This document shows positions 1-64,000 of a DNA stretch of 64,000 bases, in pieces. This stretch comes from Phaeospirillum sp. (lineage in GTDB: Bacteria; Pseudomonadota; Alphaproteobacteria; Rhodospirillales; Magnetospirillaceae). Numbering within the stretch: the first letter of the stretch is position 1; every line of letters starts with the position of its first letter. The notes below the pieces were generated by a model. That model had not been told where the DNA came from, made no database searches, and worked only from the letters and a program-made list of their open reading frames with translations. The position numbers and the translations under genes are program-made. Location: contig JAVBXM010000020.1 of the NCBI GenBank assembly GCA_030824585.1, forward strand, positions 1 through 64,000. The letters are read 5' to 3'.

Positions 1-11
1 AGGGACTTTGT

Positions 12-1433
12 TTAAGCGAACCGCACGTAGTCGAAATCCACCGCCTGATTGTTGATGCCGCGGGCCGGCGGCGCGATCCAGTTGGCGAACTTGCCGGGCT
101 GGGTCACCGCGCCGCCCATCAGCGACAGGACATAGGCCAGGTCCGATTGGGACGGCAGCCACTCGTCGCGGCGCCGCGCGAACTCTTCCGTCGAGATGAC
201 CTTGCCGCTGGGATCGACCGCGATGTCGGAGAAGTGGCCGATGGCGCGGTTGAAGGCCAGATGGGGCAGCGTCAGCTTAAAATCGATGCCGTACTTGGCG
301 ATGATCTTGTTCCAGCGCTCGACGCCCTTGGCCACGTCCTCGGCCCAGTCCAGGCGCAGACGCTCGTTCAGCGCGTTGAGCGCCGGGACCTCGATGGGCT
401 GGAAGCCGCCGCCCACCGGATGCAGCACCGAATAGGTGGTGTGCTCGAGCTGATGGTCGTCGCCGATCTTGGTCTCCTCGAAGCGGCCCTTGAGGCCCAT
501 GTTGTACGAGGTCGCCGCGTTGGTCGACACTTCGGCGCCGTAGAGGTCCGAGGTCACCGAATAGTGGAAGTTGAGGTAGCGCTGGATGGTCGGCAGGTCG
601 ATGACGCCGAATTTCCGGACGTCGTCGGTGCGGTTTTCCTTCATCACCTGGCAGGCGCGCTCGATGATGCGGCCGACGCCCGATTCACCCACGAACATGT
701 GGTGGGCTTCCTCGGTCAGCATGAAGCGGCAGGAGCGCGACAGGGGATCGAAGCCGGATTCGGCCAGGGCGCAGAGCTGGTACTTGCCGTCGCGGTCGGT
801 GATGAAGGTGAACATGAAGAAGGCCAGCCAGTCGGCGGTCTTCTCGTTGAAGGCGCCGAGGATGCGCGGCTTGTCCTCGTCGCCCGAGCGGCGCTGCAGC
901 ATCTCCTCGGCCTCTTCGCGGCCGTCCTTGCCAAAATGGGCGTGCAGCAGGTAGACCATGGCCCACAGGTGGCGGCCTTCCTCGACGTTGACCTGGAACA
1001 GGTTGCGCAGGTCATAGAGCGACGGGCAGCACTTGCCCAACAGGCGCTGCTGCTCCACCGAGGCCGGTTCGGTGTCGCCCTGGACGGTGATCAGGCGGCG
1101 CAGCATGGCGCGGTATTCGCCGGGCACCTCCTGCCAGGCGTCCTCGCCCTTGTGGGCGCCGAAATTGACCTTGCGGTCCTTCTCCGGCGGCGCCAGGAAG
1201 ATGCCCCAGCGGTAATCCTCCATCTTGACGTGGCCGAACTGGGCCCAGCCGTCGGGCTCGGCGCTGATGGCGGTGCGCAGGTACACCTCGGAGGTGTTGG
1301 TGCCCTCGGGGCCCATCTCCTTCCACCAGTCGATATAGTGGGGCTGCCAGGATTCCAGGGCGCGCTGCAGCTTCCGGTCCTCGGACAGGTTGACGTTGTT
1401 GGGGATCTTTTCGGCGTAATTGATCGAGGACAT
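12..1433 (-). CDS. boxB: Benzoyl-CoA 2,3-epoxidase, oxygenase subunit BoxB
   Basis: 473-residue protein recognisable over its whole length as BoxB, the di-iron subunit that with the reductase BoxA converts benzoyl-CoA to 2,3-epoxybenzoyl-CoA using O2 and NADPH in the cytoplasm. Two carboxylate/histidine clusters typical of di-iron proteins are visible, EEGRH near residues 151-155 and EEAHH near 241-245. The ATG follows boxC by 5 bases, so it is the second gene of a boxCB transcript. Length matches the family. BoxA is not in the window and may lie beyond the left edge, where the strand continues. Confidence 0.95.
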   Translation of the reverse strand: MSSINYAEKIPNNVNLSEDRKLQRALESWQPHYIDWWKEMGPEGTNTSEVYLRTAISAEPDGWAQFGHVKMEDYRWGIFLAPPEKDRKVNFGAHKGEDAWQEVPGEYRAMLRRLITVQGDTEPASVEQQRLLGKCCPSLYDLRNLFQVNVEEGRHLWAMVYLLHAHFGKDGREEAEEMLQRRSGDEDKPRILGAFNEKTADWLAFFMFTFITDRDGKYQLCALAESGFDPLSRSCRFMLTEEAHHMFVGESGVGRIIERACQVMKENRTDDVRKFGVIDLPTIQRYLNFHYSVTSDLYGAEVSTNAATSYNMGLKGRFEETKIGDDHQLEHTTYSVLHPVGGGFQPIEVPALNALNERLRLDWAEDVAKGVERWNKIIAKYGIDFKLTLPHLAFNRAIGHFSDIAVDPSGKVISTEEFARRRDEWLPSQSDLAYVLSLMGGAVTQPGKFANWIAPPARGINNQAVDFDYVRFA

Positions 1434-1438
1434 GACGG

Positions 1439-3091
1439 TTACACCCTTTCCTGATTGTAGGCGGCGCGCTTGCCGGTGCCGTAGAGCTTGAGAGCACCCT
1501 GATCGCCAACGGCGTTGGGGCGCTGGAAGATCCAGTTCTGCCAGGCGGTGAGGCGGCCGAAGATCTTGGTCTCCATGGTCTCGGGGCCGGCGAAGCGCAG
1601 ATTGGCCTCCATGCCGGTCAGCGAATCGGGGGAGAAGGCGGCCCGCTCCTCGATCATCAGGCGGATTTCATCCTCCCAATCGATGTCGTCGGGGGTGCCG
1701 GTGACCAGGCCCAGCCCGGCGCAGGCGGCGGCGTCCAGGTCCTGGCCGATGGTGTCCCGCGCCTTGCCCACGCTTTCCGGCTCACCCAGGAAGCGGGTGG
1801 CGAGGCGCGACAGGCCGTTGCCCATGGGCAGGCCGTCGAAGTTGAGCGCCGACAGGCGGATGGCCGCCGCCGGGGCGGGATTGTCCTCGAAGGTGCCGTC
1901 CAGCATGAACGAGCGGTCCACCGCGAACAGGATTTCGGCGACGAAGCCGGCGAAGCACGAACCGGGTTCCACCAGGGCGAACAGGGTGCGGCTGGTGACG
2001 TCCAGACGCTTCATGGTGCGCTTCCAGTAGAGCAGGATTTCGCGCACCAGCCAGTCGGAACCGGCGAATTTCTGCAAGGCGGCGTCGTAGCCCATCACCA
2101 GACCGGCATCGCCTTGGGTGCGGAACACCCAGGTGGCGATGGTGGTCTCGTTGGCCCGCAGGTGCAGAATGGCGTCGTCCAGCTCGCGCGCCAGGGCCAG
2201 GGGATAAAAGTCCACGCCCTGGGCCTTGATGGCGGCCAGATCGGCGGGACAGGCGGCCTTGGGGCCCTTGATCGTGATGCTGGCCGCGCGGGTGGCGCGG
2301 TCGAAGCTGATATCGATATGGGGATAGGTGACGCTGTCGGTGCCGATGACGCGTGACACCTGGGACAGCACCACACCCTTCTCGGCGGTCGGGCGGTCGG
2401 ACCTGGCGGCCAACTCGGCGGCCTTTTTCGCCACCGCCGCCTTGAAGGCCGAGGACGGGACGACCTCGTCCACCAACCGCCATTCCACGGCGCGCTTGCC
2501 CTTCACGCCTTCCTCGATGGAGCAGAAGATGTCGGCCAGGTCGCGGCGCACCTTGCGCTTGTCCACCACGCGGGTCAGGCCGCCGGTGCCGGGCAGCACG
2601 GCCAGCAGCGGCACTTCCGGCAGGGACACCGCCGTGTTGCCGTCGTCGACCATCATGATGTAGTCGGTGGCAAGAGCCAGCTCGTAGCCGCCGCCGGCGG
2701 CCGTGCCGGTCACCGCGCACAGATAGGTCTGGCGCGAATTGTCGGTGGCGTCCTCGATGGAGTTACGGGTCTCGTTGGTGAACTTGCAGAAGTTCACCTT
2801 GTGGCCGTGGCTGGAGACGCCCAGCATCTTGATGTTGGCGCCGGCGCAGAAGATTTTGGGATTAGCCGAGGCCATCACCACGGCGCGCACTTCCGGATGT
2901 TCGAAGCGCAGGCGCTGCACGGCGTCGTACAGCTCGATGTCCACGCCCAGATCATAGGAATTCATCTTCAGTTCGTAGCCGGGCGCCAGGGTGGACGCCG
3001 GGTCCACGTCCATGGTCAGCGTCGCTATCGCGCCGTCGAACGCCAGCTTCCAGTGCCGGTAGCTCTCGGGGGAGGTTTGAAAGTTGATCAT
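1439..3091 (-). CDS. boxC: Benzoyl-CoA-dihydrodiol lyase BoxC
   Basis: 550-residue crotonase-superfamily protein of the BoxC type. It hydrolyses and cleaves the 2,3-epoxide to 3,4-dehydroadipyl-CoA semialdehyde, releasing one carbon as formate. The open frame runs upstream to 3316, but I place the start at the ATG at 3091: BoxC-like sequence (MINFQTSPESYRHWKL) begins there, a GAGG ribosome site precedes it, and the upstream part crosses a promoter, BoxR operators and a palindromic repeat. First gene of the boxCB unit. Promoter and two operators lie 30-120 bases upstream. Confidence 0.94.
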   Translation of the reverse strand: MINFQTSPESYRHWKLAFDGAIATLTMDVDPASTLAPGYELKMNSYDLGVDIELYDAVQRLRFEHPEVRAVVMASANPKIFCAGANIKMLGVSSHGHKVNFCKFTNETRNSIEDATDNSRQTYLCAVTGTAAGGGYELALATDYIMMVDDGNTAVSLPEVPLLAVLPGTGGLTRVVDKRKVRRDLADIFCSIEEGVKGKRAVEWRLVDEVVPSSAFKAAVAKKAAELAARSDRPTAEKGVVLSQVSRVIGTDSVTYPHIDISFDRATRAASITIKGPKAACPADLAAIKAQGVDFYPLALARELDDAILHLRANETTIATWVFRTQGDAGLVMGYDAALQKFAGSDWLVREILLYWKRTMKRLDVTSRTLFALVEPGSCFAGFVAEILFAVDRSFMLDGTFEDNPAPAAAIRLSALNFDGLPMGNGLSRLATRFLGEPESVGKARDTIGQDLDAAACAGLGLVTGTPDDIDWEDEIRLMIEERAAFSPDSLTGMEANLRFAGPETMETKIFGRLTAWQNWIFQRPNAVGDQGALKLYGTGKRAAYNQERV

Positions 3092-3121
3092 GGGCTTGCC
3101 GCCTCGGTTGGAATGACTGTC

Positions 3122-3135
3122 TGCACTATAATGCA
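3122..3135. promoter_or_regulatory. BoxR operator, boxC-proximal (TGCA-N6-TGCA)
   Basis: Sequence TGCACTATAATGCA is an exact match to TGCA-N6-TGCA, the operator reported for BoxR in Azoarcus. It overlaps the predicted boxC -10 box and its centre is about 37 bases before the boxC ATG. Confidence 0.85.
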
Positions 3136-3154
3136 GGTTTGGAATCGTTCGCAA
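3125..3154 (-). promoter_or_regulatory. Predicted boxCB promoter
   Basis: On the minus strand a TTGCGA -35 element (3149-3154) is separated by 18 bases from a TATAGT -10 element (3125-3130). The -10 lies inside the proximal BoxR operator, so bound BoxR would block RNA polymerase. Predicted transcription start is near 3118, giving a leader of about 27 bases. Confidence 0.55.
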
Positions 3155-3193
3155 GAGCAATTTGGTATTAAAGTACCGGTTTACCGATTGCCT

Positions 3194-3207
3194 TGCATTA
3201 TCCTGCA
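3194..3207. promoter_or_regulatory. BoxR operator, boxC-distal (TGCA-N6-TGCA)
   Basis: Sequence TGCATTATCCTGCA is a second exact TGCA-N6-TGCA site, 72 bases upstream of the first, centre to centre. On the minus strand it contains GATAAT, so it may cover a second -10 element, or act with the proximal site. Confidence 0.75.
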
Positions 3208-3229
3208 TGTGGGGAGGCACCCTCTGCTT

Positions 3230-3327
3230 GTCATCCCGAGCGCAGCGGGGGATCTCCGCCCCGATCATCGGAGCCGATTCTGAAACGGTTTCCAAAATGA
3301 GATCCCTCGGCTTCACCTCGGAATGAC
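3230..3327. repeat. Palindromic intergenic repeat, copy 1
   Basis: Bounded by GTCATCCCGAG and CTCGGAATGAC, which are inverted repeats with one mismatch, with GGGATCTCC-type inner sequence. It lies 4 bases downstream of boxD and upstream of the boxC operators. A related copy is at 6245-6318. The form is that of REP-like elements of GC-rich proteobacteria; it may fold in RNA and attenuate read-through from boxD into boxC. Confidence 0.7.
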
Positions 3328-3331
3328 AGGG

Positions 3332-4879
3332 TCAGAGCGCGACCACCGCCGCGCCCTGGGTCATGGCGTCGAGCATGCTCCGGCTGCCCTGGATGGCCGA
3401 ACGCTGCATGTAGAAGCGCAGGCCGCGCAGGCCGCCCAGTTCCTCGCCGCCGCCGGCCCGTCCGGGACCGCCGTGGACGCAATGGGGCATCACCACGCCG
3501 TGGCCGGAATGGCTGGCCGCCACCGAACCGTCCACCACCAGGACACGGCCGTGGCTGGTGGCGATGGCCGGCACGAAGCCGGCCAGGAAGGCGGCATCGC
3601 CCGAGAACACCGAGGCCGCCAGCGAGCCGCCGCCCCGCCGCGCCAGGTCCACCGCCTGCTCGACGCCGTCATAGGGCATCAGGGTGGCGACGGGACCGAA
3701 CACCTCGACATCGTGCACCGCCTTGGCCGCCATGGGATCGTTGCACAGCAGCAACGTCGGCGGCACGAAACAACCACCATCGTCGTTACCGCCGCCCGCC
3801 ACCACCTGGGCCTCGGCCTTCAGCCGGTCCAGGCCGGCCCAGGCGGCCTGGGCCTGGGAGCGGCTGACCAGCGGCCCCATGCGCACGCCCTCGGTACGGG
3901 GATCGCCCATCACCGCCTTGGCCAGCGCCGCCTTCAGCGCCGCCACCACGGCGTCGACCCGGTCGCGGGGCACCAGCACCCGGCGGATGGCGGTGCATTT
4001 CTGCCCGGCCTTGACGGTCATCTCGCGCGATACTTCCTTGACGAAGGCGGCGAATTCCGGCGAATCGGGCGCCGCGTCCGGCCCCAGGGCGCAGAGATTG
4101 AGCGAATCCGCCTCCACCGCGAAGCGGATGTTGCTGCGGGCGACGTTGGGGTGCGAGCGCAATTGCAAGGCGGTGTCGGCCGAGCCGGTGAAACCCACCA
4201 CGTCGCCGGGCTGCAAGTGGTCCATCAGGTCGCGCCCGCCGCCGCACAGCAGCGAGATGGCGCCATCGGGCAGCACGCCCGCCGCCACCACGTCCTTGAC
4301 CATCTCCTGGGCCAGCCACGAGGTGGCGGTGGCCGGCTTGGCCAGGAAGGGAACACCGGCCAGCAGGCTGACCGCCGCCTTCTCCCACAGACCCCAGGAG
4401 GGGAAGTTGAAGGCGTTGATGTGCACGGCGACGCCGTGGATGGTGGTCCAGATGTGGCGGCCGCGGAAGGCCTCGTCCTTGGTCAACTGATCGTCGGTCG
4501 CCTCGGCCAGCAAATGGGCCTCGCCCAGCTTGCGGCCGATGGAGGCGTAGTACTTGAGGGTACCGATGCCGCCGTCCACGTCCAACGCCGCATCCACCGC
4601 CGTATTGCCGGAATTGGAGAGCGCGACGGCATTGTAGCGTTCGCGGTTCTCGGCCAGCACCCCGGCCACCGCGTTGATCAGCCCGGCCCGCCCTGCGAAG
4701 GTCAGGGCGCGGAGCGCCGGCCCGCCCTTGCTTCGGGCGAAGGCCAGCGCCCCGGCCATGTCCAGGCCGTCGCCCGACGCGGTGGCGATCCCCTCGCCGC
4801 TGACCGGGTCCTTCAGTTGCGCGCCCGGACCGGCACCGTCCTGCCAACGGCCGGCGAGATAGCTCTGCAAGCGGATCAT
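3332..4879 (-). CDS. boxD: 3,4-dehydroadipyl-CoA semialdehyde dehydrogenase BoxD
   Basis: 515-residue aldehyde dehydrogenase. It oxidises the semialdehyde made by BoxC to 3,4-dehydroadipyl-CoA with NADP+, passing it to beta-oxidation-like steps. The catalytic cysteine is C295 in KAGQKCTAI, with the glutamate at about E256 in AVEADSLN; the NAD(P)-binding FTGS motif is near 230. Length fits BoxD, which is shorter than PaaZ because it lacks the C-terminal hydratase domain. Its ATG lies 4 bases after the hydrolase gene, so it is the last gene of the DUF4863-hydrolase-boxD unit. Confidence 0.9.
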   Translation of the reverse strand: MIRLQSYLAGRWQDGAGPGAQLKDPVSGEGIATASGDGLDMAGALAFARSKGGPALRALTFAGRAGLINAVAGVLAENRERYNAVALSNSGNTAVDAALDVDGGIGTLKYYASIGRKLGEAHLLAEATDDQLTKDEAFRGRHIWTTIHGVAVHINAFNFPSWGLWEKAAVSLLAGVPFLAKPATATSWLAQEMVKDVVAAGVLPDGAISLLCGGGRDLMDHLQPGDVVGFTGSADTALQLRSHPNVARSNIRFAVEADSLNLCALGPDAAPDSPEFAAFVKEVSREMTVKAGQKCTAIRRVLVPRDRVDAVVAALKAALAKAVMGDPRTEGVRMGPLVSRSQAQAAWAGLDRLKAEAQVVAGGGNDDGGCFVPPTLLLCNDPMAAKAVHDVEVFGPVATLMPYDGVEQAVDLARRGGGSLAASVFSGDAAFLAGFVPAIATSHGRVLVVDGSVAASHSGHGVVMPHCVHGGPGRAGGGEELGGLRGLRFYMQRSAIQGSRSMLDAMTQGAAVVAL

Positions 4880-4883
4880 GGGA

Positions 4884-5672
4884 TCATCCTATGGATTTGA
4901 CGAAGCGCGTGATGGCGGCGAGCGTCGCCACGGGCTGGTCCTTGTGGGGGGAATGGCGGCAGCCGTCGAGCAACACCACTTCGGCGCCCGCTCCGGCCTT
5001 GGCCTTGATGGAATCGTACTGGGCGTGGCTGCCGTACTCGTCGTCGCGGCCCTGGATCACCATCACCGGCACCCGAATGCCGGGCAGGAATTCCTCCAGG
5101 TTCCATTTCATGAAATCGGGATCGAGCCAGGCGCCGTTCCAGCCCCAGAAGGCGCAATCCACGTTGTCGTGGTGCAGCTTCATCAACCGCTGGCGCAGGT
5201 CGCCGCCCTCGTAGGCGATCTTGGCCTGGCGGATGGAGGCGACGCAGATTTCCTCGTTCATCACATGTGGCGCCAGGCAGACCACGCCCTTCACATCCGG
5301 CGCGGGGGTGCCGCCGGCATGGACCAGGGCGATCGAGGCGCCATCGGAATGGCCGACCAGCACCACCGGACCCAGCCCGAGATGGGCCAGCAGGCGGGGC
5401 AGGACCTCCAACCCTTCGCGATGCATGTAGGTCAGCGGCCGGGGCACCGGCACCGGCGTGGAGCGGCCATAGCCGGCGCGGGAATAGATGAACACCCCGC
5501 ACCCGGTGGCCTCGGCCACCTTATCGGGGAAATCGCGCCAGATGGCGACGCAGCCCAGGCCCTCATGCAGGAAGACCAGGGTGGGCCGCCCCTCGGAATG
5601 GGGATGGACCCAGCGATATTCCAGCGTCTGGTCGCCCAGGTCGATCATGCCGTGCTGATGCTCGCGCCACAT
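4884..5672 (-). CDS. Alpha/beta hydrolase of the box cluster
   Basis: 262-residue alpha/beta-hydrolase. The oxyanion HEGLG segment is near residue 35, the nucleophile elbow is GHSDGAS, and the C-terminal histidine is in DGCRHSPH. The start is the ATG at 5672, preceded by GAGG and 10 bases after the DUF4863 gene; the longer frame to 5783 would overlap that gene. Its place between DUF4863 and boxD suggests hydrolysis of an ester, lactone or thioester side product of benzoyl-CoA metabolism. The substrate is not evident from sequence. Confidence 0.75.
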   Translation of the reverse strand: MWREHQHGMIDLGDQTLEYRWVHPHSEGRPTLVFLHEGLGCVAIWRDFPDKVAEATGCGVFIYSRAGYGRSTPVPVPRPLTYMHREGLEVLPRLLAHLGLGPVVLVGHSDGASIALVHAGGTPAPDVKGVVCLAPHVMNEEICVASIRQAKIAYEGGDLRQRLMKLHHDNVDCAFWGWNGAWLDPDFMKWNLEEFLPGIRVPVMVIQGRDDEYGSHAQYDSIKAKAGAGAEVVLLDGCRHSPHKDQPVATLAAITRFVKSIG

Positions 5673-5682
5673 GATGGCGACC

Positions 5683-6153
5683 TCACTTGGGCCGCGAAAA
5701 ATCGATCTGCCCGTCGGGCAGCAGGTACAGCACCAGGGCGGCGCCCTCGGTGAGCGTCGGGCGATGGACCGTGTCGGGGCCATAGACCAGCCAGCCGCGC
5801 GGCGCCCCGTCGAACTTGGCCCCGGGATCGATGGACATGATCATGTCGATCTCGCCCAGGGGGTGGCGATGGCGCGGCCCCGCCACGTCCTTCATGTGGA
5901 CCACGTCGATGGAAAAGCCCGACAACTGGTCGTCGGCCTCGGCGACCCGGCCGTAGCGGATGCCGCCATGCTCGTTCTCGCACATCCAGCCCTCGTCGAC
6001 GCCCAAGTGGCAGGCGGCCTCGATGGACTTGAACACCTCGCCGCCCTCGGGGAAGCGGGTGTTCAGCACATCCGCCAGGGATGCATCCACCGGCAGCCCG
6101 GCGATGGAAGAGGTTACCTGCGCCACCAGCGCCTTGAATGCGGTCTTGGACAC
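5683..6153 (-). CDS. DUF4863 family, 4-hydroxylaminobenzoate lyase-like protein
   Basis: 156-residue protein that I place in DUF4863, a cupin-like family whose characterised member is, to my knowledge, PnbB-type 4-hydroxylaminobenzoate lyase. The C-terminal half carries GPRHRHPLGEID and a later VHRP, plausible metal ligands of a cupin fold. It starts at GTG 6153, with GGGAG about 10 bases upstream. It is first in the unit with the hydrolase and boxD and has a degenerate BoxR site 62 bases upstream. Its role in benzoate breakdown is unknown; it could deal with substituted benzoates or detect a pathway compound. Confidence 0.65.
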   Translation of the reverse strand: MSKTAFKALVAQVTSSIAGLPVDASLADVLNTRFPEGGEVFKSIEAACHLGVDEGWMCENEHGGIRYGRVAEADDQLSGFSIDVVHMKDVAGPRHRHPLGEIDMIMSIDPGAKFDGAPRGWLVYGPDTVHRPTLTEGAALVLYLLPDGQIDFSRPK

Positions 6154-6214
6154 GGCCGATCGCTCCCGTTGAGATGAACGACCGGAACTATATCACCGCG
6201 CTCGCCGCCTTAGA

Positions 6215-6228
6215 AGCATTATAATGCA
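6215..6228. promoter_or_regulatory. Degenerate BoxR operator with TATAAT before DUF4863-hydrolase-boxD
   Basis: AGCATTATAATGCA matches TGCA-N6-TGCA at seven of eight fixed bases, and its core GCATTATAATGC is a perfect palindrome. On the minus strand it contains TATAAT, a consensus -10 element. It lies 62 bases upstream of the GTG of the DUF4863 gene. Confidence 0.65.
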
Positions 6229-6244
6229 TGATGCCGTTTTGCTC

Positions 6245-6318
6245 GTCATCCCGAGGCAAAGCCGAGGGATCTCCGCCTGAAAAGCGGAGCCAAGTCGGAA
6301 AAGCCCTTCCGGGATGAC
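6245..6318. repeat. Palindromic intergenic repeat, copy 2
   Basis: Begins GTCATCCCGAG and ends CCGGGATGAC, with an inner hairpin CTCCGC/GCGGAG at 6271-6289. Related to the copy at 3230-3327. It lies 4 bases downstream of the formate dehydrogenase alpha stop codon and just upstream of the next BoxR-controlled unit, the same relative position as copy 1. Confidence 0.7.
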
Positions 6319-6322
6319 AACC

Positions 6323-8998
6323 CTACTTACCGGCAGGCGACAGCCTCACCGCCGAGACCTTCAGTTCGGGAATCTTGGCCACCGGGTCCAGTGCCGGATT
6401 GGTCAGCAGGTTGGCCGCCGCCTCGGTGAAGCAAAACGGCATGAACAGGGCGCCGGCCGACAGGCGGGAATCCGCCGCCGCCACCGCCTGGACGCTGCCG
6501 CGCCGGCTTTCCAGCCGCACCATGGCGCCTTCGGCCAACCCCAGCCGGGCCATGTCGGCCGGACTGACATTGATCGCCGGCACGCCCTGCAAGGTGTCGA
6601 GCACGGCGGAGCGCCGGGTCATGGAGCCGGTATGCCAGTGCTCGAGCACGCGGCCGGTGGACAGCAGGAACGGATACTCGGCGTCGGGACTTTCCGCCGG
6701 GGCGAGGCCGCCGGCCGGGACCAGCCGGGCCTTGCCGTTTTCCATGGGGAAGGCATCGTCGAACAGGATGGCCTTGCCCGCCGGAGTGGTGATGCCGCCC
6801 TCGTCCTCCAGCCGCTCCCAGGTGATGCCGGACAGCGAGCCCATCAGCGAGCGCATCTCGTCGAACACCGCCCTCGGCCCGTCATAGGACCAGGGAAGGC
6901 CCAGGCGCCGGGCCATCTCCATGATGATCCACAGGTCGGAACGGGCCTCGCCCGGCGGGTCCAGCACCTGGCGGCCCAACTGGACATGGCGGTCGGTGTT
7001 GGTGAAGGTGCCGGTCTTCTCGAAGAAGCTCGACGCCGGCAGCACCACGTCGGCCAGCATGGCGGTCTCGGTCAGGAAGATGTCCTGCACCACCAGATGC
7101 TCCAGCCCGGCCAGCGCCTCGCGGGCATGGGCGAGGTCGGGGTCGGACATGGCGGGGTTCTCGCCCTCGATATACATGCCCCGGATGATCCCGGCCTGGG
7201 CGGCGTTCATCATTTCGACCACGGTCAGGCCGGGGGCGGGATCGAGAGCCATGCCCCAGCCGGCTTCGAAACGGCCGCGCGCCGCGTCGGCGCCCACCCG
7301 GCCGTAATCGGGCAGCATCATGGGGATCAGGCCGGCATCGGAAGCCCCCTGGACGTTGTTCTGGCCGCGCAACGGATGCAGGCCGCTGCCCGCCTTGCCC
7401 ACCTGTCCGCACAGCAGGGCCAGGGCGATCAGGGCCCGCGAATTGTCGGTGCCGTGGCTGTGCTGCGACACCCCCATGCCCCACAGGATCATGGCCGAGC
7501 CGGCCCGGGCGAACAGACGCGCCACCGCCCGGATGGTTCCCGCCTCGATGCCGCAGAGCGGGGCCATGGCTTCGGGGGAATAGGCGTCGAGGTGAGCGGC
7601 CAGTTCGGCGAAGCCGACGGTGCGCGCCGCCACGAAGGCCTTGTCGTAAAGCTCCTCGGCGACGATGGCGTGCAGCATGGCGTTCAGCAGCGCCACGTCG
7701 GTGCCGTTGTTGAACTTCAGGTGATGGCTGGCCAGGCGGGTCAGGGCCTGTCCCCTGGGATCGAGGATCACCAGTTGCGCCCCCCGCTTCACCGCGTTCT
7801 TGATGAAGCTGGCCGCCACCGGGTGATTGGCCGACGGGTTGGCGCCGATCAGGATGATCACCTCGGCGTTGGCCACCTCGGCCACCGGCGCGGTCACCGC
7901 GCCCGAGCCGATGCCCTCCAGGAGCGCCGCCACCGACGAGGCGTGGCACAGCCGCGTGCAGTGATCCACGTTGTTGGAGCCGAAACCGGTGCGCACCAGC
8001 TTCTGAAACAGATAGGCCTCCTCGTTGGAGCCCTTGGCCGAGCCCAGGCCGGCCAGCGCGGCGGGAAGCTGGCGCTTCAGCCCGGCGGCGGCGAAGTCCA
8101 GCGCCTCGTCCCAACTGGCGGGACGGAAATGGCTGAGGGGATCGGCCGGGTCGATCAGTTCCTTGGGCGCCCCCTCCTTGCGGATCAGCGGCACCGTCAG
8201 GCGGTGGGGATGGCGGGAATAGTCGAAGCCGAAGCGGCCCTTGACGCACAGCCGCTCGTGATTGGCCGCCCCGTCGCGCCCCGTGGCCGCGACGATCCCG
8301 TCGCCGGCCACATGATAGGTGACCTGGCAGCCGACGCCGCAATAGGGACACAGGCTGTCCACCTTGCGCTCCGCCCTGACCGGCCCGGCGGCCGGCAGCA
8401 ACGCCCCGGTGGGACAGGCCTGGACACACTCGCCGCAGCCGACGCAGGAACTGGCGCCCATGGGATCGCCGAAGTCGAAGGTGATGCGGCTGTGGGCGCC
8501 GCGTCCGCTCATGCCGATCACGTCGTTGACCTGCACCTCGCGACAAGCCCGCAGGCACAGCGTGCAATGGATGCAGGCATCGAGCCGCACCGCCATGGCG
8601 GGGTGGGAGGCATCGGGACGGATGGGCGCGGCGGTGGGGGCGAAACGGCTGCTCTCCACCCCCAATGCCCGGGCCCAGCCCAGGAAGGCCGAATCCGGAT
8701 CGGGCGAGGCATGGTCGGCCAGCAGCAGTTCGAACACCAGCCGGCGCGCCGTGTCGGTCCGGTTATTGCCGCTCTCCACCACCATGCCGGGGGTGGGGCG
8801 GCGCCGGCACGACGCCGCCAAGGCGCGCTCGCCCTTGATCTCCACCACGCAGGCGCGGCAATTGCCCTCCGGCTCGAAGCCCGGCCGGTCGGTGTGGCAA
8901 AGATGGGGAATGGTGCTGCCCAGGCGCTTGGACACCTGCCAGATCGTCTCGCCGTCGGCGGCCTCCACCTCGTGTCCGTCCAGGGTGAAGCGGATCAT
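6323..8998 (-). CDS. fdsA: NAD-dependent formate dehydrogenase, alpha (molybdenum) subunit
   Basis: 891-residue FdsA-type subunit that oxidises formate to CO2 at a bis-MGD molybdenum centre in the cytoplasm. The order is a [2Fe-2S] ferredoxin domain (C34, C47, C50, C64), a NuoG-like part with two [4Fe-4S] sets (C142/145/148/152 and C185/188/191/195), then the molybdopterin domain with its own cluster (C217, C220, C224, C251). The probable molybdenum ligand is C351 in TRLCH, a cysteine rather than selenocysteine form. The start is ATG 8998, overlapping the upstream gene by 4 bases. It probably consumes the formate released by BoxC. Confidence 0.92.
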   Translation of the reverse strand: MIRFTLDGHEVEAADGETIWQVSKRLGSTIPHLCHTDRPGFEPEGNCRACVVEIKGERALAASCRRRPTPGMVVESGNNRTDTARRLVFELLLADHASPDPDSAFLGWARALGVESSRFAPTAAPIRPDASHPAMAVRLDACIHCTLCLRACREVQVNDVIGMSGRGAHSRITFDFGDPMGASSCVGCGECVQACPTGALLPAAGPVRAERKVDSLCPYCGVGCQVTYHVAGDGIVAATGRDGAANHERLCVKGRFGFDYSRHPHRLTVPLIRKEGAPKELIDPADPLSHFRPASWDEALDFAAAGLKRQLPAALAGLGSAKGSNEEAYLFQKLVRTGFGSNNVDHCTRLCHASSVAALLEGIGSGAVTAPVAEVANAEVIILIGANPSANHPVAASFIKNAVKRGAQLVILDPRGQALTRLASHHLKFNNGTDVALLNAMLHAIVAEELYDKAFVAARTVGFAELAAHLDAYSPEAMAPLCGIEAGTIRAVARLFARAGSAMILWGMGVSQHSHGTDNSRALIALALLCGQVGKAGSGLHPLRGQNNVQGASDAGLIPMMLPDYGRVGADAARGRFEAGWGMALDPAPGLTVVEMMNAAQAGIIRGMYIEGENPAMSDPDLAHAREALAGLEHLVVQDIFLTETAMLADVVLPASSFFEKTGTFTNTDRHVQLGRQVLDPPGEARSDLWIIMEMARRLGLPWSYDGPRAVFDEMRSLMGSLSGITWERLEDEGGITTPAGKAILFDDAFPMENGKARLVPAGGLAPAESPDAEYPFLLSTGRVLEHWHTGSMTRRSAVLDTLQGVPAINVSPADMARLGLAEGAMVRLESRRGSVQAVAAADSRLSAGALFMPFCFTEAAANLLTNPALDPVAKIPELKVSAVRLSPAGK

Positions 8999-10587
8999 GG
9001 CGTCACCTCGGGAAAGTGCCGCAGCAGGCTTTGCCAGACATTGGGCGCCGCCTGCCCAAGGCCGCAGATGGAGGCGTCGCGCATCACGCTCGCCAGATCG
9101 CCCAGCAGATCGCGGTCCCAGGCGGGCCGTGCCAGCAGGTCCACCGACTTGGCGGTGCCCACCCGGCACGGCGTGCACTGGCCGCAGCTTTCGTGCGCGA
9201 AGAAGCGGGCCAGGCCCAGCGCCGCCGCCCGCAGATCGTCGGCCTGCGAGAACACCACCACGGCGGCCGAGCCGATGAAGCCGCCATGCTCCTCGATGGC
9301 GCCAAAGGCCAGCGGCGGCCGGACATGGGCCGGCAGAAAACCGCCCGAGGCGCCGCCCGGCAGGTAGGCGGCCAGGGTGTGGCCGTCCTCCATGCCGCCG
9401 CAGAATTCGTCGATCAGTTCGGTGACCGTGATGCCGTTGGGGGCGATCTTCACCCCCGGTTCCCTGACCCGGCCCGAGACGGAATAGGTGCGCAGGCCCC
9501 GGTGGCCGTTGCGCCCCTCGGAGGTGAACAATTCCGGCCCCTCGGCCAGGATGCGGCTGACCCAGTAGAGGGTCTCGACGTTGTTGACCAGGGTGGGGCG
9601 GCCGAACAGCCCGACCTCCGCCACATAGGGCGGACGCTGGCGCGGCAGGCCGCGCTTGCCCTCCAGGCTTTCGATCAGCGCCGATTCCTCGCCGCAGACA
9701 TAGGCCCCGGCGCCCCGACGCAGGTGGACCGGCACGCCGCCGGGCAGGTCCCGGACCATGACGGCCAGGTCTTTATGCAGGTCTGCATACTCGTCGCGAA
9801 GATAAAGGTAGACCTCGTCGGCCTCCACCGCCCAGGCGGCGACCAGGGCGCCTTCCAGGACGCGGGCGGCGTTGCTTTCCAGGAACCAGCGGTCCTTGAA
9901 GGTGCCGGGCTCGCCCTCGTCGGCGTTGACCACCACCAGGCGCGGCCCGGGCTGCGCCGCGACGGTGCGCCACTTGCGCGCCGTGGGAAAGCCGGCGCCG
10001 CCCATGCCGCGCAAGCCGGCCCTGTCGATCTCGGCCAGCACCGCGTCGCGGGGCAACTCCCCCGACAGACAGCGGGCGAGGATGGGATAATCATGGCCGG
10101 AGAGCGTCACCGGCGCCTCGGGCGAGGCCAGCACCGCCCCCACCTTGGCCGCATCGGCGCCGCGCACCGGCACCTTACCGGCCAGCACGGCGGGGGCGTG
10201 GTCGCACAGGCCCATGCAGGGCGCGTCCTCGACCACCACGCCGTCGGGCAAATCTCCCAAATCGACGGCGCGCATGGCGCAGGCCGGGCCGGTACAGCGG
10301 CGCACCACGGCCCGGGGCGCCGGCTCGTCGTCGCCCAGCAGACGGAAATGGGCGTAGAAGCTGGCCACTTCCTGCACCTCGGCCGGCGCCAGCCGCATCT
10401 CCTCGGCCAGGGCGGCGAGATGGCGGCGGAACAGCCCGCCGAACCGGTCCTGCAGCGCGTGCAGGGTCTCGATCAGCAGGTCGCGGCGGCGAAAATCGGC
10501 CGGCAGCAGGGCGACGATGTCGGCCAGCGCCTGGGGAGAGGCGGCGGCGGGGCCGAGACGGCGGTGGGTGCGAGGGGTGGCGCTCAT
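8995..10587 (-). CDS. Formate dehydrogenase gamma-beta fusion (NuoE-NuoF-like, NADH-producing)
   Basis: 530-residue fusion of FdsG and FdsB. The N-terminal NuoE/thioredoxin-like domain has [2Fe-2S] cysteines C98, C103, C124 and C128. The rest is NuoF-like, with a glycine-rich FMN/NADH region (GAGAYVCGEES) and a C-terminal CGQCTPC [4Fe-4S] motif. It passes electrons from the alpha subunit to NAD+. In Rhodobacter and Cupriavidus these subunits are separate genes. I chose ATG 10587; another ATG at 10596 lies inside the BoxR operator. The -10-like TATAGT sits so close that the mRNA may be leaderless. Confidence 0.88.
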   Translation of the reverse strand: MSATPRTHRRLGPAAASPQALADIVALLPADFRRRDLLIETLHALQDRFGGLFRRHLAALAEEMRLAPAEVQEVASFYAHFRLLGDDEPAPRAVVRRCTGPACAMRAVDLGDLPDGVVVEDAPCMGLCDHAPAVLAGKVPVRGADAAKVGAVLASPEAPVTLSGHDYPILARCLSGELPRDAVLAEIDRAGLRGMGGAGFPTARKWRTVAAQPGPRLVVVNADEGEPGTFKDRWFLESNAARVLEGALVAAWAVEADEVYLYLRDEYADLHKDLAVMVRDLPGGVPVHLRRGAGAYVCGEESALIESLEGKRGLPRQRPPYVAEVGLFGRPTLVNNVETLYWVSRILAEGPELFTSEGRNGHRGLRTYSVSGRVREPGVKIAPNGITVTELIDEFCGGMEDGHTLAAYLPGGASGGFLPAHVRPPLAFGAIEEHGGFIGSAAVVVFSQADDLRAAALGLARFFAHESCGQCTPCRVGTAKSVDLLARPAWDRDLLGDLASVMRDASICGLGQAAPNVWQSLLRHFPEVTP

Positions 10588-10591
10588 GCCC

Positions 10592-10605
10592 TGCACTATA
10601 GTGCA
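10592..10605. promoter_or_regulatory. BoxR operator before formate dehydrogenase genes (TGCA-N6-TGCA)
   Basis: TGCACTATAGTGCA is a perfect palindrome and an exact TGCA-N6-TGCA match, in the 31-base gap between boxR and the fds fusion gene. On the minus strand its centre is TATAGT, a good -10 element only 7 bases before the ATG at 10587. Confidence 0.8.
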
Positions 10606-10618
10606 GATCGTCGCGGAT

Positions 10619-11491
10619 TCACAGCCCCAGATGCGGGGCGCACAGGCGGGACAGTTCCTCGACGCTGTCCCCGATGGCGCGGTCCGAGGTGTTGAGCACC
10701 GCGTCGGCCCGGCCGTAGAGGTGGCGCCGGGCGTCCAGGATGGTCCGCAAATCCTCCATGGCGGCCATCTGCTGGCCGGCGATGGGGCGCAGGTCGCCCT
10801 GGCCCATGACGCGGCGCATATGCTCCTCGGGCGAAGCCTGGACCCAGATGGTGAAGCACGATTGCAGCAGCAATTCGAAGGTCCGGGGCTCGGAGACCAG
10901 CGAGCCGCCGGCCTCCAGCACCATGGACGGATGGCTTTCCACCGTGGTTTCCAGGGCGGTGTATTCCAGCTTGCGATAGCCCTTCTGACCCATGGACAGC
11001 AGGATTTCGGTCATGTCCATCCCGGCGATCTGCTCGATCACCGAGGTGATGCGCAGGAAGGGGGCGCCGAAGCGTTCGGCCACCGCCTTGCCCAGCGTGG
11101 TCTTGCCGGCGCCGCGCAGGCCGATCAGCGCCACCCGGCGCTTGAGCTTCAGGCCGCGCTTGAAGTTCTGGCGCAGCAGGACATAGGCCTCGGATTGCTG
11201 GTCCGGGGTCAGCTGGTCGAGGAACTTCTTGGCGAGCGGCAGGTCGGGATGGCTCGCCTCCGCTTCCGGCTCGATCATCTCGGTGATGGGGGTGTCCATG
11301 GCCTGGGCCAGCAGCCACAGGATATTGACGCTGACATTGGCCTGCCCGCCTTCCAGCTGGGCCAGGTAGCGCTCGGAAATGCCGGCGTGGCACGACAGGT
11401 CCTTGCGCGACATGCCGCGCCGGGCGCGAAAGCGCTTGACCCGATCGCCCAGCCGTCTGGCGAGAACGGCGAATTCCGCCTGTTCGACCAT
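10619..11491 (-). CDS. boxR: BoxR, transcriptional repressor of benzoate genes
   Basis: 290-residue protein with the two BoxR domains: an N-terminal XRE-type helix-turn-helix (about residues 15-70; MSRKDLSCHAGISERYLAQL) and a C-terminal shikimate-kinase-like domain with a P-loop IGLRGAGKTTLG near residue 135. In Azoarcus BoxR represses the box genes and is released by benzoyl-CoA, which binds the kinase-like domain. It is followed 31 bases later by the formate dehydrogenase genes. A degenerate BoxR site upstream suggests self-regulation. Confidence 0.94.
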   Translation of the reverse strand: MVEQAEFAVLARRLGDRVKRFRARRGMSRKDLSCHAGISERYLAQLEGGQANVSVNILWLLAQAMDTPITEMIEPEAEASHPDLPLAKKFLDQLTPDQQSEAYVLLRQNFKRGLKLKRRVALIGLRGAGKTTLGKAVAERFGAPFLRITSVIEQIAGMDMTEILLSMGQKGYRKLEYTALETTVESHPSMVLEAGGSLVSEPRTFELLLQSCFTIWVQASPEEHMRRVMGQGDLRPIAGQQMAAMEDLRTILDARRHLYGRADAVLNTSDRAIGDSVEELSRLCAPHLGL

Positions 11492-11564
11492 GTTTCCCGT
11501 ACCCGAATCCCTGTTGCCCGAGTCTCAGTGAAGCACGGCCGTTCCGGATTGGCTAGCCCGGACA

Positions 11565-11578
11565 TGCACTATGATGCT
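11565..11578. promoter_or_regulatory. Degenerate BoxR operator before boxR
   Basis: TGCACTATGATGCT matches TGCA-N6-TGCA at seven of eight fixed positions and lies about 74 bases upstream of the boxR ATG, between ldcA and boxR. It fits autoregulation. Confidence 0.6.
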
Positions 11579-11620
11579 GGTTTCAATTCATGTCCCGGTG
11601 GTCGCGGGCCATCGCCGGCA

Positions 11621-12466
11621 TCACACCCGCCAAAGGCCGAACGGCACCACCTTGTTGCCGACGTCGTGGCCGATATCGGCGCGGCCCAGATAGGCGATGC
11701 CGGTCCGCCCGCACCACGACCGGGCCACCTCCTCTTCGGACTGGCCGAAATCGGGGCGGTTGGCCGGAATGTCGGAACAGCGGCCCAGCTTCAGCCCCGC
11801 CACCCGGCGCAATGCCGGATTGCCGGTCAACTGGAACAGGTCGCGGTCGATGCGGTACATGTATTCCGACACTTCCTCGACCATCAGCACGTGGTCCGAC
11901 AGGTCGGGCTGCCAGGGCGTGCCCAGCAGGTGGCAGAGGATGGTGAGGTTGAAGGCGGCCGACGGCACCTCGAGGGACAGCGACGGCTCCAGCGCCTCGG
12001 GCCGCCGCTCCACCAGGAAGGCGAGCGCGCGGGCCACCGCCGCCTCGCCGCCCACCCGGATGATGTCCACCGGCATGGGGCCGTGGGCAAGACGGGCGAA
12101 GCCCCGCCCGTACAGGGCGCCGAGCAGCGAACCGGCATCGGAATAGCCCATGTAGGTCTTGCGCCGGGCGCCTTCGCCCAGCAGGGGGAGCAATCCCTCG
12201 ACCAGGCGGCAGGCGCCATAGCCGCCGCGCGCGAACCAGACGGCGTCCAGGCTGTCGTCATTGGCCAGTTGGGCCAGGGCGCCAAGCCGCATCTCGTCGC
12301 GGCCGGCGAAATGGCCCGAGGTTTCGAAGCACTGGGGATGAAAGACCAGTTCGGCCCGCCCATCCGGGTACAGGCGGCCGGCCAGCGCGGTGACCCGCTC
12401 GGCCACGTCGCGGTCGATGGCCGAGCCCGGCGCGACGATGCCGATCCTGGTCCTGCCTTCCGCCAT
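11621..12466 (-). CDS. ldcA: LD-carboxypeptidase (peptidase S66)
   Basis: 281-residue S66 family protein. It removes the terminal D-alanine from muropeptide tetrapeptides in the cytoplasm, a step of cell-wall recycling. RGGYG at about residue 80 and the GYSD nucleophile motif at about 107 are visible, with VEEV in the middle and a C-terminal catalytic region around GHDVGN. It is divergent from an Mpl-type ligase, which reuses the tripeptide LdcA makes. The start at 12466 is preceded by a duplicated AAGGGG sequence. Confidence 0.88.
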   Translation of the reverse strand: MAEGRTRIGIVAPGSAIDRDVAERVTALAGRLYPDGRAELVFHPQCFETSGHFAGRDEMRLGALAQLANDDSLDAVWFARGGYGACRLVEGLLPLLGEGARRKTYMGYSDAGSLLGALYGRGFARLAHGPMPVDIIRVGGEAAVARALAFLVERRPEALEPSLSLEVPSAAFNLTILCHLLGTPWQPDLSDHVLMVEEVSEYMYRIDRDLFQLTGNPALRRVAGLKLGRCSDIPANRPDFGQSEEEVARSWCGRTGIAYLGRADIGHDVGNKVVPFGLWRV

Positions 12467-12467
12467 C

Positions 12468-12497
12468 GCCGCCGATCCCCTTGCCGCCGATCCCCTT
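12468..12497. repeat. 15-bp exact tandem duplication upstream of ldcA
   Basis: Two identical 15-base units (gccgccgatcccctt) end directly at the ldcA start. On the minus strand each supplies AAGGGGAT, so the potential ribosome site is duplicated, the nearer copy about 10 bases before the ATG. Confidence 0.75.
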
Positions 12498-12530
12498 TAC
12501 GATTGGGACGGCGAATTGTAGCCTCCGCCC

Positions 12531-13928
12531 ATGGAGCACGACACCCCCTATTTCTTCTGTGGCATCGGCGGCAGCGGCATGCTGCCCCTGGCACTGATCG
12601 TCCGCGCCCGCGGCCACCGCGTGGCCGGGTCCGACCGCTCGCTGGACCAGGGGCGCCTCGCCCCCAAGTTCGAGTATCTGCGGTCGCTGGGCATCAGCCT
12701 GTTCCCCCAGGACGGCAGCGGCATCGCCGATTCCGCCCAGGTGCTGGTCACCTCGGCGGCGGTGGAGGATACCGTCCCCGACGTGGTGGCGGCCCGTGCC
12801 CTGGGCGCCCCTATGCTCACCCGGCCGCAATTGCTGGCCCGCCTGTTCAACGAGGCGGAACTGTCCATCGGCGTGGCCGGCACCAGCGGCAAATCCACCA
12901 CCACCGGCATGCTGGGCTGGATCTTGGAACGAAACGGCCGACGCCCCACGGTGATGAACGGCGCGGTGATGAAGAACTTCGTCCGCCCCGATTCGCCGTT
13001 CTCCAGCGCCCTGGTGGGCATCGGGCCGGCTTTCGTCGCCGAGGTGGACGAAAGCGACGGCTCCATCGCCAATTACACCCCCCACGTGGCGCTGGTGAAC
13101 AACATTGCGCTGGATCACAAATCCATGGACGAGCTGCGCCGGCTGTTCGCCGGGTTCACCGCCAAGGCGCGGGTGGCGGTGCTCAACCTGGACAACGGCG
13201 AGACGGCGGCCCTGGCCGCCACCCTGCCGGCCGAACGCCTGAAGACCTACAGCCTGAACGACCGGCGCGCCGACCTCCTGGCCGAAGACATCGCCCCCGC
13301 CCCCGACGGCATCGGCTTCACGGCGCGGGAAAGGGACGGGACGACCGTCCCGGTCAAGCTGCTGGTGCCCGGCCGCCACAACGTCTCCAACGCCCTGGCC
13401 GCCCTGGCGGCGGCCCGAGCGGCCGGGCTGAGCCTGCAAGACGCTGCCCGGGCGCTGGGCGAGTTTTCCGGGGTGCGCCGCCGCCTGGAAACCGTGGGCA
13501 CCGCCAACGGCATCACCGTCATCGACGACTTCGCCCACAACCCCGACAAGATCGCCGCCACGCTGGCCACCCTGCACGACTGGCCGGGCCGCCTGCTGGT
13601 GATGTTCCAGCCCCATGGCTTCGGGCCGCTGCGCCTGATGAAGGACGAGTTCGTCGCCTGCTTCGCCGAAAAACTGGGACCGGACGACGTGCTGATCATG
13701 CCCGACCCGGCCTATTTCGGCGGCACGGTGGACCGTTCGGTGACCAGCGCCCATCTGGCCGAAGCCATTGCCGCGCAGGGCCGCCGCGCCCTGGCGCTGC
13801 CCGAGCGCGCCGCCTGCGGCGACGCCCTGGTGGAGATAGCCCGGCCCGGCGACCGCATCGTGGTGATGGGCGCCCGCGACGACACACTGTCGCTTTTCGC
13901 CGAGGAAATCCTGGTCCGGCTCAAATGA
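12531..13928 (+). CDS. mpl: Mur ligase, Mpl type (UDP-MurNAc:murein tripeptide ligase)
   Basis: 465-residue Mur-ligase protein with the MurC/Mpl N-terminal Rossmann domain (GIGGSGM near residue 11), the ATP loop [12 protein letters not shown] at about 122, and a C-terminal ligase domain with HNPDK at about 337. Mpl joins recycled tripeptide to UDP-N-acetylmuramate. The length and the divergent ldcA neighbour favour Mpl; a second MurC-like ligase remains possible. The gene ends in a strong hairpin. Confidence 0.78.
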
Positions 13929-13960
13929 AAAGGGCGGAACGGTTTCCCGTTCCGCCCTTT
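13929..13960. terminator. Bidirectional terminator between mpl and the DUF992 gene
   Basis: A perfect 14-bp stem AAAGGGCGGAACGG / CCGTTCCGCCCTTT with loop TTTC starts right after the mpl stop codon. The arm ends give a short T tract on each strand, so it can serve both convergent genes. Confidence 0.85.
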
Positions 13961-13982
13961 CCCATCAGGCCGAAAAAACGGC

Positions 13983-14459
13983 TTACTTGCCGCCCTTCAG
14001 GTTGGCGTAGGCGATGCCGGCGGTGGCGCCGATGCCGATCTGGCCGCCCAGGCCGACCGGAACCAGGACGATGTCGTTGCCGACACCGGCCAGACCCGCC
14101 TGCGCGGCGAGGCCGAGGCCGAAGGTCACCGAGGCCTTGGCGCCGACATAATAGCCTTCCAGGCTGTTCTTGTCGGTCATGGTGCCGCCGATCACCAGAT
14201 AGCCCATGCCGGCCATGTGCTCGATCTCGAGGTCGATGCCGAACAGGATGCCGCTGGTGCCGGTGTACTTCGACGGGCCGCCGACGCCGTTATACTCGCA
14301 GCTCACGGGGGTGCTGGAATGGACCACATAGGTGGTTCCGGTGCCGGTCTTGCTGCAGGTCAGCACACCCAACACCACGCCGCCCTCGGCGCGGGCTTCG
14401 TTGCCAAAGGCGAACAGCGCCGCCAAAGCGACCACAGTCGAAGCAATCCACTTCTTCAT
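13983..14459 (-). CDS. DUF992 family exported protein
   Basis: 158-residue protein with a clear signal peptide (MKK, hydrophobic stretch, cleavage after ALFAFGNEARA). The mature part is glycine-rich and has the two cysteines (CSK, CEYN) usual in DUF992, a family common in alphaproteobacteria and of unknown function, probably periplasmic or envelope-associated. It is alone, convergent with mpl and sharing its terminator. Confidence 0.8.
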   Translation of the reverse strand: MKKWIASTVVALAALFAFGNEARAEGGVVLGVLTCSKTGTGTTYVVHSSTPVSCEYNGVGGPSKYTGTSGILFGIDLEIEHMAGMGYLVIGGTMTDKNSLEGYYVGAKASVTFGLGLAAQAGLAGVGNDIVLVPVGLGGQIGIGATAGIAYANLKGGK

Positions 14460-14633
14460 CGACCCCTCCTTGCTTGTCTATCCCGCGCTCAGTAACCCAG
14501 TCGCGTCGAAAGGACCCGACTCGTCGGAGCGCAGGGTTCGCAAGGAGTATGGCATAGATTCCTGTGATGGGAAGTGGAATGCCTTGACGTCTTGTGACAA
14601 TTACAGGTCGAGTCCTGCCGCACCGCAGCAATT

Positions 14634-15116
14634 CTACTTTTGGGAATTAAATCTCTCCCCGACGGCGCACGCCCTCATCCAGTCGCGGCAGCTTCCGGCA
14701 TGGGCATGATCTTCGGGCGGCGCCCAGGCGGCGAAATCGACTTCGCCGGTAGGCTGATAGGGGCCGGGCTTGACCTCGACCACCAGGGTCCCGGAAGCCT
14801 GGGACACCAGGGAATGCCAGGTGCCGGCGGGAATCTCCACCAGTCGCGCCCCGTCCCCGGCCAGTTCGATCCGCCGCTCCACCGTCCCGTCATCGGCGAA
14901 GGACAGCAGGCTGGCCCGGCCGCACAGCAGCACGAAGGTCTCGAACTGCACCGGATGGCGATGGGTGCGGACATAGGTCTCCGGCTCGAAGGCGATCACC
15001 ATGCGCTGGACGGAATCCACCGGCTCGCCGTGCAGGTTGATGTTGAGCCGCCGCCGCGGCCGCCCGGCGGCCTCGGCGCTCAGCGCCGTCAGGTCCTTGG
15101 AATCGATGACCCTCAT
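14634..15116 (-). CDS. WbuC-family cupin metalloprotein
   Basis: 160-residue cupin of the WbuC type. The metal site is THRHP near residue 55, with ETFVLLCGR, then EIPAGTWHSL and the family signature VEVKPGPY near 130. WbuC proteins are found in O-antigen clusters, but their reaction is not established. The start is ATG 15116, overlapping the AbrB gene by 4 bases; the longer open frame to 16073 is antisense-like read-through of AbrB. Third gene of the NAD kinase-AbrB-WbuC operon. Confidence 0.85.
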   Translation of the reverse strand: MRVIDSKDLTALSAEAAGRPRRRLNINLHGEPVDSVQRMVIAFEPETYVRTHRHPVQFETFVLLCGRASLLSFADDGTVERRIELAGDGARLVEIPAGTWHSLVSQASGTLVVEVKPGPYQPTGEVDFAAWAPPEDHAHAGSCRDWMRACAVGERFNSQK

Positions 15117-16162
15117 GAACGGCCCTCCCTTCGCTCGAGCAGCTTGAAGATGGGCGGCGCCACCATGATCACCAGCACCACCCGCACCACGTGATGGGTG
15201 GAAACGAAGGCCACGTCCTGGCCCAGCGCCAGCGCCACCAGACACATCTCGGCGATGCCGCCGGGCACAAAGGCCAGCAGCAGCACCCCGAAGGACAGGC
15301 CGCCGCCCGCCGCCAGCAGACCGGCGGCTCCCGCCGACAACACCAGCATGATGGCGGTGGCCCCCACCGCCGGACGGGCCATCACCGCCATTTCCCCCCA
15401 TGACAGGCCGCGAAAGCGGCAGCCGATGGCCGCGCCGGTCACCAACTGGGCCACCACCACCAGTTCGGCCGGCGGCCGATAGGCGGTCAGGCCGGCCAGA
15501 TGCAGCCCGGCACTGGCCAGCATGGGACCGGTCAGAATCCAGGCCGGCAGGCGGGCCAGCCGCGCCACGCCGGCGCCCGCCACCGCCGAGCCGAGCATGA
15601 CCAGGGCGTCCATGCCGCCCAGATCGGCCAGGCGGCCCATGCTCTCGGCCATGGGGACCGAATGGACATGGGCGATCAGCCGGTAGCCGAACGGCACGGT
15701 GAAGACGATCAGCAGGATGCGCAAGGAGTGGGAGAGCGCGATGGTGCGCTCGTCGCCGCCCAGGGCGCCGCCGGTCATCACCATCTCGTTGATCCCGCCC
15801 GGCGCGGCGGCGAAAAAGGCGGTGACCCGGCTCATGCCGGAATGGCGCCGCAGGTAAAGGGTGACCAGCAGGCCGCTGACCACGGTGGCCAGCATCAGGA
15901 CCAGCAGGGAATCGCTCCACCGCCCGAGGCGCCCCAGCAATTCGGGGGAAAAGGCGCTGCCCAGCATCAGGCCGAGGACGGCGATCATTCCGCCGCGCAA
16001 TTGCGGGGGAATTTCCGGCCGCGCCCCGCTGAGCGAGGCCAGGGTGACGGCGGTGAGCGCCCCCAACATCCACGGCAGCGGCAGATCGAGGACGGCGAAC
16101 AGGCCGCCCCCCGCCGCGCCGAGCCCGAGAGCGGCACCCCAGGCGCGCAGCCTGATCATCAC
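15113..16162 (-). CDS. AbrB-family membrane protein
   Basis: 349-residue integral membrane protein, about ten hydrophobic segments in two repeated halves, matching the AbrB (ammonia monooxygenase-like) family; APGGINEM and VPGGIAEM mark the two halves. The family is usually called a putative transporter or regulator. It starts at GTG 16162 (or the next codon, ATG 16159), overlapping the NAD kinase stop as GTGATGA, so translation is probably coupled. Substrate unknown. Confidence 0.82.
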
Positions 16163-16926
16163 GGCAGGAACTGCTCGGTGATGATGCGTTCCTCCAGATT
16201 GTGCTCGGGGTCGAACAGCAGGACCAGATCGCAGGAGCGGTCCTCGCGCACCTCCACCTCGACCACGTCGCGGGCCTCGGTGGAATCGGCCACGGCGCTG
16301 ACCGGGCGCTTGCCGCTCTCCAGGATTTCGAACACCACCTTGGCGGTGTGGGGCAGCAGGGCGCCGCGCCAGCGTCGGGGACGGAAGGCGGAGATGGGGG
16401 TCAGCGCCGCGATGCCCGCCCCCAGGGGAATGATCGGCCCGTGGGCCGACAGATTGTAGGCGGTGCTGCCGGCCGGGGTGGACAGCAAGATGCCGTCGCA
16501 GATCAGCTCGTCCATGCGGATCTTGCCGTCGATGCGGATGCGCAGCTTGGCCGCCTGGCGGGTCTCGCGCAGCAGCGAGACCTCGTTGATGGCCAGGGCG
16601 TCGACCTCCTCGCCCGAGGCGGTGCGCGCCTTCATGCGCAGGGGGTGCAGGACCACCTGCTCGGCCTTGGACAGCCGCTCGATCAGCCCGTGCTCGCGAA
16701 AGACATTCATCAGGAAGCCGACGCTGCCCCGGTTCATGCCGTAGATGGGCACCCGGCGCGCCACGAAGCGATGCAGCATCTCCAGCATGAAGCCGTCGCC
16801 GCCCAGGGCGATGATCAGGTCCGCCTCCTCGGGCGGCACATGGGGGTAGCGGCTCTCCAGCCGCGACAGCGCCGCCTTGGCGGCCTCGGTCTCGGCGGCG
16901 ACGAAGGCGATGGAGGAAAAGATCAT
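16159..16926 (-). CDS. nadK: NAD kinase
   Basis: 255-residue NAD kinase that phosphorylates NAD+ to NADP+. The GGDG motif is at about residues 43-46 ([12 protein letters not shown]), followed by [13 protein letters not shown] and the conserved [17 protein letters not shown]. The start is ATG 16926 ([10 protein letters not shown]), as in shorter family members; the frame continues to 16965. First gene of a translationally coupled operon with the AbrB and WbuC genes. Confidence 0.93.
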
Positions 16927-16986
16927 GAAATCCTCGGACAGATTTGCGCCACCGGGATCAAGCACGCCTCCCGCAACGGGGCATAT

Positions 16987-17931
16987 CTACCCCCCCAGAC
17001 TGGCCAGATACCAGGCATAGGCGGCGCGCAAGCCATCCTCCAGCCCGGTCGAGGCCTTCCATCCCAATCGGGCCATCCGGCCGACATCCATCACCTTGCG
17101 CGGCATCCCGTCGGGCTTGGAGACATCAAACACCAAACGCCCCCGGTAGTCGACGACCTTGGCGACCGCCTCGGCCAATTGCCGGATGGAATGCTCGATG
17201 CCGGTACCGACATTGACGTGCTGTTCGGCGGAGTAGGACTTCATCAGGAAGACGCAGGCATCCCCCAGGTCGTCGGCGGCGAGGAACTCGCGCAGGGGCG
17301 TGCCCGTGCCCCAGACCACCAGTTCGGGCGCCCCCGACGCCTTGGCCTCGTGGGCGCGGCGGATCAGGGCGGCGACCACGTGGCTGTGCTCGGGGTGGTA
17401 ATTGTCTCCGGGGCCATAGAGATTGGTGGGCATGGCCGAGATGAAATCGCACCCCCATTGCCGGCGGAAAGCCTGGCACAGCTTGATGCCGGCGATCTTG
17501 GCGATGGCATACCACTCGTTGGTCGGCTCCAGCGGACCGGTCAGCAACGCCTCCTCGGCCATGGGCTGGGGCGCCAGGCGGGGATAGATGCACGACGACC
17601 CCAGGTACAGCAGCTTCTCCACCCCCGTCTGGCGGGCGGCGGACACCGCGTTGGTGACCATCGCCAGATTGTCGTAGAGGAACTCCGCCGGGCGGGTGGA
17701 ATTGGCCATGACGCCGCCCACCGTTCCGGCGGCGAAGAATACCGCCTGCGGCCGGGCCCCGGCCATCCAGGACAGGGTGGCGGCCTGATCGCGCAGATCC
17801 ACCTCCGACCGCCCGACGGTCAGCACGTGGCAATCCTCGCGCTCGAGGCGCCGCACGATGGCCGAGCCGGCCATGCCCCGGTGGCCGGCGACCCAGACCC
17901 GCTTGCCGGCCAGGCTGTACCCCCCGCTCAT
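16987..17931 (-). CDS. fcl: GDP-L-fucose synthase
   Basis: 314-residue extended SDR (WcaG/Fcl). It converts GDP-4-keto-6-deoxymannose to GDP-L-fucose by epimerisation and NADPH reduction. The nucleotide motif GHRGMAG is near residue 15, YLGSSCIYP near 105, and the catalytic YAIAK near 137. The start is ATG 17931, overlapping gmd by 4 bases; the longer frame belongs to a shadow of gmd. With gmd it supplies L-fucose for the surface glycan. Confidence 0.93.
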
Positions 17932-18971
17932 GCCGCGCCCGCCGCGGCAAGATCGGCCTTGACCATCTCCTCGACCAGCGCGGCGAAGGTCACCGTGGGC
18001 CGCCACCCCAGCACCGTCCCGGCCTTGGCGGCATCGCCCCGCAGGATGTCCACCTCGGTGGGCCGGAAGTAGCGGGGATCGATCCGCACCAGCACCTTGC
18101 CACTGTCGATATCGACACCCTCTTCCTCGACCCCGGCGCCACGCCAGACGATGGTCCGCCCCACCACGGCGAAGGCCGCCCGGACGAAGTCGCGCACCGA
18201 ATGGCACTCGCCGGTGGCCAGGACGAAATCGTCGGGCACGGCATGGCGGACGATCCGCCACATGCCCTCCACGTAGTCGCGGGCATGCCCCCAGTCCCGC
18301 CGGGCATCGAGATTGCCGAGAAACAGGGCGTCCTGCCGGCCGGCATGAATGGCCGCCACCGCCCGGGTGATCTTGCGGGTGACGAAGGTCTCGCCGCGAA
18401 TCGGGCTTTCATGGTTGAACAGGATGCCGTTGGAGGCGTGGATGCCGTAGGCCTCGCGGTAATTGACCGTGATCCAGTAGGCGTAGAGCTTGGCGGCGCC
18501 ATAGGGCGAGCGGGGATAGAACGGCGTGGTTTCCGACTGGGGAACCTGACTGGCCTTGCCGAACAGCTCGGAGGTCGAGGCCTGATAGAAGCGCGTCGTC
18601 TTTTCCAGCCCCAGGATACGGATCGCTTCCAGCATGCGCAGCGTGCCCAGCGCGTCGGCATTGGCCGTATATTCCGCCGTCTCGAAGCTGACCTGGACAT
18701 GGCTTTGGGCCGCCAGGTTGTAGATCTCGTCGGGCCGTGTCTCCTGCACCAGGCGGATCAGGTTGGTGGCGTCGGTCATGTCGCCGTAATGCAGGAAGAA
18801 CGGCCGCTTCATGTCGTGCGGATCGCTGTAGAGATGATCGACGCGGCTGGTATTGAAGGACGAAGACCGCCGCTTCACCCCGTGGACGGTATAGCCCTTT
18901 TCCAGCAGCAACTCGGCCAGATAGGCGCCGTCCTGTCCGGTGACGCCGGTAATCAACGCGGTCCTGCTCAT
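17928..18971 (-). CDS. gmd: GDP-mannose 4,6-dehydratase
   Basis: 347-residue Gmd, making GDP-4-keto-6-deoxy-D-mannose from GDP-mannose. [12 protein letters not shown] at the N-terminus, KRRSSSFNT after it, the catalytic T-S-E set (STSELFG near 128) and YxxxK (YGAAK near 150) are all present. Full family length. It is directly coupled to fcl. A 203-base gap upstream holds the divergent start of the MBOAT gene. Confidence 0.95.
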
Positions 18972-19174
18972 GATGCTCTCTCATCCGGAAGCCGATTGCC
19001 GCACTTCGGCGCGCGCCGGGACGGTCGGGTTGCGTGCGAAGGGGGAATTTGCTATCCAAACCGTGCGGTTCCGCCGCCTGTCGATTTGCCGCGATGGCGG
19101 CATAAAGGTCAATCCCAATTCCGAGGCATCTGTGGGCATGCAGATTCCGGCTCATTGCATATCGCCCTAGCCTG

Positions 19175-20635
19175 ATGCTGTTCAATTCGGCGCCTTTCCT
19201 GTTCGGTTTCCTGCCCCTGGCCCTGGCCGGGTTCCTGGGCGTCCGGCGGCTGGGATGGCGTCCGGCCATGGCGTTCCTGACGCTCGCCTCCATCGTCTTC
19301 TATGCCTGGTGGAATCCGGCCTATGCCTGGCCGCTGGCCGTTTCCATCGTCGCCAACTTCCTGTTCGGCCAGGCCATCGCGCGGACCCGCGGGACGCGGT
19401 GGGGCGGCACGGTGCTGGCCCTTGGCGTGGCGACCAATCTGGCCTTCCTCGGCGTCTTCAAATACGAGCGCTTCTTCGCCGAATCCGTGGCGCCGCTGCT
19501 CGGCCTGATGATCGAGGCCCAGGGGCTGGACCTTCCCCTGGGCGTGTCGTTCTTCACCTTCACCCAGATCGCCTATCTGGTGGACGTGCGGCGCAATCTG
19601 GCGCGTGACGGCGACGCCCTCAGCTACACCTTGTTCGTCACCTTCTTTCCCCACCTGATCGCCGGGCCCATCATCCACCACAAGGAGATGATGCCCCAGT
19701 TCCGCCAGCCCCGGCGCCAGAGCACCGCCGCCGAGAATCTGGTGGCCGGACTGTCGCTGTTCGCCATCGGCCTGTTCAAGAAGGCGGTGATCGCCGACTG
19801 GGTGGCGTCCTACGTCTCACCCGGCTTTTCCGCCGCCGCCCAAGGCCAGTCCCTGGGCCTGCTGGCCGCCTGGCAATGCGCCCTGGCCTATACGGTGCAG
19901 ATCTATTTCGACTTCTCGGGCTATTCCGACATGGCGGTGGGCCTCGCCCGCCTGTTCGGCATCGACCTGCCGGTCAACTTCAATTCGCCCTACAAGGCCA
20001 CCAGCATCATCGAGTTCTGGCGGCGCTGGCACATGACCCTGTCGCGCTTCCTGCGCGACTACCTTTACTTCCCCCTGGGGGGAGGACGCTGCGGCCCGCT
20101 GCGCCGCCACGCCAACCTGATGATCGTCATGGCGTTGGGCGGGCTGTGGCATGGCGCGGCCTGGACCTTCGTGGCCTGGGGCTGCCTGCACGGGCTGATG
20201 CTGGTGGGCAACCACGCGTGGCGGGCCATCCGCCCCGCCGAGCCCGGCCGCCGGGAGGCGGTGGCCGGCTGGCTGCTGACCCAGGGGCTGGTCGTCGTCG
20301 CCTGGGTGTTCTTCCGCGCTCCCAATTTCGCCAGCGCCCTGGTCGTGCTGAAGGGCATGGCCGGGCTGAGCGGGCTTTCCGGCGGCGAGGTCAAGGTGGC
20401 CTGGGACGGGCTGGTCCTGTCCCTGGCCCTGATGGCGGTCTGCGCCCTGGCCCCCAACAGCCAGCAGATCATGCGCGCCACCGGGCCGGGGCTGGAGCCG
20501 GTGGCGGGGCCGGAACGCCTTGCCCGCGTCGCGTGGCGCCCCACCAAGGGCTGGGCCTGGGCCCTGGCCGTCCTGCTGGCCTGTTCCGTCATGACCCTGT
20601 GGCGGACCAGCGAATTCCTTTACTACCAGTTCTGA
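19175..20635 (+). CDS. MBOAT-family O-acyltransferase (AlgI-like)
   Basis: 486-residue polytopic membrane protein of the MBOAT/AlgI family, which moves acyl groups across the inner membrane for glycan O-acylation. Visible are FFTFTQIAYLVD near 127, QIYFDFSGYSDMA near 245, the WRRWHMTLS segment near 285 and the active-site histidine in GLWHGAAW near 325. It ends 1 base before the next gene, a SGNH-like protein, the usual two-part arrangement. Divergent from gmd. Confidence 0.9.
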   Translation: MLFNSAPFLFGFLPLALAGFLGVRRLGWRPAMAFLTLASIVFYAWWNPAYAWPLAVSIVANFLFGQAIARTRGTRWGGTVLALGVATNLAFLGVFKYERFFAESVAPLLGLMIEAQGLDLPLGVSFFTFTQIAYLVDVRRNLARDGDALSYTLFVTFFPHLIAGPIIHHKEMMPQFRQPRRQSTAAENLVAGLSLFAIGLFKKAVIADWVASYVSPGFSAAAQGQSLGLLAAWQCALAYTVQIYFDFSGYSDMAVGLARLFGIDLPVNFNSPYKATSIIEFWRRWHMTLSRFLRDYLYFPLGGGRCGPLRRHANLMIVMALGGLWHGAAWTFVAWGCLHGLMLVGNHAWRAIRPAEPGRREAVAGWLLTQGLVVVAWVFFRAPNFASALVVLKGMAGLSGLSGGEVKVAWDGLVLSLALMAVCALAPNSQQIMRATGPGLEPVAGPERLARVAWRPTKGWAWALAVLLACSVMTLWRTSEFLYYQF

Positions 20636-20636
20636 C

Positions 20637-21836
20637 ATGAACCAGCCCACGACCCTGAGCAACCGGCGTTTCCTCCTCACCCTGCTGGGCGGGATGGCCG
20701 TATTGTTGGTGCCGGTGGCGCTGTTCAACTTCGTCGTCGACCCCTATGCCAGCTTCGGCTGGAGCGACATCAAGGGCGTCAACGACCAGAAAACGCTGCG
20801 CCGGGGCGGCGGACGGGTCAACAAGGCGCTGATCCTGGGCCATACCAAATTCGACGTGCTGTTCTACGGCACCTCGCGCGGCGAGATGGGTCTCGACCCG
20901 CAATCGCCGATGCTGGGCGGCGCGTTCGCCTTCAATGCCTCGCTGTCGAGCACCAACATCGCCGAGCTGGCCCGCGCCGTGGAATATGCCGCCCGCCATC
21001 AATCGCCGGAACTGGTGGTGGTCGGCCTCGACCTGTTGATGTTCGGCGAGAACACCGGGACCAGCGGAGATTTCGAGCAATCAGGATTCGCGGGGGCACC
21101 GGAATGGCCGGTCTATGTCCGTCGGCTACTCTCACTGGAGGCCTCGAGCGATTCCGGCTGGGTGCTGCTCACCTCCCGTCGCCGCATCCGCCAGTCCTTC
21201 GCCAAGGACGGCTCCTACGACATCGGGGCGCGCAAGAAGGACTTTGACCACCGGGCCGAGATGGCGGCGGTGATCCGTGCCCAGATGGCCTTTCCCGGCC
21301 GGCCCAGCGCCTATGGCGGCTTTCATTACGCGCCGGAGCGCATGAAGGATCTGAAGCGGCTGCTGGCCGCCTTCGACAACGGCAAGACCCGCGTGGTGCT
21401 GTTCATCACCCCCCTTCATGCCAAGGTGCTGGAGGCGAAAACCGCCGCCGGACTGCAATCGCCTTGGGAGCAATGGAAGCGCGACCTGGTGGCGACGGTG
21501 GAGTCTGCCAACACCGCCAGCCACCGCCCGGCCGAGCTGTGGGATTTCAGCGGCTACAACTCCATCACCACCGAAGACATTCCCCGCAATCCCCACAGCC
21601 GCATGCGCTGGTACTGGGACGGTTCCCATTTCACCAAGGCGGTGGGGAATCTGATCCTCGAGCGCATCCTGGCGGGCAAGGGCGACGAGTCGTTCGGCGT
21701 CAGGCTATCGGGCAACAATGTGGAAGCGGAGATCGCGCGTATCCGCGCCGAGCGCGCCCGCTATGCCGAAACCCATCCGGGCGAGGTGGCGGAAATCGAC
21801 GCCATGGCGGCACGCACCGGCATCGGAGCGCCTTAA
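20637..21836 (+). CDS. SGNH-like periplasmic protein paired with MBOAT
   Basis: 399-residue protein with one N-terminal membrane anchor (about residues 13-35) and a periplasmic domain. GTSRGEMG near 79 has the position of the SGNH block I serine motif, and WDGSHFT near 333 gives the Asp/His pair, as in AlgJ/AlgX-like acetyl-transfer partners. It starts 1 base after the MBOAT stop. It probably completes acyl transfer from the MBOAT to a polysaccharide; the acceptor is unknown. Its last codons overlap the end of moaA. Confidence 0.72.
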
Positions 21837-22819
21837 CCCCCGGTGACGCTCATGTGGCGGCCCACGGCGGGCCGGGCGTCGCGGTCGATGATGAAGTCGT
21901 GACCCTTGGGCTTCCGGGAGATGGCCTCGGTGATGGCGGCTTCCAGCAGCTGGTCGCCCTCGCTGGCCCGCAAGGGGGTGCGCAGGTCGGCGGCGTCCTC
22001 CTGGCCCAGGCACATGTACAGCGTGCCGGTGCAGGTCACCCGCACCCGGTTGCAGGTCTCGCAGAAATTGTGGGTCATGGGGGTGATGAAGCCCACGCGC
22101 CCGCCGGTCTCGGCCACCCGCGCGTAGCGGGCCGGACCGCCGGTGCGGTAGTCGATGTCGGTGAGCGTGAAGCGGTGTTCCAGCCGGCTCCGCACCAGGG
22201 ACAGCGGCAGGTACTGCTCGGTGCGGTCGGAATGGATGTCGCCCATGGGCATGGTCTCGATGAAGGTGATGTCGAAGCCATGCTGGCCGCACCATTCCAC
22301 CAGATGCTCGTGCTCGTCCTCGTTGCCGCCCTTCAGCGCCACGGTGTTGATCTTGACCGCCAGCCCCGCCGCCTTGGCCGCCATGATGCCGTCCAGCACC
22401 TGATCCAGCTTGCCCCAGCGGGTGATGGCCTCGAACTTGGCCGCGTCCAGGCTGTCCAGCGACACGTTGAGCCGCTTGACCCCGGCCGCCGCCAGATCGC
22501 CGGCGTGCCGGGCCAGTTGGGTGGCGTTGGTGGTGAGCGTCAGTTCGTCCAGCTCGCCCGACTTGACCAGCCGGCCCAGATTGGTGATCAGGCTCATGAT
22601 GTTGCGCCGGACCAGCGGCTCGCCGCCGGTCAGCCGCAGCTTGCGCACGCCCTGGCGAACGAAGGCGTTGCACAAACGCTCCAGTTCCTCCAGCGACAGG
22701 ATGTCGGCCTTGGGCAGGAAATGCATGTCCTCGGCCATGCAGTAGACGCAGCGCAGGTCGCAGCGGTCGGTCACCGACACCCGCAGATAACTGACCTTGC
22801 GTCCAAACGGATCGATCAT
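21833..22819 (-). CDS. moaA: GTP 3',8-cyclase MoaA
   Basis: 328-residue radical-SAM enzyme for the first step of molybdenum cofactor synthesis. The SAM cluster motif is CDLRCVYC near residues 20-27, the GGEPLVR motif near 71, and the C-terminal second cluster [13 protein letters not shown] near 255; the tail ends in GG as in MoaA. The start is ATG 22819; the frame extends far upstream as a shadow of the divergent gene. The cofactor is needed by the formate dehydrogenase in this window. Confidence 0.95.
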
Positions 22820-22861
22820 GACGCATCCTCCATGCCCCTCGGCGGGGGCTTGCTGTAATGA

Positions 22862-22905
22862 TATATATGCTGCACCGGTCAAAAACGAGTCTTGGCGTTG
22901 GTCAA
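22862..22905 (-). promoter_or_regulatory. Predicted FNR-type promoter of moaA
   Basis: TTGGC-GTTG-GTCAA (22892-22905) matches the FNR consensus TTGAY-N4-RTCAA at all but one fixed base and lies in the longer palindrome 22889-22908. An AT-rich stretch (22861-22868) gives a TATATA-like -10 for moaA. The site would be centred near -41.5 to -43.5, the class II activator position. The site is also 31 bases before the divergent DUF2478 gene start. Confidence 0.5.
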
Positions 22906-22936
22906 GACACCGACAAAAGGTTAGGAGCCCGCCCCC

Positions 22937-24166
22937 ATGATTCCCGGTACGCAACCCAGCCAGCCCGCCATCGGCGCGGTGATCTATCCGCCGGGCAAGC
23001 CGCCCGAGGCGTTGCTGGCCGAATTCGCCGTCCAACTGGCGGCACGCGGCTTCCGCCTGGGGGGATTGCTGCAAGACACGCTGCGCGATGCCACCGGGCG
23101 CAAGACCGACATGACGGTGACCGAGATCGACACCGGCCGGAAGCTGTCCATCGGCCAAAGCCTGGGCAAGGCGTCCAAGGCCTGCATCCTGGATTCCCAG
23201 GCCCTGGCCGAGGCGTCGGGCGCCGTGCGCCGCGCCATCGAGACCCGCGCCGACCTGCTGTTCATCAACAAGTTCTCCAAGTCCGAGATGGAGGGCGAGG
23301 GGCTGGCCGGCGATATGCTGTCCGCCGTGGCCGAAGGCGTGCCGGTGCTGACCGCGGTGCCCGGCGTGCTGATCGAGGAATGGACCGCCTTCACCGGCGG
23401 CCAGACCGAGCTGATCGCCCCCAGCCTGGCGGCGCTGTGGCGCTGGTGGGGGCCGGGACGGCTTTACGCCGACCTCGCCAACGGGGTGGAGGATTGCGCC
23501 GTCACCCGGGTGGTGGTCGGCCTCAACTGGACCATGGTGGAGACCGCCGCCGGCATCGGCCTCGCCCAGACGCCGGAGCGCGGCACCCCGGGCTGCGCCG
23601 CCGCGTCCAACGCCGGCAAGCGCACCCAGGCCGGGCTCAAGGCCCTGGCCCGCCTGGTCCATTCCGCCGATCCCTTCGACCAGGCCCTGGGCATGGCCGC
23701 CTGCAACGCCCATTACAACCGCTTCGACCTGCGGCTGCCCGGCGGCAACGGCCTGGAAAGCTTTGGGGCCAAGGGCGGCGGCACCGTGGTGATCGGCGCC
23801 TTCCCCGGCATCGGCGACCGCCTGCCCGGCGCCAAGGTCATCGACCGCAAGCCGGCGGCCGGCCAGTATCCGGAACAGGCCGCCGAATGGCTGCTGCCCG
23901 CCGCGGAAGCCGCGATCATCACCGCTTCGACGCTGGCCAACCGCTCGCTGCCCAACCTGCTGCACCTCGCCCGTTTCGCCCGGGTGGCCCTGGTGGGGCC
24001 GGGAGCGCCGCTGACCGACCGCCTGTTCACCTATGGCATCGAGGTCAGCTCCGGCCTGATCGCCGAGGACCCGGACGGCCTGGCCCGCGCCGTGGCGGAA
24101 GGCGGCGGCGCCAAGGACCTGAAGCGCCATTGCCGTCAGGCCTCCCTGCGAAAGGCCGCTCCGTGA
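22937..24166 (+). CDS. DUF2478-DUF364 fusion protein, putative molybdenum/metal metabolism
   Basis: 409-residue protein with two parts. Residues about 10-165 resemble DUF2478, a nucleotide-binding-like domain often near molybdate genes. Residues about 175-395 resemble DUF364/DUF4213, a putative heavy-metal-chelating fold ([38 protein letters not shown]). No membrane segments, so cytoplasmic. It is divergent from moaA across a shared regulatory region, which supports a role in molybdenum handling. The exact function is unknown. Start ATG 22937 follows AGGAG. Confidence 0.68.
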
Positions 24167-24843
24167 CCAAGGCGATCGATGTCTATTCCGCCGCCCGCAC
24201 CGAGCGGCCACGGATCAAGAAGAAGCATCTCGCCCAATTCGACCGCGAATTCCTGCACCTGTCCGACGCCACGCCCGCCATGAGCGTGCTGGAAATCGGC
24301 TGCGGCACCGGCATCTTCCTGCGCTATCTCCAGGCCCGCGGCTTTACCGACGTGGTCGGCCTGGACAGCGATGCCGGCCTCGCACCGGTGCTGGACGACC
24401 TGGCGGGCTTCGACATCCGGCTGGTGGACGGCCGCGACTATCTGGCCGGCCTGGACGGACCGCGCTTCGACCGCATCGCCCTGTTCGACGTGGCCGAGCA
24501 CCTGCCCGAGGCGGCCTTGACCGAGCTGATGCGATCCCTGGCCCGGGTCCTGAAGCCCGGCGGCAAGGTGGTGATGCGCTCGCCCAATTGCGCCTCGCCC
24601 TGGGGGCTGAAGATGCAGTTCGACACCTTCGACCACGTCACCCCCCTCACCAGGGGACGCATGGAGGAACTGGCGGCCGCCACCGGCTTCGCCTGCCGCA
24701 AGGTGATCGGCGGCACACGGGGAACCGGCCTGCGCCGCTTTGCCCAGGCGGCGCTGCACTTCGTGCTGGACCGCTGCCTGGCCTATGGCCCCGACATCTG
24801 GGACGCCACCATCATCGGGCTGTTCGAAAAGGCCGATTCCTGA
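24163..24843 (+). CDS. Class I SAM-dependent methyltransferase
   Basis: 226-residue methyltransferase of the Methyltransf_11/23 kind: motif [13 protein letters not shown] near residue 41, the acidic VGLDSD motif and a late FDVAEHLPE. It starts at GTG 24163, overlapping the preceding stop as GTGA, so the two are probably coupled. Followed by a polysaccharide deacetylase and glycosyltransferases, it may methylate a glycan or a lipid-linked precursor; the acceptor cannot be read from sequence. Confidence 0.75.
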
Positions 24844-24878
24844 TACTTCCCAAGCCACAACAAACGGGCGGAAAGCGA

Positions 24879-25610
24879 TTGCGGATTTCCTGGTCACTGG
24901 GAGCTTGGCGGCCCATGGTGCGGCAATTGGCCGATCCGTCGGCCGTGGCGATCACCATCGACGATGCCCCCATGCCCGATACCACGCCGGCCATGCTCGA
25001 CCTGCTGGACCGCTTCGGGGCCAAGGCCACCTTCTTCATGAGCGGCTGCCGTGCCGTATCCGCCGGGGATCTGATCGCCGAGACGGTCCGGCGCGGCCAT
25101 GCCGTATACGCCCACGGCTGGGACCACGTCCGCCTCGACCGCGAGCCCACCGCCCGCCTGCTGGACGACATGGAGCGCTGCGAGGCGCTGCTGGCCGTCC
25201 ACCGCCCGACACCGGAGCCCTATCTGGTGCGGCTGCCCTATAACGGCGGACGGCGCTCGGCCCGCATCCACCGCGCGCTGGCCCGCTGGCGTCCCGGCTG
25301 CGCCCTGGTCCATTGGGGCCCCAGCACCGAGGACCACATGACCGCCACCCGCTGCTCGTCGCCCGAGGACGTGGAGACCGAGTGCCGCAGGGATGTGGAG
25401 CGTCTGCTGGCCGACCCGCGCCTGGCCGGCGGCATCCTCCTGATGCACGACCAGCCCATCAACGAGCGGCCGGGCGCCGCGTTCAAGCCTGCCGTCACCA
25501 TCGCCATGCTGCGCTTGCTGCTCGAGGGTCTGGCCGCCAGAGGCTTGCGCTGCGTCACCCTGCCGCCGCCGCCGCCCCAGGCTTGGTGGCGGCGTTTCAT
25601 CCTGGTCTGA
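24879..25610 (+). CDS. Polysaccharide deacetylase (NodB homology)
   Basis: 243-residue NodB-domain protein. The first metal/catalytic motif is TIDDAPMPD near residue 21, where most relatives have TFDDGP; then HGWDH near 75 (metal histidines), RLPYNGG near 113 and LMHDQ near 190. No signal peptide, so it may act inside the cell on lipid-linked sugars. The start is uncertain: TTG 24879 has GGCGGAAAG upstream, while ATG 24915 gives a 231-residue form. Confidence 0.78.
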   Translation: MRISWSLGAWRPMVRQLADPSAVAITIDDAPMPDTTPAMLDLLDRFGAKATFFMSGCRAVSAGDLIAETVRRGHAVYAHGWDHVRLDREPTARLLDDMERCEALLAVHRPTPEPYLVRLPYNGGRRSARIHRALARWRPGCALVHWGPSTEDHMTATRCSSPEDVETECRRDVERLLADPRLAGGILLMHDQPINERPGAAFKPAVTIAMLRLLLEGLAARGLRCVTLPPPPPQAWWRRFILV

Positions 25611-25625
25611 GAGAGGGAACGGTCC

Positions 25626-26774
25626 TTGCGCATTCTCCACACCATTCCGGGGCGCAATTGGGGCGGCATGGAACATCGCACCATGGAGCAGGTGCGCTGG
25701 CTGAAGGCCCACGGCCACGACGTCTGGCTGGCTTCGCCCGCCGACGGTGAATCCTTCAAGCGTGCCGAGGCCGCCGGCCTGCCGGTGATCGACTTCGACT
25801 TCGACCGCCCGTGGAAGCCCGCCACGGTGCGGAGCTTCCGCAAGCTGCTGATCGAGAAGCGCGTCGAGGTGGTCGACACCCATGTCACCCGCGACGCCAA
25901 GGCCGCCGCCGCCTGCCTGGACCTGGTGGCCGTGGTGCGCTCGCGCCATGTCAACCAGCCGCTGAAGGGCGGCGCCATCCGTGGCCTGCAATGGCGCCTG
26001 GGCTCCGACCACATCATCACCGTGGCCGAATGCACCCGGCAGCAATTGCTGGACGCCGGGCTGGCCGACGCCCGGCGCTCGGTGTCCATCGGCGGCTGGG
26101 CGGACGAGCGTTTCTTCGATCTGCCCGATCCGGTCGCCACCCGCGCCAAACTGCGCGCGGAGTTGAACATCCCCGCCGAGGCCTTCGCCTGGGTCTGCGT
26201 CGGCATGATCCGCCCCGACAAGGGCCAGGACCACCTGCTGGCCGCCCTGGCCTTGCTCAAGGCCCAGGGCCTGTCTCCCATGCTGGCCGTCATCGGCTCG
26301 GCCACCGCCGAATGCGCCGATTACGAGCGCGGCCTGCACGCGCAGTTGAGCCAGTCCGGACTGGCCGGCCAGGTCAGGTTCACCGGCTATCGCGACGACG
26401 TGTCGGAACTGATGCAGATGGGCGACGCCGTGGTGATCCCTTCGCTGACCGAAGCCCAGCCCCGCGTCGCCGTCCAGGCCTTCGCGGTGGGCAAGCCGGT
26501 GGTGGCCAGCAACGTGGGCGGCGTGCCCGAGATCGTCTTCGATGGCGAGACCGGCCTTTTGGTTCCCGCCGCCGACCCGGCCCGCCTGGCCGAGGCCATG
26601 GCCCACGTCATGACCGATCCCGAATCCACCGCCCGCATGGCCGCCGCCGCCCGCCACCTGGCGGAAAAGGACATGCGCTTCGACAACCGCATGAACCAGA
26701 CCCTGGAGGTCTATCGCACCGCCATGGCGCATGCCCGCAAGCGCTTCCTGCCTCGGTTCAAGGGGGTGAAATGA
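25626..26774 (+). CDS. Glycosyltransferase family 4
   Basis: 382-residue GT-B glycosyltransferase. The N-terminal domain has RNWGGMEHRTME, and the C-terminal GT4 domain has VGMIRPDKGQDHLL near 196 and the donor-binding PSLTEAQPRVAVQAFA near 275. It starts at TTG 25626 with GAGAGGGA upstream; no other start fits the conserved N-terminus. Part of the 24.2-27.6 kb plus-strand glycan group. Confidence 0.86.
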   Translation: MRILHTIPGRNWGGMEHRTMEQVRWLKAHGHDVWLASPADGESFKRAEAAGLPVIDFDFDRPWKPATVRSFRKLLIEKRVEVVDTHVTRDAKAAAACLDLVAVVRSRHVNQPLKGGAIRGLQWRLGSDHIITVAECTRQQLLDAGLADARRSVSIGGWADERFFDLPDPVATRAKLRAELNIPAEAFAWVCVGMIRPDKGQDHLLAALALLKAQGLSPMLAVIGSATAECADYERGLHAQLSQSGLAGQVRFTGYRDDVSELMQMGDAVVIPSLTEAQPRVAVQAFAVGKPVVASNVGGVPEIVFDGETGLLVPAADPARLAEAMAHVMTDPESTARMAAAARHLAEKDMRFDNRMNQTLEVYRTAMAHARKRFLPRFKGVK

Positions 26775-26794
26775 GACGCCTGATGACGTGCGGA

Positions 26795-26846
26795 CGGGAC
26801 GCCCGCTCTCCGACCGCCCCCTTCTTCTCGGAGCGCGGCCGTCCCG
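26795..26846. repeat. Imperfect inverted repeat between glycosyltransferase genes
   Basis: Two 19-base arms (26795-26813 and 26828-26846) pair at 17 of 19 positions around a 14-base loop, in the 85-base gap before a GT2 gene. A strong RNA hairpin is expected, 13 bases before the next start codon. It may modulate expression or be a small mobile palindrome. Confidence 0.6.
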
Positions 26847-26859
26847 GCCGCATTCTGCC

Positions 26860-27615
26860 ATGACCACGCTGACCGCCCTGGTGGTGGCCTGCAACGAGGA
26901 GAAGCGGCTCCCCGCCTGCCTGGAGAAGCTCTCCTTCGCCGACAAGGTGGTGGTGGTGCTGGACAAGTGCACCGACGGCACCAGGGACATCGCGCTTTCC
27001 TTCGGCGCCCATATCGTCGAGGGACGCTGGGACCTGGAGGGCGACCGCCGCAACACCGGCATCAATGCCTGCGAGACCGAATGGGTGCTGGAGGTGGACG
27101 CCGACGAACACGTGCCCCCCGCCCTGGCCGAGGAAATCCGCCGGATAATCGCCGCCACGCCCTTCGACTGGCACGAGATCCCGGTGGACAATTACATCGG
27201 CGAGCGGCTGGTGCGGCATGGCTGGGGCGCCAGCTACGGCAAGGCCGCCTATCCCGGCCTGTTCCGCAAGTCCGCCAAGACCTGGGGCCGCGACCGCGTC
27301 CATCCCTCGCTGGTCTGGCGGGGCAGGAAGGGGCCCATGCTGGAGAACCGGCTGGTCCATTACGTGGACAAGAACATCTCGGACATGATCCGGCGGCTGG
27401 ATTCCTATTCCACCGCCAAGGCCCGCGACCTGCGCGACCGGGGCGAGACCTGGGGTTCGACCGCGTCGAACCTCCGCCGGCTGGTCAGCCGCTTCTTCAA
27501 ATGCTATGTCCGGCGCGGCGGCTACAAGGAAGGCGGCTACGGCCTGATCATCGCCATCTGCGCCGGGCTCTATCCCCTGCTGTCCCACTTCAAGGCCAAG
27601 TACGAGAAGGAATAG
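26860..27615 (+). CDS. Glycosyltransferase family 2 (WaaE/KdtX-like)
   Basis: 251-residue GT-A enzyme. It has VVACNEEKRLPACL at the N-terminus, VVLDKCTDGTRDIA near 30 and VLEVDADEHVPP (DxD) near 80, a layout typical of WaaE/KdtX LPS-core glucosyltransferases. It has hydrophobic residues near the C-terminus that may touch the membrane. I start at ATG 26860, where similarity begins, not at the upstream ATG 26788 that would cross the hairpin. Confidence 0.85.
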   Translation: MTTLTALVVACNEEKRLPACLEKLSFADKVVVVLDKCTDGTRDIALSFGAHIVEGRWDLEGDRRNTGINACETEWVLEVDADEHVPPALAEEIRRIIAATPFDWHEIPVDNYIGERLVRHGWGASYGKAAYPGLFRKSAKTWGRDRVHPSLVWRGRKGPMLENRLVHYVDKNISDMIRRLDSYSTAKARDLRDRGETWGSTASNLRRLVSRFFKCYVRRGGYKEGGYGLIIAICAGLYPLLSHFKAKYEKE

Positions 27616-27622
27616 CGCCGCC

Positions 27623-27649
27623 GTCATTCACCGTGTTACGCTGAATGAC
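27623..27649. promoter_or_regulatory. Palindrome upstream of toxin-antitoxin operon
   Basis: GTCATTCA and TGAATGAC form a perfect 8-bp inverted repeat with an 11-base spacer, 22 bases before the antitoxin ATG. Ribbon-helix-helix antitoxins usually bind such palindromes to repress their own operon; it could alternatively end the preceding gene's transcript, but lacks a T tract. Confidence 0.5.
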
Positions 27650-27670
27650 ACCGCATCCCAGGAGGCAGTC

Positions 27671-27952
27671 ATGATTGAACCGGCCGCCAAGACCCAGATT
27701 TCGCTGCGCGTTCCCGCCGATTTGGTGGAGGCCTTCGACACCATCGCCAAGGGCCTGGAGCGCGACCGCTCCTGGGTGATGCTGCGCGCCCTGAAGCAGT
27801 ACCTGGACAGCGAGGGCGCCGATGTGCTGCGCGAGCTGGAGGGACTGGCAGCGGCGGATCGTGGCGAGTTGTTCGACTTCGACGAGGTCATGGCCGAGGC
27901 CGAGGAAATCATCCGCCAGGCCGAACAGCGTCAGAAGCGTAAAGCCGGTTGA
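27671..27952 (+). CDS. Ribbon-helix-helix antitoxin (ParD/CopG type)
   Basis: 93-residue protein with an N-terminal ribbon-helix-helix DNA-binding fold (QISLRVPADLVEAFDTIAKGLERDRSWVM, about residues 10-40) and an acidic C-terminal tail expected to wrap the toxin. It overlaps the next gene as TGATG (stop shares a base with ATG). A GGAGG ribosome site is upstream. With the ParE-like partner it forms a type II toxin-antitoxin pair. Confidence 0.85.
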   Translation: MIEPAAKTQISLRVPADLVEAFDTIAKGLERDRSWVMLRALKQYLDSEGADVLRELEGLAAADRGELFDFDEVMAEAEEIIRQAEQRQKRKAG

Positions 27953-28236
27953 TGTCCCCGAGACTAGCTCCCTTCACTGCCCCGGCGCGAGCTTGGTTCA
28001 TGGCCGAGATCACCTATCTCGCCAAGCGGAATCCCGCCGCTGCGGCCAAGGTGATCGTTCAGTTCCAGGAGGCGCGCCGAACGCTGGCGAAACATCCCGA
28101 CATCGGGCGCCCCGCCCCCGTCATTGGCTTGCGTCATTTCATCGTCGGCGCGTATGTGCTGACCATCCGGCGGAAAGCGGGCTCGGTTGAGATCCTGTCC
28201 ATCCGCCACGGCCGGCAGGCCGAACCGAAGGAATAG
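27952..28236 (+). CDS. RelE/ParE-family toxin
   Basis: 94-residue RelE/ParE-superfamily protein: helix AEITYLAKRNPAAAAKVI, then HPDIGRPAPVIGLRHFIVGAYVLTIRRK and a last strand VEILSIRHGRQ, the pattern of ParE toxins that act on gyrase. The start is ATG 27952, sharing a base with the antitoxin stop; TTG 27949 would add one residue. Its place among glycan genes probably reflects insertion or locus stabilisation. Confidence 0.85.
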   Translation: MSPRLAPFTAPARAWFMAEITYLAKRNPAAAAKVIVQFQEARRTLAKHPDIGRPAPVIGLRHFIVGAYVLTIRRKAGSVEILSIRHGRQAEPKE

Positions 28237-28241
28237 CGCCC

Positions 28242-29282
28242 ATGGCCCGTATCGTCATGACCGACGACGGCATCGTTTTCGACGGCGCCACTCTGGAGGA
28301 GCGGCCGCTGGGCGGGGCCGAGACCTCGTTCATCGAGATGGCCAACGCGCTCGCGGCGCGCGGTCACGAGGTGCTGGTCTGCAACAGGTGCGAGGCGGAG
28401 AAGGTCCACAAGGGCGTCACCTGGCGGCCGCTGTCCCGGGGCGTGCCCGAGAGCGCCGACCTCTATATCGCCAATCGCGGCGACAAACTGATCCGCCGGT
28501 GCCCCAAGGCCCGGCGCACCATCTTCTGGATCCACAATCCCGCCGGCTATCTCCTGAAGTGGCGCTATCAGTGGAAGCTGGCGTTGCGCTGCCCGGTGAT
28601 CGTGTTTTCCGGCGCCAGCCACGCCTCCACCTATCCGTCCTATGCCTTTGCCGGCGGACGCGAGACCGTGCCCTATGGCCTGACCGACCTGTTCTGCCAT
28701 GCCACGCCGCGCACCGAGCCGCCGCCGCCCCGCGTGGTCTTCACCTCCAACCCCATGCGGGGCCTGGACTGGCTGCTGGACATCTGGGAACAGCGCATCC
28801 GCCCCGCCGTGCCCAAAGCCGAGCTGCACGTCTTCGCCGGCACCGCCACCTACGGCGCGGCGGGCGTCGCCAAGGCCGACCGCATGGGAGTGGTGCTGGA
28901 CAGGGCCGCCGCCATGGCCGACCGGGGCGTGGTGCTGCGCGGCCCGGTGCCCAAGACCCAATTGGTGGAGGAACTGGCCGCCGCCCGCGCCCTGCTCTAT
29001 CGCGGCGACATCGGCGAGACCTTCTGCTCGGCGGTGGCCGAGGCCCAGGCCATGGGCGTGCCCGCCGTGCTGGGCGACATCGCCTGCATGAACGAGCGGG
29101 TGGTGCCGGGCGAGACCGGCTACTGCCTGCGGGGCGACGACGCCTTCGCCGAGGCCGGCATCCGCCTGCTCACCGACGACGACCTGTGGCGGCGCATGCA
29201 TCTGGCCTGCCTGGTCCAGCAGCGCTCGTGGCGCTGGGACCAGGCGGCGGCCGAGTTCGAGCGCATCGGTCGATTGGGGTAG
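28242..29282 (+). CDS. Glycosyltransferase, GT4-like
   Basis: 346-residue GT-B-like protein. The N-terminal part has PLGGAETSFIEMANALAARGHEV; the C-terminal GT4 donor region has FTSNPMRGLDWLLD near 168, VLRGPVPKTQLVEEL near 232 and GETFCSAVAEAQAMGVPAV near 262. It begins 5 bases after the toxin gene. Probably adds one sugar to the surface glycan; donor and acceptor unknown. Confidence 0.82.
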   Translation: MARIVMTDDGIVFDGATLEERPLGGAETSFIEMANALAARGHEVLVCNRCEAEKVHKGVTWRPLSRGVPESADLYIANRGDKLIRRCPKARRTIFWIHNPAGYLLKWRYQWKLALRCPVIVFSGASHASTYPSYAFAGGRETVPYGLTDLFCHATPRTEPPPPRVVFTSNPMRGLDWLLDIWEQRIRPAVPKAELHVFAGTATYGAAGVAKADRMGVVLDRAAAMADRGVVLRGPVPKTQLVEELAAARALLYRGDIGETFCSAVAEAQAMGVPAVLGDIACMNERVVPGETGYCLRGDDAFAEAGIRLLTDDDLWRRMHLACLVQQRSWRWDQAAAEFERIGRLG

Positions 29283-29345
29283 CTTGCATTCGGGAAATCT
29301 TTGGCCTACGAAGACTTGAGACGCAGAAAGCGGGGAGCGGGTGCC

Positions 29346-30299
<954 letters not shown>

Positions 30300-30403
30300 A
30301 GTTCTTCGCATTTAAGCTGAATCGGAAAGTCGAAAAACTCTTAAGCCCGAGCGGCGCCTGAGCCCTGAAAAAGCGGAACTTTTTCGTATATACAGAACCC
30401 TGG

Positions 30404-30430
30404 AGTGCTTCAGCTTGAAGCTGATGCACT
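30404..30430. terminator. Hairpin just after asnB stop, possible terminator
   Basis: AGTGCTTCAGCT / AGCTGATGCACT pair around TGA with one T-T mismatch, directly 3' of the asnB-like stop codon on the minus strand, in the gap between convergent genes. No T tract follows at once, so intrinsic termination is uncertain. The rest of the 132-base gap is relatively AT-rich and shows nothing else. Confidence 0.45.
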
Positions 30431-30431
30431 C

Positions 30432-32324
30432 TTAGAACGCCGAAACCGACACTTCGGCAGCAATTCGGCCCAGGAAGCAGCGGCGCCACGATTCGATCAT
30501 CAACGGCCGCCACAGCACCCAGCCCAGATGGGTCTCGCCCGCCCGGAACCGCCGGACCGCACCGCGCCACCAGCCCACGTTCCAGCAGCCGGCGGCGGCG
30601 AAGGACGGGTCCTCGATCACCCGTTCCGCCTCGTCCACCAGCCCTTGGGCGAACCACGCATCCTGGGGCGGCAGGAAACCCTGCTTGTTCCAGCGGGTGC
30701 GCACCGGTTCCGGCAGGATGCCCTTCATGGCTTCGCGCAGCAGCCGCTTGGTCTGGGCGTCGCCCATCAGCAGCCGGGGATTCAGCGACAGGGCGAACTC
30801 GGCGATACGGTGATCGCAGAACGGCAACCGCACCTCGCGCGAATGGGCCATGGAATTGCGGTCGCCATAGCGCAGCAGCACCGGCAGGTGGGTGGTGAAG
30901 GAATCCCGCAGCAGCTCCGCCGCCAGGGGCGACCAGCCGGCGGGAACCGGCGGCGGAGCGTTGGCCGCCGCCACCCGAAGGGCGAGGTCGGGGGCAAGGC
31001 CGAACAGCAGATCGCTGCCCCTTCCCCCCACACGCGCCAGCCAGTGGCGCAGGCGGGGCGGCAAGGCCTTGGACAAGGCCTGACGCTGGGTGTCGAGCGC
31101 GCCGGGATAGCGGGCGCGGATGGCCGCCTCCTCCGCCCCGCGTTCGCCAGCCGGCAGCCCGGCAAGGTAGCGGGCGAAGTACTGCTCGTAGCCGCCCAGA
31201 ATTTCATCGGCGCCCTGGCCGTCGAGCAGCACCGTGACGCCCGCTTCCTTGGCCAGACGGAAGACGCAGTACTGGGCATATTGGCTGGCGCTGCCCACCG
31301 GCAGTTCGTTGGCCCACAGGAAGTCGGGCAAATCGGCCAGCAGACCGGCGGCCGAGGGCTCCACCTGATGGACGATGGCCCCCGCCGCCTCGGCGGTATG
31401 GCGGGCATACTCCCACTCGTCGGCCTTGGTGCCGGGGAAACGGCCGGTGAAGACGTGATAGGGGGTATCGTCGCCCAGCAACCCGCGGGCCAGCATGATG
31501 ATCGAGCCGGAATCCAGCCCGCCCGACAGGCACGACCCCACCGGCACGTCCGAGCGCAGCCGCAGCCGCACCGAATCGGTCAGCAACTCCCGGAATCGCT
31601 CCGCCGCCCCGGCCATGTCCAGGCCGGCCAGGGCCGGGTCCCGCGCCAGCGTCCAATAGCGGTCGACGCGCCATTCCAAGGTGGCGAGGTCCAGTTCCAG
31701 GCGCTCGCCGGGCAGCAACTGGCGGATGGCGGGAAACAGGGTGGCGCGCCCGTCGTCCAGGCCGGTGGCGGGACGATGGGCGAAGCGCAGCAGCGGCACC
31801 ACATCGAAATCACGGCCGACCTCGTCCAGGGCCAGCAGCGCCTTGTATTCCGAGGCGAAGGCGAACAGGCCGGGCCGGGCCGCGAACAGAAAGGGCTTTT
31901 CCCCGAAGCGATCGCGGGCGCAGACCAGGACGTTGCGGCGCCGGTCCAGGATGGCCAGGGCGAACATGCCGTTGAAGCGGGTCAAGCATTCGGCCCCCCA
32001 GCGATCATAGGCCGCCAGGATCACCTCGGTATCGCTGTGGGTGCGGAAGACCTCGCCCAGCCCCGCCAGTTCGGCCCTGAGCTCGACAAAATTGTAGATT
32101 TCACCGTTGAAGACGGTGATCAGGTGGCCCCGCTCCATGGGCTGGTGGCCCGCCGCCGAGGTATCGAGGACGGATAGCCGCCGGTGGCCCAGCGCCACCC
32201 GCCCGTCCCCGGAACGCCACAGGCCCTGGTCGTCGGGTCCGCGATGGGCCAGGCGGCCCGCCATGAGCTCCAGGGCGAGGGGATTGACCGGCCGATCGGC
32301 GACAATACCTGCGATACCGCACAT
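30432..32324 (-). CDS. Asparagine synthase-like glutamine amidotransferase (AsnB family)
   Basis: 630-residue two-domain protein. The N-terminal class II glutaminase starts with the nucleophile Cys2 (MCGIAGIV) and has RLSVLD, NGEIYN and the RDRFGEKP end motif. The C-terminal synthetase has the PP-loop SGGLDSGS near 265 and a DGQGADEILGGY motif near 375. I place the start at ATG 32324 because Cys2 must be exposed. Such proteins in glycan loci often amidate a uronic acid, which would suit a uronate made by the TviB-like enzyme. True asparagine synthesis is also possible. Confidence 0.85.
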   Translation of the reverse strand: MCGIAGIVADRPVNPLALELMAGRLAHRGPDDQGLWRSGDGRVALGHRRLSVLDTSAAGHQPMERGHLITVFNGEIYNFVELRAELAGLGEVFRTHSDTEVILAAYDRWGAECLTRFNGMFALAILDRRRNVLVCARDRFGEKPFLFAARPGLFAFASEYKALLALDEVGRDFDVVPLLRFAHRPATGLDDGRATLFPAIRQLLPGERLELDLATLEWRVDRYWTLARDPALAGLDMAGAAERFRELLTDSVRLRLRSDVPVGSCLSGGLDSGSIIMLARGLLGDDTPYHVFTGRFPGTKADEWEYARHTAEAAGAIVHQVEPSAAGLLADLPDFLWANELPVGSASQYAQYCVFRLAKEAGVTVLLDGQGADEILGGYEQYFARYLAGLPAGERGAEEAAIRARYPGALDTQRQALSKALPPRLRHWLARVGGRGSDLLFGLAPDLALRVAAANAPPPVPAGWSPLAAELLRDSFTTHLPVLLRYGDRNSMAHSREVRLPFCDHRIAEFALSLNPRLLMGDAQTKRLLREAMKGILPEPVRTRWNKQGFLPPQDAWFAQGLVDEAERVIEDPSFAAAGCWNVGWWRGAVRRFRAGETHLGWVLWRPLMIESWRRCFLGRIAAEVSVSAF

Positions 32325-32431
32325 TCGTTGCGCAATCCCCCTTGCCGAGGGTCCCGTGTACCCCAGCACCCCACGCGGCGCAAGCGGCCTTCCATTTGCC
32401 CTGGCCGGTCGGATCAGGTAAGGGTTGGGCC

Positions 32432-33730
32432 ATGAAACGCACTGCCGCCACCGACAATCCCCGGGCCATCGCCGTCGACCTGCTTTCCACGGTCCTGGAT
32501 AAGGGCCGCCTGCTCGATGACGTCCTGGACGATCCCCGCCTGTCCCGGCTGGAGGAACGCGACCGGGGTTTCGTGCGCATGCTGCTGGGCACCACGCTTC
32601 GGCGCCTGGGCCAGATCGACGCCCTGATCGAGCATTGCGTGGAGAAGCCCATGCGGGCCGGAGCCGCCGGGGCCGAGCACGCGCTGCGCCTTGGGATCTG
32701 TCAGTTGCTGTTTCTCGATGTGGCGCCGCACGCCGCCATTTCCACCACCGTCGACCTGGTCAAGGGTTCCAAGCTGGCCGGCTTCACCAAGCTGCTCAAC
32801 GCCGTGCTGCGCCGTCTCGACCGCGAGGGTCGCGAGTTGGCGGCCGCCCAGGACGCCGGCCTGCTCAACACGCCGGAATGGCTGTGGCGGTCGTGGTGCC
32901 GGGCCTACGGCGAGGATACCGCCCGCGCCATCGCCCAGGCGCACCTGATCGAGGCGCCGGTGGACATCACCGTCGCCGCCGATCCCGCCCTGTGGGCCGA
33001 ACGGCTGGAGGCGGAGATTCTGCCCACGGGGTCCTTGCGCCGCACCGGCGGCGGCTCGGTCGCCGCCCTGCCCGGTTTCGACGAGGGGGCATGGTGGATT
33101 CAGGACGCCGCCGCCGCCCTGCCCGCCCGCCTGCTGGGCGACGTTCGCGGCAAGACCGTGGCTGACCTGTGCGCCGCCCCCGGCGGCAAGGCGCTGCAAC
33201 TGGTGGTGGCCGGCGCCGAGCTCACCGCCCTGGACCGCTCGGCCAAGCGGCTGGTCCGCTTTACCGCCAATCTGAAGCGCCTGGGTTTGAAGGCGAAGGT
33301 GGTCGAGGCCGATGCGGGGGCCTGGCAGCCGCCCGCCCCCTTCGACGCCATCTTGCTGGACGCGCCGTGCTCGGCCACCGGCACGCTGCGCCGCCATCCC
33401 GACGTGGCGCGGCACAAGAATCCGGCCGAGGTGACCAAGCTGGCCGGGGTGCAGGCCCGCCTGCTGCGCGCCGCCCTTCCCATGCTGAAGCCGGGCGGAA
33501 CGCTGGTCTACTGCACCTGTTCCTTGGAACCGGAAGAGGGCCCCGAGCAGATCGCCGCCCTGCTGGCCAAAGGCGCGCCGCTTCGCCGCGTTCCCATCCG
33601 GGCCGAGGAGGTGGGCGGCCTGCAGGAGCTGATCACCGCCGAGGGCGATCTGCGGACTCTGCCCTGCCATCTTGCCGGGCAGGGCGGCATGGATGCATTC
33701 TTCGCCGCGCGTTTGGAGAAGATTTCATGA
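32432..33730 (+). CDS. rsmB: 16S rRNA cytosine-C5 methyltransferase (RsmB/Sun family)
   Basis: 432-residue protein with an N-terminal NusB-like RNA-binding domain (about residues 1-140) and a C-terminal RsmB-type methyltransferase: LCAAPGGKALQL near 247, DAPCSATGTLRRHPD near 310 and the catalytic YCTCSLEPEEG near 362. It makes m5C967 in 16S rRNA in E. coli. The start ATG 32432 follows AGGGTTGG. It overlaps the phosphatase gene by 4 bases. A housekeeping gene inside the glycan locus. Confidence 0.9.
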   Translation: MKRTAATDNPRAIAVDLLSTVLDKGRLLDDVLDDPRLSRLEERDRGFVRMLLGTTLRRLGQIDALIEHCVEKPMRAGAAGAEHALRLGICQLLFLDVAPHAAISTTVDLVKGSKLAGFTKLLNAVLRRLDREGRELAAAQDAGLLNTPEWLWRSWCRAYGEDTARAIAQAHLIEAPVDITVAADPALWAERLEAEILPTGSLRRTGGGSVAALPGFDEGAWWIQDAAAALPARLLGDVRGKTVADLCAAPGGKALQLVVAGAELTALDRSAKRLVRFTANLKRLGLKAKVVEADAGAWQPPAPFDAILLDAPCSATGTLRRHPDVARHKNPAEVTKLAGVQARLLRAALPMLKPGGTLVYCTCSLEPEEGPEQIAALLAKGAPLRRVPIRAEEVGGLQELITAEGDLRTLPCHLAGQGGMDAFFAARLEKIS

Positions 33731-34275
33731 AGCGCTTCGTCCTGATCGACCGTGACGGCACCATCAATGTCGAGAAGCACTATCTGTCCGACCCCGACCA
33801 ACTGGAGCTCTATCCCGGCGTGGGCCGCGCCATCCGCCGGCTGAACCGGCTGGGCCTTGGGGTGGCGGTGGTCACCAACCAGTCAGGGATCGCGCGCGGC
33901 TATTTCGACCTGGACCGCCTGGACCAGATTCACGACCGCCTCTACGCCTTGCTGGAGGCCGAGGGCGCCATGGTCGACGGGCTCTACATCTGTCCGCATG
34001 GCCCCGACGACGACTGCGCCTGCCGCAAGCCGCTGCCCGGCATGGTCAGCCAGGCGGTGGCCGACCATCATTTCGATCCCGCCCAATCCTTCATGATCGG
34101 CGACAAGGAGGTGGACGTGGAGCTGGGCCATGCGGTGGGCGCCGTCAGCATCCTGGTGCGCACCGGCCACGGCCCGAAATATGTCGAAGGCACCAAGGCC
34201 GATTACGTGGTCGACGACCTGCCCCAGGCCGTCGCGGTCATCGAGAAGCTGCTGGCATGCGCATCCTCTTCCTGA
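33727..34275 (+). CDS. gmhB: D,D-heptose 1,7-bisphosphate phosphatase (GmhB-like HAD)
   Basis: 182-residue HAD phosphatase of the GmhB/HisB-N type: DRDGTIN at residues 8-14, VVTNQSGIARGYF near 47, the zinc loop HGPDDDCACRKP near 95 and MIGDKEVDVELG near 120. It makes heptose-1-phosphate for ADP-heptose, fitting the heptosyltransferase at 37.0 kb. The start is the ATG at 33727 overlapping rsmB; its end overlaps the next gene by 19 bases. Confidence 0.85.
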   Translation: MKRFVLIDRDGTINVEKHYLSDPDQLELYPGVGRAIRRLNRLGLGVAVVTNQSGIARGYFDLDRLDQIHDRLYALLEAEGAMVDGLYICPHGPDDDCACRKPLPGMVSQAVADHHFDPAQSFMIGDKEVDVELGHAVGAVSILVRTGHGPKYVEGTKADYVVDDLPQAVAVIEKLLACASSS

Positions 34276-35516
34276 CCGAGAACTATCCGCCTGAAACCAA
34301 CGCCGCCGCCACGCGGGTGTCGGAACGGGCCGCCTATTGGATCAAGGCCGGGCATCAGGTCACGGTGCTGACCTCGGCCCCCAACTTTCCCGGCGGCAAG
34401 CTGTTCGCCGGCTGGCGCAACCACTGGCGCCAGGTGTCGGTGGTCGATGGCATCCGGGTGGTGCGGGTCAAGACCTACATCGCCCCCAACGAGGGTTTCG
34501 CCAGACGTATCCTCGACTTCCTGTCCTTCATGGTCTCGGCCTTCGTCGCCGGGCTGTTCGAGAAGAAGCCCGACGTGGTGGTCTCCACCAGCCCGCAATT
34601 CTTCGCCGCGGTGGGCGGCTGGGCGCTGGCCGCCGTGCGCCGCGTGCCCTTCGTCTTCGAGCTGGGCGATCTGTGGCCGCGTTCCATCACCGCCGTGGGC
34701 GCCATGAAGGACAGCCCGGTGATCCGCGCCATCGAGGCGCTGGAACTGTTCCTCTACCGCCGCTCGGCCGCCGTGGTGGCGCTGACGCGGGCCTTCAAGG
34801 CCGACCTGATCGCGCGCCGCATCCCGGCGGAAAAGATCGCCGTGGTGATCAACGGCGTCGACCTGCCCCGTTATGCGCCGAGGCCGCGCGACGAGGCGCT
34901 GGAAGTCGAATGGGGCCTTCAGGACAAGTTCGTCATCGGCTATGTGGGGACCCACGGCATGGCCCACGGCCTGATCAACGTGCTGGACGCCGCCGAGCGC
35001 CTGAAGGAATCCGCGCCCCATATCCGCTTCCTGCTGGTGGGTAACGGTGCCGAGCGCCAGATGCTGAAGGACGAAGCCGCCCGGCGCGGCCTCGCCAACG
35101 TGGTGTTCGGCCCGCCCCAGCCCAAGGAGCGCATGCCCGCCGTATGGTCGCTGTGCGACGTGGCGCTGATCCACCTGAAGGACTCGCCCGCCTTCGCCGA
35201 GGTGATCCCGTCCAAGATGTTCGAGGCCATGGGCATGGGCCTGCCGCTGCTGCTGGTGGCGCCAAGGGGCGAGGCGTCGCACATCGTCGAAGCCGATCGG
35301 GCCGGGTTGTTCGTGCCCGCCGCCGACCCTGACGGCCTGGCCGCCGCCGCACGGCGCCTGGCCGACGATCATCAGGAGCGCAAGGCATTGGCCGCCGCCA
35401 GCCTGGCCGCCGCCGCCTCCCACACCCGCGAGCGCCAGGCGGACCTGTTCATCCAGGTGCTGGGACTGGTCACCGCCGGACGCGGGCCGGCCGAGGCCGG
35501 CACCGTCGAGGGCTGA
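34257..35516 (+). CDS. Glycosyltransferase family 4 (WbuB-like)
   Basis: 419-residue GT4 enzyme. The N-terminal pattern TENYPPETNAAATRVSERA, then TSAPNFPGGKLF and WPRSI near 140, is that of WbuB/WcaI-type transferases in O-antigen clusters. The C-terminal GT4 domain has GYVGTHGMAHGL near 225 and SPAFAEVIPSKMFEAMGMG near 310. It overlaps gmhB. WbuB adds L-FucNAc in E. coli; here the donor cannot be fixed. Confidence 0.85.
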   Translation: MRILFLTENYPPETNAAATRVSERAAYWIKAGHQVTVLTSAPNFPGGKLFAGWRNHWRQVSVVDGIRVVRVKTYIAPNEGFARRILDFLSFMVSAFVAGLFEKKPDVVVSTSPQFFAAVGGWALAAVRRVPFVFELGDLWPRSITAVGAMKDSPVIRAIEALELFLYRRSAAVVALTRAFKADLIARRIPAEKIAVVINGVDLPRYAPRPRDEALEVEWGLQDKFVIGYVGTHGMAHGLINVLDAAERLKESAPHIRFLLVGNGAERQMLKDEAARRGLANVVFGPPQPKERMPAVWSLCDVALIHLKDSPAFAEVIPSKMFEAMGMGLPLLLVAPRGEASHIVEADRAGLFVPAADPDGLAAAARRLADDHQERKALAAASLAAAASHTRERQADLFIQVLGLVTAGRGPAEAGTVEG

Positions 35517-35593
35517 GTCCGATATCTTTTGGTTGACGTGGAGGGGCGGCCTTGTCCACAACCCCCTTGCCAAGTGTCTGAGGAGCCTCGTTC

Positions 35594-36865
35594 ATGTCCA
35601 CCCCGTCGTCGCGGATCGCCGTCATCGGCCTGGGCTATGTCGGCCTGCCGCTGGCCGTGGCCATTGCCCGCCATTTCCCCACCATCGGGTTCGACATCGA
35701 CCAGGGCCGCATCGCGGAACTGCACAAGGGCCAGGACCGTACCGGCGAGGTGGAGACCGCCCGCCTGCGGGCCAGCACCATGCGCCTGTCGGCCAAGGTG
35801 GAGGATATCGCCGGCCAGGACGTCTACATCGTCACGGTGCCCACTCCGGTGGATACCGACAACCGCCCCGACCTCAAGCCGGTTCTCTCCGCCTGCCGCA
35901 CCGTGGGCCGGGCCATGCGGAAGGGCGCCGTGGTGGTGTTCGAAAGCACCGTCTATCCCGGCGTCACCGAGGACATCTGCGGCCCGGAACTGGAGAAGCT
36001 TTCCGGCCTCAAATGCGGCACCGACTTCTTCCTGGGCTACAGCCCCGAGCGCATCAACCCGGGCGACCGCGAGCATACCGTCGACCGCATCACCAAGGTG
36101 ATCGCCGGCCAGACCCCCGAGGTGACGGCGCTGCTGGCCCGGGTCTACGGATCGGTGACCACCGGCGGCGTGTTCCCCGCCGCCTCCATCCGGGTGGCGG
36201 AAGCCGCCAAGGTGATCGAGAACGCCCAGCGCGACATCAACATCGCCTTCATCAACGAGATCACCATGATTTTCCAGAAGCTGGGGATTTCCGTCTACGA
36301 CGTGCTGGACGCCTCGTCCACCAAGTGGAACTTCCTCAACTTCAAGCCGGGCCTGGTGGGCGGCCACTGCATCGGCGTCGATCCCTTCTACCTGGCCCAA
36401 TGCGCCCAGGATAACGGCCATCATCCTGAAATCATCCTGTCGGGACGCCGCATCAACGACGGCATGGGCGAATGGATCGCGGAAAGGGTCTCGGCCCAGT
36501 TGTCCGGTCCGTCGCACATCCTGGTCCTCGGCCTGACCTTCAAGGAGAATGTCCCCGATCTGCGCAATTCCAAGGTTGTGGACGTCATCCGTGCCCTGCG
36601 GACCCGTGGCCATACGGTGGACGTGCACGACCCCTTCGCCGATCCGGCCGAGGCCGCCCACGAATATGCCGAGACCCTGATGCCCAGCCTGGACGGGACC
36701 AACGGCTACGATTGTCTGCTGGGCGCCGTGCCGCACCAGCCCTATGTCGCCTTCTCGGACGAGAGCTTCACCACCCTGGTCCGCCCCGGCGGGCTGGTGG
36801 CCGACATCAAGGGCATGTGGCGCGGTATGGATATCCCCGAATCCCTGCGCCTGTGGCGGCTCTAA
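35594..36865 (+). CDS. UDP-N-acetylhexosamine 6-dehydrogenase (TviB/WbpA-like)
   Basis: 423-residue nucleotide-sugar dehydrogenase: NAD-binding VIGLGYVGLPLAVA at residues 10-23, then FESTVYPGVTED near 117, SPERINPGD near 152 and the catalytic cysteine in GGHCIGVDPFYLA near 258. The SPERINPGD pattern marks the TviB/WbpO/WbpA branch, which oxidises UDP-GlcNAc or UDP-GalNAc to the uronate. An AGGAG site lies before ATG 35594. The product may be amidated by the AsnB-like enzyme nearby. Confidence 0.88.
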   Translation: MSTPSSRIAVIGLGYVGLPLAVAIARHFPTIGFDIDQGRIAELHKGQDRTGEVETARLRASTMRLSAKVEDIAGQDVYIVTVPTPVDTDNRPDLKPVLSACRTVGRAMRKGAVVVFESTVYPGVTEDICGPELEKLSGLKCGTDFFLGYSPERINPGDREHTVDRITKVIAGQTPEVTALLARVYGSVTTGGVFPAASIRVAEAAKVIENAQRDINIAFINEITMIFQKLGISVYDVLDASSTKWNFLNFKPGLVGGHCIGVDPFYLAQCAQDNGHHPEIILSGRRINDGMGEWIAERVSAQLSGPSHILVLGLTFKENVPDLRNSKVVDVIRALRTRGHTVDVHDPFADPAEAAHEYAETLMPSLDGTNGYDCLLGAVPHQPYVAFSDESFTTLVRPGGLVADIKGMWRGMDIPESLRLWRL

Positions 36866-36869
36866 TGCC

Positions 36870-36893
36870 GGCGAGCCACTGACGTGACTCGCC
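36870..36893. terminator. Possible terminator after the TviB-like gene
   Basis: GGCGAGCCA pairs with TGACTCGCC (8 of 9) around a 6-base loop, 5 bases after the stop codon. No T tract follows, so it may be Rho-aided or only an mRNA end-stabilising hairpin. Confidence 0.4.
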
Positions 36894-36972
36894 TGGTTGC
36901 CCTCAATCGCCGGGCGCTCGCGCTTGGCTTAGGCGGCATAAGCCGCGGCGCGTTTTGCGCTTGCCTTCTCGC

Positions 36973-36999
36973 CTTTGAACTGACGGGGTCATTTCAAAG
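36973..36999. repeat. Near-perfect hairpin before the heptosyltransferase gene
   Basis: CTTTGAACTGAC and GTCATTTCAAAG pair at 11 of 12 positions around GGG, 15 bases upstream of the ATG at 37015. A second small hairpin GGCTTA/TAAGCC is at 36926-36944. Together they fill much of the 149-base gap; they could be a terminator or a protein-binding site. Confidence 0.55.
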
Positions 37000-37014
37000 G
37001 CTCAGCGGCATGTC

Positions 37015-37989
37015 ATGAGAATTCTGTTCATCACCGCCAGCCGCATCGGCGATGCGGTGCTGTCCACCGGCCTGCTGGCCCATCTGGCGGAACGGTACCC
37101 CCAGGCCCGCTTCACCGTGGCCTGCGGCGCCGTGGCGGCATCATTGTTCGAGCCCGCCCCCTTCGTGGAGAAGGTCATCCCCATGGTCAAGCGCAAGCGC
37201 GCCGGCCATTGGCTCGACCTGTGGCGGCAGACCGCAGGCACCTTCTGGCACCAGGTGATCGACCTGCGCGGTTCGGCCCTGGGCTGGCTGGTACCGACCC
37301 TTGGCCGCCGGATTCTGAAATCCTCGTGGGAGCCCCGGCACCGCCTGCTTCATCTCTCGGGCCTGCTCGGCCTCGACCGGCCGCTGGCCCCGGTGTTGTG
37401 GTCCACGCCCGCCCAGGAGGCCGAGGCCGCGCGGCTGATGGGCGAGGGCCCGATCCTGGCGCTCGGCCCCGGCGCCAATTGGGCTCCCAAGCAATGGCCG
37501 GCCGAACGTTTCGCCCAATTGGCAGGGCAGGTGACGGAGGCTGATGGCATCTTGGCCGGAGCACGGGTGGCGCTGTTCGCCGCCGAGGCCGAGCGCCCCG
37601 CCATTCAACCCCTGATCGATGCCATTCCGCCCGAGCGGTGCGTCGACCTGATCGGCCGGATCGATCTGGCCACCATCTACGCCTGTCTGAAGCGCGCCAG
37701 CCTTTATGTGGGTAACGATTCCGGGCTGACACACATCGCCGCCGCGTCGGGAGTACCGACCCTGGGGCTGTTCGGCCCGTCGTCGGAGGTATTCTACGGC
37801 CCCTTCGGCGCCCATTGCGCTTCGGTACGCGGCCCGCGCTCGTTCGAGGACATCTGCCACGCCCCCGATTTCGACCACCGCCGCCCCGACTGCCTGATGC
37901 TTGATCTGGCGGTGGACCGGGTGGCCGAGGCAGCCGAAACACTGTGGTTACGGGCTCGTCCAGAAGCACGCCGGGGGATTCCCATATGA
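37015..37989 (+). CDS. ADP-heptose:LPS heptosyltransferase-like (GT9)
   Basis: 324-residue GT9 protein: ITASRIGDAVLSTGLL at the N-terminus, LGPGANWAPKQWPAERF near 153 and VGNDSGLTHIAAASGVPTLGLFGP near 232, the signatures of WaaC/WaaF/WaaQ enzymes. It adds heptose to the LPS inner core in the cytoplasm. The start is ATG 37015, directly after a strong hairpin. It overlaps the next gene as ATATGA. Confidence 0.86.
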   Translation: MRILFITASRIGDAVLSTGLLAHLAERYPQARFTVACGAVAASLFEPAPFVEKVIPMVKRKRAGHWLDLWRQTAGTFWHQVIDLRGSALGWLVPTLGRRILKSSWEPRHRLLHLSGLLGLDRPLAPVLWSTPAQEAEAARLMGEGPILALGPGANWAPKQWPAERFAQLAGQVTEADGILAGARVALFAAEAERPAIQPLIDAIPPERCVDLIGRIDLATIYACLKRASLYVGNDSGLTHIAAASGVPTLGLFGPSSEVFYGPFGAHCASVRGPRSFEDICHAPDFDHRRPDCLMLDLAVDRVAEAAETLWLRARPEARRGIPI

Positions 37990-40178
37990 AAAGCGAACTA
38001 CCGATCATTTTCGCCGTCATCTTTTCGTTGGTAGCGATTTACGGTCTACGCTCACCCAAAGTCGGTTCCGGCTGGCTGAGCTCATCCAAGGTCTTCCCCG
38101 TCGTCTGGGTCCTGATCTTCCTCATCCCGTATATTACGTTCGGTCCGTCCTCTTATCTCTGGATGGATGACGAGGGAGATCTACTGGTTCCCTTTCACTA
38201 TTACCTGGCCAACTTTGCCGATGGCGGCCAATACTCCCATCTGCTAGGTGCGGGCGCCGATCTCAAGGGATCGTTCCTGGTAGGCGGAGAGCTGATCTCT
38301 CCCGAACGCTTCCTGATGGCGCATTTTCCGCTGTGGATCGCCATCGCCGTTCACAAAGCCTTGACCTGTATCTTCGGCTTTGCCGGAAATTACCTGCTGG
38401 CCCGCCGTCTCGGCGGGTTAAACCGTCAGGCCTCCCTGGCCCTTGCGGCCTTTGGCACGGTCTTCTGGTTCCGCATGATCTTAGTCACCTACGGCACAGG
38501 GATGACCATCGCCCTGGTTCCACTCGGCGTCTACCTGTTGGTGGGGCGGCTAGGCCACCGGCTATGGTGGGCCGGGGTGCTGGCCTATTCCGTGCTAGCC
38601 GCACTATGGATGATTCCGACCGAAGGGGCCCCCGCCCTCGCCATCGCCACGGTCGCAACCATGATCCTGACGAGGCACTACAATTGGCGCCCTTTGGCCG
38701 GTATCGCCCTAGTCGGAGCCGCAATAGCCATCAATTGGAGCGAATCCATTTACGCTATGCTCCAAATCATAGAGGAAAGTGTCCGCGGTACCGCAGTGGA
38801 AGCCCGTTCAGGAATACTGGATGTTATCCAAGACAGTGCCTTCGGATATTTTTCGATGATCTGCTTTGCATGGCCGCTGGGACTGGAAATTTCTCTCTCT
38901 CTCTCAGCCCTAGCCGTAGCGGCTCCCAGACAGGCGCCACGGGCGTTAATCGCATTGAGCCTTCCGACCATCTTCATGACCGCCTTTCTGTTGTTTCCCT
39001 GGGCGGAACTGGGGATAGCAGGCATCCGCAATGCGGGAACCCGCTACTTTGCCTTTGGCGCCACCGGCACGGTGACCCTGGTGGCTGCACAGGCCATCGT
39101 GGCGTGGGAACGGCGAGGCTTCGGGCTCATCCCCCGGATCATCCCTCGAGGACAAAGCCCACTGGCCATCCTTGCTCTGATCAGCGCTTTTGCTATCCAA
39201 GGATGGTATTCTGGCTTTCAATTAATCAACCTTTTCTACCGCTCCGGACAAGCCCACTACAATGTTTCCAACTTGAAAAATCCGACATGGTTCGACTCCT
39301 CGGACCCCGCCCGAGTGGTGTCGCTTCGCGCGTCCTATCTTCAGCCGGAACCTGGGGTCATGCTGGCCTACAACCTGCCCTATTTCGACACTTGGCTGAA
39401 TTTGTTAGACTCCAGGTTTCGGCAATACTGGTCCCATGGCGTGAATACACGCGACCCCAGTGATCCGCGAATCGGTTATGACTGGGGGCAGGTTCGAGAC
39501 GGTGTGGTTCAGGTCGACGAAATGGTATCGTTGCCCCTTCTTGCCGCAGCCAACGTGGGCTACCTGATTAGTGCGTTGCCCGTTTCCGGCAAAGGACTTG
39601 TCTTATTGGACGGCCCTGCACATCCGCAATTGGAGAAACCCGGCCGCAGCGGCGTATCTCCTATGACTTATTACCACGATCGGTGGTTACGGATTTTTGA
39701 CCTGGGAAAGATGCACGTTTATGCCCTACCTAGCCGGCTACCGCGAGTCTGGGCGGCAGCGGGCATCCGGACAGTGAACAGTGACGTCGCCGTGGAAGAC
39801 TTTCTTTCCGAGATTGCTGCGTCGGCCCCCGATCGAATCGCCGTGATCCGCCAGTCCCATACGGTAACATTCGCCAATACGGTGGCCAAGGCATCCATGA
39901 AGGTCAACCACTTCCATTTGGCACGCAACGGGTTCGAGATCGATCTAGACGCCCCCGAAGGCGGCCTGTTGATGGTCAATGCCGTCGCCACGCGCCACTT
40001 CCGCGCCTGGGCCAATGGAAAGAAAGTCCCCTATACCGAGGCCAATGGAATCCAGACGGCCATCGTCGTACCCACCGGTACACGGCACGTCAGCCTGTGC
40101 TATGGTCGGCGCACCTTGTTTACTGCGACGGCAAAGCATCCTCAAGAATGCGGCATGGCCGCCCCTCATTTGCCCTGA
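37986..40178 (+). CDS. Large polytopic membrane protein, GT-C-like
   Basis: 730-residue protein. About residues 1-420 hold a dozen or so hydrophobic segments; the rest is soluble, probably periplasmic. WMDDEGDL near residue 60, in the first large loop, resembles the acidic catalytic motif of GT-C lipid-sugar-using glycosyltransferases; the overall shape resembles YfhO-like or DUF6311-like proteins. No family can be named with confidence. The DNA is visibly AT-richer than its neighbours and contains a (TC)7 tract at 38892-38905. The start is ATG 37986. Confidence 0.62.
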   Translation: MKSELPIIFAVIFSLVAIYGLRSPKVGSGWLSSSKVFPVVWVLIFLIPYITFGPSSYLWMDDEGDLLVPFHYYLANFADGGQYSHLLGAGADLKGSFLVGGELISPERFLMAHFPLWIAIAVHKALTCIFGFAGNYLLARRLGGLNRQASLALAAFGTVFWFRMILVTYGTGMTIALVPLGVYLLVGRLGHRLWWAGVLAYSVLAALWMIPTEGAPALAIATVATMILTRHYNWRPLAGIALVGAAIAINWSESIYAMLQIIEESVRGTAVEARSGILDVIQDSAFGYFSMICFAWPLGLEISLSLSALAVAAPRQAPRALIALSLPTIFMTAFLLFPWAELGIAGIRNAGTRYFAFGATGTVTLVAAQAIVAWERRGFGLIPRIIPRGQSPLAILALISAFAIQGWYSGFQLINLFYRSGQAHYNVSNLKNPTWFDSSDPARVVSLRASYLQPEPGVMLAYNLPYFDTWLNLLDSRFRQYWSHGVNTRDPSDPRIGYDWGQVRDGVVQVDEMVSLPLLAAANVGYLISALPVSGKGLVLLDGPAHPQLEKPGRSGVSPMTYYHDRWLRIFDLGKMHVYALPSRLPRVWAAAGIRTVNSDVAVEDFLSEIAASAPDRIAVIRQSHTVTFANTVAKASMKVNHFHLARNGFEIDLDAPEGGLLMVNAVATRHFRAWANGKKVPYTEANGIQTAIVVPTGTRHVSLCYGRRTLFTATAKHPQECGMAAPHLP
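38892..38905 (+). repeat. (TC)7 dinucleotide tract inside a coding region
   Basis: Seven uninterrupted TC units encode part of a transmembrane segment (ISLSLSA) of the GT-C-like protein. Gain or loss of one unit would shift the frame. Tracts like this in surface-glycan genes can cause phase variation, though seven units is short. Confidence 0.7.
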
Positions 40179-40191
40179 TTAGAGTGAATTT

Positions 40192-40923
40192 ATGTCTTCC
40201 CGCGACGGCACCGAGAAATTCTTCACCTATGACGGCGGCGATCTCGAAATTCTTCAGTACATGCCGCGCTATCATAACTGGATCATGGAATTCATCCGCC
40301 CTTATCTTCGCGGACGGACCGTCGAGTATGGCTGCGGAACCGGCACATTTTCAGCCCATATTGAGCCCTTGGTCGATACGCTCGATCTCGTGGAACCGGC
40401 TTCAAATCTTTGCGACATCCTGCGGAAACGCTTTTCCATCCCCCGCCTGACCCTCTCCAATAACACACTGGAGGATGACATCACCTCCCGTGCCACGGCC
40501 TCCATCGACACGGCGGTGCTGATCAATGTCCTTGAGCACATCGAAAACGATTGCACCGCCTTGACGGAACTTCATCGTGTTCTGGCCCATGACGGGCATT
40601 TGTTGATCTTCGTTCCCGCCCTAAACTGGCTAATGAGCGATCTTGACCGTATTCATGGCCACCATCGACGCTATTATCGCGACGAACTGATTAGCAAAGT
40701 CTCCAAGGTGGGATTTACTGTGGTCAATGTACGGTATGGCGACTTTATCGGCATCTTCCCTTGGCTGATCTTGAACAAACTATTCCGGCAGACTGACTTC
40801 AATCTGTCCATGATCAAATTCTATGACCGATATATCCATCGTCTGACGGTCCTCATCGAGAAGTGGGTTTCGCCCCCCATCGGCAAAAACATTCTGCTGG
40901 TGGCGCGCCGCACGGGGCAATAG
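40192..40923 (+). CDS. Class I SAM-dependent methyltransferase
   Basis: 243-residue methyltransferase with motif I VEYGCGTGTFSAHI near residue 44, the acidic DLVEP motif near 66 and NVLEHIENDCTALTELHRVLAHDG near 108. The C-terminal part (about 150-243) contains a hydrophobic IFPWLILNKLF stretch often seen in methyltransferases of lipid-linked glycans. The DNA is AT-richer, like the preceding gene, from which it is 13 bases away, so the two probably arrived together. Confidence 0.75.
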   Translation: MSSRDGTEKFFTYDGGDLEILQYMPRYHNWIMEFIRPYLRGRTVEYGCGTGTFSAHIEPLVDTLDLVEPASNLCDILRKRFSIPRLTLSNNTLEDDITSRATASIDTAVLINVLEHIENDCTALTELHRVLAHDGHLLIFVPALNWLMSDLDRIHGHHRRYYRDELISKVSKVGFTVVNVRYGDFIGIFPWLILNKLFRQTDFNLSMIKFYDRYIHRLTVLIEKWVSPPIGKNILLVARRTGQ

Positions 40924-41035
40924 CATCCCTCTAGCTAATCGCACGAGATTTCAGGGGGCTATCTCGCTTGCCACACGAATATATCCAGGCTAGAAGTCGG
41001 GTTGCTCTACAGCCTCTGACACTGATGGTAGAACC

Positions 41036-41743
41036 GTGCCTGAATCGAAGTCCATCCGGATCACTATCCTTGTTCCCGCCTACAACGAGGAAGCCACAAT
41101 CGTCGGCGTCCTCGAGAGAGTCCGGGCGCAAAGCATTCCCGGCGCCGAGCTTGAGGTGGTGGTGGTCAATGACGGCTCCACCGACCGCACCCGCGAAATT
41201 CTCGACTCACGGCCCGAACTTTATGATCGTGTGGTTCATCAGGCCAACGGCGGCAAGGGTGCGGCAGTCAAGGCCGGGCTTGGCGCGGCGACAGGTGATT
41301 TTGTCCTGTTCCAGGACGCCGATCTGGAATACGACCCGGCCGATTACACCCGCCTCTTGAAGCCCGTGCTGGAATTCGAGGCCGACGTGGTGATGGGCTC
41401 GAGGTTCATGGCGCCCGAATACACCCGCGTCTATTATTTCTGGCACAAGATCGGCAACTGGGCGATCACCTTCCTGTTCAACGTGCTGAACAACACCACT
41501 TTCAGCGACATCTATTCCTGCTACCTGTGCTACCGCCGTTCACTGGTGGACGGCGCTGGCCTGCGCACCCAGGGCTGGGAACAGCAGGCCGAGATTCTGT
41601 CCAAGGCGGTAACGGCGGGCAAGGTGTTCTACGAGACCCCCATCTCGTATCACGGCCGCACCTATGCCGAGGGCAAGAAGATCAAGGCCCACCACATCAT
41701 CGCCGTGTTCGCCACCATCATCCGCGAACGCTTCGTCCGCTAG
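41036..41743 (+). CDS. Glycosyltransferase family 2 (dolichyl-phosphate mannosyltransferase-like)
   Basis: 235-residue GT-A enzyme: LVPAYNEEATIVGVLERV near residue 10, VVVNDGSTDRT near 39 and QDADLEYDPADY (DxD) near 92, close to DPM1/undecaprenyl-phosphate glycosyltransferases that make polyprenyl-phosphate sugars. Such a donor could feed the GT-C-like protein two genes upstream. The start is GTG 41036. The 112-base gap before it holds no clear feature. Confidence 0.82.
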   Translation: MPESKSIRITILVPAYNEEATIVGVLERVRAQSIPGAELEVVVVNDGSTDRTREILDSRPELYDRVVHQANGGKGAAVKAGLGAATGDFVLFQDADLEYDPADYTRLLKPVLEFEADVVMGSRFMAPEYTRVYYFWHKIGNWAITFLFNVLNNTTFSDIYSCYLCYRRSLVDGAGLRTQGWEQQAEILSKAVTAGKVFYETPISYHGRTYAEGKKIKAHHIIAVFATIIRERFVR

Positions 41744-41754
41744 GAGACCGCTTC

Positions 41755-42234
41755 ATGTCCCACGACCACTACCACGACATCGACCCGGTCACCGAGGAAG
41801 AGAAGCTCAGCTGGCCGCCCTTCGATCGTGTGGTCAAGCTGGAGAAGGCTTTCACCGACGCCCGCGGCACCATCCAGCCGCTGGTGGACCGACTGATGAA
41901 GAGCGCGGTGCTGATCGAGTCCAAGAAGGGCAGCCTGCGCGCCAACCACTATCACAAGACCGACTGGCATTATTGCTATGTGGTCTCGGGCTCCATCGAG
42001 TACTGGCACCGCCCGACGGGCAGCACTGAGGAGCCGACCCGGATGATCGTCAAGGCCGGCGAAATGGTGTTCACGCCGCCCATGGTCGACCACGGCATGG
42101 TGTTCCCCGAGGACTGCACCTTCCTGACGCTCTCGCGCAATTCCCGCGACCAGGCGGCCTACGAGGCCGACGTGGTGCGCATCGACCTGCTGGCCACCGA
42201 GGGCCTGACCTCGTGGAAGCCGGGCGACAAGTAA
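41755..42234 (+). CDS. Cupin-domain protein of the sugar-nucleotide group
   Basis: 159-residue single cupin: ANHYHKTDWHYCYVVSGSIEYW near residue 63 carries the histidines, and TPPMVDHGMVF near 103 the second motif. This looks like the small sugar isomerase/epimerase-like cupins near NDP-deoxysugar genes, but lacks enough detail to name a reaction. It lies 11 bases after the GT2 gene and 22 before a C-methyltransferase, so it likely works on the same sugar nucleotide. Confidence 0.68.
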   Translation: MSHDHYHDIDPVTEEEKLSWPPFDRVVKLEKAFTDARGTIQPLVDRLMKSAVLIESKKGSLRANHYHKTDWHYCYVVSGSIEYWHRPTGSTEEPTRMIVKAGEMVFTPPMVDHGMVFPEDCTFLTLSRNSRDQAAYEADVVRIDLLATEGLTSWKPGDK

Positions 42235-42256
42235 GCCCCCGAAAGACGAACAGCCC

Positions 42257-43501
42257 ATGAGCGCCCAGCATCACCGCCGTTCCACCTGCCGCCTGTGCGG
42301 GTCCAGGCGCCTGACCGAGGTGGTCAAGCTGGCCCCCACCCCGCCGGCCAACGCCTTCGTCCCGGCGTCCGAGCTGGACAAGGCGCAGGAGCGCTTTCCC
42401 CTGGACGTGTTCTTCTGCGAGGACTGCGCCCACGTGCAGTTGCTCGACGTGGTCGATCCCCGGGTGCTGTTCGAGCATTACGTCTACGTCTCGGGCACCT
42501 CGCCGGTCTTCGTGAAGCATTTCGAGGATTACGCCGCCTTCGTCATGGAGCGCTTCAAGCCGGTGGCGGGCGGGCTGGTACTGGACATCGGCTCCAACGA
42601 CGGCACCTTGCTGTCGTTCTTCGGCAAGGCCGGCATGCGGGTGCTGGGCATCGACCCCGCCCAGGAAATTTCCGCCGCCGCCACGGCGCGCGGCATCCCC
42701 ACCCTGTGCGGCTTCTTCGGCGCCGACACGGGGGCCGAGATCGCGGCCAGCCACGGCAAGGCCGAGGTGATCACCGCCAACAACGTCTTCGCCCATATCG
42801 ACGACCTGTCGGGGGTGGTGGACGGGGTACGCGGCCTGCTGGCCCCAAGCGGCGTCTTCGTCTTCGAGGTGTCCTATCTGGTGGACGTGTTCGAGAACAC
42901 CCTGTTCGACACCATCTACCATGAGCACCTGGACTATCACTCGGTCAAGCCGCTGATCCGCTTCTTCGCCGCCAAGGGCATGGAACTGGTGGAAGCCATC
43001 CGGGTGAGTTCGCATGGCGGCAGTTTGCGCGGCATCGCCCAACTGAAGGGCGGCCCCCACAATGTGGGCGAATCGGTGGCCGAGGCGGTGGCGCTGGAGG
43101 AGAGGCTGGGCCTGGACAAGGCCGCGACGCTCTCCAAGTTCGCCGCCGACATCGAGGCGCTTGGCGCCGACTTGAACACCCTGCTCAGGCGGCTCAAGGC
43201 CGAAGGCAAGCGTATCGGCGGGTTCGGCGCGCCGGCCAAGGCCACCACCTTGATGTACCATTTCGGTATCGGGCCGGACCTGATCGACTTCATCATCGAC
43301 GATTCGCCGCTGAAGCAGGGCCTTTATTCCCCCGGCATGCACATCCCGGTGGTGTCGTCGGCCGACGGCTTTGCCAGGCAGCCCGATTACCTGGTGATCC
43401 TGGCCTGGAATTTCGCTCCGGCCATCGTCGCCAAGAACGCCGGGTACCGTGCAGCGGGCGGCAAGTTCATCATCCCCATTCCCAAGGTCGAGGTCCTCTA
43501 A
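42257..43501 (+). CDS. NDP-sugar C-methyltransferase-like protein
   Basis: 414-residue protein with the three-part TylC3/NovU layout: an N-terminal zinc domain (CRLCGS and FFCEDC, residues 14-60), a central SAM domain (VLDIGSNDGTLLSF near 111) and a C-terminal domain with GFGAPAKATTLMYHF near 325. Relatives add a methyl group to carbon 3 of keto-deoxysugar nucleotides. It overlaps the next gene by 1 base. It points to a branched sugar in the glycan. Confidence 0.82.
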   Translation: MSAQHHRRSTCRLCGSRRLTEVVKLAPTPPANAFVPASELDKAQERFPLDVFFCEDCAHVQLLDVVDPRVLFEHYVYVSGTSPVFVKHFEDYAAFVMERFKPVAGGLVLDIGSNDGTLLSFFGKAGMRVLGIDPAQEISAAATARGIPTLCGFFGADTGAEIAASHGKAEVITANNVFAHIDDLSGVVDGVRGLLAPSGVFVFEVSYLVDVFENTLFDTIYHEHLDYHSVKPLIRFFAAKGMELVEAIRVSSHGGSLRGIAQLKGGPHNVGESVAEAVALEERLGLDKAATLSKFAADIEALGADLNTLLRRLKAEGKRIGGFGAPAKATTLMYHFGIGPDLIDFIIDDSPLKQGLYSPGMHIPVVSSADGFARQPDYLVILAWNFAPAIVAKNAGYRAAGGKFIIPIPKVEVL

Positions 43502-44562
43502 TGGCCGAGTTTCTGCTGAAATCCGATATCGCCGAGATCTGCGAGCGCCTGGGCGACACCGCCCAGGATTTCGCCGGCAAGACCGTGCTGCTCACCGGCG
43601 GCCGCGGTTTCCTCGGCCGCTATTTCATGGAGATCTTCGCCCACCTCAACGCCCACGTGCTGAAGAAGCCCGTCAAGCTGGTGGCCGCCGACAACCTGAT
43701 CACGGCGGGCAAGGAAGGGGCGCAGATCACCGAGTATCCCCACACCGAGTTCATCCAGCACGACGTCATCCAGCCGATGAAGTGGAAGGGTTCTCTCGAC
43801 TACGTCATCCATGCCGCCGGCATCGCCAGCCCGTTCTATTACCGCGCCCATCCGCTGGCCACCCTGGAAGTAGCCATCACCGGCACGCGCCGCATGCTGG
43901 AACTGGCCCAGGAGCACAATGCCCGCTTCACCTTCTTCTCGTCGTCGGAAATCTACGGCGATCCCGATCCCAAGCACGTCCCCACCCCGGAAAGCTATCG
44001 CGGCCACGTGTCGTGCCAGGGACCACGGGCCTGCTACGACGAGTCCAAGCGGGTCGGCGAGACGCTGTGCTACATCTTCCACGGCGAGCACGGCACCAAG
44101 ACCAACACCATCCGCCCGTTCAATGTGTTTGGCCCCGGCATGCAGGAGACCGACTACCGGGTGCTGCCCAATTTCGCCAACCGGATCAAGGGCGGCCATC
44201 CGCTCAACGTCTATGGTTCGGGCAACCAGACGCGGACCTTCTGCTACATCACCGACGCCATGGTCGGCTTCCTGCTGGTGATCCTGAGGGGTGTGCCGGG
44301 CGAGGCCTACAACATCGGCAATCCCAAGCCGGAAATCTCCATGGTCGACCTGGTCAACCGCATCTCCGAGGTGACCGGCAAGCCGGTGGCCCACAACATC
44401 ATCGAATACCCGGATTCCTATCCCGCCGACGAGCCCAACCGCCGCTGCCCCGACATCCGCAAGGCCAAGCTGCAGCTCAAGTTCGAGCCCAGCGTCGACC
44501 TCAACGAAGGTCTGCGCCGCTTCCTGACATGGGCCGACGGTGTCTATACCGGCGAGCAGTGA
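43501..44562 (+). CDS. NAD-dependent sugar epimerase/decarboxylase, UXS-like
   Basis: 353-residue extended SDR: VLLTGGRGFLGRYF near residue 30, SSSEIYGDPDPKHVP near 148, [11 protein letters not shown] (YxxxK) near 176 and GSGNQTRTFCYITD near 243. The core is UXS-like and parallels the gene at 29346, but a 25-residue N-terminal extension and the linked C-methyltransferase suggest a related sugar-nucleotide decarboxylase or dehydratase instead. It overlaps the next gene by about 23 bases. Confidence 0.78.
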   Translation: MAEFLLKSDIAEICERLGDTAQDFAGKTVLLTGGRGFLGRYFMEIFAHLNAHVLKKPVKLVAADNLITAGKEGAQITEYPHTEFIQHDVIQPMKWKGSLDYVIHAAGIASPFYYRAHPLATLEVAITGTRRMLELAQEHNARFTFFSSSEIYGDPDPKHVPTPESYRGHVSCQGPRACYDESKRVGETLCYIFHGEHGTKTNTIRPFNVFGPGMQETDYRVLPNFANRIKGGHPLNVYGSGNQTRTFCYITDAMVGFLLVILRGVPGEAYNIGNPKPEISMVDLVNRISEVTGKPVAHNIIEYPDSYPADEPNRRCPDIRKAKLQLKFEPSVDLNEGLRRFLTWADGVYTGEQ

Positions 44563-45484
44563 CCCCGTCCGTCTCGCCCTGATCGGGGCGGGGCGCTGGG
44601 GCCGCAACTATATCCGCACCATCGCGGCGCTGCCCGGAGCGGCGCTGGTGCGCCTCGCCAGCACCAACCCGAAAAGCCGCGATCTGGTGCCACCCCAGTG
44701 CGTGGTGGATGCTGACTGGCGCGCCACCGTCACCGCCCCCGAGGTGGAGGCGGTGATCGTCTCCACTCCACCCGCCACCCATGCCGAGATAACCCTTGCC
44801 GCCATCGCCGCGGGCAAGGCGGTGCTGGTGGAAAAGCCACTAACCCTGAATCTGGCCGAGGCCGAAGCCATCGGCCGCGCCGCCCAAGGCGCCGGGGCGA
44901 TGGTCTGGGTGGAAAACACCCAGTTGTTCAATCCCGCCTGGACGGCGCTGAAAGCCGCCCTGGCCTCCATCGGCCCCATCCTGGCCATTCGCTCGGAGGC
45001 CGGCAATCACGGCCCCTACCGCAAGGGCGGGGTCCCCATGCTGTGGGATTGGGGAGCCCATGACGTGGCCCAGGCTCTCGACCTGATGGGCAGCGACCCG
45101 GACTCGGTGTCCGCCGCCTGGACGGCACGGGGCGAAAGGGAGGGCGGCGAGGCGGGCGATGTCACCCTGACCGTGTCCTTCGGAGTCGTAGAGGCGCGCA
45201 CCCGGCTGTGCAACACCATGGACAAATGTCGCCGCCTGGCGGTCCATGGAGAACGAGGCGTGCTGCTGTTCGACGACGTGGCCGCGGACAAGCTCACCCG
45301 TCACCCGCCGGTTCCCGGCTTCGCTTGGCCCTCGGGCCGTGGAGAACCCCTGGTGGTGGAGGCCGAGATGCCGCTGGCCCGCGCCGTGCGAAGGTTTGCC
45401 GCGGCGGTCCGCAATCCCGAGCCCGGCCCCAGCACCCTGGACCTGGGACTCCGGGTGGTACGGGTGCTGGAGGCTTGCAGCTAA
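44540..45484 (+). CDS. Gfo/Idh/MocA-family oxidoreductase
   Basis: 314-residue oxidoreductase: LALIGAGRWGRNYIRT near residue 13, STPPATHAEI near 76 and the family EKP motif (VLVEKPLTLNL) near 96. It probably oxidises or reduces a sugar-nucleotide with NAD(P). It starts at GTG 44540, overlapping the epimerase; I see no better start, since the Rossmann motif begins soon after. The last gene of the sugar group before the ACP cassette, 87 bases away. Confidence 0.78.
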   Translation: MSIPASSDPVRLALIGAGRWGRNYIRTIAALPGAALVRLASTNPKSRDLVPPQCVVDADWRATVTAPEVEAVIVSTPPATHAEITLAAIAAGKAVLVEKPLTLNLAEAEAIGRAAQGAGAMVWVENTQLFNPAWTALKAALASIGPILAIRSEAGNHGPYRKGGVPMLWDWGAHDVAQALDLMGSDPDSVSAAWTARGEREGGEAGDVTLTVSFGVVEARTRLCNTMDKCRRLAVHGERGVLLFDDVAADKLTRHPPVPGFAWPSGRGEPLVVEAEMPLARAVRRFAAAVRNPEPGPSTLDLGLRVVRVLEACS

Positions 45485-45571
45485 AGTCTCTTGTCCCAAC
45501 CCGGACTGGAGTTTAGTTAAGGACCGTCCTTTGATCGTCTTGGAACATCCGCCATGTCCAAAGAGGCTCCC

Positions 45572-47008
45572 ATGATCCTTGGCACGCGCCGGTTCGACAT
45601 CGGGGACCAGAACGTATTCGCCCGCCTGTCCGGCGACATCAACCCCATTCACATGGATACCTTGGCGGCGCGGCGTTCCATCGTCGGCGGCGTGGTGGCG
45701 CACGGAATGCACACGGTCTTGTGGGCGCTGGAGCAACTGGCCAAATCCCCCTTCTGCCCTGATGGCTTCGGCACCCTGGACGTACAGTTCCCCCATCCGG
45801 TCTATCTCGGCGAAGAAATCAGCCTGCAGCTGCGAAGCCACAACGGTGCCGACCTGCGCCTCAGCGTCTTGGCCGGTGACAAGGCCGTCGCCTCCATCCG
45901 CCTCAGAGGCACGTCGGTGCCGCAAGTCCCCGGCGAGGAGTGGAAAGGCAGCCTTTCGCCCGCCCCGGTCGGACCCCAGGACATTGCCTTCGATGATCTC
46001 GACGGGCAGCAAGGTACGGTCCCTTATGCCGTGGCGGCCGATTGCTTCGCATCCACCTTTCCTGCAGCCACCACCCGATTCGGGGCGCCGATTTTGAGAG
46101 ATTTGGCGGCCTGTTCACGGCTGGTAGGAATGCACTGCCCCGGACTGCGATCCATCTTTTCCCGCCTTACCCTGCACTGGCGGCACCGCAGCCTGACGGC
46201 ACCTCTGGATTACCATGTTACCGTGACAGATTCCCGCTTTAGCCTTGTTACGATAGCCGTGGATAATGCTGCCCTCAGCGGTACCATCCAGGCGTTTTCT
46301 CCGCCGCCCCCGCCACGCCAGTTGACAATCAAAGAGCTGGCTCGGCGCATCGCTCCCAATACTTTCGCCGGACAGACCGCGCTGGTCGTCGGTGGTTCAA
46401 GGGGACTGGGGGAGCTGACAGCCAAGGCCATTGCCGCCGGGGGCGGCCGGGCCTGGGTGACCTATGCTGCGGGACAAAATGATGCACAGCGAGTAGTCGA
46501 AGAAATCCACCGATTCGGAGGCGAGGCTCGGTGCCTTGCCTACGACGCCACGCTGCCAGCGGCCCCACAATTGGCCAGGCTGGGACCAGAGCACCCAAGC
46601 CATGTCTACTATTTTGCCACCTGCCATATCTCCCGCGCCAGGACCCAGGCCTTCGACACCACCCTGCTAGAGCGCTTCATGGCCTTTTACGTCCAGGGTT
46701 ATCAGGCGCTGCTCCGGGCGTTGTGGGAGAGCGGGGCCAGAGATGTCGCCAGCTTCTATCCCTCCACCAGCTTCGTCGAGAATCGCCCCGAGGGCATGAC
46801 CGAGTACGCCATGGCCAAGGCCGCCGGTGAAATTCTGGCTACCGACCTGGAAGCCCTCTTCCCCGGTTACCGCTCTCATCAGTTCCGCCTGCCGCGTCTG
46901 TTGACCGACCAGACGGCCGAGGTTCTGACACAGGACCTGCCCCAGGCCATCGACGTGCTATTGCCCGTATTGCTGTCCATGCGGGCGCCCGGCCGGCCGC
47001 CGGCGTGA
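45572..47008 (+). CDS. MaoC hydratase-SDR ketoreductase fusion
   Basis: 478-residue fusion. Residues about 5-115 form a MaoC hot-dog domain with the full hydratase motif FARLSGDINPIHMD (catalytic Asp/His). Residues 130-255 look like a second, degenerate hot-dog. From about 270 there is an SDR: VVGGSRGLGE, then serine in YPSTSF and YAMAK (YxxxK). This pairs hydratase/dehydratase and 3-ketoacyl reductase activity on one chain, suited to acyl-ACP substrates. ATG 45572 has AAAGAGG 6 bases upstream; ATG 45554 would add six residues. The ACP gene follows. Confidence 0.8.
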   Translation: MILGTRRFDIGDQNVFARLSGDINPIHMDTLAARRSIVGGVVAHGMHTVLWALEQLAKSPFCPDGFGTLDVQFPHPVYLGEEISLQLRSHNGADLRLSVLAGDKAVASIRLRGTSVPQVPGEEWKGSLSPAPVGPQDIAFDDLDGQQGTVPYAVAADCFASTFPAATTRFGAPILRDLAACSRLVGMHCPGLRSIFSRLTLHWRHRSLTAPLDYHVTVTDSRFSLVTIAVDNAALSGTIQAFSPPPPPRQLTIKELARRIAPNTFAGQTALVVGGSRGLGELTAKAIAAGGGRAWVTYAAGQNDAQRVVEEIHRFGGEARCLAYDATLPAAPQLARLGPEHPSHVYYFATCHISRARTQAFDTTLLERFMAFYVQGYQALLRALWESGARDVASFYPSTSFVENRPEGMTEYAMAKAAGEILATDLEALFPGYRSHQFRLPRLLTDQTAEVLTQDLPQAIDVLLPVLLSMRAPGRPPA

Positions 47009-47076
47009 TTGATCCTCCGCACCAAGGCATGGTATATACGCGCGCCCCGTCCCAAGCCCCGTCCGAGAGGAAAATC

Positions 47077-47310
47077 GTGAATATTTACGAGAGGTTGACG
47101 CCGATCTTCCAAGACGTGTTCGACAGCGACGACTTGGTTGCGGCCCCCGAATTGACCGCCAAGGATGTGGAGGGATGGGACTCCCTTTCCCATATCCGGC
47201 TGATCGTCGCCGTCGAGGCTGAATTCGGCATCAAGTTCAGTATCTCGGAGCTGAGCGGCCTCAAAAATGTGGGTGCCATGGTGGCCTTGATCGAGGCCAA
47301 GACCTCCTGA
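47077..47310 (+). CDS. Dedicated acyl carrier protein
   Basis: 77-residue acidic ACP. The phosphopantetheine serine is S36 in GWDSLSHI, with helix VEAEFGIKFSISEL after it. The start is GTG 47077 with GAGAGG 6-7 bases upstream; the longer frame to 47005 adds unrelated residues. Flanked by the MaoC-SDR fusion and the FkbH-like gene, it is probably the carrier on which a small hydroxyacyl group is built, separate from fatty-acid ACP. Confidence 0.9.
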   Translation: MNIYERLTPIFQDVFDSDDLVAAPELTAKDVEGWDSLSHIRLIVAVEAEFGIKFSISELSGLKNVGAMVALIEAKTS

Positions 47311-47326
47311 TGCCGCGCCGGTCACC

Positions 47327-49195
47327 ATGACCACTCTCTCATCCCTTCCCTGGCTGCCGCCACCGCCGGCCGATTTCCGCGAGCGAGCCCGGACGGCTGC
47401 CGATGGCGCCGCCTTGCGCGCCCTGGCCGGTTTCGCCCTGGACGCCAACAAAGCCGCCGCCCTGGCCAAGGCAGCCGATCGCCTGCGTCCCGGCGGCATT
47501 AAAGACCTGGACAGCGTCCGTCTGGGCCTGCTGTCCAATGCTACCACCGACCTGATCGCTCCGGCCCTCGTGGCGGCAGGATTGCGCCACGGTCTGCTGC
47601 TGGAAGTGGTGGCTGGCCCATATGGGCAACTATTCCAGCAGGCCAACGACCCCGAATCCGAGATCAACCGGGCGCGGCCAGATCTGGTGCTCTTGGCGCT
47701 CGACCATCGCGGGCTGGGCCTGACCGCCGATCAGCCGGATGGTGTGGCTCTGGCTTTGGCCGAGTTGGACGGCCTTAGAAACGGCCTCAAGGCCCATTGC
47801 CGTGCTCCAGTCATCGTCCAGACCATCGCCGTCCCCTCCGAGCCCCTGTTCGGCAGCCTGGATATACGCCAGCCGGCGACCCTGAGACGCAAGGCCGTCG
47901 ATTTCAACGCCGGGCTGGTGGAGCGTATGGAGAGCGGCACCGACTATCTCCTGGATGTGGCCGGGCTGGCGGAAGCCGTGGGCACCGCCCAGTGGCACGA
48001 TCCGGGACAGTGGTTCCTTGCCAAGCTGCCGTTTGCCCAGAATCTCGTTCCCCTCTACGCAGAACACGTGGCCCGTCTACTGGCGGCGATCCGTGGCCGG
48101 TCGCGCAAATGCTTGGTGCTCGACCTGGACAACACCCTGTGGGGCGGGGTGATCGGCGACGATGGCCTGGATGGTATCGTGCTGGGCCAAGGCGACGGGC
48201 TGGGCGAGGCTCATCTGGCCGTCCAGCATCTGGCCCTGGACCTGAACCGGCGCGGCGTGGTGCTGGCCGTGTGTTCCAAGAACGACGACGCCAATGCCCG
48301 CCTGCCGTTCCACTCCCACCCCGACATGGCGCTATGCGAGGAGCATATCGCGGTCTTCCAGGCCAACTGGTTTGACAAGGCCAGCAATCTCGAAGCTATC
48401 GCCCGTCGCCTCGATCTCGGCCTAGACGCCATGGTGCTATTGGACGACAACCCCGCCGAGCGCGCCCAAGTGCGCACCGCCCTGCCCATGGTAGCGGTGC
48501 CGGAGCTGCCCGCCGACCCGGCGCAGTTCAGCCGCATCCTGTCCTGGGCCGGTTATTTCGAGGCGGTGACCTTCTCCGCCGACGACCGCCGGCGGGCCGA
48601 GCAGTACCGCGCCAATGCCGAACGGGCCCAGTTGAAGGAGACGGTCCGCGACCTGGGGGACTATCTGGCCTCGTTGGAGATGACCCTGTCCGTCGCCCCC
48701 TTCGATTCCGCCGGGCGCGGGCGCATCGCCCAGCTCATCAACAAGTCCAACCAGTTCAACCTAACCACCCGCCGCCGCACCGAGGCCGAACTGGCCGAAC
48801 TGGCGGCCGATCCCGCCGTCTTCACCCTGCAGGCGCGGCTGGTGGACCGCTTTGGCGACAACGGCATGATCGGCGTCGCCATCTGCCGGCCCGCCGCCGC
48901 CGATTGGGAGATCGACACCTGGCTGATGAGTTGCCGGGTCCTCGGCCGCCGGGTGGAGAACGCCGTGCTGGCCGAAATCGCCGCAGCCGCCCGGGCCGCC
49001 CGGGCGAAGGGGCTGGTCGGCCGCTTCATCGCCTCCGGACGCAACGAGATGGTACGCGATCATTACGCCAAGCTGGGCTTCACGCCCCAGGGCGACCAGC
49101 CCGACGGCTCCACCTTGTGGCGGCTGGATCTGGCCGGGTGGGAGGCGCCGGCTCTACCCATGCGCGTCGAGCGGCGGCCGGAGGCCGCCCGGTGA
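47327..49195 (+). CDS. FkbH-like HAD acyl-ACP loading enzyme
   Basis: 622-residue FkbH-family protein. It has an N-terminal SGNH-like part (about 45-230), the HAD domain with LDLDNTLWGGVIGDDG near 265 and LLDDNPAERAQVR near 372, and a GNAT-like C-terminal domain (about 460-610). Family members dephosphorylate 1,3-bisphosphoglycerate and load glyceryl onto an ACP, or load lactyl groups. The ACP gene lies 16 bases upstream, a natural partner. The last bases overlap a small membrane-peptide gene. Confidence 0.86.
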   Translation: MTTLSSLPWLPPPPADFRERARTAADGAALRALAGFALDANKAAALAKAADRLRPGGIKDLDSVRLGLLSNATTDLIAPALVAAGLRHGLLLEVVAGPYGQLFQQANDPESEINRARPDLVLLALDHRGLGLTADQPDGVALALAELDGLRNGLKAHCRAPVIVQTIAVPSEPLFGSLDIRQPATLRRKAVDFNAGLVERMESGTDYLLDVAGLAEAVGTAQWHDPGQWFLAKLPFAQNLVPLYAEHVARLLAAIRGRSRKCLVLDLDNTLWGGVIGDDGLDGIVLGQGDGLGEAHLAVQHLALDLNRRGVVLAVCSKNDDANARLPFHSHPDMALCEEHIAVFQANWFDKASNLEAIARRLDLGLDAMVLLDDNPAERAQVRTALPMVAVPELPADPAQFSRILSWAGYFEAVTFSADDRRRAEQYRANAERAQLKETVRDLGDYLASLEMTLSVAPFDSAGRGRIAQLINKSNQFNLTTRRRTEAELAELAADPAVFTLQARLVDRFGDNGMIGVAICRPAAADWEIDTWLMSCRVLGRRVENAVLAEIAAAARAARAKGLVGRFIASGRNEMVRDHYAKLGFTPQGDQPDGSTLWRLDLAGWEAPALPMRVERRPEAAR

Positions 49196-49314
49196 AGCCC
49201 CTTCGCCCGTCCCCCGCCCTGTCCCTGGCCTGGCTGATGGCCAAGCTGATCCTCGGCGTGCTGCTGGCCGTTAATCTGGGGGAGGCGGTGGTCATTGCCT
49301 ACCAGCAGTTCTAG
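49192..49314 (+). CDS. 40-residue single-span membrane peptide
   Basis: Starts at GTG 49192, overlapping the FkbH stop as GTGA, and ends 20 bases into the SGNH gene. The peptide has a basic N-terminus (MKPLRPS) and one hydrophobic helix (about residues 12-36), ending AYQQF. The coupled overlaps on both sides argue that it is translated. Function unknown; it could hold the ACP or FkbH enzyme near the MBOAT. Small peptides in other SGNH/MBOAT loci make an analogy possible, but I see no homology. Confidence 0.5.
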   Translation: MKPLRPSPALSLAWLMAKLILGVLLAVNLGEAVVIAYQQF

Positions 49315-50434
49315 CCGCGCTCTCGGCGCCCTGGTCGTCCTGCTGGCGGTCCTGGCCGGCGGGGAGATGCTGGCCCGGACGGCGCTGTTTCCCCATTACC
49401 GCGCGCTGTCACCCGACGTGGTCGGTCCCAACCCCTATTTCGGCACCTATACCCGCCCCAATCTAGCCGAGCGCCGCTTCAGCCCCGGCAATTTTGACGT
49501 GGTCAACCGGACCAATTCCTATGGCCTGCGCGGGCGGGAGCAGGGATTCGAGGACGACCTGAACGGTATTTGGGTATCGGGCGAATCCAACGCCTTCGGC
49601 ACCGCCCTCGACGACGGCGAGATTTTCTCGGCGCGGCTCCAGCAGCGGGGCTACCGAGTGGCCAATCTGGCCAACGAGGGGGGCGGCCCCGGCACCCAGT
49701 ACCCGGTCATGCGCAAGCTGGCGGACATGGGGTTCCGGCCCAAGGCGGTGGTCTATGTCATGACCCTCAACGACGGTGTCCAGGTCTATGGGCCGCTGGA
49801 TGCAGAGCCCGTGACCGAGCCCCTGCCCCCCGCCCATCAGGCGTTGGCGACCAGCGTTCGGCGACTTTTCCGCGCCGAGATGCTCACGCCCATGGGCCTC
49901 AAGACCACCCTGCTCCGCTCCAGCGCCCTTTACTGCTGGATCAAACTCAAAACCAGCGAGGCCCCGCTGGTGCAGGCCTGGATGACGCGGATCGGCGCGG
50001 TGCGCGACATCGATCTGGTGCCCAGCGGCAATCCCGACCTGATGCGCCGCGATCCCGGTCCCCTCGACCGGTTGTTCGACGAGACCGCCGATGCCATCGC
50101 CCAGATGCGCGATCTGGCGGAAGGACGGCTGGGGGCCCGCTTCATGGTCGTACTACTACCCGCCCACCATGCGCTCTATCCCGCGCGTTTCGAGAAATAC
50201 GCGGCTCATCTGGGGCTGGACCGCAGCCTTTATGATCCGGGCAGGCCGATGCGCCGCATGGCCCAGGCGCTGGACACCCGCCATGTGGCGTGGATCGATT
50301 CCACCCCGGCGCTCCGCGCCGCCCACGATCCCCAGCTGATCTTTCCCAATGACGGCCATTTCAACGCCAAGGGCCATGCCATCCTGGCCGATCTCCTGGC
50401 GGCGCGCCTGCCTCGGCCGGAGGCGCGGCCATGA
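49295..50434 (+). CDS. SGNH-hydrolase-like membrane-anchored protein
   Basis: 379-residue protein with an N-terminal membrane anchor (about residues 8-25) and a periplasmic SGNH-like domain: WVSGESNAFG near 90 (block I serine), NEGGGPGTQYP near 126 and PNDGHFNAKGH near 350 with the catalytic Asp/His. It starts at TTG 49295 with GGGGGAGG about 9 bases upstream, the only start in frame with a ribosome site. It overlaps the MBOAT gene by 4 bases and probably delivers the acyl group to the glycan. Confidence 0.75.
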   Translation: MPTSSSSRALGALVVLLAVLAGGEMLARTALFPHYRALSPDVVGPNPYFGTYTRPNLAERRFSPGNFDVVNRTNSYGLRGREQGFEDDLNGIWVSGESNAFGTALDDGEIFSARLQQRGYRVANLANEGGGPGTQYPVMRKLADMGFRPKAVVYVMTLNDGVQVYGPLDAEPVTEPLPPAHQALATSVRRLFRAEMLTPMGLKTTLLRSSALYCWIKLKTSEAPLVQAWMTRIGAVRDIDLVPSGNPDLMRRDPGPLDRLFDETADAIAQMRDLAEGRLGARFMVVLLPAHHALYPARFEKYAAHLGLDRSLYDPGRPMRRMAQALDTRHVAWIDSTPALRAAHDPQLIFPNDGHFNAKGHAILADLLAARLPRPEARP

Positions 50435-51645
50435 TCGATCTGCTGCCCCCCCTGGCCGCCGACAGCATCGGCTTCGCCAGCCTGGCCTCGCTGTGCATCC
50501 TGGCCGCCTGGTACGCGCCGGCCGCCTTTCCCCTGGCCCTGGCGGCGACCAGCACGGTGGTGGCGCTCAGCTGGCTGCACGCGATCGATCTGGCCGTGCT
50601 GGCCGTCTTCCTGGTGCCGCCCTATGTGGTCGCCCGCTGGTCCTGGGGGCGGCCCGAACGCGCCGATGGCAAGGTGATCGTCGCCGCCATTACCCTTCAA
50701 ACCGCCATGTTCCTGGTAATCAAGGGGTATCCTGGGGCTCAGCTGCTGCAGCCCTGGAACCAGCCGGTGGCGGTGGTCGGCATCTCCTACATGCTGTTCC
50801 GCCAGCTCCAGTTGATGATTGATGCGCCCAATATGGGCGAGGTTAGGCTAACCCCATACCGCTACCTGACATGGCTTTTGGCCTTCTGGACCCTGCTGGC
50901 CGGACCGATCCAGCGCTACAACGCCTTCGTCGAGGGATTGGCGGGAATTCACCGTCCCGGCCGTGACGAGGCCCTGGCAGCCGCGCACCGGACCGTCAAC
51001 GGCTTCATCAAGGCCTTCGTCCTGGCTCCAGTTCTTCTGGGGCCGTCCAAGATATCGCTGCTGGCCCGGCCAGGCAGCGACTGGCTTGACCTCGCGGTGG
51101 TCTTCTACGCCTTCCCCTTCTACCTCTACCTGAACTTCTCCGGCTATACCGACATGATGATCGGAATCGCCCGGCTGTGCGGCTTCACCACCCTGCCCGA
51201 GAATTTCAACGCTCCCTATCTGGCACGGAACTGCCAGGACTTCTGGGGGCGCTGGCACATGTCGCTGAGCGGCTGGATTCGCGACTACCTGTTCACGCCG
51301 CTGTCGCTGGCCATCCACCGGCGCCTGCCGGCGAAATACCACGCCCTGGCCCTGGCGGCGGCGGTGCTGCTGACCTTCGTGGTAGTGGGCGGCTGGCACG
51401 GCACCACCGGCGCTTTCGTCGTGTTCGGGCTGATGCATGGCATCGGCGTGCTGGCGGTAGCCCTTTGGGACGGCCTGCTGAAGAAGAGGCTGGGCCGGGC
51501 CGGGCGCAAGGCCTTCGTGGAAAAGCCCTGGGTCCGCGTCGCCGCCGTGGCGCTGACCTTTCACTACGTGGCGGCTGCCATGATGCTGGTGAACAACTCC
51601 CTGGCGGAGATCACCGGAGGTCTGGCGGCCCTTCTGCGTCTTTGA
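50431..51645 (+). CDS. MBOAT-family O-acyltransferase, second copy
   Basis: 404-residue polytopic protein of the MBOAT family: YLYLNFSGYTDMMIG near 231, FWGRWHMSLSGWIRDYL near 270 and the active-site histidine in GGWHGTTGA near 327. It would pass an acyl group, probably from the ACP of this operon, across the inner membrane. The start is ATG 50431, coupled to the SGNH gene. Its last 35 bases overlap the end of the convergent glycosyltransferase gene. A separate MBOAT/SGNH pair lies at 19.2 kb. Confidence 0.88.
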   Translation: MIDLLPPLAADSIGFASLASLCILAAWYAPAAFPLALAATSTVVALSWLHAIDLAVLAVFLVPPYVVARWSWGRPERADGKVIVAAITLQTAMFLVIKGYPGAQLLQPWNQPVAVVGISYMLFRQLQLMIDAPNMGEVRLTPYRYLTWLLAFWTLLAGPIQRYNAFVEGLAGIHRPGRDEALAAAHRTVNGFIKAFVLAPVLLGPSKISLLARPGSDWLDLAVVFYAFPFYLYLNFSGYTDMMIGIARLCGFTTLPENFNAPYLARNCQDFWGRWHMSLSGWIRDYLFTPLSLAIHRRLPAKYHALALAAAVLLTFVVVGGWHGTTGAFVVFGLMHGIGVLAVALWDGLLKKRLGRAGRKAFVEKPWVRVAAVALTFHYVAAAMMLVNNSLAEITGGLAALLRL

Positions 51646-52765
51646 ACCGGCCGAGAAGAACCACCGCCCGGCGGCCGTAATCGGCCCAGGTGAAGCCACC
51701 GGCCACCGCCCGCCGTCCGGCGGCCGCCATGGCCTCACGATGCCCGGGATCGTTCAGGGCCCGCCGCAACCCCTCTTCCAGGGCGGCACCGTCGCCTGGC
51801 CCCACCAGAATCGGCAAGGCGTCGGGAATATCCACCGCCCCGGTGGCGGTGCTGGCCACCACCGGCAGGCCCGCCGCCATGGCCTGCAGCACGACCATGC
51901 CGAAACCCTCTTCGATGGAGGGCAGGCAGAACAGGTCGGCATCGGCGAAGACCTGGACCAGCGCCTCTCCCCGCAAGGGCCCATGCAGATGGACCCGCCC
52001 GCCCGGCCAGCGTCCCAGCAGGGGGCGAAAGGCCGGCTCCAGCGGCCCGACCAGGTGCAGTTCGGCGTCACCGCCCAGGCGGGTGAAGGCCTCCAGCAGC
52101 CAGGGCACGCCCTTGCGCACTCCCACCTGCCCGACGAACAGGATGCGCGGCGGCCCGGGACGGCGCGGCGGCCCCGGCCGGGCGAAGCGCTCCAGATCGA
52201 CGCCATAGGGATTGACGGCCACCTTCGCCACCTCCACCCCGTGTGGCGCGAAGGTGGCGGCGGCGGCCGACGAGCCGGTGACCACCAGATCGGCCAGGGC
52301 ATATTCCTCGGCCTCGCGCGCCATCAGGCGGGGATCGATGCCGGGAAACCGCAGTCCCAGCCGGGCATGGGCCTCGGTCAGCACGGCGTTCTGATGGGCG
52401 ATATGGGTCGAGCCGCGCTCGATCACCACCGCCATCCCTCGCCGCCGCGCCTCGCGCGCCGCCTCCAGCGAGGCGCCGCTCCATCCCACCAGGATATCGG
52501 CCCGTTCCGGCAGGGTCGCGGCGGCGAAAGCGCCGAAGCGATGGGCGATCAGATGATCGGGTGTCGCGACGCCCAGCTTGCCGCACAGACGCCGCAGCAT
52601 TTCCAGCCAGGGCGCGGTGCGCAAGGCCACGCCAGCCGGCAGGAAACGCCGCGCCACCGGGGCCGGATAGGTGGTGGCCAATTGCGCCAGATAGCCGTGA
52701 CGCGACAGCTCCCCCGCCAGTTCAAAGGCATGGAAGCGGCCGTGGACGCAAAGGGCGACCTTCAC
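51611..52765 (-). CDS. Glycosyltransferase family 4
   Basis: 384-residue GT4 enzyme: N-terminal domain beginning MKVALCVHGRFHAFELAGEL; C-terminal RILFVGQVGVRKGVPWLLEA near 205 and LPSIEEGFGMVVLQAMAAG near 283 (donor-site E-x7-E). It starts at GTG 52765, overlapping the upstream gene as GTGA; the open frame to 52927 is a shadow. First read after a run of five similar genes from the right. It ends inside the convergent MBOAT gene. Confidence 0.85.
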   Translation of the reverse strand: MKVALCVHGRFHAFELAGELSRHGYLAQLATTYPAPVARRFLPAGVALRTAPWLEMLRRLCGKLGVATPDHLIAHRFGAFAAATLPERADILVGWSGASLEAAREARRRGMAVVIERGSTHIAHQNAVLTEAHARLGLRFPGIDPRLMAREAEEYALADLVVTGSSAAAATFAPHGVEVAKVAVNPYGVDLERFARPGPPRRPGPPRILFVGQVGVRKGVPWLLEAFTRLGGDAELHLVGPLEPAFRPLLGRWPGGRVHLHGPLRGEALVQVFADADLFCLPSIEEGFGMVVLQAMAAGLPVVASTATGAVDIPDALPILVGPGDGAALEEGLRRALNDPGHREAMAAAGRRAVAGGFTWADYGRRAVVLLGRFKDAEGPPDLR

Positions 52766-54006
52766 GGCGGCCTCCCCGCCGCCCGGCTCAAGACCGCTTC
52801 GAGCCGCGCCGCCTGGGCCCCCCAGGTATAGCCGGCCAAGGCTCCCCGGTCCACGCCGCCCCCCTGGGGCCGCCGCTGGCGCCAGGCCCGCTCCAGCGCC
52901 TGGGCCAGGGCCGGCGGGTCGGGGCACAGGCTGAGATCACCGCCGCAGGCCGAGGCGATGTCCACCGCTTCGGGCGTCTCGGTGGGAAAGGTGGCGATGG
53001 GACGGTCGGCGCTCAACAGTTCGAACAGCTTGTGATGGAACCAGCCCGGCTGGCCCACCACCCGTCCATAGAGGTTGAGAAAGGCCTGCCGCTGCAGCCC
53101 GGCCAGATCGGCCAGCGCGATGAAGGGCCGGATATCGAGACCGCAGCGCCCCTCCAGCCCCTCGGCCATCCGCCTTACCAGTTCATGCTCGCCGCCGGCA
53201 TAGGTGAGGACGATCTCGCCGCGTTGCTCCCGGGGCAAGCCTTCCAGGAACCGCCCGACTCCGGCCATCATGCCCTCCAGCCAGCCATAGCTGCTGCCGG
53301 TTATGGTGATGCGGAACGGCATCGAAGGAGCGGTGGGGACCAGCAATTCGTCGGGGATGCCGCTGTAGACGGCGGTCTTGGGTATGGCGAAGCGCCGTCC
53401 CGACTGGTCCAGATGCCCCTGGGACAGGCCGGTGCAGGCGGCGGCATCGGCGAATCGCCGCGCCACCAGAGCGCTGACCGGGCACGGCACGAAGGCGTCC
53501 CATACATCCTTGATGTCCATCACCCAGGGGCAGTGGGACTGCCGCGCGACGCCCTGGGCGATGGCCCAGGCGTCGGTATTGCCGAAGGTACCCCAGGCGA
53601 CCTCGGGCCGGAAGACCTGGGCCAGCACGGACCAATAGGGCATGCTGCCCCGGCGCCAGTCACTGAAGACCCCCCCGTGGCCGAGGTAATGCCCGGCCAG
53701 CACCAGACGGCGGAGCGGACGGGGCAGCCTGCCTTCCCGCGCCGCCGCCAGCAGCGGCGCGGGACGAGGAGGACAGGCCAGATGGAAGGGCCGACCCCAG
53801 TCATGGGCTGCCAGTGCCTCGGCTATGCCGGCCGGATCAGCGCCAGAATCGGCCGAACCGAGCGCCCCGGTCAGCAGGACGACCCGGTGCCCCCGTTCGG
53901 CCAGGGCCTTGGCGAAGCGCGCCACCCGCACCGCCCCAATGACCGGAGCCTGGGGGTGATGGTGGTTGACCGCGAGAATCCGCAACGGTTCGGCCGGGCT
54001 GGACAT
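52762..54006 (-). CDS. Glycosyltransferase, GT4-like
   Basis: 414-residue GT-B-like protein. N-terminal HHHPQAPVIGAVRVARFAKALAERGH motif resembles WbuB-style donors, and a later RPIATFPTETPEAVDI stretch near 337 is the donor region. The central part is less conserved than in the neighbouring transferases. ATG 54006 lies 0 bases from the flippase stop. Sugar unknown. Confidence 0.72.
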   Translation of the reverse strand: MSSPAEPLRILAVNHHHPQAPVIGAVRVARFAKALAERGHRVVLLTGALGSADSGADPAGIAEALAAHDWGRPFHLACPPRPAPLLAAAREGRLPRPLRRLVLAGHYLGHGGVFSDWRRGSMPYWSVLAQVFRPEVAWGTFGNTDAWAIAQGVARQSHCPWVMDIKDVWDAFVPCPVSALVARRFADAAACTGLSQGHLDQSGRRFAIPKTAVYSGIPDELLVPTAPSMPFRITITGSSYGWLEGMMAGVGRFLEGLPREQRGEIVLTYAGGEHELVRRMAEGLEGRCGLDIRPFIALADLAGLQRQAFLNLYGRVVGQPGWFHHKLFELLSADRPIATFPTETPEAVDIASACGGDLSLCPDPPALAQALERAWRQRRPQGGGVDRGALAGYTWGAQAARLEAVLSRAAGRPP

Positions 54007-55263
54007 TCAATGGCCTCCCCGCCGGACGGCAAGTCCGACGATCAAGGTCGCCGCCGAAAGGACCGCCACCGCCGAAAGGACTGCGCCCAGTTTGACTGCC
54101 GAAGCACCATCGGCAACCAACAGGCAGCCCAGGCCAAAGATGGCGTACTGCATCCCCCGTCCGGTGAGCAGCAGGGCATTTTGGCGCTGTGCCAGACAAT
54201 AGGCCCGAACCAGTTCGAACATGCTATAGCCCAGCACTACGCCGGCCATGGCTGCCATGACCGGCCCGGCCTCGCGCCATCCCGCCCCGAACAGCCAGGG
54301 GATCACCACATCGGCAAAGGCCCAGGTCCCCAGGGCGGCCGCTGCCAACGGCAGGGACAACAGCAGCCCGATCCGCACCAGGGTATGAAACGCGTCGCGC
54401 CCTTCGATGCGGCAGAATACGTTGCCGGCCAACCGCACCACCACGGGCGATAGAATCTGGTGGGGCACCAGGGCCAGCCGCTGTGCCTGAACGAACAGAC
54501 CGGTGCCGTGGGTCCCGCACAACATGCCCACCGCCAGGATGGTCAGACGCTGGAAGCCGCCGTCGACGATACCGTCCAGCCATGGGACGCGAGTCCCGGT
54601 CAACAGCAGGCGCCATTCCGCCAGAGTGACCCAGCGCAGCGGCCAGCGGGGAATAGCGCCGAGCCTCAGCATCATGGCGAGGCGCACCACCACCACCACC
54701 GCTTCGCGCAGGTAAAGACTGGCCACGCCCGCCCCGGCCAGAGCCAGAAGAAGCGCCGCCGCGTGGCCCGTCACCTGCGAGCCGGTTTCGATGGCGGTCA
54801 GATGGCGGTAGGGCATACCGCGCTCGAAGAAGGTAGTCACCGAATTGAGCCAGTGGCCCAGCGCCAGGGTCATGACCAGGGGAAAGACCCATAGAGATGA
54901 GATCCCGACCACGACCTGCCAGACCAGCATGAGGACAAGGGAGAACACGGCTTCGATGGCCATGGCCGAATTGAGGCGATGGCGGAAATCCTCGGTATAT
55001 TCGTCCTCCCGAGCGAGAATCGCCAGCGTGCCGAGGCAGGGGGAGAAGATGACCTGCACCAGTCCGGCGCTGGCCAACACCAAGGCAAAGCCGCCGAAAT
55101 CAGCCGGCACCAGCAGACGCATCAGGATTAGCTGGCTGGCGAATCCCGCCAGCGACTGCACCAGGGAACTTCCCATCAGCAGCGCGCCGTTCCGCACGAA
55201 AGACCGGCCCCAGCCTTGCCGGGCCGTCGCGTCATGGGCGGAAGACTCGGCCCGGCGGTCCAT
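54007..55263 (-). CDS. Polysaccharide flippase, Wzx family
   Basis: 418-residue membrane protein with about 12 hydrophobic segments of the Wzx/Polysacc_synt type (RNGALLMGSSLVQSLAGFASQLILMRLL at the start). It flips undecaprenyl-linked glycan to the periplasm. ATG 55263 shares a base with the upstream stop as TGATG; the frame to 55446 is not needed. No Wzy-type polymerase was recognised nearby, so the finished unit may be polymerised elsewhere or stay as one unit. Confidence 0.82.
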   Translation of the reverse strand: MDRRAESSAHDATARQGWGRSFVRNGALLMGSSLVQSLAGFASQLILMRLLVPADFGGFALVLASAGLVQVIFSPCLGTLAILAREDEYTEDFRHRLNSAMAIEAVFSLVLMLVWQVVVGISSLWVFPLVMTLALGHWLNSVTTFFERGMPYRHLTAIETGSQVTGHAAALLLALAGAGVASLYLREAVVVVVRLAMMLRLGAIPRWPLRWVTLAEWRLLLTGTRVPWLDGIVDGGFQRLTILAVGMLCGTHGTGLFVQAQRLALVPHQILSPVVVRLAGNVFCRIEGRDAFHTLVRIGLLLSLPLAAAALGTWAFADVVIPWLFGAGWREAGPVMAAMAGVVLGYSMFELVRAYCLAQRQNALLLTGRGMQYAIFGLGCLLVADGASAVKLGAVLSAVAVLSAATLIVGLAVRRGGH

Positions 55264-56387
55264 CAGCGCCGCATGGTCTCGAACAGACCGATCAGGCGGT
55301 CGACATGATCGGACCATTGCAGATCGGACAGCACTCTTGCCCGGCCATCGGCCGCCAGTCGCTGGCGCAGGGCCGGATCGGCATCCAGCGCCAGGACCTG
55401 CTTCAGCATTTCTTCGGGCCGGAAGGGCGCGGCGTAGAGGGCGCAATCGCCGCAGACCTCGCGCGCCACCGGCGTGTCGGCGACAACCACCGGCAGGCCG
55501 GAACTCAATGCCTCGGCCATGGGATGGCCAAAGGTCTCGGCCACCGCCGGAAAAACAAAAACATCGTGGCTATTGTAAAGTTTGGGCAATTGCTGATACG
55601 GCACCTTGCAGAGGGTCAGCTTGCCCGCCGCCGACAGGCGCTCCATGGCCACGAGGTCAAGGGCACCGCCGGGCGAACTGGCCGCATCCTCCATCTGCAT
55701 GGTAATGGTGGCATGGGCTCGGATGCCGGCCGCCTCCAGCCGCTCCACCAGACGGCAGACGTCGCCCGGCGATTTGTGCGGGTAGTAGACCGACACGTAA
55801 AGCAGGCGCAGCACCCCATCCTCGCGCCACGTCCGTGACCGTTCGCCTAGATTGAAGAGGTCGCCCAGGGTGCCGTAACGATTGACCTCGACCTTCCCGA
55901 CGCTTTCCGGCTGCCATTGCGCCAGCAGATCCTTCATGGCCTGGGACGGGGCCATCACCTTGTCAGCCCAGATCATGGACTGCAGCATCAGCTTCCGGCG
56001 CATGAAGCGCCAGGCGGCCAGCTTGATCCCCTGGCTGGGGGCCACATAGTGAAGGTAGAAGGGATCGAATAGCCCGCCCTCGCGCATCAGCAGGAGTTGG
56101 GGCACCGGTGACCGGAAGATGCCGAAATTGGCTGACGAGAACAAGACATCGGGGTTGGTCCGCGCCACCACCCTTGGCCAAACCAACTGCTCCCACAGCA
56201 AGCGATGGGTCGGATTGTAATTGGCCACCGGATGGCGGATCGCCTTGATCCCTTCGGGAAGCTCGAACTCGGGCGAAACCGCCGCGGTCACGTCGATGCC
56301 GCGATCACGGAGCGCCCCCAGCATGTTGCTGGTATAGGTGAGGATGCCGCCCCGTTTGGCGGAAAAGGCGTTCATCAGAATTTTCAT
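55263..56387 (-). CDS. Glycosyltransferase family 4
   Basis: 374-residue GT4 enzyme. Starts MKILMNAFSAKRGGILTYTSN; C-terminal region has LLYVSVYYPHKSPGDVCRL near 190 and VFVFPAVAETFGHPMAEALSSGLP near 277. It shares the LLMREGGLF/FYLHYV arrangement with the gene at 59729, so the two are probably related copies. Overlaps the flippase by 3 bases and the upstream gene by 4. Confidence 0.86.
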   Translation of the reverse strand: MKILMNAFSAKRGGILTYTSNMLGALRDRGIDVTAAVSPEFELPEGIKAIRHPVANYNPTHRLLWEQLVWPRVVARTNPDVLFSSANFGIFRSPVPQLLLMREGGLFDPFYLHYVAPSQGIKLAAWRFMRRKLMLQSMIWADKVMAPSQAMKDLLAQWQPESVGKVEVNRYGTLGDLFNLGERSRTWREDGVLRLLYVSVYYPHKSPGDVCRLVERLEAAGIRAHATITMQMEDAASSPGGALDLVAMERLSAAGKLTLCKVPYQQLPKLYNSHDVFVFPAVAETFGHPMAEALSSGLPVVVADTPVAREVCGDCALYAAPFRPEEMLKQVLALDADPALRQRLAADGRARVLSDLQWSDHVDRLIGLFETMRR

Positions 56388-57421
56388 GACAGGCCCTTCG
56401 CGGCGGCAAGCACGCGGCTCAGCACGTCGCCATGGCCGAGGCCCAGCTCTTGCACCCGGCGGAGACCGGCGACGGCGACAGCCGTGCGGCTCGCATCGTC
56501 AGCGAGCCAACGGCGACACTGGGCCACCAGGTCACCGTCGTCGCTGAAATAGGCCGCAGTACACTCGGAAGGCAGCAAGGCCGCCATCTCTTCCGACCGT
56601 TCGTGCATCATGAACGCTCCGCAAGCAGGAATCTCGATGGATCGGGTGGTCTGCCGATCCCGGTTGAAATGTCGCAGGAAGCATAGGTTGATTTTGCTGG
56701 CACACAATACCCGGACGTAATCCTCGCCGTAGACCGGCCTGTTCTCCACCACCAGACCTGAATGGGCTCCCGCCATGCCACCCCAGCCGTTACCCCAGAC
56801 ACGGCAATTCAGCCCGGCCCGGGCCAGATGGAGAAGACTGGCGGCGCGCGGTGCCTCAAAGGTGCCGACGAAGCTGATATCGGCGCCGAAACGTGCTCTG
56901 TCGCCGTCATCCACCGTCACGGGACGGTGAAGCGACGGGTCATAGGAATTATTAACGAACAAAACCCGCCGCGCGCCGCGCGCCGGCATCTCCCCGGGCT
57001 CGGCGTTGAACGACTTGGTGGTGACCCACAGATCGAACAATGGAATGGCGGCGGCAAGCCAGTGCGACAGGTGGCGCGGGTTGACCATGTCGTCTTCCGA
57101 GATCCACACCAGCGACAGCCCCGGATTGATAGCCTTCATCCCTCGCAGGGTCCGGCGGCGCACGGTCCGGACATTGTCGAACAGGGCCAAGTCGAACTCG
57201 CGCGCATCCAGTCCCGCCAGGGTGGCATTGACCCCGGCCAGGTCGAAGGGGACCCGCAGACGGTAACTGATGCGATAGGCAAGCGACGGGACCCGTTCGC
57301 AGGAATGGCCTTCGGGCGTTGAGGGCACGAAGCGCACCGAATGGCCCAGTTGGCGCAGGGCGTCAAGCCGCTGAAGCGAGCGCGAGCCTGGAACCGATTC
57401 GGCAACGAACAGGATTCTCAT
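56384..57421 (-). CDS. Glycosyltransferase-like protein (CgeB/DUF3880-type)
   Basis: 345-residue protein beginning MRILFVAESVPGSRSLQRLDALR. It has ISFVGTFEAPRAASLL near 190, WGNGWGG near 215, and a late RSIEIPACGAFMMHERSEEM near 272, the CgeB/glycosyl-transferase-1_2 signature. The start is ATG 57421 (overlaps the next gene by 4 bases). Probably a spore-coat-glycan-type transferase acting on the same glycan as its neighbours. Confidence 0.78.
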   Translation of the reverse strand: MRILFVAESVPGSRSLQRLDALRQLGHSVRFVPSTPEGHSCERVPSLAYRISYRLRVPFDLAGVNATLAGLDAREFDLALFDNVRTVRRRTLRGMKAINPGLSLVWISEDDMVNPRHLSHWLAAAIPLFDLWVTTKSFNAEPGEMPARGARRVLFVNNSYDPSLHRPVTVDDGDRARFGADISFVGTFEAPRAASLLHLARAGLNCRVWGNGWGGMAGAHSGLVVENRPVYGEDYVRVLCASKINLCFLRHFNRDRQTTRSIEIPACGAFMMHERSEEMAALLPSECTAAYFSDDGDLVAQCRRWLADDASRTAVAVAGLRRVQELGLGHGDVLSRVLAAAKGLS

Positions 57422-58533
57422 GCCGAGCCTCTCGGTCGGTTGGTCACACGTTCGAGGGCCTGCTCCAGCCCCCGGAGATCGGCGCCAAAGTCCCAGGACT
57501 CGATTCGACGGCGCGCCTGCTCCCCCAATTCTTGCGCCCGCGGCAGAACCCGGCGCAGGGCTTCGGCCAAGGCCTCCACGTCGCCTGGCGGCACCACCGC
57601 GCCCACCTGCTCGTCCACCAGATCGTGGGCGGCACCGCATTGGGTGCTGGCGATGACGGCGGTGCCGCTGGCCATGGCCTCGTTGATGGCCAATCCCCAG
57701 GCTTCGCGCTCGGCGGCCAGGACGAAGACGTCCGCCAGGGCATAGAGTGCCGGCATCTCGGTCTGATTGCGAAAACCAAGGAAATGGACATCCTCTTCTG
57801 CCGCTGCCGCCAATTCGGCCGCCAACTCGCCGTCTCCGACGAAGAGCAGAATGGGACGCCCCCCAGGCGACGGAAAGACCTTCCGCCAAGCCGCCAACAA
57901 AGTATGTGGATGCTTTCGGCGGCTGAACTTGCCGGCGTACAGTACCACCTGCCGCTCCTCCGGCAGGCCGAGCCGGGCACGCAGATTCGGCGGCGCGGCG
58001 GCGGCATGGCGGGCGAAAAAATCGTTGTCAACGGCATAGGGCATGGAAAACACCCGGTCCGGGGGCACGCCGAGTCGGGTGTAATACTGGGCATTGCGGC
58101 CGCCGATGGCGAGGAAGCCCTGGCACAGGCCGAACAACGCCCTGAGAGCGGCACGCTTGACCACCCCGCGCCAGCCTGGACCGTCCGGCATAGCCCCATC
58201 CCAGTTCTCGCCCCGCATCAACACGGGGCGACCGAGCATCCGGACGGCCAGCAGCGCCACCTTCATCTCCCATCCCTGCCAGCCATGGAGCCAGACCACG
58301 TCGGCCCCCCACACCTCGCGGCCCAGGGCGGCGTAGTCGAACAGGGCGTGGTCGTAGCCCTCTAGCAGCGGCACGTCCCAACTCACCGCGCGGCCGAAGC
58401 CGGGGTCCAGAGTCCCGTCAGGCTTCCTCAGGAACAGCACCCGCAGCCTGATATCCGGCTGGGCGGCGATCAGCCGCAGCAGGGGCGCTTGATACTGGAT
58501 GGGATGGCTGACCACGTAGAGTAGGCGGATCAC
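57418..58533 (-). CDS. Glycosyltransferase family 4
   Basis: 371-residue GT4 enzyme: MIRLLYVVSHPIQYQAPLLRLI, then VVLYAGKFSRRKHPHTLL near 192 and the C-terminal LAAEREAWGLAINEAMASGTAVI near 270. It starts at GTG 58533 with a GTGA overlap on the upstream stop; an ATG 15 bases further out has no such coupling. Belongs to the 51.6-60.8 kb glycosyltransferase run. Confidence 0.85.
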   Translation of the reverse strand: MIRLLYVVSHPIQYQAPLLRLIAAQPDIRLRVLFLRKPDGTLDPGFGRAVSWDVPLLEGYDHALFDYAALGREVWGADVVWLHGWQGWEMKVALLAVRMLGRPVLMRGENWDGAMPDGPGWRGVVKRAALRALFGLCQGFLAIGGRNAQYYTRLGVPPDRVFSMPYAVDNDFFARHAAAAPPNLRARLGLPEERQVVLYAGKFSRRKHPHTLLAAWRKVFPSPGGRPILLFVGDGELAAELAAAAEEDVHFLGFRNQTEMPALYALADVFVLAAEREAWGLAINEAMASGTAVIASTQCGAAHDLVDEQVGAVVPPGDVEALAEALRRVLPRAQELGEQARRRIESWDFGADLRGLEQALERVTNRPRGSA

Positions 58534-59726
58534 GGCTCGTCCCCCCACCGCTGCCGCCAGGTCTCTGCCAGGCCGTCCACGAAGGCCGCCTCTCCGAACC
58601 GCTCAACCGCCAGGGCGCGCGCCGCACGGGACATCGCGTCGCGCATCGGTCGGTCGGTGACGATGGCGGCGATCCGCCCGGCCAAAGAGTGGGCGTCACC
58701 TTGGGAGAACCAGCCGGTCACCCCGTCGACGACATAGTCGTCGGGGCCATAGCCCTGGGCCGCCGCCACCACCGGCACACCGCAGGCCACCGCCTCGACA
58801 CCGACGATACCGAGGCCTTCCTGTGCCGAGGGCAGGACAAAGGCGTCGAGGCTTTGGTAGAAGGCCGGCAACCCTTCCGCCGGGACATGACCGAGAAACT
58901 CGACCTTGTCGGCGAGTCCCAGCCGCCCGGCCAGGGCCGCCAGCTCCGGCGGCGCCTCGCCGGCCAGCCGCAACCGGACGGGCGCACCGGCACGGGCCAG
59001 TTCGGCCAACGCGTCGAGCAACAGCGGCACCCGCTTGCGCGGGTCGCCCAGACGGCCCGCGAAACCGATGGTGCCGGGCTCGGCAGGGCCGGCTGGCGGC
59101 GTGAACAGCTCCAAATCCGTGGGAATGGACAGCAGACGGGAGTCGGAGGCCCCCTGCCCGGCCAAGGTCCGGCAGGTGTAGCGGCTGACCCCCATCACCG
59201 AGCAAAGAGACGAGGCCAGGACACGGCGCTGCTGGGCGAGAAGCATGGGGCGGACCACCGCCCGGTCCACCAATCGCCGGGCCCAGCCCATAGCCTCTAC
59301 CCGGTCCCGGCGGTCGTCGTCCACCGGACAGGCGCACCACAGAAGATGCGGCACGCCGCACTCCACCAGGATGTTGGCCACTAGCGGCGTCCCACCGATG
59401 GCTATGTGCCGGTCATGGCTTGCCACCAGGGTCCGCCAGGAGGCCGAGGCTCGGGTATAGGGCGCTTCCAGCTCGGGAAACCGGCACCCCACCGCATGGC
59501 TGACGAAGCCATCCCAGCACTGTCCTTCCCGGCTGCCCGGCCGCGCACCGCCGGGCAACCGCCAGGACGGGACCACCAGATCCGGATGGTCGCTGAGGGT
59601 GGCGTAGTAGGCGACGCTGACTGCCCATCCCAAACGGCGCAGATGGCGCGCCATGATCGCCGCCTTGGCCGGCACGCCACCCCGGAAGGGCGGGAGAGTC
59701 ACCAGCAGCAGCGACCCGCGGCTCAT
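58530..59726 (-). CDS. Glycosyltransferase family 4
   Basis: 398-residue GT4 enzyme: TLPPFRGGVPAKAAIMARHL near residue 9; GFAGRLGDPRKRVPLLLDAL near 220 and LPSAQEGLGIVGVEAVACGVPVV near 297 in the donor domain. ATG 59726 is 2 bases after the stop of the next gene. Sugar unknown. Confidence 0.85.
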   Translation of the reverse strand: MSRGSLLLVTLPPFRGGVPAKAAIMARHLRRLGWAVSVAYYATLSDHPDLVVPSWRLPGGARPGSREGQCWDGFVSHAVGCRFPELEAPYTRASASWRTLVASHDRHIAIGGTPLVANILVECGVPHLLWCACPVDDDRRDRVEAMGWARRLVDRAVVRPMLLAQQRRVLASSLCSVMGVSRYTCRTLAGQGASDSRLLSIPTDLELFTPPAGPAEPGTIGFAGRLGDPRKRVPLLLDALAELARAGAPVRLRLAGEAPPELAALAGRLGLADKVEFLGHVPAEGLPAFYQSLDAFVLPSAQEGLGIVGVEAVACGVPVVAAAQGYGPDDYVVDGVTGWFSQGDAHSLAGRIAAIVTDRPMRDAMSRAARALAVERFGEAAFVDGLAETWRQRWGDEP

Positions 59727-59728
59727 GG

Positions 59729-60817
59729 TCAGGGGGCCAATTCTTTAAAAATCCCGGACAGCCGCTCGGCGCAGCGGACCCAGGAGAAATCGGCGGTCCT
59801 CCGCACGGCGCGCTCCGACAGTTCCGCCCGCCGCGCCTCATCGGTCAGCAGCACCTGTACCGCCCGACACATGGAATCCACGTCCTCGGGATCGAAATAC
59901 TCCACCGCATCTCCGGCGATTTCCGGCATGGCGGTGCGGTTGGAACAGGCGGTGGGTGTCCCGCAGGCCAAGGCTTCGACCAGAGGATTACCAAAGGTCT
60001 CCACCGTCGACGGAAAAATGAAGACACGGCAGCTCTGGTAAAGGCGGCACAGTTCGGAAGGCTGGACATGGCCGAGAAAGGTAACCTTGTCGCCCAACCC
60101 CCGCTGCGCCACCGTGGCGTAAAGATCCGCCGCGTATTCGGCATCCAGCGGCTTGCCGGCGATGGTCAGGGTCAGGTCCGGATGGCGTTCCAGCAAGCGG
60201 CAAAATGCCTCCAGAAGAGTGTGGTAGTTCTTCTGGATATAGATATCGCCGACCGCCAGCAGCGTATCGCCGCGCTCACCGTTTCCCGGATGAAACTCGG
60301 GGTTGATCCCGTGATTGATCACCGTGATCTTGGATTTCAGCCAGCCGAAAGGCCAGCGGGTCAGGCTGGACACCGTGTAATTGGATACCGCGACCACCCG
60401 CCGGGCCACGCACATGGACACCAGGGTCATGAACGCCACCGCCGCCCAGTAGGCGATCTTGGCGGGCCGGGCCTCCTTCTTGACCACCGAGAGGGAATTG
60501 CGGGCCAGCAGAATGCTGTGGGGCGCCAGCAACGGGCCATAATTGGCCGGCGAATAGACGACGTCGGCCTCCACAATCCTGGCCACCAGAGGCAGCACGA
60601 ACTGCTCCCACAAGAAGGTGCGCGACATGCTCTCGCCGAACCGGAAGATGTGCAGGCGGGCAAAATCCGCCAAGCCTTCGTATTGACTTAGCTGATTGGC
60701 GTGCAGAACGAGATGCAGTTCAAGCTCGGGATCGTTGGCCAGCAACGGAACGATGTTGCTGAGATAGGTGAAGCCACCCCCCGATTTCGAGTGCAGCGCG
60801 TTTACAAGAACTCGCAC
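59729..60817 (-). CDS. Glycosyltransferase family 4
   Basis: 362-residue GT4 enzyme beginning VRVLVNALHSKSGGGFTYLSN; C-terminal LLAVGDIYIQKNYHTLL near 205 and RVFIFPSTVETFGNPLVEALACG near 272. The start is GTG 60817; the frame to 60988 adds a non-similar tail. It is the first gene of the minus-strand run, following a 183-base gap (60818-61000) in which I see no clear feature. Related to the gene at 55263. Confidence 0.85.
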   Translation of the reverse strand: MRVLVNALHSKSGGGFTYLSNIVPLLANDPELELHLVLHANQLSQYEGLADFARLHIFRFGESMSRTFLWEQFVLPLVARIVEADVVYSPANYGPLLAPHSILLARNSLSVVKKEARPAKIAYWAAVAFMTLVSMCVARRVVAVSNYTVSSLTRWPFGWLKSKITVINHGINPEFHPGNGERGDTLLAVGDIYIQKNYHTLLEAFCRLLERHPDLTLTIAGKPLDAEYAADLYATVAQRGLGDKVTFLGHVQPSELCRLYQSCRVFIFPSTVETFGNPLVEALACGTPTACSNRTAMPEIAGDAVEYFDPEDVDSMCRAVQVLLTDEARRAELSERAVRRTADFSWVRCAERLSGIFKELAP

Positions 60818-61000
60818 AGCAAGACACCCTTCAATATCGTGACTGTATGGCACAGCCGAACCTACCCCACGGAATGGGGCATCTCCTCCTGCCGAGGACT
60901 TCGGATGACTGACGCGAATCCCCTGATTTGTAGGGGATCGAATGTCCAAGCACAATGGGCTTTTCGCCGGCCCGAGCTCCGCTCTCACCTCGAAAGCGCC

Positions 61001-62104
61001 CTACTCGGAAGGGATACGCGGCGGGTCGGCAATGAAACGGCGAAACTCCTCCAGACTGATCCGGCCCAGTCTGGAGGCGCCGCGAATACGGCTGTCATAG
61101 ATGCTGCGATAGAACGAGCAGCCTTGGCAGCTTTCGGGAAAATCCCCGGCCTCCTGGCGGTCGATCAGCCCTATATAGGCGGGGTTGTCCGCCGACAGGA
61201 TGGTCGCCAGGCTGTCGCGCCCCAGATCGCCAATGATCAGGTCGTCGCGCACGGCACGGCAAGCACAGGCGTTGACCCGCCCGTCAGCCAGGATCTGGAT
61301 GTTGTAGAAGGGCTGGATGCAAGCCCCGTTCTTGGGCACCAGGCGGCCCTGGATCAGCCGCATGTCGAGACCGCCGAGATCAGCCTCGCTCACCAGCCCC
61401 CCCCAGTCATCGAGATCGTTCTGCACCACCGCCGGAACGCCCAGAGAGATCAGGCGGTTAACCGCAGCATGCAGAGGACCGTCATACGCGCCGTCCAGAC
61501 GATAGCCTCGCTCGCTGCGCAGGCATAGCGACATGCCCGGCAGGGCGCCCCTTGCCCGCACGACGGCTTCCAGCACCGCCAGGTTGTCGAGCAGACGGCG
61601 GAACTGGCACTGGCCACGCCCGGTAATCCGCTCGAAGGTCGGGAGATCATGGCCATAGAGGCTGACCACGAACAGTTTCAGGCGCGGCATGGACAATATC
61701 TCGTCCAGCTGGGCCGCATCGGCGCCGATAAGATTGGTGTAGAGCAAGATGCCCTGCTCGCCCCGTCCGATCAGGGTGTCGAGCAAGCGCAACTTGTCCA
61801 GAATGGACTTGTCCATGAACACGTCGCCGTTGATGGGCGTCAGCACAATATCGGCAAAGCCCATGGCCAGGGACTGAGTCACATAGTCGCGGAACCGCTC
61901 GGTCTCCATCACCCGCCGGGGCCGTAGACCCAATCGGTAGGTACAGAAGCTGCACTCAAGATTGCAGTGGCTGGTCGGCTCGATGAACATGTAGGTGCGC
62001 GGATGGGGGACATAGCTGCGCCCCAGTAACCGGCCGATGGCGGTATGCAGGGCCGTGGAAACCGATAGCCGCAGCGTGGCCAGCAGATTGGCGCCCTTCA
62101 TCAC
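61001..62104 (-). CDS. Radical-SAM protein with SPASM-like C-terminus
   Basis: 367-residue radical-SAM enzyme: CNLECSFC near residue 47 binds the SAM [4Fe-4S] cluster, and a C-terminal set (CIQPFYNI, DGRVNACAC, CQGCSFY near 335) forms an auxiliary-cluster domain as in SPASM proteins. The N-terminal 40 residues include an amphipathic stretch. It lies 6 bases after the B12 radical-SAM gene, so the pair is co-expressed. It may modify a sugar or peptide linked to the glycan; substrate unknown. Confidence 0.8.
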   Translation of the reverse strand: MMKGANLLATLRLSVSTALHTAIGRLLGRSYVPHPRTYMFIEPTSHCNLECSFCTYRLGLRPRRVMETERFRDYVTQSLAMGFADIVLTPINGDVFMDKSILDKLRLLDTLIGRGEQGILLYTNLIGADAAQLDEILSMPRLKLFVVSLYGHDLPTFERITGRGQCQFRRLLDNLAVLEAVVRARGALPGMSLCLRSERGYRLDGAYDGPLHAAVNRLISLGVPAVVQNDLDDWGGLVSEADLGGLDMRLIQGRLVPKNGACIQPFYNIQILADGRVNACACRAVRDDLIIGDLGRDSLATILSADNPAYIGLIDRQEAGDFPESCQGCSFYRSIYDSRIRGASRLGRISLEEFRRFIADPPRIPSE

Positions 62105-62110
62105 GGCCGA

Positions 62111-63787
62111 TCAGGTCGAGCGCAGCAGGCGCGCCGCCAACCGCCGCCGCAATCCACCCAGATCGCCCTTGGCCACCATGCGCCCCACCAGCCAAAGGCG
62201 GCGCAGCCAGACCAGAGCCGGATTGGCGCAGAAATCCAGCTGATAGCGCCAGGCCGCCAGACCGTTGGCCACCGCCCCCAGAATCGGACCGGGGCGTTCG
62301 CACAGCCGCTTGGCCAGCCACCAGACCAGGGCAGTATTCCAGGGAATCAGATAGATGCAGTTTTCCAGAACGGTCTTGCGGTCGAAGCGGGTGACCACCG
62401 GCCTGTAGATGAAGTTGTAAAGGGTGTTGTCGGCGACCTTGTCCTCGTGCAGGTCGGCCTTGGACACATATCCGGCCGCCAGGGCGCGCTCGGTCAGGGG
62501 GTAATGGGGGAAGAACTGCAGCTTGTAGGTATTGAGCTTCAGCGGCTGCGGCATGGCGGCCAGCAGGCGGATGCTCTCCTCGATGGCCTCGGCGGTGTCG
62601 AACGGGTTGCCCAAGATCAGGTCGCATTGCACCTGGACACCGCATTCGGCCAGCATGTGGGCCTTTTCCAGCAATTCCACGTTCTTTCCCGGGCGCTTCA
62701 GCACATCGGCGCGAATCTCGTCGGACCCGGATTGAATGCCGAAATGCATTTCATAGAGCCCGGCTCCGACCAGGGCGCGAACGTTGTGCTCCTTGATCAG
62801 CTTGGGAACCAACTCGCAATTGAACGGCGGCCCATCGGCTTGGCGATAGGCCTCGCTGAACTCCCGCGTCCAGTCGTCGAAAACTCCGAACACCTCGTCA
62901 TTGAAGCTGGCGAAGCGCGCCTTGGGCTGACGGGCGGCACGGTCCAGAACCTGGGCGATGACGTTGGCCGGACTGCGCAGCCGTACGAAGCGGCCGTTGC
63001 CGCGATTCATGGGAATCAGCAGGGAATTGACGCAGTAGCTGCACATATAGACGCAGCCGCGCCCGGCCATGACCAGGATTTCCTCCGCCTCCATCTCGGG
63101 ATCGTGCTCGGCGTGGCGGCCGTATTCGATAAAGTGCATCTGCGGCTCGCCATAGGCCTCGAAAGGAATGAGGTCCAGGTCCTGGATCAACATGCGCTGG
63201 CCCATGTCCACCGTCCGGCCATCGGCATCCCGATACCACAATCCCTTGATACCCGAGAGATCCCGCGATCCGGCCCGCAGCCGTTCGAGGATATCCAGGA
63301 CCACCAGTTCGCCCTCGCCCTTGCAGACGTAGTCGGCGTAACCGAGGGCCTCTTCGGGAGAGATGGTCGGGTGCTTGCCGCCGGCCACCACCGGAACGTC
63401 AGTGATCTCGCGCACGGCGGCGATGACGCGGCGTGCCGCCGGCACATAGGGGGCAAGTACGCTGATGGCCACCATGTCGGGATTGACGCGGCGCAACAGC
63501 GCCTTCAGATACCCGATCTCGTCGTCGGTGATGGGAGTATGGCGGTTGGTCAGGTTGTCCTTGAAGAACACCGCATGGGAGTCAATCCCCGACTGGCGGG
63601 CCAGCTGGTGAAAGCCACGCACCGGAAACGACTTGAAGCAGTAAAGGGAGATGAACAAGACCCGGGGGCCGTCCGGCGGAGGGAAAATCCAGGGCGGACA
63701 AGCAGCGACCTTGGCCAGCAGGGCCAGGGTGGGATCGGGATTGGCGGACGGGGTCGGGGGCGTAGGCATAGCGGCTATATAGCCCAT
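62111..63787 (-). CDS. B12-binding-domain radical-SAM protein
   Basis: 558-residue protein. The N-terminal part (about 45-170) resembles a cobalamin-binding domain (RVLFISLYCFKSF, DMVAISVLAPYVPAARRVI, VVAGGKHPTISPEEAL), and the SAM cluster motif is CVYMCSYCVNS near 246. It resembles the BchE/P-methylase class. The C-terminal 120 residues are of unknown type. The start is ATG 63787 (or ATG 63769, six residues shorter). It may carry out C-methylation or ring chemistry on a glycan or lipid precursor. Confidence 0.8.
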   Translation of the reverse strand: MGYIAAMPTPPTPSANPDPTLALLAKVAACPPWIFPPPDGPRVLFISLYCFKSFPVRGFHQLARQSGIDSHAVFFKDNLTNRHTPITDDEIGYLKALLRRVNPDMVAISVLAPYVPAARRVIAAVREITDVPVVAGGKHPTISPEEALGYADYVCKGEGELVVLDILERLRAGSRDLSGIKGLWYRDADGRTVDMGQRMLIQDLDLIPFEAYGEPQMHFIEYGRHAEHDPEMEAEEILVMAGRGCVYMCSYCVNSLLIPMNRGNGRFVRLRSPANVIAQVLDRAARQPKARFASFNDEVFGVFDDWTREFSEAYRQADGPPFNCELVPKLIKEHNVRALVGAGLYEMHFGIQSGSDEIRADVLKRPGKNVELLEKAHMLAECGVQVQCDLILGNPFDTAEAIEESIRLLAAMPQPLKLNTYKLQFFPHYPLTERALAAGYVSKADLHEDKVADNTLYNFIYRPVVTRFDRKTVLENCIYLIPWNTALVWWLAKRLCERPGPILGAVANGLAAWRYQLDFCANPALVWLRRLWLVGRMVAKGDLGGLRRRLAARLLRST

Positions 63788-63852
63788 TCACCACCAAATT
63801 TCACCCCAAACGCCGGATCGCAACAGAACGAAGGCGGACCCCGGCTTTCAGT

Positions 63853-64000
63853 TTACTTCCGTGTGCCGACACGATAGAACCGGAACCGTTCAGATTTCAC
63901 CGGGAACCACGGCGTGACCCCGAATTTGCTGTTACAGGCGGGTCTGGAGCCACTGCTCGCAGCGCATCCTCTCGCTTGCCTGGACGTAGGGTCGCGGGGT
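63853..64000 (-). pseudogene. Possible C-terminal end of a gene cut by the window, frame uncertain
   Basis: On the minus strand two reading frames look like protein ends: one stops at 63932 (ending CEQWLQTRL), the other at 63853 (with FGVTPWFPVKSERFRFYRVG). Each looks coding in a different half, so either one is a real tail or a frameshift lies near 63930. Too short to identify. Confidence 0.25.

What the first reader, a model, noticed from the sequence alone, without database searches (positions are those of the whole stretch)
45572..51645. ACP-based acylation cassette: MaoC/SDR fusion, ACP, FkbH, small peptide, SGNH, MBOAT
Six tightly packed genes contain everything expected to build a small hydroxyacyl group on a dedicated carrier and move it to a periplasmic glycan. 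FkbH can load glyceryl or lactyl onto the ACP, the MaoC-SDR protein can dehydrate, hydrate or reduce it, MBOAT and SGNH proteins can transfer it. There is no ketosynthase, so the acyl group is probably C3. This is my strongest candidate for an undescribed system.
Basis: partly seen in the sequence, partly recalled or inferred. Interest (0 to 1): 0.82.

Follow-up and report, generated by a model that had tools for sequence, protein, structure and literature searches.

The report
Dlt-like acylation cassette loaded by FkbH
Six linked genes look like a Gram-negative counterpart of the machine that puts D-alanine on Gram-positive cell walls, but built to load a small hydroxy-acid instead, with a 40-residue membrane peptide as the probable acyl carrier across the membrane.

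Summary
The six genes are real and tightly packed: MaoC-SDR, ACP, FkbH, a 40-aa membrane peptide (X), SGNH, MBOAT. X ends IAYQQF, close to the FxYxxF "acyl shuttle" whose Tyr carries the acyl group in DltX and PatA; the MBOAT lacks that tail. A discrete MBOAT clade (10 of 297 genomes of the order, own included) keeps X-SGNH-MBOAT, and all 10 X peptides end [VI]AYQ[QR]F. Of 85 distinct MBOATs in the loci held, 19 of 21 without a tail have a neighbouring membrane ORF with such an end, against 1 of 64 with a tail. FkbH is coupled to MBOATs: 52 of 80 named FkbH loci, all 52 within 3 kb. So it works like Dlt with FkbH in the DltA slot, but fails the Dlt family models. In three sister loci another ligase (AMP ligase or aa:carrier-protein ligase type) stands beside the same core. 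A C3 group (lactyl or glyceryl) on the local glycan is inferred, not shown. No paper listed by my searches appears to describe it.

The parts
45554..47008 (+). MaoC fused to SDR; probable tailoring of the ACP-bound acyl group (dehydration and reduction)
   Evidence: Pfam MaoC 56 bits, adh_short 27.7; motifs GDINPIH, GGSRGLG, YAMAK; separate MaoC and SDR genes next to ACP/FkbH in L211, L213, L214, L215
47077..47310 (+). acyl carrier protein (DltC-like role)
   Evidence: PP-binding 29.6 bits; weak match to a DltC model, 24.4 bits against a cut-off of 68; GWDSL serine
47327..49195 (+). FkbH: HAD-type loader of the ACP, in the place DltA has in Dlt
   Evidence: TIGR01686 285.5 bits; only FkbH match of the genome; DxDxT, K318, D373-D374 and C536 invariant in 15 of 15 aligned
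49192..49314 (+). X, 40-aa one-helix membrane peptide, probable acyl-shuttle microprotein
   Evidence: GTGA overlap with FkbH, GGAGG upstream; aligned with ten relatives, S11 K18 L25 Y37 Q38 F40 invariant
49294..49311 (+). C-terminal shuttle-like hexapeptide IAYQQF; Tyr37 is codon 49300-49302
   Evidence: motif FXYXXF from PMC12148441
49295..50434 (+). SGNH protein with N-terminal membrane helix, probable periplasmic transferase (DltD/PatB role)
   Evidence: ALGX 31.6 bits; AlphaFold model pLDDT 81.8, Z 12.7-15.2 to many GDSL/SGNH esterases and thioesterases; Ser98 and His355 invariant in 10 of 10
50431..51645 (+). MBOAT without the C-terminal tail (DltB-like architecture)
   Evidence: MBOAT 49.4 bits; a profile of it and three relatives finds only DltB in the PDB by sequence, 6bug E 5.9e-51; model matches DltB Z 32.1, next family 25.4; ends at the core
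42257..45484 (+). upstream nucleotide-sugar genes: C-methyltransferase, NAD-dependent epimerase/dehydratase, Gfo/Idh oxidoreductase (possible source of the acceptor sugar; link inferred)
51611..60988 (-). convergent glycan genes: six proteins with glycosyltransferase domains and a Polysacc_synt flippase (context)

Best explanation
A Dlt-like trans-membrane acylation pathway with a different loader. (1) FkbH makes a C3 acyl-thioester on the ACP from a glycolytic phosphoglycerate; [quoted passage not shown] (2) MaoC removes the beta-hydroxyl and SDR reduces the resulting 2-oxo group, giving lactyl-ACP; or they act on it in another way (inferred). (3) The MBOAT moves the acyl group from the ACP, across the membrane, to Tyr37 of X (inferred from complementarity and motif). 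(4) X hands it to Ser98 of SGNH (inferred). (5) SGNH esterifies a sugar of the glycan made by the surrounding locus (inferred). Shown: gene content, order, conservation, motif, predicted folds and the complementary distribution of the shuttle end. Not shown: any activity, the acyl group, the acceptor.
For: Clade: MBOAT profile, 297 genomes of the order, ten (own included) score 421 bits or more, the next 253; all ten have X directly before SGNH, then MBOAT (window, L039, the other eight). The pattern [FILVM]xYQ[QRN]F at a stop occurs 12 times in 2.38 Mb of fetched loci and window read in six frames (some stretches held twice); all 12 are X genes beside SGNH or MBOAT (11 distinct loci). In cis versus in trans: of 85 distinct MBOATs, 21 lack the tail and 19 of them have a membrane ORF with a shuttle-like end within 1.8 kb on the same strand; of 64 with the tail, 1 has (Fisher p 1e-15; rows not independent, and L219-L225 were fetched because their MBOAT was short). 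Tail-bearing MBOATs run at least 63 residues past the core in 70 of 70 rows; 18 of 22 tail-less rows end within -11 to +8 residues of it. FkbH-MBOAT: 52 of 80 named loci, gap under 1 kb in 35, 1-2 kb in 16, 2-3 kb in 1, none further, 47 of 52 on one strand. DltB fold, Z 32.1. FkbH is assigned glyceryl-ACP formation in tetronate pathways (PMC7489565, passages). In sister loci another ligase stands behind the MBOAT: aa:carrier-protein ligase type (L216, PDB 3mey E 3.9e-35; L218 58% identical to it) or AMP ligase (L217), while X-SGNH-MBOAT stays.
Against: X has I (V/I in all ten of the clade), not F, at motif position 1, and no Pfam DltX match. The clade is narrow: in 398 genomes of the phylum no genome but the window's own scores above 219 bits; the cassette's MBOAT is in 2 of 17 genomes of the genus (five of 17 have any match at E 1e-30). 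DltB-model scores do not discriminate: the window's other, tail-bearing MBOAT scores 180.7 bits against 198.2 here. 28 of 80 FkbH loci have no MBOAT in the stretch held (18 of 63 with 5 kb or more on both sides), so FkbH-ACP also serves other ends. Three of the ten clade loci lack FkbH in the stretch held, and in L217 the ACP is on the other strand. Four tail-less rows do not fit the core-end rule: three (L220, L221, L227) could not be measured, one (L171) has its tail in another frame. SGNH partners of tail-bearing FkbH loci are mostly not recognisable by Pfam (1 of 10 sampled over a GDSL/SGNH cut-off). The MaoC of L038 lacks the GDxNPxH pattern. The lactyl step is reasoning; the bryostatin precedent is recalled.
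Confidence: 0.72

Rival explanations
1. Two systems side by side: FkbH-ACP-MaoC-SDR makes an acyl group for a cytoplasmic acyltransferase (for example N-acylation of an amino sugar), and X-SGNH-MBOAT independently exports acetyl from acetyl-CoA.
For: No MBOAT was found in 28 of 80 FkbH loci, and ACP-FkbH-MaoC/SDR occurs with a second ACP in L154 and L169. Known tail-bearing MBOATs use acetyl-CoA (PMC12148441).
Against: All 52 MBOATs found lie within 3 kb of FkbH although up to 10 kb each side was read where the contig allowed, 47 on the same strand; the window genes overlap by 4 bases across the boundary FkbH/X; loaders of another kind take the place of FkbH beside the same core and an ACP; no acyltransferase but the two MBOATs and the SGNH protein is recognised among the 26 window proteins scanned (four of them match nothing).
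Confidence: 0.17
2. A true Dlt system (D-alanylation) with FkbH as a bystander; D-alanine is loaded on the ACP by an adenylating enzyme elsewhere.
For: DltB fold and architecture, separate X, weak DltC resemblance of the ACP. The genome has 36 weak matches to the DltA model, as adenylating enzymes of many kinds give.
Against: No gene of the genome reaches the DltA cut-off (best 235.9 of 559.85 bits; the two best lie in open frames of 1595 and 1355 aa); no DltD match; no Pfam DltX match at X; the MBOAT is far below the DltB cut-off (198 of 375).
Confidence: 0.05
3. A secondary-metabolite tailoring cluster: FkbH-ACP feeds a small molecule, and the MBOAT and SGNH are exporters or tailoring enzymes.
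For: FkbH is best known from polyketide clusters (PMC7489565); the best fold match of the SGNH model is CgnD of crocagin biosynthesis, Z 18.6.
Against: No ketosynthase or other polyketide/peptide synthetase gene among the 26 window proteins scanned; nucleotide-sugar, glycosyltransferase and flippase genes on both sides.
Confidence: 0.06

Closest known systems
Dlt pathway, D-alanylation of teichoic acids (DltX-A-B-C-D)
   Same: Carrier protein, MBOAT without tail, separate one-helix microprotein with YxxF end, SGNH partner; DltB is the nearest solved structure by sequence and by fold.
   Different: Loader is FkbH, not DltA; SGNH is ALGX-like, no DltD; X matches no DltX model and has V/I at motif position 1; extra MaoC-SDR; Gram-negative glycan context.
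MBOAT-SGNH O-acetylation (PatA/PatB, AlgI/AlgJ/AlgX)
   Same: MBOAT plus SGNH, acyl-Tyr shuttle logic; Gram-negative.
   Different: Those carry the motif on the MBOAT's own tail and use acetyl-CoA; PMC12148441 (passages) states that MBOAT/SGNH pathways other than Dlt lack both a DltX-like microprotein and a carrier protein. Here both are present.
FkbH plus ACP of tetronate and methoxymalonate pathways
   Same: FkbH and stand-alone ACP, assigned to glyceryl-ACP formation (PMC7489565, passages).
   Different: No polyketide synthase seen; ACP is coupled to an export acyltransferase.
aa:[carrier protein] ligases (Bll0957, PDB 3mey)
   Same: In sister loci L216 and L218 this kind of ligase stands directly behind the same X-SGNH-MBOAT core.
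   Different: Not in the cassette; suggests that the core accepts other loaders.

Membership tests
Dlt pathway | DltA, D-alanine:carrier ligase | tested here: not met
   whole own genome, best 235.9 bits, cut-off 559.85; FkbH in its place
Dlt pathway | DltB (TIGR04091 over cut-off) | tested here: not met
   198.2 of 375 bits; the nearest fold is DltB's
Dlt pathway | DltX (Pfam PF12459) | tested here: not met
   no match at X in any of the 10 clade genomes (six have weak matches elsewhere, none over the cut-off); two of 14 control genomes over the cut-off
Dlt pathway | separate one-helix microprotein ending in an acyl-shuttle motif, with an MBOAT lacking its own | tested here: met
   motif position 1 is V/I, not F
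Dlt pathway | DltD (PF04914) | tested here: not met
   no match in the own genome; rings in B. subtilis and L. lactis controls
Dlt pathway | dedicated carrier protein | tested here: met
   ACP in the cassette; DltC models only weakly matched, under cut-off
MBOAT-SGNH acyltransferases (PatAB, AlgIJX) | MBOAT with C-terminal FxYxxF tail | tested here: not met
   MBOAT ends ...GGLAALLRL at the core
MBOAT-SGNH acyltransferases (PatAB, AlgIJX) | SGNH-fold partner with catalytic Ser and His | tested here: met
   model: best Z 18.6 to CgnD, then 12.7-15.2 to GDSL/SGNH esterases and thioesterases; S98, H355 invariant in 10 of 10
FkbH (glyceryl-ACP forming) | TIGR01686 over cut-off, HAD motifs | tested here: met
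   285.5 against 146.65 bits; motifs
FkbH (glyceryl-ACP forming) | forms glyceryl-ACP | not testable with these tools
   needs enzyme assay

The most novel reading that the evidence does not exclude
Gram-negative bacteria own a modular counterpart of teichoic-acid D-alanylation: a constant export core (carrier protein, tail-less MBOAT, DltX-like shuttle microprotein, SGNH) fed by exchangeable loaders (FkbH for glyceryl or lactyl, aa:carrier-protein ligase for amino acids, AMP ligase for other acids), which decorates surface glycans with hydroxyacyl and aminoacyl esters. It would also give some aa:carrier-protein ligases, and FkbH proteins outside polyketide clusters, a biological role.
Probability: 0.55. 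Interest if true: 0.87.

Novelty: new variant of a known kind. Interest (0 to 1): 0.78.

Why it matters
A 2025 account (PMC12148441, passages) says that MBOAT/SGNH pathways other than Dlt lack a carrier protein and a DltX-like microprotein. This locus and its relatives show both outside Dlt, with a chemically different loader, so the shuttle mechanism looks more general and interchangeable than thought. It predicts a specific, testable acyl-tyrosine on a 40-aa peptide, a new ester on Gram-negative glycans, and a use for FkbH outside polyketides.

Tried and rejected
DltB-model score as evidence of DltB kinship: rejected, since the ten MBOATs tried, the window's tail-bearing one included, score 124-198 bits, none near 375. 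SGNH profile built from the window: too narrow, only 5 hits in the first loci; in the named loci the gene beside the MBOAT was sampled with Pfam in 10 of 47 candidates: one over a GDSL cut-off, two weak SGNH/GDSL, three weak DUF1574, one methyltransferase, three nothing useful. DltD was not among the 50 rows listed for the SGNH model, which excludes nothing. Gellan/sphingan glyceryl genes as a precedent: in the two papers looked into (PMC5399355, PMC11340318) the terms FkbH, acyl carrier, MBOAT and glycer- do not occur. Bryostatin FkbH-lactyl precedent: searched, not found in the listing; recalled only. MaoC-SDR as part of a chain-extension cycle: no ketosynthase was noticed beside FkbH-MaoC-SDR in the gene lists read (a KAS III-like protein is in L216, where neither FkbH nor MaoC was found), but none was searched with a profile. 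Rows dropped: L105, L109 and L117 were left out as duplicates; one search repeats the count with identical proteins merged (92 to 85) and supersedes it. L171 counts as tail-less only because its tail (...EFLYFQF) lies in another frame; without it 18 of 20. L043 and L222 miss the 1.8 kb same-strand rule but have such peptides further off (L043) or on the other strand (L222). The MBOAT tree (quick method, 64 of 92 rows; duplicates, L157, L171 and short matches left out) needs 2 changes between tail types; several rows have long branches, so the direction of change is left open.
Full report
What is there. The window (66.7% G+C) lies in contig C115 of a 4.94 Mb genome. The genus contains Paramagnetospirillum marisnigri SP-1: the contig behind L041 (G291, same genus) has the same length, 270,853 bases, as the record behind L117. 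Six genes on the + strand overlap or nearly touch: MaoC-SDR, ACP, FkbH, X, SGNH, MBOAT. X starts at a GTG that overlaps the FkbH stop, and the MBOAT ATG overlaps the SGNH stop. FkbH is the only match of its family in the genome. Around the cassette lie a C-methyltransferase, an NAD-dependent epimerase/dehydratase and a Gfo/Idh oxidoreductase upstream, and convergent glycosyltransferases and a flippase downstream, so this is a glycan locus.

The small peptide. X is 40 residues: a basic N-terminus, one hydrophobic stretch and the end VVIAYQQF. In DltX and PatA an FXYXXF end carries the acyl group on its Tyr from the MBOAT to the SGNH protein (PMC12148441, abstract and passages). Tail-bearing MBOATs end in this motif on extra residues past the core; the window's MBOAT stops at the core. 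A distant relative, L038 in another family of the class, has a 35%-identical MBOAT, FkbH, ACP, a lone MaoC and a separate peptide ending FFVYQNF.

A clade with X. A profile of four such MBOATs finds ten genomes, the own one included, at 421 bits or more among 297 of the order; the next is at 253. In a spread of 398 genomes of the phylum only the window's own belongs. All ten loci hold X-SGNH-MBOAT in this order with X ends [VI]AYQ[QR]F (window, L039, the rest). Eleven X peptides (these ten and L038) share S11, K18, L25, Y37, Q38 and F40. The end pattern [FILVM]xYQ[QRN]F occurs nowhere else in 2.38 Mb of window and fetched loci read in six frames: 12 hits, all X, 11 distinct loci. Between the window and L039, 7 codons of X differ silently and 6 with a residue change (one of them the start codon), and the last 19 residues are identical: weak evidence of selection by itself.

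Shuttle in cis or in trans. Across the MBOATs in the loci held, 85 distinct, 64 end in the motif and 21 do not. Nineteen of the 21 have, within 1.8 kb on the same strand, an ORF with a membrane stretch and a shuttle-like end; 1 of the 64 does, and that one (L222) lies beside a second, tail-less MBOAT. Fisher p is 1e-15, which overstates independence: ten of the 21 are one clade; eleven are not, and some of those were fetched because the MBOAT was short. One of the 19 (L171) is a tail in another frame. With the stricter end [FLIV]xYxxF the figures are 17 of 21 and 1 of 64. Outside the clade, besides L038, three more FkbH loci have separate peptides (L043, 4 kb off; L224; L227).

FkbH and MBOAT belong together. 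ACP is in 74, MBOAT in 52, and in 45 of the 63 with at least 5 kb on both sides. Among the 52, the gap to FkbH is under 1 kb in 35, 1-2 kb in 16, 2-3 kb in 1 and never more. They span Pseudomonadota, Acidobacteriota, Eremiobacterota/Vulcanimicrobiota and a cyanobacterium. MaoC-SDR fusions are in 13 of 80, MaoC alone in 3. In the clade MaoC and SDR stand as separate genes in L211, L213, L214 and L215 and fused in the window and L039, so six of seven FkbH-bearing clade loci have both; the seventh, L212, has a methyltransferase and a glyoxalase-like gene instead.

Loaders can be exchanged. In the three clade loci without FkbH in the stretch held, the gene directly behind the MBOAT is an AMP-binding ligase in L217 (171 bits) and a class II synthetase-like protein in L216 and L218 (58% identical to each other), whose best solved relative is amino acid:[acyl-carrier-protein] ligase Bll0957, E 3.9e-35 (L216 only). 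An ACP is present in all three, in L217 on the other strand. That these ligases load that ACP is inferred.

Structure. The MBOAT model (pLDDT 82.2) matches DltB at Z 32.1 over 387-391 residues; the next family is at 25.4. The SGNH model (pLDDT 81.8) matches CgnD at Z 18.6 over 229 residues, then GDSL/SGNH esterases and thioesterases at 12.7-15.2.

Chemistry, inferred. [quoted passage not shown] Loss of the beta-hydroxyl by MaoC would give enol-pyruvyl, hence pyruvyl-ACP, and SDR would give lactyl-ACP; I recall the same proposal for the bryostatin loading module, not found in the library. I put about 0.45 on lactyl, 0.3 on glyceryl, the rest on other groups.

What it is not. It is not a member of Dlt: the DltA, DltB, DltD and DltX models are not met. 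It is not a standard MBOAT-SGNH O-acetylation pair either, for it has a carrier protein and a separate shuttle, which PMC12148441 says such pathways lack. It works like Dlt.

In print. Searches of the open-licence library for FkbH with MBOAT (2 papers, by title both on cyanobacterial peptides, not opened), with O-antigen (0) and with exopolysaccharide (1, a pathway-prediction paper, not opened), and for DltX/MBOAT/acyl shuttle (5), glyceryl/ACP/FkbH/polysaccharide (20 of 21 shown), HAD-IIIC/ACP/O-acyltransferase (15 of 249 shown), FkbH/DltB/AlgI/SGNH/DltX (20 of 120 shown) and MBOAT/carrier protein/microprotein/polysaccharide/SGNH (25 of 42 shown) listed no paper that by title and abstract start describes this system. 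Subscription papers are mostly not held, so this is not proof of novelty.

Noticed in passing
L041:6966-7127; L238-L267 (own genome: L244): The small membrane family DUF5989 (PF19451; L041 copy ends FRYTPF) ends in FxYxxF, usually APFIYT[IL]F, in 29 of 30 loci read; in the thirtieth the script did not find the gene. 29 of 142 genomes of the class have the family. Same grammar as the acyl shuttle, so it may be another shuttle microprotein; partner not identified.
   Followed up: partly
window 18201-21836: A second MBOAT (19175-20635) with its own tail ...EFLYYQF, between two proteins without Pfam match: probably a separate O-acylation system in the same window.
   Followed up: no
L216:2228-3478, L218:7836-9086: aa:[carrier protein] ligase-like genes directly behind X-SGNH-MBOAT: a candidate function for these ligases.
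   Followed up: partly
L154:9737-16244, L169:9986-16075: ACP, FkbH and MaoC-SDR with a second ACP and further proteins but no MBOAT found; by eye the set resembles exosortase-associated hydrolase genes (recalled, not tested), so the FkbH module may have other uses.
   Followed up: no
L219, L220, L221, L223, L225: Tail-less MBOATs without FkbH in the stretch held also have a neighbouring membrane ORF with a shuttle-like end (NFVYVVF, SVVYGQF, EFQYLAM, VFRYAGF, MFLYGRF): DltX-like peptides may be common in Gram-negative bacteria.
   Followed up: partly
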